Virus record (IMG/VR): IMGVR_UViG_3300031539_005008
Location: 1 to 25,332 of that record
DNA from: a virus
DNA length: 25,332 bases
Reading direction: 5' to 3' (one strand)
The translations under genes were made by a program, and so were the position numbers. The notes under the pieces were generated by a model. That model ran no database searches. It worked only from the letters and a program-made list of their open reading frames with translations, and was not told where the DNA came from. Below, in pieces: positions 1 through 25,332 of the stretch (the stretch's first letter is position 1; each line of letters opens with the position of its first letter).

Positions 1-2
1 AC

Positions 3-761
3 ACCGACGGGACGGTGATTGGCGGGAACTTCCGACTCAGACTTCTAACGGAAAAGAAAATAGATAGCGTGGACGTCAGGATTCCGAACCGGACACTGAA
101 ATACGACACATGGCTTTCAATAGCAAACGAATTTCAAAACCCAAAAGGCGCGAATGTAATGATATTTGAATACTGGAAGAACATGGTAGAGCTATGGCAA
201 GCGATATCAAAATACTGGAAAATCCGTAACATGATAATTTGGCATTTGCCTAACAGACATCAAGGATTCGCACCTCGAAACCAATTCTTCGGGAAGTATG
301 ATATAGCACCACTGGCTGGGGACGGACCAGTGAACGAAAAATACGAAATAGAGTTTGATAAATATCTACAAGAGAAAGGACAAAAGTTAATAGACACATA
401 CGACATTTTAATGTTTGGCACCCATGGTAAAGCAGAATGGTCTAAAAAGAAAGGCGGGAAAATGTGGACCATGTCAGATCATGTGACATGGACGGCATCA
501 AGCGAAACAGAATCGGGACAGAATGTAGTATTCGGAGTAAAGCCAGTTCCAATATTAATTCCTTATATAAAAACATTAAGTCCACGAGGAGGATTGGTGA
601 TGGAACCATTCGGAGGAAGTGGAAGTTGTATAATAGCCAGTGAAATAATGAAACGAAAATGCTATGCCATCGAATTATCGGAAACATATGCAGAAGTCAT
701 CTTAAACAGGTTTGAGAAGTTTTCGGGCATAAAGGCAGTAAAACTGGAGAATAAAGCATAA
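3..761 (+). CDS. ParB-like / DNA methylase fusion protein, 5' partial
   Basis: This is the C-terminal part of a protein that begins before the window. The frame is open from base 3, so the GTG at 15 need not be the start. The first visible residues (DGTVIGGNFRLRLL) resemble the end of a ParB-like nuclease domain, as found fused to phage adenine/cytosine-N4 methylases. Then follow a methylase-like stretch (IIWHLPNRHQGF, near residue 74 counting from the GTG at 15) and the AdoMet-binding motif MEPFGGSGS with YAIELSETYAEVILNRFE behind it, the usual motif I and helix of beta-class N4/N6 methyltransferases. Expected role: methylating phage DNA against host restriction, or regulation. The catalytic (D/S)PP(Y/F) motif is not visible, although only about 40 residues separate the ParB-like end from the methylase part, so activity is uncertain. 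It lies just upstream of the terminase genes, a common place for phage methylases. Confidence 0.72.
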   Translation, partial: TDGTVIGGNFRLRLLTEKKIDSVDVRIPNRTLKYDTWLSIANEFQNPKGANVMIFEYWKNMVELWQAISKYWKIRNMIIWHLPNRHQGFAPRNQFFGKYDIAPLAGDGPVNEKYEIEFDKYLQEKGQKLIDTYDILMFGTHGKAEWSKKKGGKMWTMSDHVTWTASSETESGQNVVFGVKPVPILIPYIKTLSPRGGLVMEPFGGSGSCIIASEIMKRKCYAIELSETYAEVILNRFEKFSGIKAVKLENKA

Positions 762-823
762 TTCTCTCGATTCTTTGGGGCTCCCTTGCGATTTGAATAT
801 AAAAGAGGAGTATAACTACGGCT

Positions 824-1360
824 ATGTCAGAAGAACAAAAAAAAACGAGAAAAGAGAACTCCACTCAACGAGATGCATTCTTGGTTTACTTTAATCTGGG
901 AGGAGAAAGAAGTTTAGAAAGAGTTGCCCAAACATATGCTAACGCTGTGCCGAAAAGAGTTATTTCACTTTCCACTCTTAAAAGTTGGTGTAAAAAATAT
1001 CAGTGGGTGGAACGGGTTCAGGCAATGGATGAGGAAGTTTCGGGAAAAGCAGAACAGATAGCTATTAAAGAAGCGACCGCCAAAAAGTCAGACATCTTAA
1101 AAGCCGTGAAGAATACAATGATTCAATTCAACCGGGCAATACTGGATGGAACAATAATCCCCAGCGCTTCAGATTTCAAAAAGATGTGGGAGGTGGCGAG
1201 GATAGAACTGGGGAAGTCAATCGGGCAAGATGCGATTTCCGTTCGCGCCCCAGCGATAAACATATTCTTAACCAAAAACGAGAAAGTCATAAAGGTCGTT
1301 CAGCAGTCCCAAGAGGAACTGCGAAAAGTACTTGAAGGAGAGATAAAAGAAAATGACTGA
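824..1360 (+). CDS. terminase small subunit (putative)
   Basis: 178 aa. The N-terminal part (residues about 25-70) reads as a helix-turn-helix: SLERVAQTYA, then LSTLKSWCKKYQWVERVQAMDEE. The pattern 'W..kyqWveRvqamDee' is typical of phage small terminase subunits, which bind the packaging site and hand DNA to the large subunit. The C-terminal half is helical and charged and probably serves oligomerisation. Good start evidence: AGAGGAG at 804-810, 13 nt before the ATG, one of the few Shine-Dalgarno-like sites in the window. Position (three genes before the large terminase) supports the call. Sequence alone does not exclude another DNA-binding regulator. Confidence 0.72.
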   Translation: MSEEQKKTRKENSTQRDAFLVYFNLGGERSLERVAQTYANAVPKRVISLSTLKSWCKKYQWVERVQAMDEEVSGKAEQIAIKEATAKKSDILKAVKNTMIQFNRAILDGTIIPSASDFKKMWEVARIELGKSIGQDAISVRAPAINIFLTKNEKVIKVVQQSQEELRKVLEGEIKEND

Positions 1361-1631
1361 ACAAACAATAATCCTAATAATAATCGCCTTTGTTATCGGC
1401 TATGTGTTGTGCGATTTCAAGCATGCAGGCAAGAAATTCAAGGTGGAGATAAACAAGGAAACGGGCGAGGGCAGAATAGTCCCGGCAGACAAACCGAAGC
1501 GGAAGATGGAGTTTGTCGGGGAAGCAAGCCAAAAGGAACTTGAGGATATAGAAAGGGAGATTCCCCTCCGGACATTTTTCGGAAGATTTAAAAAACCCGC
1601 TAAAAAGGAAGCGGAGGAAGAAGAGATATGA
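1353..1631 (+). CDS. small membrane protein, unknown function
   Basis: 92 aa, family not recognised. Residues about 5-20 (IILIIIAFVIGYVLC) form one transmembrane segment at the very N-terminus. The rest is hydrophilic, ending in an acidic tail rich in Lys and Glu (KKEAEEEEI). A basic patch after the membrane segment suggests an inside-facing C-terminus. The start overlaps the small terminase by 8 nt, and GGAGAG about 8 nt upstream can serve as ribosome site. The ATGA overlap with the next gene implies translational coupling. Lying between terminase genes, it may be an accessory protein rather than part of packaging; no function is claimed. Confidence 0.7.
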   Translation: MTEQTIILIIIAFVIGYVLCDFKHAGKKFKVEINKETGEGRIVPADKPKRKMEFVGEASQKELEDIEREIPLRTFFGRFKKPAKKEAEEEEI

Positions 1632-2158
1632 ACGAAATACAACGTCTTAAACAGCGAGCAGAAGAAATCCAAGAGGATTTAAGAAGAGATAGGGAGATGA
1701 GGAAGCCGGGGCCGAACGAGAATATGGATAAGGATATCCCGGAATTTATAAAATCGTACGACTTCTGGTGTAATACGTGTCAAGAAGATTTTACATCTTC
1801 GGCCAGAAAGACAAGATACCGTTTAGAAGGGGACATCATCGCGACATTGCGCGGGGAGTGCCCGGACTGCGGGGAGATGGCCATAAGGCACGCCACGCAT
1901 CGGGATCAGGACCCATACTATCAAAGGTCAACAAAAGTTAGGCGGCAGAGAAACCAGTATAGGATAGATATGCTTCAGGGCGGGGAGTACGGATTCAAGA
2001 CGCACTATGGAGACCCGGACGATGCACTGAATAAAACAATAATGAGGGAGGAGGAAAGGATATTCAAGGTAGAGTTGGGCACCGGGCTGAAAGGCCAATC
2101 ATTAAAAGCTAAAAGGAAGTTAGAGGAGCTTTACCGCGTTAAGGAATGGGGAAAATAA
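1628..2158 (+). CDS. zinc-ribbon protein of the packaging region
   Basis: 176 aa. Residues 1-25 look like a short coiled coil. Two CxxC pairs (Cys48/Cys51 in FWCNTCQ and Cys78/Cys81 in ECPDCG) form a probable zinc ribbon. A basic region follows (STKVRRQRNQYRIDM), then a helical C-terminus. Zinc-ribbon proteins next to terminase genes are common in environmental phages but have no established role; DNA contact during packaging is a reasonable guess only. The gene overlaps its upstream neighbour by ATGA, and its TAA is immediately followed by the ATG of the large terminase, so the genes from 824 to 3751 form one tight unit. Confidence 0.72.
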   Translation: MNEIQRLKQRAEEIQEDLRRDREMRKPGPNENMDKDIPEFIKSYDFWCNTCQEDFTSSARKTRYRLEGDIIATLRGECPDCGEMAIRHATHRDQDPYYQRSTKVRRQRNQYRIDMLQGGEYGFKTHYGDPDDALNKTIMREEERIFKVELGTGLKGQSLKAKRKLEELYRVKEWGK

Positions 2159-3751
2159 ATGGAAAATGATATCAAGGATTTGTCAATCCCGCACTGGGTG
2201 ATAGATAACGAGTTCATAAACGAGCGGGGAGAAATCCTTGAGTTCAGGGATCGTCTTTTTCTGTACGACATACTGGCGGACACATCTCAAATCCAAGTGG
2301 TAAAGAAATGTTCTCAGGTCGGGGTTTCGGTGATGGAAACCTTGAAGGCATACTTTGTGGCTCAGAAGGGGAGAATGAATGTCATATATACAATGCCGTC
2401 TGACTCTGACGTTAGTGAGTTTGTCAGAACCAAGGCGGACATGATATTCCAGTCAAACGAGTTGATGAGAAGCCAGTTCAGCAGCGACACTATCGGGCTG
2501 AAGCAGATCGGCGACAGGTTTATCTACTATAAAGGGACACGGTCGAAGACGGCGCCTATATCGACCAGCGCCGATTTATTGATACATGACGAGATAGACA
2601 GAAGCGACCTCGGGATAATAGAAACATACAGATCGAGACTTTCGGCATCTCTATATAAGGGTATATGGTATGTGTCTAACCCAAGTCTGACGGGAATCGG
2701 CGTGGACGAGATCTGGCAGAAATCGGACATGAAAGAATGGTTTATCGCTTGCAATAAATGCGGGGAAATCCAAACCTTGAAGTGGGATGAAAATGTTGAT
2801 GAGATAAAAAAGATTTATGTGTGCAAGAAATGCGGTAAGGAACTGACCAATAACGAAAGGAGAAAGGGAAAGTGGATAGCGACGAACCCCGGCAAGGAAA
2901 TATCGGGATACCATATCTCGCAGATGATGGCGCCATGGCTCTCGGCATTAGAACTGATAAAGGAAAAGAGCGACCGGGGAGAGGAATACTTCAGGAACTT
3001 CATACTCGGAGAACCATACAGCGCAGGAGAGGAAGCCAATGTAAGGCAGGCGATTCTCGATGTGTGGACACCAAAGCCGATTGATGACAAACCGTTCTTT
3101 ATGGGGATTGATATAGGAATCGAGAAACACTATGTCATCGGGTCTCGGGAGGGAATCTTCAATATAGGATTATGTAGAAGCCGGGAAGAACTAGAGGCGA
3201 TTATAGAAAAATACAACCCCATTTGGGTTATGGACTCCGGGCCAGAAAGGACATGGGCAGAAGAGTTTAAAAAGAAATACCCAAAAGGATTCCTGAACTT
3301 CTATCGAAAGGACAAACCCAAAGCCGAAATAATAAAATGGGGAGGGTACAGCAAGGGAGTGGAGGACAAAAAGAACTGGGGATACATCTGGACCGACAGG
3401 ACAAGGATTATCGACAAAACACTTTACGAGATACTATCAGGCAACATCCAGTTTTCTGTGTCCAGAGAGGATTTGGAAAAATACATCAAACATTGGGAAA
3501 GCATGCGGAGAATCATAGAGCAGACACCCGACAAGACGGAGAGATACATCTGGGATTCATCAACCGGAAACGACCACTGGTGCCATGCGACAGTGCTTTA
3601 CTACATAGCCACGCAAAGAGGAAAAGAAAAAATGGAGTTCATTCAGGAGAAAGAACGCAGAGAGGAAATAATCGAAAGGACGCCAGAAGGGTTCAAAATG
3701 AGACCCTTAAAAGAAATAATAGAAAACCGCCAACAAGATGATGAATATTAA
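2159..3751 (+). CDS. terL: terminase large subunit, GpA type
   Basis: 530 aa packaging motor: ATPase that translocates DNA into the procapsid plus nuclease that cuts concatemers. Residues 50-57 (KCSQVGVS) match the deviant Walker A of lambda gpA, where the lysine precedes the loop and is absent from the GxS position. Walker B is LLIHDEID with Asp144/Glu145. A zinc finger of Cys198/Cys201 and Cys222/Cys225 sits between ATPase and nuclease halves, as in the GpA family. The nuclease domain shows Asp318 (MGIDIG), Asp359 (VMDSGPE) and Asp472 in NDHWCHATVLYY, the expected acidic triad. The length is near the family norm (lambda gpA 641). The ATG abuts the previous stop codon, so expression is probably coupled. 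Confidence 0.93.
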   Translation: MENDIKDLSIPHWVIDNEFINERGEILEFRDRLFLYDILADTSQIQVVKKCSQVGVSVMETLKAYFVAQKGRMNVIYTMPSDSDVSEFVRTKADMIFQSNELMRSQFSSDTIGLKQIGDRFIYYKGTRSKTAPISTSADLLIHDEIDRSDLGIIETYRSRLSASLYKGIWYVSNPSLTGIGVDEIWQKSDMKEWFIACNKCGEIQTLKWDENVDEIKKIYVCKKCGKELTNNERRKGKWIATNPGKEISGYHISQMMAPWLSALELIKEKSDRGEEYFRNFILGEPYSAGEEANVRQAILDVWTPKPIDDKPFFMGIDIGIEKHYVIGSREGIFNIGLCRSREELEAIIEKYNPIWVMDSGPERTWAEEFKKKYPKGFLNFYRKDKPKAEIIKWGGYSKGVEDKKNWGYIWTDRTRIIDKTLYEILSGNIQFSVSREDLEKYIKHWESMRRIIEQTPDKTERYIWDSSTGNDHWCHATVLYYIATQRGKEKMEFIQEKERREEIIERTPEGFKMRPLKEIIENRQQDDEY

Positions 3752-3935
3752 TCGGGAAGAAAAAATAAAGGTGGAAGTTAAGATGTTGCTGGACAAAGGA
3801 TTCTTCGACTTAAAAAGCGGACAAGTTATAATAAATAAAAACAACGGAGTGATACAAGACATAAAGTTCATCACCACATTATACAAAAGAGGGAAAGGCA
3901 TTGACAATCCCGTTGGCAATACTATAATAAAATAA
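3738..3935 (+). CDS. small hypothetical protein
   Basis: 65 aa, overlapping the end of the large terminase by 14 nt. It has a charged N-terminus (NREEKIKVEVKMLLDKG) and a beta-rich second half (GQVIINKNNGVIQDIKFITTLYKR). The second half loosely recalls small phage proteins of the DUF2292 kind ('G.v.i..h.G.v..I'), but this is a weak visual match. An alternative start is the second ATG, 3 nt later. It is the last gene before the strong hairpin at 3979-4029, so it probably closes the packaging transcription unit. Confidence 0.6.
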   Translation: MMNINREEKIKVEVKMLLDKGFFDLKSGQVIINKNNGVIQDIKFITTLYKRGKGIDNPVGNTIIK

Positions 3936-3978
3936 TAGAAGCCCTAACCTAAAGCGAAGATAAAACTTCCAACTACAG

Positions 3979-4029
3979 GCGGGCAAAGAGAGAATAGCAG
4001 ATTGCTATTTTGTCTTTGCTCGCTTTTTT
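3979..4029 (+). terminator. intrinsic terminator-like hairpin between packaging and portal genes
   Basis: Two 21-nt arms, 3979-3999 and 4003-4023, pair with two G-U wobbles and one G-G mismatch around a 3-nt loop (GAT), and are followed at once by six T (4024-4029). The outer part pairs GCGGGCAAAG with CTTTGCTCGC. This is a textbook intrinsic terminator and the only hairpin of the window with a clear U-run. It ends only 4 nt before the portal ATG, so it probably also sits in the portal leader. The portal must then be read by partial read-through, antitermination, or a promoter inside the hairpin region. Confidence 0.85.
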
Positions 4030-4033
4030 CATT

Positions 4034-5968
4034 ATGATAATAGACGTTGAAAAGTTAGACGATCAAAAGTTAAGCAGACTCATCGACAACAGATGGGCGG
4101 ATTCTTCCTCTTTATGGTCTGAAATAGAAAAATCATACAAGAAGAACAAAACTATTTGGAAAAGCGATGATTCGACCGTCGCCTCAATCCCGAAGAGAAA
4201 ATCAAAAGTCCGGGATAACAGGTCTTTTCTGGCAATGGAGAGTGTAATAGCGGCCCTAACCGGGAGACCATCGAGGCCGAATGTGATACCCACGAACGGA
4301 AAAGATGAATCGCGTCAAGTGGCGCTCGATTTGCAGGATTTGTTTTTAGAAACATATAAGACATTGCGGGTGAAGAGAAAAATGCGCAGGGGATTAAGAT
4401 GGCTTTTTCTGTCGAAGATGATTGTTCTTAAGATGATCTGGGACAACGACATTGATAACTACAATGTGGCAGTGGTGGACCCGAGAAAGGTAAGATTTCA
4501 TAAAAAATCAACAAACTCTACAGAGACTGACTTCGCCATCGAGGAGATAGACACCAGTATTTCAGACATGATCGACAGATTCCCGGAACAGAAAGAAGAT
4601 ATTTTAAAACAGGTTGGGATGAAAGAGGATGATGCCATGATTAACAACCCGCCGGCAACATACAAAGAAGCATGGATAAACGGCGGTGAATGGGTGGTCT
4701 ATAAGTTCCGCGAGAAGATACTCAAAAAAGAAAAGAACCCTTACTGGGATTGGGAAGGAGTATATTTTACAAACAATGAGTTGAGGAAGTTTGAGACGAT
4801 AGAGACTCCAGGGGAAAGAAAAAAGATGCTCGGGTTGGCGAGACCGATAAGGGGAGCGCGGGCTAAAAAGGCAAACAGGTATCAGAACTATCTGTCAAAT
4901 CATTTCGATAAGCCGAGGCATCCATACATCTTCGCTTCAATGTTGGAGGTGGAGGAAAGACCAATCGGGGAAACATCATTGATGGAACAGGTGAGCCCAT
5001 TGCAGAAGAATGTTAATCAAAGGAAAAGGCAAATAGCGGACAACGCATCGATGGCCCAGGGTAGGTGGAAAGTGGATACGCGTTTTGTAGAAGGGAAAAG
5101 CAAGGGAGAAATCCAGGCGATGAAATCCGACCCGGAAGGAATAATTTACGGCGACGGAGTTCGTGATGGCATTAGTATAGAGAGCGGACGGGATTTGCCG
5201 GTGATGGTGAAAGAAGACCTGATACTTTCAATCCAAGCGATAGATTCCATTTTTGGTACCCAACCGACGTTCCGGGGAGAAAAGGAAGGAAGCGAAACGG
5301 CAACGGGAAGAGCGTTGCTTAGGGAACAGAGCTACCAACGTCTGACCGAGTTAATAGACATAGTAGACGACGTCCACTCGGAGATTTACAACTGGGAACT
5401 TCAGTTCATTAAAGTCAGATATACCGAGACGCATTACACGAAGATATTGGGCAAGGACCGGGCTTTGAGAGTCATCGAAACTATGCGAGATGACTTCTCT
5501 GATGGAATAGACGTCCAGGTCATACCGGGTCAGATGTTGCCCAAGGACAGGGTGTACCGGGCGGAGAGGGCTTTGGAAGGGGTAAAAAGCGGGTTCATGA
5601 TCCCACTCCAGTATTTCGAGGAGGCGGAGTTTGAAAACCCGATGGAAACAGCAAAGCAAGTCGAGATGTACAAGGTGAGTCCGTTCGCGGTGCTGGACAT
5701 GGACCCAGAAGACATAGAATCGCTGAGAAAAGGAATATCCCTGCTCCAAGAGATAGCGCAAGCGACACAACCGGTTGATCCAAGGGCAAAGGCGATAGCG
5801 GACTTGAGGGGTAGAACTCAGCAATTGGTGCAAAGCGACGAGTTTAAAAATCAGCCAATAGAAAAACAACGTCAAATGTTATCGAAGTTAAAAGGCCAGT
5901 TTAATAAGTTAAGCACGGCTAAGCCGGAGGGGGGAACCCCGACAGCTAAACCGGCCGAACAAAAATAA
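4034..5968 (+). CDS. portal protein
   Basis: 644 aa from the ATG at 4034. A TTG eight codons earlier is in frame but lies inside the terminator hairpin and is unlikely. Portal features: an N-terminal helical region with RDNRSFLAMESVIAALTGRP; the 'KMIVLKMIWDND ... VVDPRKVRF' strand set; a wing/clip region with LMEQVSPLQKNVNQRKRQI, common in P22-like and related portals; and a helical crown with YRAERALEGVKSGFM. The last 70 residues are Gln/Lys/Pro rich. It forms the dodecameric ring through which DNA enters and leaves and contacts the terminase. No Shine-Dalgarno sequence precedes the ATG because the hairpin and U-run occupy that space. Confidence 0.88.
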   Translation: MIIDVEKLDDQKLSRLIDNRWADSSSLWSEIEKSYKKNKTIWKSDDSTVASIPKRKSKVRDNRSFLAMESVIAALTGRPSRPNVIPTNGKDESRQVALDLQDLFLETYKTLRVKRKMRRGLRWLFLSKMIVLKMIWDNDIDNYNVAVVDPRKVRFHKKSTNSTETDFAIEEIDTSISDMIDRFPEQKEDILKQVGMKEDDAMINNPPATYKEAWINGGEWVVYKFREKILKKEKNPYWDWEGVYFTNNELRKFETIETPGERKKMLGLARPIRGARAKKANRYQNYLSNHFDKPRHPYIFASMLEVEERPIGETSLMEQVSPLQKNVNQRKRQIADNASMAQGRWKVDTRFVEGKSKGEIQAMKSDPEGIIYGDGVRDGISIESGRDLPVMVKEDLILSIQAIDSIFGTQPTFRGEKEGSETATGRALLREQSYQRLTELIDIVDDVHSEIYNWELQFIKVRYTETHYTKILGKDRALRVIETMRDDFSDGIDVQVIPGQMLPKDRVYRAERALEGVKSGFMIPLQYFEEAEFENPMETAKQVEMYKVSPFAVLDMDPEDIESLRKGISLLQEIAQATQPVDPRAKAIADLRGRTQQLVQSDEFKNQPIEKQRQMLSKLKGQFNKLSTAKPEGGTPTAKPAEQK

Positions 5969-5969
5969 T

Positions 5970-6140
5970 ATGCCATTACCTCACACAACAAACGTAGGAA
6001 AGATTATAAGCGAGCTTAACCAATCAAGAACGAAAAGACCTCGTAAACAAAAAGTTGCAATAGCTTTAAATCAGGCGAGAAAAGCAGGCGCGAACATTCC
6101 ATTAAGGAAAGAAATCGCAAAGCGGGGAAAGAAAGCATAA
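5970..6140 (+). CDS. small basic protein, DUF6496-like
   Basis: 56 aa, ATG one base after the portal stop codon, ending in TAA at 6138-6140. The sequence includes VGKIISELNQSRTKRPRKQK, then VAIALNQARKAGANIP. The phrase '(R/K)KQ.vAIAL..ARKAGA.iP' is characteristic of DUF6496, a family of very small basic proteins frequent in phage virion regions. About one third of the residues are Lys or Arg, so nucleic-acid binding is plausible but not shown. The gene lies between portal and scaffold and would be missed by length cut-offs. Function unknown. Confidence 0.72.
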   Translation: MPLPHTTNVGKIISELNQSRTKRPRKQKVAIALNQARKAGANIPLRKEIAKRGKKA

Positions 6141-6177
6141 TTTTCAAATATTAAGTAACAGTTGTTTCATCAAGCGG

Positions 6178-6209
6178 TTCTCCGAAATCCGCGAGGATCA
6201 TCCGGAGAA
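6178..6209 (+). promoter_or_regulatory. two-tier hairpin with GNRA loop before the scaffold gene
   Basis: TTCTCCG (6178-6184) pairs with CGGAGAA (6203-6209). Inside, ATCC (6187-6190) pairs with GGAT (6195-6198) around a GCGA loop, a GNRA-type tetraloop. It lies in the 94-nt gap between the 56-aa gene and the scaffold gene, 25 nt before its ATG. No T-run follows, so a stabilising or translation-modulating element is more likely than a terminator. Confidence 0.55.
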
Positions 6210-6234
6210 ACGGCAATGAGGCGACCAAAAGAAC

Positions 6235-6936
6235 ATGTCAGACGAGAATGAAGAGATTAACGATTCCGATTTAGGAATCGACGACAAGGGCGGGGAAGGC
6301 GCCCCAACGCCTGTCAAAATCGGCGATAAAGAATATACCGCCGAACAGTTGGCAGAGTATGTAAAAAAGGCGACGGATTACGATGCCTTACTTCCCGAGT
6401 TTACCAAGAAGTCACAGGCATTAGCCGCACTTACCGGTGACAAAAAACTCAATGAGTCGCAAGAAGATCAACCCTCTTTTCTGAAGCCAGGGTGGAAACC
6501 CAAAGACTTCACGGAACTTGGGGAAGCGATCAAGGAGGCGGTTGAATGGGGAGAGAAGAGGTCTCAAAAGGCAACAGAGGAAAAAACCCTCCAATCCCAA
6601 GAGGCCCAGAAAGCGGTGGATAGTTTTGTATCGGAGGTCAAGAAGTCGGACAAGGAGTTCGACGACAAAGAATTCTTCCAATACATTGAACGCCACCGAA
6701 TAAAGGTAGATACCATTGAAGATTTAAAGTCAGTATATTCTGCCTACACCGAAGCCAATGCGGACGGTAAAATGGCCGAGAGAAGGGTACTGCTCGGTAA
6801 AGTAAAAAGAGCATCAGATTCCGTCTCAAAGCCAGGATCCGCAGGAGGCAAACTCCCATACGACGCTAATGAGATTCGTACAAAGAGCACGGGTATAGTC
6901 GAAGCGGCTAAGGAGGCATTATCAAAATTTAAGTAG
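6235..6936 (+). CDS. capsid scaffold protein (putative)
   Basis: 233 aa, strongly acidic N-terminus (SDENEEINDSDLGIDDKG), then VKIGDKEYTAEQLAEYVKKATDYDALLPEF, a pattern widely seen in phage scaffold proteins placed directly before the coat gene. The middle is a long charged helix (residues about 95-150), and the C-terminus is helical and basic (EAAKEALSKFK), as expected for the coat-binding end. It would guide procapsid assembly around the portal and then leave or be degraded. Identification rests on position (portal, scaffold, coat), composition and the N-terminal pattern. No Shine-Dalgarno sequence is visible; the ATG follows CCAAAAGAAC. Confidence 0.78.
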   Translation: MSDENEEINDSDLGIDDKGGEGAPTPVKIGDKEYTAEQLAEYVKKATDYDALLPEFTKKSQALAALTGDKKLNESQEDQPSFLKPGWKPKDFTELGEAIKEAVEWGEKRSQKATEEKTLQSQEAQKAVDSFVSEVKKSDKEFDDKEFFQYIERHRIKVDTIEDLKSVYSAYTEANADGKMAERRVLLGKVKRASDSVSKPGSAGGKLPYDANEIRTKSTGIVEAAKEALSKFK

Positions 6937-6947
6937 ATTTTACAAAA

Positions 6948-7997
6948 ATGACATTTTCAGATGCGGTAAAAACCGTAACACGGGAAACAATCGTGCCGAT
7001 GGTTTCAGACACTGTTCTCAAAGGGAATGTACTTCTTTTGAGGACACTCGGGAACGCCAAAAGCTGGCGGTCTGGTTATCAGTACGATATTCCCATTAAG
7101 TATAAAAAGTCCACCGAGGGAGGAATAGTAGGCCTTGGCGGAACGCTTGATACCTCGAGGCAGGAAACTCGGGTAAAGATGACGTTCCAGCCACAGCGTA
7201 TCCACAAACCGGTGGTTATAGACGACATCGAAGCGGCCGTTAACCAAGGAGACGAGAGAGTCCTTGAGTTGCTGGCTGTTGAGATGGACTCTATCGCACA
7301 GGATTTGATGGATGACTGCGGAGGATATCTCTACACTGGCACCGGAGCGAGCGGAGCTTCATTCGACAGCATATTGAATGCGGCCGATGACTCCACTGTC
7401 TTCGCCTCGTACGGCGGGCAGTTAAGAGCGACCTACACAAGTATTAAGGGATATTATGCAGCGACTATCGGAGCATTAGCCCTTTCCGATTTGTCCACTG
7501 GCTATGACGCGGTGGAGATCGGAGGAGTGGGACCAAGTTTAATAGTGTCAACTCCGACAATATGGTCGGCATACGAGGCACTATTGCAACCGACAGTTCG
7601 CGCCGGATATCAAACTTCGGGATTCCCACAGGTCACCAGGACGGGTGTAGTTTCGAGTACCAACGCATTAAGCGGAGGCGATATAGGATTCAACGCCTTG
7701 TGGTACAGAGGGACTCCGTTCGTAAAGGACGAGAAGTGCACCTCCCAAAAGTTGTTCATGATCAACGAAAAGAACTTCTTCTGGGCAGGATTGGATCTTC
7801 CAGACTACGAGAAGTTTAATACCTCGGCGAGAAACATCGAGGGACCACAGGCATTGCCGATTCCGAAAGGATTCAACTGGTCAGGAATGTTGAGATCAAC
7901 AAACCAACCGGCTGAAGTCGGACATATGTACCTGGTCGGAAACTGGATGTCAGACGACCCGAGAAGATGCGGTCAGTTGACCGGCATAACAGGTTAA
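6948..7997 (+). CDS. major capsid protein, HK97-fold (putative)
   Basis: 349 aa. The order of portal, scaffold and this gene, together with the length, points to the coat protein. The sequence shows an N-terminal helix with ETIVPMVSDTVLKGNVLLLRTLG, an exposed beta-rich stretch with YQYDIPIKYKK and MTFQPQRIHKPVVIDDIEA, a long central helix (ERVLELLAVEMDSIAQDLMDD), and a C-terminal part with TPFVKDEKC and KLFMINEKNFFWAG. The last element resembles the 'P-loop/A-domain' end of many phage coats ('...i.flN...l'). This pattern is typical of N4- or P22-like coats of environmental podoviruses. The start lacks a Shine-Dalgarno site (ATTTTACAAAA before ATG). The GC and codon choice look more optimised than in the next gene. 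Confidence 0.85.
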   Translation: MTFSDAVKTVTRETIVPMVSDTVLKGNVLLLRTLGNAKSWRSGYQYDIPIKYKKSTEGGIVGLGGTLDTSRQETRVKMTFQPQRIHKPVVIDDIEAAVNQGDERVLELLAVEMDSIAQDLMDDCGGYLYTGTGASGASFDSILNAADDSTVFASYGGQLRATYTSIKGYYAATIGALALSDLSTGYDAVEIGGVGPSLIVSTPTIWSAYEALLQPTVRAGYQTSGFPQVTRTGVVSSTNALSGGDIGFNALWYRGTPFVKDEKCTSQKLFMINEKNFFWAGLDLPDYEKFNTSARNIEGPQALPIPKGFNWSGMLRSTNQPAEVGHMYLVGNWMSDDPRRCGQLTGITG

Positions 7998-8021
7998 TAA
8001 AGTAACATGTTTGCTCTTTAC

Positions 8022-8050
8022 CGGGCGGGGAGATAAAACTCCCCGACCCG
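8022..8050 (+). promoter_or_regulatory. stable hairpin after the capsid gene
   Basis: CGGGCGGGGAG (8022-8032) pairs with CTCCCCG (8039-8045) and CCCG (8047-8050), with one bulged A at 8046 and the loop ATAAAA: an 11-bp stem, nearly all G-C. It starts 24 nt after the capsid stop and ends 22 nt before the next ATG. No U-run follows. It may protect the 3' end of capsid mRNA, slow transcription, or lower expression of the downstream gene. Confidence 0.65.
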
Positions 8051-8072
8051 AGAGAGAACAACTAAAATAAAC

Positions 8073-9086
8073 ATGAGAGCAAGAGATTATATACCAGCCC
8101 TTAGATTTGGAGCAAGGATTTATCCTGATGATTTGGCCACTCCATTAACTTTCGGTAGATATTGGTATGTCGATGGAGATAATGGTGTCGATAACGACAA
8201 TAGTGGACAATCTATAGAGAAAGCGAAATTGACCATTCAGGCGGCCGTAACTGCAACAGATGCCGGAGACGTAATATTCGTTAAGACTTTGGCGATGTCT
8301 ACTGGAGCACTAGATCCCGTAAGTTATGACGAAACTATTATTATTCCGCCAGATAAGGATAGATTATCTCTCATAGGTGTCGGCACAGGGAGAACTCAAG
8401 GAGGACTTCCTCAAATTAAAATAGGAGCTGGATCAACGGCAATGTTAACGGTTAGAGCACCCGGTTGTTATATCTCTAATCTTGGATTTAACGGAGCAAG
8501 TTCAACTGGCGGGGGAATTTTGCTTGACGATGATGGGTCTACTAAAACTGCTTTTGGAACGACAATAGAAGGTTGTCATATCAAGAACTGCGCAGGGGCT
8601 ACGAGCGCCGATACTGGTGGAGGGATAATGTGGGCCGCGACTGGTGGTGCTTGGCAATCTCGTATTCAAAATTGTAGCTTTTTTAGATGTATGGGTGGAG
8701 TTGTTTTGATGGGGACAACTGGATCACGACCTGCAGATGTGGTTATAGAAGATTCTATCTTCTACACAAACGATACTGCATTGGTGGATTGCGATGTTTA
8801 CCTGATGGGTGGAAGTGGAGTAGATGGATTGCTTATCAATCGTTGTGTATTTGCCTCAAGAACTGTTCCTGCTTATGCCGGCACATCGAGATACCTGAAA
8901 CTGACTGGTTGCTCAGATGGATTGATAAGTAATAGCGTTGTTAACTGTCTTGGCAATGTGACAGCTACCGAACTTACTTGGGGGACTGCGGGAACAGGTG
9001 GATTTATCCCAACAGGAGTTGGAATAGCAAATTGCTACGGAGTATCAACGACTGCTGGAGAAACTGGAGAGATTAACAATCTCTAA
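8073..9086 (+). CDS. right-handed beta-helix virion protein
   Basis: 337 aa. The opening YWYVDGDNGVDNDNSGQS, then KAKLTIQAAVTATDAGDVIFV, is the standard entry into pectate-lyase-like right-handed beta-helices. Repeated short turns follow (SLIGVGTGRTQGG; CYISNLGFNGASS; TIEGCHIKNCAGA; RIQNCSFFRCMGG; VVIEDSIFYTNDT; LLINRCVFAS; GLISNSVVNC), each a helix coil with N/C stacks. Such proteins bind or cut polysaccharide as tailspikes or capsid-surface fibres. Being directly behind the coat gene, it could be a head decoration/fibre rather than a tailspike; no catalytic residue can be assigned by eye. Codons are more A/T-ending than in the capsid gene, hinting at a separate origin. Confidence 0.78.
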   Translation: MRARDYIPALRFGARIYPDDLATPLTFGRYWYVDGDNGVDNDNSGQSIEKAKLTIQAAVTATDAGDVIFVKTLAMSTGALDPVSYDETIIIPPDKDRLSLIGVGTGRTQGGLPQIKIGAGSTAMLTVRAPGCYISNLGFNGASSTGGGILLDDDGSTKTAFGTTIEGCHIKNCAGATSADTGGGIMWAATGGAWQSRIQNCSFFRCMGGVVLMGTTGSRPADVVIEDSIFYTNDTALVDCDVYLMGGSGVDGLLINRCVFASRTVPAYAGTSRYLKLTGCSDGLISNSVVNCLGNVTATELTWGTAGTGGFIPTGVGIANCYGVSTTAGETGEINNL

Positions 9087-9097
9087 TCTTCACTTAT

Positions 9098-9256
9098 ATG
9101 ACAAAACCCAAAAAAATAGAGAAAACTAAAGCTCCAAAAGAGAAACTGGAATTTGAGAAGATTTTGGGAGAGTGCCACGACGGTCAGGACTACAAACTTC
9201 AGATGAAAGACGGATCGGTAAAGATTGTTAGTAAGAAAGAGGTGGGCGGAGAATAG
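9098..9256 (+). CDS. small basic hypothetical protein
   Basis: 52 aa, ATG at 9098, TAG at 9254-9256. Lys-rich N-terminus (TKPKKIEKTKAPKEKLEFEK), then ILGECHDGQDYKLQMKDGS and a short basic end (KIVSKKEVGGE). The second half resembles a small beta-hairpin ('...G..y.v.l.DG....v'). The family is not recognised. The gap to the upstream stop codon is only 11 nt. Coding is supported by continuous charged composition and by fitting exactly between the beta-helix gene and the structured RNA leader that follows its stop. Confidence 0.5.
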   Translation: MTKPKKIEKTKAPKEKLEFEKILGECHDGQDYKLQMKDGSVKIVSKKEVGGE

Positions 9257-9396
9257 AACCTTCCTTGTGGGTTCGCCCAGGCCCTTTATGGGGCCTGGGA
9301 CGAGCTAATAAGGTTCGCAACATCGAGTTTCCTCAATGGCGATCGAGCCAGTGGAGGTGAAAGGTCGGATGCTGTAATTTAAATAGAAAAACTAAA
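9257..9396 (+). promoter_or_regulatory. structured intergenic leader with two hairpins
   Basis: Beginning on the base after the TAG: AACCTT (9257-9262) pairs with AAGGTT (9310-9315). It encloses a perfect 9-bp stem, CCCAGGCCC (9276-9284) with GGGCCTGGG (9291-9299), loop TTTATG, extended by TCG/CGA across one bulged A. A second hairpin follows: CCTC (9331-9334) with GAGG (9354-9357), and inside it TGGC (9337-9340) with GCCA (9347-9350), loop GATCGA. The rest is A/T-rich up to the ATG at 9397. It looks like a folded 5' leader or processing element; no known riboswitch class was recognised. Confidence 0.55.
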
Positions 9397-10101
9397 ATGA
9401 AACAGATTACATTTCAATCAGTTTTCGATACGCCGGCTGTGAAGATGGCCAATTCTAATGAGATCGGGATGACTCCAGACGGCAGACTCTGGCATTATCT
9501 TTATGCGACAGAAGCCATAACCAAACACATGGTGACCAGTAGGCCAGCAGTCACTGGAGTAGACACGGTTTCATCGTCTTTGGAACCAGGTAGCACGACC
9601 AACTACATCTATATTACCGAAGCAGCTGCTGGATGGACTGTTGGAGCTTACCAAGATCATTGGGTTATAGTTGATTCGGGGACTGGAGTCGGTCAGTTGG
9701 GAAAGATAAAAAATAATACCGCTGACACATTGGAACTCTATTCTGACTATGCATTCACGACAGTATTGGCGGTGGCCGATTCGGACATTACCATTCTTCA
9801 TCAACCGGATGCGGAAAAAATCGCCGTCACCAATCAGTACACCGAACCCAACGGGATAGCGCAAGTGTCATTCGCTGCATACGATTACGGATGGTTTCTC
9901 GTTCGAGGAATCGGTGGAGTGATTATGGGAACCGGAGCTGGGACAATCAACTATAACGCTTGTCCTGGAGATGACACCGAAGGGTATGCCGTAAATATGG
10001 ATGCTGGAGATACGTTAGAGGAGTTTGCTCCACTTGGAAGACTTGTAGCCGTTTCAGACACAGCAGATAAGGCGTGTCTGATAGACGTAAAGATAATATA
10101 G
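9397..10101 (+). CDS. virion protein with small beta-domain (decoration-type, putative)
   Basis: 234 aa. The N-terminus (KQITFQSVFDTPAVKMANSN) is followed by DGRLWHYLYATEAI. Residues about 60-130 form a compact beta-domain (AYQDHWVIVDSGTGVGQLGKI, then NTADTLELYSDYAF). The C-terminal part, AAYDYGWFLVRGIGGVIMGT, and LGRLVAVSDTADKACLIDVKI, matches a pattern common in small structural proteins beside capsid genes of environmental phages ('...yGwvq..G...', then a decay to 'iG..l.....g...v.l'). Likely a head decoration or minor capsid protein; no enzymatic signature. The start has only A-rich sequence upstream (AAAACTAAA). Confidence 0.6.
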   Translation: MKQITFQSVFDTPAVKMANSNEIGMTPDGRLWHYLYATEAITKHMVTSRPAVTGVDTVSSSLEPGSTTNYIYITEAAAGWTVGAYQDHWVIVDSGTGVGQLGKIKNNTADTLELYSDYAFTTVLAVADSDITILHQPDAEKIAVTNQYTEPNGIAQVSFAAYDYGWFLVRGIGGVIMGTGAGTINYNACPGDDTEGYAVNMDAGDTLEEFAPLGRLVAVSDTADKACLIDVKII

Positions 10102-10110
10102 AACTTTCTC

Positions 10111-10194
10111 CCAGCGACCTGCTTGTGGCTGGTCGTTGGATAGAGGGTTTTAAACCCTAAAGGTCGTATTACTTTTAATCATTAAAGATTAAAG
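10111..10194 (+). promoter_or_regulatory. three consecutive hairpins between virion genes
   Basis: First: CCAGCGACC (10111-10119) pairs with GGTCGTTGG (10131-10139), one G-U. Second: AGGGTTT (10144-10150) with AAACCCT (10152-10158) around a single T, a near-palindrome. Third: CTTTTAATC (10172-10180) with GATTAAAG (10187-10194), loop ATTAAA. All lie within the 104-nt gap between stop 10101 and ATG 10206. No clean U-run follows the first stem. Confidence 0.55.
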
Positions 10195-10205
10195 TTTACA
10201 CGAAT

Positions 10206-10706
10206 ATGAATATAGCAGAAAGAGAAGCGGAAGAAATCGGACGGAGGATAGTCCGATTCACAAATATAGACAACGAAAGTTTCACCCACTCTTATCATGG
10301 AGTGTCTATCACCATCCGCGCCGGAGAAAGTTATATAGGAAGATTTCCTGAGTGTAATCATCTTGCCACTCATCTGGCCAGGAAGATGCTTTCAAGGGAA
10401 GCCAAAAAAAAGGTTTCCAGAAATGAGCCGGTAAAACTTTGGACACCAGAGCAGGTGGAAGAATACAGAGGCAGGATCCTAACTCCTATGGGGAACGAGG
10501 CGCCATCCTCACCTCCGACCGCGGAGGAAAAAAGAAAGGAGGACTTAAAAAAGATTGAGCATGAGTTTCCTCCATCTCCTACTTCTCCGGTCACTAAAAA
10601 GGATGTGATAGAAGAACTGAAAAAGCGTGGAGTGGATGCCGATGTGAAGAAATCACTAAAGGAACTTTTACAGGATCTCATGGATCTCGAAGCGCAGGGA
10701 AAATAA
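10206..10706 (+). CDS. virion-region protein with C-terminal HeH/SAP-like helices
   Basis: 166 aa. The N-terminal part (IVRFTNIDNESFTHSYHGVS, then ITIRAGESYIGRFPECNHLA and HLARKMLSREA) matches a small protein often found after the capsid gene in environmental phages ('f.np...ft..w.g..y.i.pGe......a.hla.hla...l'). The middle is a Pro/Ser/Glu linker (residues about 95-125). The end, VTKKDVIEELKKRGVDADVKK, then SLKELLQDLMDLEAQGK, looks like a SAP/HeH-type helix-extension-helix. Role unknown; the helical tail could bind DNA or a head protein. The start lacks a Shine-Dalgarno site. Confidence 0.62.
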   Translation: MNIAEREAEEIGRRIVRFTNIDNESFTHSYHGVSITIRAGESYIGRFPECNHLATHLARKMLSREAKKKVSRNEPVKLWTPEQVEEYRGRILTPMGNEAPSSPPTAEEKRKEDLKKIEHEFPPSPTSPVTKKDVIEELKKRGVDADVKKSLKELLQDLMDLEAQGK

Positions 10707-10713
10707 GGAATAA

Positions 10714-10742
10714 AAGGGGGGTGGCAATTTGCCCCTCCCCTT
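10714..10742 (+). promoter_or_regulatory. G/C-rich hairpin between virion genes
   Basis: AAGGGGGGTGGC (10714-10725) pairs with GCCCCTCCCCTT (10731-10742), with one mismatch and one wobble, loop AATTT. It begins 7 nt after the stop codon of the preceding gene and ends 47 nt before the next ATG. The six consecutive G are notable in this A-rich intergenic DNA. It is followed by CCGG rather than T's, so termination is not obvious. Confidence 0.6.
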
Positions 10743-10789
10743 CCGGAGATAAAGGTCAAATAGAAAGGTTTTAATAAAGTAATAATAAA

Positions 10790-11113
10790 ATGTCCACACC
10801 AAAACAATTACACGGAGAACCTTTTCAAGTTACGGCAACCCACGCAACAGCGGCATCGGCATCGAAGGCGGTCGCAACAGGAAAGGTTCATTATATCACT
10901 GACGCCTCGGCATCCTCGGACAAGGCCGGAGCCATTCTACTTATAAAGGACGGAACGACGGTCATATGGCAAGTTCAGATGGGGGCCAATGGAAGCGTAA
11001 ACCTTCACTTCGTCCAACCATTAAAGGGAACATCCGGTGCGGCAGTTAGTGTCGATGTCGATGGCACGAGCGCATGCAAGGCGAATATAGCTGGATTTAC
11101 CGTTAAACAATAA
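10790..11113 (+). CDS. small virion (decoration-type) protein
   Basis: 107 aa, Ala/Ser/Thr/Gly-rich and almost free of aromatic residues except in short strands. The order is VTATHATAASASKAVATGKV, HYITDASASSDKAGAILLIK, TTVIWQVQMGANGSVNLHF, PLKGTSGAAVSVDVDGTSAC, then AGFTVKQ. This is an all-beta protein, resembling small capsid or tail accessory jelly-rolls of environmental phages, but no named family is certain. It is separated from the next gene by 4 nt. The start context AATAATAAAATG has no Shine-Dalgarno sequence. Confidence 0.6.
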   Translation: MSTPKQLHGEPFQVTATHATAASASKAVATGKVHYITDASASSDKAGAILLIKDGTTVIWQVQMGANGSVNLHFVQPLKGTSGAAVSVDVDGTSACKANIAGFTVKQ

Positions 11114-11117
11114 AAAA

Positions 11118-11687
11118 ATGTCGTTATTAGCAGACGTTTTCAACGGAATAAAGCAGAGGTTCGTTTATGATCCCACGATAAAGGCATTTGACAACCTTTT
11201 CTTCAAGAAAGTTTCCGGAACTCCGAGCATGGTCACAGGAGATATAAGGTTAACCTCGGCCGTAATATCGAGTTACTCCCAATATACTTATGGGGATTTT
11301 GAGTTTATAGTTAATGTTCCCGTAGCGCCGACGGTCGCCCAATCAAAGTATTGGGGAATGAGGAACACCGCCACGGAAAGGGGGGCGATGTTTTTCGACA
11401 TAACCAATGACATATTCTCCTTCAAGAGCTATGACAACGACGGGAATCTGGTTAGCACGACGATACCGTGGAACCAGGCGAGCCAGACATGGAATGGAAA
11501 CTTCATCAAGTACAAGATAGTTTGGGACGAGTCGGGGGTAAAGGCGTATGCCGACGAGTTGTTGGTCGCCACCCATAAGGTGGGAGATCACAGTCTGCCT
11601 CTGCCCCTTAAGGTTGCAAACGGAAACGCAGATAACATGGACATAGATTATATTTTAATGGCTAAAATAGGATCATTCGTATCATGA
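11118..11687 (+). CDS. concanavalin A-like lectin/glucanase-fold protein
   Basis: 189 aa. Strand order and spacing fit a ConA-like/LamG beta-sandwich: RLTSAVISSYSQYTYGDFEF (first sheet), SKYWGMRNTATERGAMFFDI (the typical 'fWGlr...g..fei'), TWNGNFIKYKIVWDESGVKA, then YADELLVATHKV (the typical 'y.I.W....v.fyvdg.lvatH'). GH16 catalytic acids (ExDxxE) are not visible, so carbohydrate binding is more likely than hydrolysis. A short N-terminal helix (SLLADVFNGIKQRF) may dock it to the virion. It overlaps the next gene by ATGA. Confidence 0.68.
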   Translation: MSLLADVFNGIKQRFVYDPTIKAFDNLFFKKVSGTPSMVTGDIRLTSAVISSYSQYTYGDFEFIVNVPVAPTVAQSKYWGMRNTATERGAMFFDITNDIFSFKSYDNDGNLVSTTIPWNQASQTWNGNFIKYKIVWDESGVKAYADELLVATHKVGDHSLPLPLKVANGNADNMDIDYILMAKIGSFVS

Positions 11688-12022
11688 CAATAATTATTTT
11701 AGTTTTAATAATTATATTTTCAGGGACAGTCGTATTTTACCCAAGATACTTATCAAAAATCATCTCAAAGGCGTTCTCGCAGGACACAAAGCGACTGGCG
11801 GACAATTCCGAGAAGTTTGCAGAAGAGGTAAAAAATCTGACGGAAAACCAAAAAAGGATGATAGATGGATATTTCCATAGCATAGAGATATATCTTAAAG
11901 AAACATCCAGTATCCTCGAGAAGTTAAAAGAGAGAGACGAAATAATAGCAACGGCGATTTCTGACGGAAATGTCAAGCTGGGTGCTTTTTTAGAAACATT
12001 AAGGGAAGAAAAGAATAAATGA
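11684..12022 (+). CDS. membrane-anchored coiled-coil protein
   Basis: 112 aa. Residues about 2-19 (TIIILVLIIIFSGTVVFY) are a single N-terminal transmembrane segment. From about residue 30 the protein is a long amphipathic helix (DNSEKFAEEVKNLTENQKRM, then EIYLKETSSILEKLKERDEI), probably a coiled coil. Both ends overlap neighbours by ATGA (11684-11687 and 12019-12022), linking it to the lectin-fold gene and the signal-peptide adhesin gene. It could be a membrane anchor or partner for the adhesin, or a holin-like protein displaced from the lysis group; family not recognised. Confidence 0.62.
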   Translation: MTIIILVLIIIFSGTVVFYPRYLSKIISKAFSQDTKRLADNSEKFAEEVKNLTENQKRMIDGYFHSIEIYLKETSSILEKLKERDEIIATAISDGNVKLGAFLETLREEKNK

Positions 12023-14610
12023 GAAAGATACTGCATATTTTAATATTATCAATCCTGGTTCCATTTTCTGTCCTGGCATTGTTATCTCCAGGTAATGACG
12101 GGATATTACAACCAGGGATTTTGTATTTAGACGATGCTAACGTTTATTTTACCGATTCTAATTGGCAGTTAGGATCAAACACCATTAGAATAGCCAAAGG
12201 TTGGTTCACTGATCTGGACGTTTCCGGGGTTTTTACTCTTGGAGGAACAGTCGGGCCTGGAGGAATAAATCTACCAGATAACGTAAAAGCGATATTTGGA
12301 ACAGGAAACGATGCCGCCGTCTATTATAATGGAACGGATTTAATAATAGACCCGAAAGAAGTGGGGGCAGGAGTAGTTAATCTTAATGGAGGCAATTTCA
12401 CCACCACAGGCACTCTCGGGGCTGGCATATTAAACACAGGAAAGATTTATTTAAACACTACTTCTATATTAGATGGAGTACAAGCAGGACAAGCAACAAT
12501 TACAGGTCATATTATTCCTGTAGCTACTGGAAGCTATAATTTAGGAAGTGCTTCTCGGAGATGGTATGGACTATATACTTCAGACCTAATACATACTACA
12601 GGCACTATAACAGGAATGTCTCTAACAGATGGGACAGCAACTTTATCGGGGGGGAATATAACAGGAATGGGTAATATCACAGGAACAGATGTTGATATTA
12701 GTGCTGGAACAGGCAATTTCACCACCACAGGCACTCTCGGAGCAGGAGCAGCCACAGTAACTTCACTTAACGCAGGTTCAGGGGCGATTACAACATCAGG
12801 TAATATAAGTGCGACAGGAGCGGGGCAATTCCTCGCTGGAACAGGGACTTACGCTTATAGTTTCACAGGCGACCCTGACACTGGATTTGGGACACAAGGA
12901 GTGGCGAACTATCTTGCTTTTATTGCTGGGGGGTCTACGAAATTAGTTATATCGTCAACTGGGGTTACATTTCCAGCGGGCGGGCCAATCGGGGTGTATG
13001 ACAGCACGGCAAACGCCGCTACAATAAATATCTGGCGGGGGCTGAAAAGAAACAGCACCAACTATCCAAGTTTAAATCAGGAGATAGTGGAACTTCAAGG
13101 CAGAACTTGGACAGGAACGGGAGGGACAGATGTTGATACTGGGAGTATCGCTTTGGTTTGCGATGAAAACCACACCGCAACTGCGAGGGGAACAAGGTGG
13201 GAATTTTACACGACTCCGAATACAAACTCTGTGCCCGCATTGGTTTGGACAATGGACAGCGACGGGACTCTGATGTCAGGGGCTCTCGGAGTAAGCGCGT
13301 ATAACATTTTAACCGCAGGCAATATAGGGGGGGCATCTCTTTCGTTGGTATCATTAACCAGTTTTATCAGTATGGGGAACGGGAATACCGTTGCCGCGTT
13401 AAACTCGGGCGGTTTTGGATTCTCCAATACCGTAAGCGGGGCTAATTCTTTTGGGTTTGGAGATACCAATTTCGTAACTGGAGTTACCTCAATGGCGGAA
13501 GGGACTATGAATCTTGTAAGCGGAGGCAGTTCAGTCGGATTCGGAGAATCCAATGTCGTAAGCGGGAACATTTCCTCTGGGATAGGTTCTGGCGTCAGGT
13601 CATTAAAGGAAGCCACTCACACAATCGGTTACACCAATGTCGTCAATAACACTCCGAGCAATTTCGCCGTAGGGTTCGGGGCAAAAGATTTTGAAGTGAG
13701 AGCCAACTCCGCAAGGGTTCTTGGGGATTTATTCGTTGCGAATAAGAGTTCTGTCGGCGCGGAATTGGTCACAAACGGAAACTTCACGGGGAGCGCCGCC
13801 GGGTGGACGCTTGGAGCGGGCTGGCAGTATGTTTCCAATCTTGTAAGAAAGAATGCCGATGGCGTGGGAACGCTTGCCCCGACCGTTCCGATTACGATAG
13901 TGGCGGGAAATACCTATTACGTAAAGTTCACGATATCCTCTTGGACGGTGGGTTCTATGACTCCCACTATCGGGGGGGTTACATTGGACACGGTTGCCGC
14001 CAGCGGACAATACAAAGAAGTTATTACGGCTACTACAACCGACAATCTTGTATTTACCCCGAATGAAGCAAACTCAAGATTTTATATTGACACAGTTTCG
14101 GTTACGCAGATTACGGGAGGGAATTTAACTGCGTTGGGAGATTTGGTTTTCGCTGGGGCTGGTTCAGGGCTTCCTTACGGGGAAATATACGGACACGATG
14201 TTGATGAAGATTTGGTTATGGCGGCACAAGACACTTGGTATCAGTGTATATCTTTTGACACTAACGGATTGAATAATCTTACAACGCTTGACCACACAAA
14301 CGACCATATCACGATAGTAAAAACAGGAGTTTATAAATTATTTATGAACTGCTCGGTTTCTTCGGCAACGGCGGAAGATTGGGTTATAAGCCCTTTTAAA
14401 AATAACGGGGCGACGCAATTCGCTTGTGCCGATGTTCATTTCACATCAATAGCAGGAGCGAAAGAAATCACAGCCAGCAATAGTTGCTTGGTTTCGCTGA
14501 CGGCAGGGGACACAATAGAGGTTTGGGCTATGAGGACGACAAGCGGGGCGGCTTCAAAGACCCTTATAATCAACAGCGTCGGATTAAATTTAGTAATGAT
14601 TGGAGGTTAA
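12019..14610 (+). CDS. modular adhesin / receptor-binding fibre with signal peptide
   Basis: 863 aa. It starts with a classical signal peptide (MRKILHILILSILVPFSVLA, cleavage likely after VLA at residue 20), unusual for a virion protein. Then come fibre-type repeats: GNFTTTGTLGAG occurs twice, and NLGSASRRWYGLYTSDLI near residue 173 is a common tail-fibre phrase. YSFTGDPDTGFGTQGVANYL follows. Residues about 450-527 resemble YadA-head repeats (GFSNTVSGANSFGFGDTNFV, then GFGESNVVSGNISSGIGSG). Residues about 580-694 look like a CBM4/9-type carbohydrate-binding module (LVTNGNFTGSAAGWTLG). Residues about 714-863 resemble a C1q/TNF jelly roll (HDVDEDLVMAAQDTWYQ). Likely a trimeric surface or host-binding protein. 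The signal peptide leaves open whether it is in the virion or displayed on the infected cell. Confidence 0.78.
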   Translation: MRKILHILILSILVPFSVLALLSPGNDGILQPGILYLDDANVYFTDSNWQLGSNTIRIAKGWFTDLDVSGVFTLGGTVGPGGINLPDNVKAIFGTGNDAAVYYNGTDLIIDPKEVGAGVVNLNGGNFTTTGTLGAGILNTGKIYLNTTSILDGVQAGQATITGHIIPVATGSYNLGSASRRWYGLYTSDLIHTTGTITGMSLTDGTATLSGGNITGMGNITGTDVDISAGTGNFTTTGTLGAGAATVTSLNAGSGAITTSGNISATGAGQFLAGTGTYAYSFTGDPDTGFGTQGVANYLAFIAGGSTKLVISSTGVTFPAGGPIGVYDSTANAATINIWRGLKRNSTNYPSLNQEIVELQGRTWTGTGGTDVDTGSIALVCDENHTATARGTRWEFYTTPNTNSVPALVWTMDSDGTLMSGALGVSAYNILTAGNIGGASLSLVSLTSFISMGNGNTVAALNSGGFGFSNTVSGANSFGFGDTNFVTGVTSMAEGTMNLVSGGSSVGFGESNVVSGNISSGIGSGVRSLKEATHTIGYTNVVNNTPSNFAVGFGAKDFEVRANSARVLGDLFVANKSSVGAELVTNGNFTGSAAGWTLGAGWQYVSNLVRKNADGVGTLAPTVPITIVAGNTYYVKFTISSWTVGSMTPTIGGVTLDTVAASGQYKEVITATTTDNLVFTPNEANSRFYIDTVSVTQITGGNLTALGDLVFAGAGSGLPYGEIYGHDVDEDLVMAAQDTWYQCISFDTNGLNNLTTLDHTNDHITIVKTGVYKLFMNCSVSSATAEDWVISPFKNNGATQFACADVHFTSIAGAKEITASNSCLVSLTAGDTIEVWAMRTTSGAASKTLIINSVGLNLVMIGG
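12391..12740 (+). repeat. 29-bp direct repeat inside the adhesin gene
   Basis: A 29-bp segment at 12391-12419 (beginning GGCAATTTCACCACC) is repeated exactly at 12712-12740, 321 bp apart and in the same reading frame (107 codons). Both copies encode GNFTTTGTLG. The region between is fibre-repeat sequence, so this is probably a duplicated fibre module kept identical at DNA level by recent duplication or recombination. Confidence 0.85.
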
Positions 14611-14623
14611 TAAAATAAAAAAT

Positions 14624-14815
14624 ATGACATACATAAAAATATCAGACATAGATTTCAAAGAAGTAAAGTCGCAGGAAATTATTTACAATATCCCGAAGCT
14701 TAAAAGACAGAAGGAAATCCTTTTGGAGCAAAAAAATATCACGGGGAAAAAGATAGAAGAAATTGACGCTTTACTCTTGGAAGCGGAAAAATTAGGAATA
14801 AAAATAACAGAATAA
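14624..14815 (+). CDS. small helical protein
   Basis: 63 aa from the ATG at 14624. An in-frame TTG at 14600 is inside the previous gene and poorly placed. The sequence is helical and charged: IPKLKRQKEILLEQKNITG, then KIEEIDALLLEAEKLGI, probably a two-helix coiled coil. Small proteins of this shape often sit directly behind phage fibre genes, where some act as fibre chaperones, but no family is recognised. The stop codon overlaps the start of the next gene by one base (TAATG), so translation is probably coupled. A-rich leader, no Shine-Dalgarno sequence. Confidence 0.62.
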   Translation: MTYIKISDIDFKEVKSQEIIYNIPKLKRQKEILLEQKNITGKKIEEIDALLLEAEKLGIKITE

Positions 14816-15078
14816 TGGAAAAAAACTGGGAAGATTTTATTTATAAGAAAGTCAGCTTATGGACTTCAATTATTGCTCTTTTAGGAGTGGTAATCACCGC
14901 TACCTTTTTTGTGGCGGGAATACAAACAGAACTGGCTTTGATAAATCAGAAACTGGACAACCACATATCGCATATGGGCGAAGTAGTTGATGAAAACAAT
15001 AAAGTGATTAAAGAAAATCGGGATAATGTGGTAAAATTAAAGGTGGATATTGCCGAAATAAAAGCACTTTTAAAGTAG
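14815..15078 (+). CDS. holin-like / XhlA-like membrane protein
   Basis: 87 aa. It has an N-terminal amphipathic stretch (EKNWEDFIYKKVSLWTS), one transmembrane segment (residues about 18-36, IIALLGVVITATFFVAGIQ) and an amphipathic tail with heptad-like pattern (IAEIKALLK). Small size, one membrane segment and a helical charged end resemble XhlA-type or class III phage holins. Its position 0.8 kb before an M23 peptidase supports a lysis role. Alternative: a generic membrane anchor. The gene is separated from the peptidase gene by the structured region 15090-15640, as if something had been inserted into the lysis group. Confidence 0.6.
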   Translation: MEKNWEDFIYKKVSLWTSIIALLGVVITATFFVAGIQTELALINQKLDNHISHMGEVVDENNKVIKENRDNVVKLKVDIAEIKALLK

Positions 15079-15092
15079 GTTCTTAATTTTGC

Positions 15093-15266
15093 GCTGGGTT
15101 TAAACTGAACGCCGTCAACGAATACGGCTTGGGCATAGACACGCCCAGAGGGCAAAAGCCCAGAGTTCTATGCCCGAGAAATAACAGAGGTAGAAAGTCC
15201 TTTAGCACTCCTTACTGGCAGGTAGCGTTAAATCGCAAGTTCGCTATAAAATGTTTTAAGCCCAGC
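15093..15266 (+). ncRNA. candidate multi-stem structured RNA
   Basis: A closing stem of GCTGGG (15093-15098) with CCCAGC (15261-15266), continued by TTAAAC with GTTTTAA, brackets three internal elements. They are GCCGT (15111-15115) with ACGGC (15124-15128); a 12-bp stem CTTGGGCATAGA (15128-15139) with TCTATGCCCGAG (15167-15178); and TAGCG (15223-15227) with CGCTA (15242-15246). Inside the 12-bp stem, GGGC (15150-15153) can pair either with GCCC at 15143-15146 or with GCCC at 15158-15161, a switch-like choice. An overlapping open frame (to 15314) has no ribosome site and looks accidental. It matches no RNA family I know. Confidence 0.4.
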
Positions 15267-15276
15267 ACCAAATTCG

Positions 15277-15624
15277 GAACAGTTCTTTTAAAATTGGGGT
15301 CAAGTCAAGTTTAGTTAAGTCAAAAATATGTCAGAAATAAAGTCATTAAATTGTGAGTTAGTAAGCAATCAAGATATTAGTTATCTTGAGGGAAAGTTAA
15401 AAACATTTTTAGATAGTTTAGGACTGCCAGAAAAACAAGAAAAAGCGACAAAAGATATTATTCAATCAATAATCTGGGAATGGTATTGCTTTATCAGGGA
15501 TACTTTTACCGACCACTTAATAGAAAAAAGGGATTGGTATGAAAAAAATAATGATAAAGAGCATAACCAAGATAGATAACAATTAACATCCAAGATTTTG
15601 ACCCCAATTTTAAGAGAATTGCTC
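15277..15624. repeat. 27-nt inverted repeat flanking a small gene
   Basis: 15277-15303 and 15598-15624 are inverted copies with three differences in 27 positions. The core TTAAAATTGGGGTCAA is exact. As RNA, two of the three differences are G-U pairs, leaving one mismatch, so the transcript could form a long stem closing a loop of about 294 nt that holds the 83-aa gene. The pattern could be the ends of a small non-autonomous mobile element or a conserved RNA stem. No transposase is present and no target-site duplication was identified. Confidence 0.7.
15328..15579 (+). CDS. hypothetical protein enclosed by the inverted repeat
   Basis: 83 aa, family not recognised. It is helical, with ISYLEGKLKTFLDSLGLPEK then IIQSIIWEWYCFIRDTFTDH, and a hydrophilic end (KRDWYEKNNDKEHNQDR). 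The W/Y/F-rich segment (residues about 48-60) could be buried or touch a membrane but is not a full transmembrane segment. It is A/T-richer than its neighbours, has no Shine-Dalgarno sequence (AAGTCAAAAATATG), and lies wholly between the arms of the 27-nt inverted repeat. Possible accessory (cargo) gene; no function claimed. Confidence 0.6.
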   Translation: MSEIKSLNCELVSNQDISYLEGKLKTFLDSLGLPEKQEKATKDIIQSIIWEWYCFIRDTFTDHLIEKRDWYEKNNDKEHNQDR

Positions 15625-15641
15625 TTTCAAGGAGAAAAGAA

Positions 15642-15812
15642 ATGTCAGAGATACCGAGAGTTGATTTGAGAAAGGTGGTGTGCGACCGCCAATATTGCCC
15701 CGTGAGAGGACAATTCGGAAGATGCTATCTGGATATCTTCCGAGGGTGCCATCTCCATCTGGGCTGGCGGAAGATTGCCGTCCAAGACGGCGACAAGCTT
15801 ACCGCTAAATAA
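15642..15812 (+). CDS. small cysteine-rich protein
   Basis: 56 aa, ATG at 15642, TAA at 15810-15812. It has one of the best ribosome sites in the window, AAGGAG at 15629-15634, 7 nt from the ATG. Cys14, Cys19, Cys28 and Cys36 with His37/His39 (VVCDRQYCPVRGQFGRC; RGCHLHLG) could bind a metal. The beginning SEIPRVDLRKVVCDRQYCP is basic. Codon choice is G/C-richer than in the gene before it. It starts right after the right arm of the inverted repeat and before the M23 peptidase gene. Family not recognised. Confidence 0.55.
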   Translation: MSEIPRVDLRKVVCDRQYCPVRGQFGRCYLDIFRGCHLHLGWRKIAVQDGDKLTAK

Positions 15813-15817
15813 CCAAA

Positions 15818-15843
15818 GGGGGTGAGAAATAAATCCCACCCCC
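15818..15843 (+). promoter_or_regulatory. hairpin directly before the M23 peptidase gene
   Basis: GGGGGTG (15818-15824) pairs with CACCCCC (15837-15843). After one A-C mismatch, two more pairs close on the loop AATAAA. The stem fills most of the 39-nt gap between stop 15812 and ATG 15852 and ends 8 nt before the start, leaving no room for a Shine-Dalgarno site. It probably limits translation of the lytic enzyme or stabilises the transcript. An in-frame GTG at 15822 lies inside the stem and is an unlikely start. Confidence 0.6.
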
Positions 15844-15851
15844 AAGATTCT

Positions 15852-16469
15852 ATGAGAATCTACCGAGCCATAAAATCAAACATCAAAACACAGGGTTTCG
15901 GGATAGAAGGAACGAAACCAAGTATGCTGGCATTCTATAAAAGCATAGGACTTTTAGCCCATAACGGGATAGATTGGGCGATCCGTTGCCAAGACAATCA
16001 AAAGAAAGACGGGGGATTATGCGAGGCGATATTTTGGGATTGCGATTGTTATGGCAAGATAGCAGTTATTTGTAATGACCGATTGGCGGGTTTGGGATAT
16101 GGCATAATAAGCGAAGATAAAGACGGGATTTTCAAACATATTTTCTGCCATTTGGATAGTTTAAATCCGAAACTGAAAGTAGGGGATATTGTGGGACCAG
16201 CTGATTTCTTGGGAATCGGCGGGAATACAGGGCAAAGCACAGGGGCACACTTACACAGAGGATTAAAACCTATGGGCAAAGACACTTACGGGAACTATTA
16301 TGTAAAAGACCGGAATAACGGATATGACGGAGCGGTCGACTTAAAAGAACATTTTATCAACAAATTCATCCTTGATTATTTTGAGGAGTTAAAAAACATT
16401 CAAACGCAAATAAACGTTTTTCAAACAATAATTAACGTGTTTAAAAAACTAATAAACATAATAAAATGA
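15852..16469 (+). CDS. M23 family metallopeptidase, endolysin-like
   Basis: 205 aa from the ATG at 15852. Zinc-binding and catalytic motifs of peptidase family M23 (LytM type) are present: His37 and Asp41 in LAHNGIDW (HxxxD), His100 in IFCHLDSL, and His133/His135 in GQSTGAHLHRGL (HxH). The GIGGNTGQSTGAHLH stretch is the standard end of the active site. It would cut peptide cross-links of host peptidoglycan, for lysis or during entry. The last 50 residues form an amphipathic helix (FQTIINVFKKLINIIK), perhaps membrane- or wall-targeting. There is no signal peptide, so release would depend on a holin. It overlaps the next gene by ATGA. Confidence 0.9.
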   Translation: MRIYRAIKSNIKTQGFGIEGTKPSMLAFYKSIGLLAHNGIDWAIRCQDNQKKDGGLCEAIFWDCDCYGKIAVICNDRLAGLGYGIISEDKDGIFKHIFCHLDSLNPKLKVGDIVGPADFLGIGGNTGQSTGAHLHRGLKPMGKDTYGNYYVKDRNNGYDGAVDLKEHFINKFILDYFEELKNIQTQINVFQTIINVFKKLINIIK

Positions 16470-16678
16470 AAAAAATAACAAAAACAATTTTAGTTATCAT
16501 CGTTTGTGTGGCAATTTTAGGATCTGTGGGGTTAAATGTTTACTGGTTCGGTTGGATAAAAGTTAAAATAAAATATCAGCAAGAAGGATTTAACTCAGCA
16601 CTCCAAGCGGTGGTAAATCAGGTTCAACAAACAGGAGAAGTAAAAATCGGAGAGATTACTTTGATTCAAAAACAATGA
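16466..16678 (+). CDS. small membrane protein of the lysis group
   Basis: 70 aa. A basic start (KKITKTI) precedes one transmembrane segment (residues about 8-29, ILVIIVCVAILGSVGLNVYWF). The outer part includes YQQEGFNSALQAVVNQVQQT and GEVKIGEITLI. A pattern of 'G...A...v..qvq.tGev.i' after a signal anchor recurs in small phage proteins of unknown function. The topology (N-in, short external domain) would suit a spanin- or antiholin-like role, but that is inference. ATGA overlaps at both ends couple it to the peptidase gene and to the next membrane protein. Confidence 0.62.
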   Translation: MKKITKTILVIIVCVAILGSVGLNVYWFGWIKVKIKYQQEGFNSALQAVVNQVQQTGEVKIGEITLIQKQ

Positions 16679-16989
16679 CCGAATCAGGATTAAAAAAAGC
16701 ATTGGTAGAACTCGGTATAGGAACTGCTCTGGTTGCAGGTATTGCCAGTTATTTTGTTTTCAAAAAGAATTATCTGACTTGGGAAGAGTATATATCTACT
16801 GTCAAAGTTTATCAGATGAAAATAGAGGGGATAAAGGAAGACTGTGAAAAGGATGTTAGGTGTATTGAAAAGGATGGCCAGCCAAAGGTTATTTTCCGGG
16901 GAGCAAAGAATAAAAAAGACGTTTTGGATATGTTGAACCAGTGGATAGAGGACGACGAAAAAAATCCTAAAACTTATAAGTTAAAATAA
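16675..16989 (+). CDS. membrane protein, unknown function
   Basis: 104 aa. One hydrophobic segment near the N-terminus (residues about 10-29, VELGIGTALVAGIASYFVFK), then a charged domain with two cysteines (IKEDCEKDVRCIEKDG) that may form a disulfide, and an acidic helix (DMLNQWIEDDEKN). It overlaps the previous gene by ATGA and the next by TAATG, so it belongs to a coupled unit from the peptidase to the fibre gene. Holin or spanin partner is possible; family not recognised. Confidence 0.6.
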   Translation: MTESGLKKALVELGIGTALVAGIASYFVFKKNYLTWEEYISTVKVYQMKIEGIKEDCEKDVRCIEKDGQPKVIFRGAKNKKDVLDMLNQWIEDDEKNPKTYKLK

Positions 16990-17792
16990 TGGAAAACAAA
17001 GAAATAGACAATCTGAATAAAAGGATTAAGGAGTTGGAAAGAATTGTGACATTTCATACTCACAGCGGGTCTGACGGTACAAAAGTTATTGGCGAGGGAC
17101 ATATTGTATTAAAAAAAGATAAATTCTTCCAAATAGGAAAGACATACTATGGTAACCACAACATAAATGAAGGACTTTCAAACGAAGCCAATAGGATAAT
17201 TCTTGCATCTGGATTGGCTAAAGAACTCGGATTTGGGTACAAGACAGAAAATTCGGAACTGGTTATGGAGCATCAGGAAGGCAGTGTTCTCTCGTTCCTT
17301 TATGGTTTGAGACCACCATTGGCCGCCGGGCCGAGAACAGGAGTAATAAGTATAGGTAGTGGGTATAGCACGATTACTGATCCAGAACAAACCTTTGAGA
17401 CCAACGAATTGGCCGGTTGCTACATCAGTATTAAAGGATTAACTACCGGAACACTTGAGACACACTTGATATCCTCGAACACTGCCACTCAGATAACGAT
17501 TTCAACCACATGGGGAATTTCGGAAAGTGTCTATTACGTGATATTTAGACCGATGTATCTTGGTGCGGCAGATTTTCCTTGGCAGAGACTCTATGTGATT
17601 GGGGATATAAGATTTGGAAGAGGAGCAAGTGCCGGCGCGAATGTTATTTATATCAAATACGGAAGTGGAAGCCCAGAAGGCGTTATTACGGCAAACATCG
17701 GCAGTTTATACTTAAGAACAGACGGTTCGACCTCGACCACTCTTTATGTAAAAACGAGTGGTACGGGATCAACTGGATGGACGGCAAAATAA
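16989..17792 (+). CDS. fibre protein with N-terminal coiled coil
   Basis: 267 aa. A short coiled coil (residues 1-20, KEIDNLNKRIKELERIVTFH) leads into THSGSDGTKVIGEGHI, a frequent fibre opening. Residues about 115-190 look like a small beta-domain (AGCYISIKGLTTGTLETHLI, then SNTATQITIST). The C-terminus (SPEGVITANIGSLYLRTDGS, then TTLYVKTSGTGSTGWTAK) is a very common end of phage fibres and appendages ('p.GsLYlrtdG...tlYvKtsGtg.tGW'). It is likely a trimeric tail appendage or tail needle. The gene shares one base with its upstream neighbour (TAATG). Confidence 0.74.
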   Translation: MENKEIDNLNKRIKELERIVTFHTHSGSDGTKVIGEGHIVLKKDKFFQIGKTYYGNHNINEGLSNEANRIILASGLAKELGFGYKTENSELVMEHQEGSVLSFLYGLRPPLAAGPRTGVISIGSGYSTITDPEQTFETNELAGCYISIKGLTTGTLETHLISSNTATQITISTTWGISESVYYVIFRPMYLGAADFPWQRLYVIGDIRFGRGASAGANVIYIKYGSGSPEGVITANIGSLYLRTDGSTSTTLYVKTSGTGSTGWTAK

Positions 17793-17793
17793 A

Positions 17794-17823
17794 ATGATTC
17801 CATTTCCACCAGTAGAAGCATAA
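17794..17823 (+). other. possible 9-residue leader ORF
   Basis: ATG at 17794 starts 1 nt after the fibre stop codon and reads MIPFPPVEA before TAA at 17821-17823, ending 6 nt before the ATG of the next gene. Two consecutive Pro pairs could slow ribosomes. It fits re-initiation between two genes with no other leader, but it is too short to support by itself. Confidence 0.2.
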
Positions 17824-17829
17824 AATAAA

Positions 17830-20100
17830 ATGCAAATCTCTATTCCTCCACAGGATACCAAGCAATTTACCAAACCCTCAAGGGGAGAGGTTTATGGTAA
17901 TCTTTGGGCTACCAAGAATATAGACCTATTCTCAAATCGGGGAAAGGCCCGGCTTTCGGAGCGGATGTATAGAGTGTTTGACGACGGGGACGACGCTGAC
18001 CTGGAAGTAGCGGTCAAGTTCTTAAGATCAAACGCCGGCGGCACGGACAGATGGTGGGCGCTGACCCAGGGAGGGGCAAGTGCCACAAATGACGGGTTGC
18101 TTTTCAAGACAACAGCCACCGACCCCCTGGTGGGATGGGCGCAAGATGCCTCCACCGCCACTCCGACTGACTGCGTAGATGATATGGAGATATTTGGTCA
18201 ACAGGATAATACGGACAGATTGATAGTAGCGAGATCCACTGATTTGGGATTACTTACAACACCAAATACGGGATTAAAATCTCCGGCAAGTACCCAAGCG
18301 GCAAGCGGAGGTTGGGTGGCTTGGACTAACCCTACTAATGGATATTCAAGCAACGATTCTTATGCTACGAACGATGCGGCCAATGAAGCAAGTGTTTGGT
18401 ATAACTTCTCTTTGGGAGTTCCGGCAGACGCAATCATTTTAGGGATAGAAGTTCAAGTTGAAGCAAAGGTTAACGATATCTCATTGGCGCCCGAACTTAA
18501 ATTATATTTATCAAAAAATGGGTCAACTGCCATAGAAGCTACTCTGAAACAAACAGGAGCTCTTACCACGGCTGATGTAGTTTATACACTTGGAGGTCCA
18601 ACTGATTTATGGGAAGAAACTTGGGTGGCTGCTGATTTCGGGGCTAATTTTGGAGTGGCAATTTATGGATCTGTATATGGGACGCCCCCGAATCCTACTT
18701 TTTCATTAGACCATATTCAGGTTAAAATATATTACACATCAGAGACGAATACCTGGCTGAGTTGGTGGACCAGTGCGTCTTATTTAAACCAAGCCGCGCT
18801 GACGGCGGCGAACCCGCATCCTCTTCATCAATTTATAAACCTACTGATGGTGGCGGATGGTAACCTTTTGCATACCATAGATGACAGTTTGGTAGTGGTA
18901 CACAGCAGACTGGTTCTACCCAAAGAGTACCAAATAATATGGATAGAGGATGACGGATTCCGGGTATATCTCGGAACAAGACACACTAAAAGTGGCGAGG
19001 CATTGGTATTTCCATGGAACGGAACTGATGCGACATACGACTCGCCTATTCCAGTGAAAGACAGTATCTCGTTGGCCGGAAGGGCTGACGCGGATGGAAT
19101 GATGCATACGATCAACGGAAAAGGACAACTCCTGGGATACAATGGGCAGGACTTTGTAGAGGTCGCTGCCTTTCCGATAGCCGAGAATAACTTTTTAAGA
19201 TGGACTCCAGACCAAGCCCGAGGGCAAAAAGTTCATCCCAACGGAATGACCTTGGTGAATGGTAAAATAAACATTTTAGCAGATGGAAGAGACAAAGATG
19301 GAAATCGAATAGAGAATATGCCAAGTGGAATATGGGAATACGATAAAGAAATTGGACTTTACCATAAAAACTCCCTTGGACAATATGATGGCACCACTAA
19401 CAATGAATGGGGAGCATCCCAGGTCATCGTGACAGGAGCATTAACAGAGACGACAGATGATAAGGGAAGGGTACTCGCTGGGGCAGAAGTTTATGTAGAT
19501 AACGAAACCACTAAACTTGAACTCATCGCCGCGATGAAATCCGAAGCCAACCAAAGAGGGTATTTTGTCACCTCCCAAATACATTCGCAAGATGTCAGAT
19601 CGTTCTGGCAGAGATTAAATATTGCCTTCAAAAAGTTTGAAAACACAACCGATAGAATAATAGTTAAATACCGGACTGAAAAAGACAAGAACTTTATCGA
19701 AGCGAAGGGAGTAATGAACTCGTTTAGTATTACTTGGACTGACACAGATACATTCACCGTTTCAGACACCATATTTGATGATGCCGAGGTAGGGGACGAA
19801 ATAGAGATAACTCTTGGCAAGGGGGCCGGCGCCTGTGCTCATATCGCTTCCATAAGCGGGACATCTCCGGACTACACCATCGTCCTTGACGAGGATATAC
19901 CAAACGCAGCGGGAACCGCGCTCGCGAGAATACAGAACTGGATAAAACTGGGGGAGATAAGTGACACCTCATTATCTAAAACTCTTTTTAAAATAACTAA
20001 AAGGTCAAAATGGATTCAACTAAAAGTAGAGATGCGGGGAGGTCAAATCTCCCCAGAGTTTGAGGAGGCATTATTAAGTTTTAACCTTTCAAAAAAATGA
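17830..20100 (+). CDS. large tail-hub / stabilisation-type structural protein
   Basis: 756 aa. The start (SIPPQDTKQFTKPSRGEVYG, then NLWATKNIDLFSNRGKARLS) and the following beta-rich run with many Trp residues, dominated by short strands (TDRLIVARSTDLG; NLLMVADGNLLHTIDD; FRVYLGTRHTKSGEALVF), suggest a beta-propeller-like tail hub. A domain at about residues 145-310 (WVAWTNPTNGYSSNDSY; PADAIILGIEVQVEA; FSLDHIQVKIYYT) resembles jelly-roll modules often inserted in phage proteins and is A/T-richer than its flanks. Near residue 630-710 lies a small beta-domain (VGDEIEITLGKGAGACAHIA). Coming just before the adaptor gene, it may be a tail-tubular or tail stabilisation protein; exact role unknown. 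Confidence 0.6.
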   Translation: MQISIPPQDTKQFTKPSRGEVYGNLWATKNIDLFSNRGKARLSERMYRVFDDGDDADLEVAVKFLRSNAGGTDRWWALTQGGASATNDGLLFKTTATDPLVGWAQDASTATPTDCVDDMEIFGQQDNTDRLIVARSTDLGLLTTPNTGLKSPASTQAASGGWVAWTNPTNGYSSNDSYATNDAANEASVWYNFSLGVPADAIILGIEVQVEAKVNDISLAPELKLYLSKNGSTAIEATLKQTGALTTADVVYTLGGPTDLWEETWVAADFGANFGVAIYGSVYGTPPNPTFSLDHIQVKIYYTSETNTWLSWWTSASYLNQAALTAANPHPLHQFINLLMVADGNLLHTIDDSLVVVHSRLVLPKEYQIIWIEDDGFRVYLGTRHTKSGEALVFPWNGTDATYDSPIPVKDSISLAGRADADGMMHTINGKGQLLGYNGQDFVEVAAFPIAENNFLRWTPDQARGQKVHPNGMTLVNGKINILADGRDKDGNRIENMPSGIWEYDKEIGLYHKNSLGQYDGTTNNEWGASQVIVTGALTETTDDKGRVLAGAEVYVDNETTKLELIAAMKSEANQRGYFVTSQIHSQDVRSFWQRLNIAFKKFENTTDRIIVKYRTEKDKNFIEAKGVMNSFSITWTDTDTFTVSDTIFDDAEVGDEIEITLGKGAGACAHIASISGTSPDYTIVLDEDIPNAAGTALARIQNWIKLGEISDTSLSKTLFKITKRSKWIQLKVEMRGGQISPEFEEALLSFNLSKK

Positions 20101-21047
20101 AATCATTTCAGGAACTTTATACGGAGCTCCAGGACTTGACCGGAGAAACGTCGTCGGCCCAACTCACCATATTTAAGAGATGGATAAACGACACCGACAA
20201 ACTGGTGTCGGCCAAAGCGCCTTTCCTTTGCATGGAGACTACCGCCACGAAGTCAACAGTCGCCTCACAGGAGGGATACCAAATACCGAACACAATACAG
20301 AAAATCAGGAGTGTTAAGGTAACGCTGGCCGGCGGGACAATCTACAGGCCGAGACCGGTCGAGGATCCGAGATACTGGGAATACCTTCAGTCCATGGAAG
20401 CCGGGGATTCAGACGCAACAAGGTTGTTCATGAAGCAGGGAAACCAAATACTTTTATGGCCAGAACCGGCCACCACCGGAAGTACGATCACCATCAGGGG
20501 AACGAGAAGGGTAAGGGATATGTCTCTGGCCGATTATGCGACAGGAACGATTTCCGCCGCGACAATCACAGACGAAACGATAACCGGAGCATTGACCGCC
20601 TGGGCGACAAATGCCGTAGGAAATTGGATCAGGATAGATTACACCTACGGGGACTTCCAATGGTATGAGATAAGTTCTATAACCAGCACCACGGCGCTGG
20701 AGTTAGTCAAACCCTACGAGGGACCGACATTTACCGGACAGGCAGAGACTTATAAAATAGGAGAATTTTCGTACATTCCAGGAGAATATCATCCATTGCT
20801 TATTTATAGACCATTAGCGCTTTATTATGCGGGGTTAGAGGACACAGCAAATTCGGACAGATACTGGAGGATGTATGACGGAGGAAAGGAGGCGGGATTG
20901 TCTGCCAACACTGGAGGAATACTCAAGAATATGATGACAGAAGAACTCAGCAGAAATGAGGGGTTGTACGTCGAACCTCTTCAAACTGAGGAATTAAGCA
21001 TAGAAGATTTTATTATTCCCAATGAGGGAATTGAAATAGAATCATAA
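20097..21047 (+). CDS. head-to-tail adaptor (P22 gp4-like, putative)
   Basis: 316 aa. The helical N-terminus (FQELYTELQDLTGETSSAQL, then TIFKRWINDTDKLVSAKAPF) and the following TKSTVASQEGYQIPNTIQKI with IRSVKVTLAGGTIYRPRPV fit adaptor/neck proteins such as P22 gp4, which bind the portal and build the short tail. Residues about 145-228 hold an inserted beta-domain (WIRIDYTYGDFQWYEISSIT). A C-terminal helix carries EYHPLLIYRPLALYYAGLED, also typical of these proteins. Overlap of ATGA with the tail-hub gene implies coupled synthesis. No acidic or catalytic motif is seen. Confidence 0.68.
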   Translation: MKSFQELYTELQDLTGETSSAQLTIFKRWINDTDKLVSAKAPFLCMETTATKSTVASQEGYQIPNTIQKIRSVKVTLAGGTIYRPRPVEDPRYWEYLQSMEAGDSDATRLFMKQGNQILLWPEPATTGSTITIRGTRRVRDMSLADYATGTISAATITDETITGALTAWATNAVGNWIRIDYTYGDFQWYEISSITSTTALELVKPYEGPTFTGQAETYKIGEFSYIPGEYHPLLIYRPLALYYAGLEDTANSDRYWRMYDGGKEAGLSANTGGILKNMMTEELSRNEGLYVEPLQTEELSIEDFIIPNEGIEIES

Positions 21048-21053
21048 AAAAAC

Positions 21054-22493
21054 ATGCCACAAACATATACCGTTCAAAAAGGAGAAACCCTAAGTGGGAT
21101 AGGAAAAAGGTTGGGAGTCGACTGGAAAAAAATCACTGGATATAAATCTGGTGATCCGAACCTCATCCACCCTGGGGAGGTATTGAATATCCCCGGAGGA
21201 GAAACGGTTACGCCGCCAGTCGCATCGTCGGCGCCCATAACGCTTCCCGGGTTGGGGGATGAAGTTAGGGACAGATCATTAGGAGCGAACATACCAGATA
21301 AGACAACAGGAGACACACGGGAAGACAATCTGCTTACCGATCTGACAGAAAGACTTACATCATATGCCACCGCCTCGACCCTGACCGAGGAAAAGAAAAG
21401 ACTCGAAGAAGAGAAAGGAGTGCTCGGGATGGAAGCGCGAGTTGGTTCTTTTGAATCAGAAATATCTACAACGCAGACACTGCTTGACCAGTTAGAAGAC
21501 GACATAACCAAGAGGACCCGGGAATACCTGGTAAGCGAACCGCAAAGGCGGAGAGTATTGGCGGCGGAACAGGAACCCCTTATGAAACAACTCGGCATAG
21601 CCGAGAGAGGGTTGGCGGGAGCCACTGGAAGATTAGAAAGAACAAAAACGGATATCTTAACCGAACTCGGGTTGATAGAAAAGGAAAGGACAATGCCGCT
21701 GGATTTATTTGAAAGAGAACTCAATATCAGAGGCAAGATCAAGGAATTGGCCACTAAAGATATTCCTAACGTAACCACTTCCCAGTTTAATGACGAGGGA
21801 GATTTGACCATAGTGACGCAAGATCCGACCACCGGAGCATTCAGCACGCAAACCATAAAGGGAATAGGAAAGAAGGCAGGCGAGTATGAGGAATTCTCAA
21901 CAATTACCAACTCGGCCGGGGACGTAACAGTAATCGGAATAAAAAGAGACGGCACGACCCAAAACCTTGGGGTGTTCAAGGGGGCGGGAAAAAGCGAAGA
22001 GGCGACTGGAACAACTGTCCAAAAACAAATCCGATCATACATCAATAGTATTAAAGATTCCTATATGGCCGATAAAGGGCAAACAGCAGGATACAGGGAG
22101 AAACTGATTCAAAATATAGTAGACGATGCGGGCGAGGAATATAGAGACTTTATAAGCAACGAAGTTTATACTCAATTGGTTGATATCGGTGGCGATGGGG
22201 AGCAATACATTACAAAAGACTGGCTTAAAACTTCTTATGGTGATGTTGGATTAGAAAACGAAGTTAAAAAGTATTATGGTTTAGAGGGACTTACTGATAA
22301 AGAATTAAAAGCGAAAGCTAAGGAAGCTGGATTTACTGCTGGTGGATTTTTAGGAATAGGGACTGGAAAAGAAGGTGTTGAAGAATATGTCGAAAGTTTA
22401 AAAGAAAAATATCTCAATTATTTAGAGGGATTGATTAAACAATATAGGGATGCTGGACATTCTGACGATGAAATATTAAAAATGATGAGATAA
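21054..22493 (+). CDS. LysM-containing ejection/tail protein
   Basis: 479 aa. Residues 3-48 are a LysM domain (QTYTVQKGETLSGIGKRLGV to IHPGEVLNIPGG), a peptidoglycan-binding fold. After a Pro/Ser-rich linker come two long coiled-coil regions (residues about 110-240, with EEKKRLEEEKGVLGMEARV and LERTKTDILTELGLIEKERT). A beta-domain of about 70 residues follows (ITNSAGDVTVIGIKRDGTTQ), then a helical end (YVESLKEKYLNYLEGLIKQY). Such a layout suits an internal virion or ejection protein that contacts the cell wall. The last third (from about 22150) uses many more A/T-ending codons than the first part. Confidence 0.6.
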   Translation: MPQTYTVQKGETLSGIGKRLGVDWKKITGYKSGDPNLIHPGEVLNIPGGETVTPPVASSAPITLPGLGDEVRDRSLGANIPDKTTGDTREDNLLTDLTERLTSYATASTLTEEKKRLEEEKGVLGMEARVGSFESEISTTQTLLDQLEDDITKRTREYLVSEPQRRRVLAAEQEPLMKQLGIAERGLAGATGRLERTKTDILTELGLIEKERTMPLDLFERELNIRGKIKELATKDIPNVTTSQFNDEGDLTIVTQDPTTGAFSTQTIKGIGKKAGEYEEFSTITNSAGDVTVIGIKRDGTTQNLGVFKGAGKSEEATGTTVQKQIRSYINSIKDSYMADKGQTAGYREKLIQNIVDDAGEEYRDFISNEVYTQLVDIGGDGEQYITKDWLKTSYGDVGLENEVKKYYGLEGLTDKELKAKAKEAGFTAGGFLGIGTGKEGVEEYVESLKEKYLNYLEGLIKQYRDAGHSDDEILKMMR

Positions 22494-22496
22494 AAG

Positions 22497-25332
22497 ATGC
22501 CGCTAAATTTGCCTAAAATAAAACTGCCGGCATTACCTAAACTTCCCCTTCTTGGGAAAAAACCAGAAGGGATTTTAGGATTGGACACCAGACCGGCAAC
22601 AAATTTATGGGAAGAAATATCTTCCATAAAAAAACAAAGAGAGATGGTATCAAAACCTTCGGAGAGTGGATTGCCGACTTTGCCGAAGTTTCCAAAGATA
22701 GGAGAAATGCCGGGGAGAATTGAAGCATTCCCAAGAACTGAGTTAAGGGCGGCCCCGCCAGAAATCTCTGAGAAAGATTCATTATTTAAAAAAGCGGCAA
22801 GATTTGTTTTGCCGAAATTCTTGGAACTAAAATTTGGGTTGAGAAAACCGACGACGGAAGAAGATATAAAGCAATGGGGAAAAGATGTAAATGATTATTA
22901 TGGACGAGGCGAGGACTTAATCGGTGGGTTGATAACATTCGGAAAAGGACTAACTAAACTTCCGAAAGCGACAGCAGTCGCCATTCTTCAAGCAACACAG
23001 GGGCATGAGGGAGCGAGTGTCGTAGACAAAGACTGGGCAGATAGGTATATCGAAGACGCTACCAGAGACTTAAACAGATTCACCCAGGAAGTTTCCACAA
23101 AGTACAAAGAGAAAACGTTGATATCTGGTCTTCCTATTAAAATAACCGACATAGCGGAATTTCCTCAAAATCTGGCATTTTCTCTAACTTCAATGGGAGG
23201 AGGTCTTGGAGTTGGGGCGCCGATAGGTTTGATACCTTTACCCGGAGCGAGAGTGGCCGCTTGGACATTAGGGACCGCGGCCTCGGGAAAAGTTGCTTAT
23301 GAAATGACCTCTTATCAGATAATGCAACAATATCTGGAACTGAAAAACGAAGAAAAAATAGCAAGAACTGGCGAAGGATTAAACATAGAAGAAGAAAAAC
23401 AATTGAAAGATTCATTTGGATACGAAGCGATGAAATACGGTCTATGGGAAGCGGTGCCAGAGGCAATAAGCAATTTAGGTTTTATTTCTATATTAACTGC
23501 TCCATTAGAAAAGATAGTTGGCAAATCAATGGCAAAGAATATTTTGGCTAAAATTACCGGATTATATGGAGAAGAATTACTCACAGAGACCATAACCCAA
23601 AAAGGACAATCGGATATAGAAGTAGAGGCGGGATTACGAGAAGGAAAAATAACTTGGGTTGAAGCATTCAAAGAGATAGCGCCGCAAACGTTTTTACTGA
23701 CTACTATAATGGCGGGAGCGGGTTCTGTGATCGTCAATACTGAGAAAATAGCGAATTCCTTAAAAAATGAGATAGGAGAAGGCCATCCATTGTTTAATCA
23801 ACTGAGAACACACATAGAAGAAACCATAACAGAAATAAAAGCAAGGCCAGAGGCAGGGTTTGTTAAAGTTCCAGGCAAAGAACCAGTAGAGCCAGTGGGG
23901 TTTGGGAAACCATTACAGAAAGGGGTCGCCAAGGCGCCGATAGCCGAAAAAGGCATAATACCTCAAGAACTCCAACCCCTCGCCCAAGAAGCAAAGAATC
24001 TTGCTAAAGAATGGGGAATACAATTACCGAAAGGAGAAGAAACATCAATACCTGTAGAAAAATTACCTGATTATAAAAATGTTAAAGAGATTACTCCTAA
24101 AAATGTCAAATTAGTAAATGTTTATGATATTCCAATTGAAGAACCCGTAGCTAAAATAGTAAAAGTTTTAAATGAAAATGTCCCAGTTGGAGGTCAAATG
24201 GTTACACTATCATCTGGATACCATTCGGCATTAAACGGATGGACTATAATCTTAAAACCAGAAAATCTTACTTCGCAGATAAAAAAATCGGCTATAAAAG
24301 CTGGTTTGACAATAAAAGAAAGAGGAAGGGTTGTTGATATTATTTTACCAAATACCGAAGAAACTGACGTAAGGATTGCCAAAAAAGCATTTGATAATTT
24401 TGCTGATAATTACAACCAACCATTTAAGGGAGTAAAAGAAGTAAAGCCAGAAATAATCCCTGCCCAAAGGTATTCAAAAGAAAGATTGGAAATCCACGAA
24501 GAAATAATAAAAAAGCTTATTGATAGAAAGGACATAAATGCAGATATGGTAAAAGACCTTCTTCCGGGATATAAACCATCACTATCAGACCAATTTCAAC
24601 AAGAATCTTCAGATATCGCAAGAAAACTCGGCGAGGAAAAGGGACGTTTGTTAAAAAATAAAGTAGATAGGGCAGTGGGATTTAATATAGGATTACCAGG
24701 ATCCGGTAAAACAACTATTCTCGGAGAGAAGAACGAGAAATATGATCTTTATTTTGACTCGGTAGGACGAAACGAAATTAGATTGGAAAATAAAATCAGA
24801 TGGTTCAAAAAACATGGGTTTAAAATAGATATAAACCTTATATCAATCAGTGCAGATAGGTCATGGGATTCACAAATATGGAGAAAAAGTAATCATCAAA
24901 GATGGGTTAACGAAGCATATATACGTGCGGCAGAAGGTGCTCCCGAAAGAAGTTTCTTTTACAATAGAGAATTAGCCGATAATTGGAGTATTACTGATGC
25001 AGAAGATTTCAGAAATCCGATAGATGTTGCTTCAAAAACAGGAAAGACACTTGCAATATCTAACCAAATAGAATATAATAAGATTAAACAATATGGCAGA
25101 GAAAAAACAACAATTAAAGAAGGACCCATTAGAGATAGAGGACCCGGAGAAAGAAGAGGAAGAATTTCAGGAGAGCTTCCAGGAAGGGTTAGAGAAAGGA
25201 TTGAAGTCGCACAACCAGAACAACTCAAAGCACTAACCCCTCAAGGAGAGGCGGGGATTTCGCGTAGATTAGACACAATTATCACCTCAGAAGCCAAAGC
25301 CCTAAAAGATATAGAGGCGCCTTTGGGAGTAA
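22497..25332 (+). CDS. giant polyvalent/ejection protein with P-loop domain, 3' partial
   Basis: The frame opened by the ATG at 22497 (4 nt after the previous stop) has no stop before the window end: at least 945 aa. Residues about 1-100 are Pro/Lys-rich. Residues about 226-262 and 400-414 are hydrophobic (SMGGGLGVGAPIGLIPLPG; FLLTTIMAGAGSVIV), a feature of large internal virion proteins that may insert into membranes. The region with LYGEELLTETITQKGQSDIE and EAGLREGKITWVEAFKEI recurs in such giant phage proteins. A P-loop lies at residues 732-740 (GLPGSGKTT) and is followed by YDLYFDSVG, in the style of zeta-toxin or AAA kinases. The end is Arg/Gly/Glu-rich. It resembles polyvalent proteins injected with phage DNA; function unproven. 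Confidence 0.75.
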   Translation, partial: MPLNLPKIKLPALPKLPLLGKKPEGILGLDTRPATNLWEEISSIKKQREMVSKPSESGLPTLPKFPKIGEMPGRIEAFPRTELRAAPPEISEKDSLFKKAARFVLPKFLELKFGLRKPTTEEDIKQWGKDVNDYYGRGEDLIGGLITFGKGLTKLPKATAVAILQATQGHEGASVVDKDWADRYIEDATRDLNRFTQEVSTKYKEKTLISGLPIKITDIAEFPQNLAFSLTSMGGGLGVGAPIGLIPLPGARVAAWTLGTAASGKVAYEMTSYQIMQQYLELKNEEKIARTGEGLNIEEEKQLKDSFGYEAMKYGLWEAVPEAISNLGFISILTAPLEKIVGKSMAKNILAKITGLYGEELLTETITQKGQSDIEVEAGLREGKITWVEAFKEIAPQTFLLTTIMAGAGSVIVNTEKIANSLKNEIGEGHPLFNQLRTHIEETITEIKARPEAGFVKVPGKEPVEPVGFGKPLQKGVAKAPIAEKGIIPQELQPLAQEAKNLAKEWGIQLPKGEETSIPVEKLPDYKNVKEITPKNVKLVNVYDIPIEEPVAKIVKVLNENVPVGGQMVTLSSGYHSALNGWTIILKPENLTSQIKKSAIKAGLTIKERGRVVDIILPNTEETDVRIAKKAFDNFADNYNQPFKGVKEVKPEIIPAQRYSKERLEIHEEIIKKLIDRKDINADMVKDLLPGYKPSLSDQFQQESSDIARKLGEEKGRLLKNKVDRAVGFNIGLPGSGKTTILGEKNEKYDLYFDSVGRNEIRLENKIRWFKKHGFKIDINLISISADRSWDSQIWRKSNHQRWVNEAYIRAAEGAPERSFFYNRELADNWSITDAEDFRNPIDVASKTGKTLAISNQIEYNKIKQYGREKTTIKEGPIRDRGPGERRGRISGELPGRVRERIEVAQPEQLKALTPQGEAGISRRLDTIITSEAKALKDIEAPLGV

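Follow-up and report, generated by a model that had tools for sequence, protein, structure and literature searches.

The hairpins that lie between the head genes of this virus are most likely conserved elements of RNA-level control, each belonging to one capsid-assembly gene. In the window (the whole 25,332-nucleotide stretch analysed, IMG/VR record IMGVR_UViG_3300031539_005008), the conserved elements lie within the late cluster of head genes, and about 85 related contigs have such elements in their orthologous gaps. Ahead of three genes, encoding a scaffold-type protein and the products of genes 8073 and 9397, the structure is one of RNA, it stays attached to the downstream gene, and it ends a short distance from the AUG. 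The scaffold leader appears, from comparison of related sequences, to be an undescribed RNA family that is present in dozens of related viruses and has no match in Rfam. All coordinates below refer to the + strand.

A preliminary description of this DNA had reported stem-loops in eight gaps, and all eight are present where it placed them. When whole gaps were folded on the + strand against 200 dinucleotide shuffles each, seven of the eight proved more stable than their shuffles, confirming the observation of hairpins in the head-gene gaps: the z-scores were -5.4 for gap 3936-4033, -3.8 for 6141-6234, -7.0 for 7998-8072, -5.4 for 9257-9396, -4.6 for 10102-10205, -3.2 for 15079-15327 and -3.6 for 15813-15851. 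The exception is gap 10707-10789, whose z of -0.9 lies within the range of chance. Across 116 coding windows of 100 nt the mean z was -0.32 (sd 1.24), with 2.6% below -3, and three further gaps are stemless (762-823, z +0.2; 15580-15641, z +0.9; 17793-17829, z -0.3). Several of the stems turned out to be parts of larger structures that had been overlooked. Stem 6178-6209 caps a structure that extends over 6161-6226, stem 9276-9299 forms the upper end of a 51-nt stem with a second domain behind it (9317-9377), and stem 10111-10139 opens a series of three hairpins.

The scaffold leader RNA (6161-6226; 47.3 bits with covariance model R1) consists of an outer helix, a CAAGC/GGCA internal loop, a variable helix, a second internal loop and an apical hairpin. 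Across the family the two internal loops are identical, both CAA/A but inverted relative to each other; about 13 nt separate them, and a small loop usually caps the structure. In about 75-90% of 52 sequences the spacing between the loops is 12-13 nt along one strand and 13-14 nt along the other. The helix sequence between the loops is free despite this fixed spacing. We define the family by these two inverted loops about 13 nt apart, 5' of a scaffold-type gene, and the window element belongs to it, although the upper loop has changed to AA/CAU in the clade of the window, so that it is the relatives, and not this phage, that show perfect two-fold symmetry. Compensatory changes are seen in 16 of the 17 pairs; the compensatory cells number 174, compared with 54 in shuffles and no more than 44 in slid controls.

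Model R1 found the leader in 72 of 80 loci, with one match per locus in 861 kb searched. A model built without the window's clade (R3) returned 6161-6226 as its sole match in the window (22.3 bits, E 8e-4) and failed to recover four of the six close relatives of the window. A scan of 2.9 million viral contigs that ignored genes yielded 42 matches, of which 31 lie 7-13 nt 5' of a scaffold-type gene. One match to the pattern falls within a scaffold-like coding sequence of another phage and was treated as coincidence. In most of 49 scaffold loci the 3' end of the leader lies 8-12 nt from the AUG of the scaffold-type gene, which places the structure as in autogenous operators of the T4 gp43 type, 5' of or overlapping the initiation region.

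The gene behind this leader (6235-6936, 233 amino acids) is, by its position and the features of its structure model, a putative scaffold-type protein gene. It lies between the portal and capsid genes, and its product is predicted to be a small, all-helical protein with an acidic, disordered N-terminus and a C-terminal helix (model pLDDT 75). Searches of protein families gave no match that names its type, and neither the family search nor the structure model revealed a recognised RNA-binding domain. It is followed by the major capsid protein gene (6948-7997; phrog_9953, E 2e-28), whose product is 33% identical to that of a TM7 phage, among the nearest named phages. Relatives also occur in metagenome-assembled genome contigs labelled Scalindua, Woesearchaeota, Caldithrix and one bacterium; these are probably phage contigs binned by chance, and hence do not fix the host.

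The leader of gene 8073 (8012-8059; R2 match 42.1 bits) has the form YYUUKAC-NNNN-stem-A-N'N'N'N'-AGAGRG. Model R2 recovered it at 34 loci, at E-values up to about 0.3. The motif lies 5-44 nt (mostly 8-19 nt) 5' of genes that encode an N-terminal DYxPAxKYG/EDxIPVVKF peptide, and it follows its gene even where this is 200-475 nt away from the capsid gene. In the window that gene (8073-9086) encodes the N-terminal peptide RDYxPAxRFG, and its product is probably a virion protein. Gene 9397 (9397-10101), a conserved head-cluster gene present in 70 loci and without an assigned function, is preceded by two domains. D1 (9263-9313) is a CCUUGU..AAUAAGG stem with a variable top, has compensatory changes in 8 of 22 pairs among eight copies, and also stands 5' of the 8012-type element in two relatives (L003 and L004). 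D2 (9317-9377) consists of helix P1, a conserved UUU/UGAAAGGUCG loop and helix P2, with compensatory changes in 16 of 19 pairs (42 cells against 15 in shuffles). The elements before 8073 and 9397 both covary strongly and track their genes. The leader of gene 10206 (10106-10203) is built of a hairpin with a CUUGUGG loop, a second hairpin and a third adjoining the ATG; among five copies, 7 of 16 pairs show compensatory changes. Relatives carry other conserved leaders 5' of their 9397 and 10206 genes.

Covariation in relatives, the absence of which the preliminary description had named as one ground for refutation, is strong in three independent elements (scaffold leader, 8012 element and D2), with slid-partner controls far lower. 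On the sense strand G-U pairs outnumber A-C mismatches by 65 to 24. Because the pairs covary and G-U is favoured over A-C, it is the sense RNA, and not the DNA, that is kept. That the stems are DNA cruciforms or products of chance is scarcely credible; some stems are strong on the minus strand too, but covariation across many lineages, the G-U excess and the single match per locus already contradict this explanation at the level of sequence comparison. The part of the earlier claim of a 'repeated RNA-level device' that survives is its RNA level; the single device does not, as the conserved motif differs from gap to gap, and R1 and R2 each match one gap of the window and no other. Protection of the upstream gene's 3' end, also suggested earlier, is rejected for the scaffold and 8073 leaders, since the upstream gene varies and the element keeps with the downstream gene, retaining 8-12 nt to the scaffold-type gene. 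Membership of a known RNA family was likewise rejected: Rfam 15 gave no match at or above the curated gathering cut-offs for the window and ten element-bearing relatives, and E-value searches of the window gave chance-level matches only.

How might these leaders act? The reading we favour, to which we give an even chance, is that the head cluster carries gene-specific translational operators in its 5' leaders, each read by a protein, the scaffold one by a dimer, and that the first gap holds an antitermination or attenuation switch. Each leader would fold just 5' of one virion or assembly gene, leaving the start codon free in a single-stranded, A-rich stretch. Since the start codon is outside the structure, repression would need steric blocking. 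The two CAA/A loops, identical, inverted and separated by about one helical turn, would form a site for a protein dimer. The loop letters are nearly invariant while distant scaffold proteins are 20-28% identical to that of the window, which suggests that the loops are recognised directly. The likeliest reader would be the scaffold protein itself: free scaffold may shut off its own translation until it is consumed in procapsids, and D2 and the 8012 element may play the same role for their own genes. Dosage control by the head-gene leaders, as proposed in the preliminary description, is plausible. We extend this only tentatively to a circuit governing the stoichiometry of the whole virion, in which the scaffold gene, 8073, 9397 and 10206 might each have an operator recognised by an assembly intermediate or by the gene's own product, and unassembled protein would thereby stop its own translation, with scaffold acting as a dimer through its inverted loops; such a circuit would work much as that of the ribosomal proteins.

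The elements could instead be sites at which RNase III or another endonuclease cuts the long late transcript between genes to give defined, stable mRNA ends, as in T7. RNase III is dimeric and binds double-stranded RNA over about two turns, and the irregular stems of about 20 bp, the fixed spacing of the two scaffold loops, the presence of elements in gaps and their absence at overlapping genes would all suit it; D1 and the first 10206 hairpin resemble plain stems. We nevertheless regard processing as unlikely, as a sequence-tolerant nuclease does not require letter-conserved motifs that differ gene by gene, the elements track the downstream gene at a short distance from its AUG, and in most sequences the scaffold element has just 3 bp below and above its loops. 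Still less probable, in our judgement, is that the stems are passive aids to translation that hold an A-rich start region open, stand in for a Shine-Dalgarno sequence or protect the mRNA, with no specific protein reader. The late genes from portal to 11118 do lack Shine-Dalgarno sequences, except for a GAGG within the scaffold leader's own stem, and genes 5' of the terminator mostly have them; but in relatives Shine-Dalgarno use is low at most genes, terminase included, and passive aids have no need of invariant loop letters or gene-specific motifs. Conserved loops imply recognition without naming the reader, and one or more leaders might be read by some other phage or host protein, for instance a ribosomal protein or a late regulator. 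This we hold to be improbable, as a motif that differs from gene to gene would call for several readers, and no candidate was found.

The first gap differs from the others, being the only one of the eight with an intrinsic terminator on the coding strand. A consensus sigma-70 promoter (TTGACA-16-TATAAT, 12/12 matches; 3901-3928), within the 3' end of ORF 3738-3935, is followed directly after the predicted transcription start by a conserved box, GCCCUAACC (3941-3949), identical in five relatives (L003, L005, L006, L012 and L013) and reading GCCCTAATC in the distant L015. The terminator (3977-4029), a long G/C stem followed by T6 and supported by its fold and by covariation in six sequences, ends 4 nt 5' of the ATG of the portal protein gene (4034-5968; phrog_156, E 3e-15), and a terminator-like hairpin with a T-run precedes portal in 55 of 68 loci. 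The remaining seven elements have no + strand U-run, just as had been described. The attenuation proposed earlier fits this first stem, with its promoter, box, terminator and portal gene, and not the others; here the arrangement would most likely switch the whole cluster by antitermination or attenuation. That all the elements act on transcription, as terminators or antitermination RNAs, is very improbable despite this order before portal, as the others end beside start codons. The lambda pR'-tR' (Q) and HK022 put systems are antitermination systems that resemble it in having a late promoter, then a terminator just 5' of the late genes, and a conserved sequence at the transcript start; they differ in that here the terminator directly abuts the portal ATG and the antiterminator is only hypothetical.

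Three further elements follow gene 10206. A single G/C hairpin 3' of gene 10206 (10713-10743), whose fold does not exceed shuffles here, recurs with a different sequence in L005, L006 and L007. A long structured RNA closed by a GCUGGGUUUAAA/UUUUAAGCCCAGC stem (15090-15268; z -3.2) gave no homologue in our searches, and a hairpin 5' of an M23 peptidase gene (15818-15843; z -3.6) is terminator-like on the minus strand.

To our knowledge, the balance between scaffold, capsid and accessory proteins in tailed phages is largely unexplained, and the scaffold leader family may reveal how these viruses keep their building blocks in proportion. Several RNA families without a counterpart in Rfam, each associated with a single head-cluster gene in dozens of phages, indicate that conserved RNA families overlooked by gene annotation lie in the intergenic gaps of uncultivated phages, and the exact loops to mutate make the question testable by reporter assay without growing the phage. 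The P22 scaffold, studied by Casjens and co-workers, reportedly represses its own synthesis post-transcriptionally; we know of no RNA operator for that feedback. The likeness lies in the scaffold gene, the proposed post-transcriptional control and the head-gene operon. Like the autogenous leaders of ribosomal proteins, the elements are gene-specific and may match supply to assembly, but they precede virion and not ribosome genes and have no Rfam match. The irregular stems in late intergenic gaps recall the RNase III sites of T7, from which they differ in their gene-specific invariant loops and short, fixed distance to the AUG. In T4, gp43 and gp32 bind structured leaders 5' of their own start codons and repress translation (PMC3014915). 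The gene 43 and gene 32 operators of T4 and RB69 are, as here, structured RNAs 5' of a phage start codon that are conserved among relatives, and the gp43 hairpin operator too has key loop letters (PMC3014915). Those operators serve replication proteins, whereas here several head-assembly genes each have their own element, known from sequence, and the scaffold element is, unlike them, a two-fold repeat of one internal loop.

The window reads as a podovirus-like head cluster, in which genes for TerL (2159-3751), portal (4034-5968), a scaffold-type protein (6235-6936) and the major capsid protein (6948-7997) are followed 3' by genes 8073, 9098, 9397, 10206 and others, named by their start coordinates, within a virus record of 25,332 bases. 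Scanning viral contigs at the protein level with alignments of the capsid, portal and gene-9397 proteins yielded about 110 loci, duplicates included. By profile search, about 85 loci show the order terL-portal-scaffold-capsid-(8073)-9397-10206, as far as the contigs reach, so that the equivalent gap can be compared between phages; all sequences compared are metagenomic, with capsid protein identities of 35-100%. The preliminary description had placed G/C-rich stem-loops in nearly every gap of 3979-15843 as a repeated RNA-level device. All eight named stems are present, and seven of the eight gaps fold better than dinucleotide shuffles (z -3.2 to -7.0; mean z -0.3 for coding windows), but 10707-10789 does not (z -0.9); three other window gaps gave no fold. 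As had been described, a plus-strand U-run follows only the first stem, a classic terminator, and is missing from the others. Lack of covariation in relatives had been set beforehand as the refuting outcome; instead, compensatory changes were found in the scaffold, 8073, 9397 and 10206 leaders.

The broad-family plan before the scaffold-type gene is 5'-GAY-CAAGC-X-CA-GYC-loop-GRC-CAAG-X'-GGCA-RUC-3', then an A-rich spacer and AUG, the first ATG lying 8-12 nt downstream of the leader's 3' end in most loci. CAA faces A in both of its internal loops, which are one motif in opposite orientations, joined by a helix of free sequence. Of 52 sequences, 47 space the loops 12-13 nt apart along the 5' strand, and 39 space them 13-14 nt apart along the 3' strand; GAAA, GCAA and GUAA are the commonest apical loops. 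Aligned with MAFFT, 54 sequences have 88.1% of their cells paired, against 28-48% with slid partners, and both-sided changes occur at 16 of 17 pairs. Compensatory cells number 174, against 54.5 when shuffled and no more than 44 with slid partners; the shuffles take no account of relatedness, which the slid-partner controls retain.

A covariance model of this leader, R1, searched against 80 loci (861 kb, both strands), gave one clear match in 72 of them, about 18 outside the training set, including 6163-6223 in the window (47.3 bits); the sole additional match had an E of 0.18, covariance-model E-values being rough throughout. The gene-blind DNA pattern CAGTCN{3,6}GACCAAGN{6,18}GGCAGTC, scanned over all 2.9 million IMG/VR contigs, matched 42 times. 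Thirty-one matches sit 7-13 nt 5' of a scaffold-type gene adjoining this family's portal or capsid genes, the outer half is missing from ten, and one falls within a coding region. In contig L139 the pattern (GDQAEASSPSDQAPEAVP) is located inside a scaffold-like gene of another phage, in its coding sequence (2147-3064), and several further IMG/VR contigs of the phage family (among L122-L160) were reached solely via the RNA pattern. Because the window clade has diverged, with UCAU/AUGA as its outer helix and AA/CAU as its upper loop, a further model, R3, was built from 45 sequences with that clade left out. Its only match in the window is 6163-6223 (E 8e-4); it also recovers the related contigs L003 and L012, and does not recover L004-L007 at E up to 5. 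The window therefore carries a diverged member of the scaffold leader family.

The element at 8012-8059, the gene 8073 leader, comprises a lower stem, an unpaired KAC facing a lone A, and a helix of 4-5 bp that changes fully (CGGG/CCCG, UUGG/CCAA, UGGG/CCCA); the top of the element is variable. Across 21 sequences 95.7% of cells are paired (38-61% slid) and 38 are compensatory (13.6 shuffled). Its covariance model, R2, matches 34 loci at E up to about 0.3. In the loci checked the leader lies 5-44 nt (mostly 8-19) upstream of an ORF whose product carries DYxPAxKYG or EDxIPVVKFxGLN at its N-terminus; in two of 29 loci such an ORF was not found. This spacing is kept even when the ORF is 200-475 nt from the capsid gene, and the leader is therefore tied to the downstream gene. 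This short peptide is all that the post-capsid genes (8073-9086 and many relatives) have in common, their bodies being variable, as if it anchored exchangeable decoration or fibre proteins to the capsid.

Two RNA domains precede gene 9397. In the second (9317-9377) the UGAAAGGUCG strand is invariant, and 16 of 19 pairs show compensatory changes (nine sequences); the first (9263-9313) is a long stem with such changes at eight of 22 pairs, and is copied upstream of the 8073-type leader in L003 and L004. The first hairpin 5' of gene 10206 has seven compensatory pairs of 16 (five sequences). Since more distant relatives hold different conserved structures at both places, likewise with compensatory changes, leader RNA here seems to be older than its particular motif.

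In the portal gap a perfect plus-strand promoter (3901-3928, 12/12 consensus) is followed by a conserved GCCCUAACC box (3941-3949), a small covarying hairpin and the strong terminator, whose T-run ends 4 nt upstream of the portal ATG; a terminator-like hairpin and T-run precede portal in 55 of 68 loci. There is no room for a second promoter and portal transcription must therefore pass through the terminator, which points naturally to antitermination or attenuation. A near-perfect minus-strand promoter (3907-3878, 11/12) faces the plus-strand one, so that antisense transcription into the end of the terminase gene is possible. Further downstream, a long RNA structure closed by a stem (15090-15268), for which the search found neither homologue nor Rfam match, lies directly 5' of an inverted repeat of 27 nt (..AAAATTGGGGTCAA / TTGACCCCAATTTT..), at 15277-15303 and 15598-15624, that flanks a small ORF (15328-15579). 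Repeat and ORF together resemble a small mobile cassette. In viral contig L162, TTGACCCC likewise comes after a distant homologue of this ORF.

In five element alignments G-U pairs outnumber A-C by 65 to 24, columns with G-U as the commonest pair excluded, as expected if the functional form is the sense RNA. Shine-Dalgarno-like sequences occur at most window genes 5' of the terminator; from portal to gene 11118 they are absent, except for a GAGG within the scaffold leader's own stem, and they are likewise uncommon upstream of most head genes in relatives. We show that the elements are conserved, gene-specific sense RNA structures near start codons. No Rfam 15 family matches them, and searches of non-subscription full texts and the two structured-RNA screens looked into yielded no counterpart. 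The leaders are inferred to be translational operators read by proteins. In the scaffold leader, two inverted copies of the same loop, about a turn apart on a helix of otherwise free sequence, would meet the needs of a dimer. In phages such as P22, scaffold proteins form dimers and reportedly repress their own synthesis. RNase III is likewise a dimer, and the main rival explanation is that the elements are its processing sites; such processing, however, does not account for loops that are invariant yet gene-specific.
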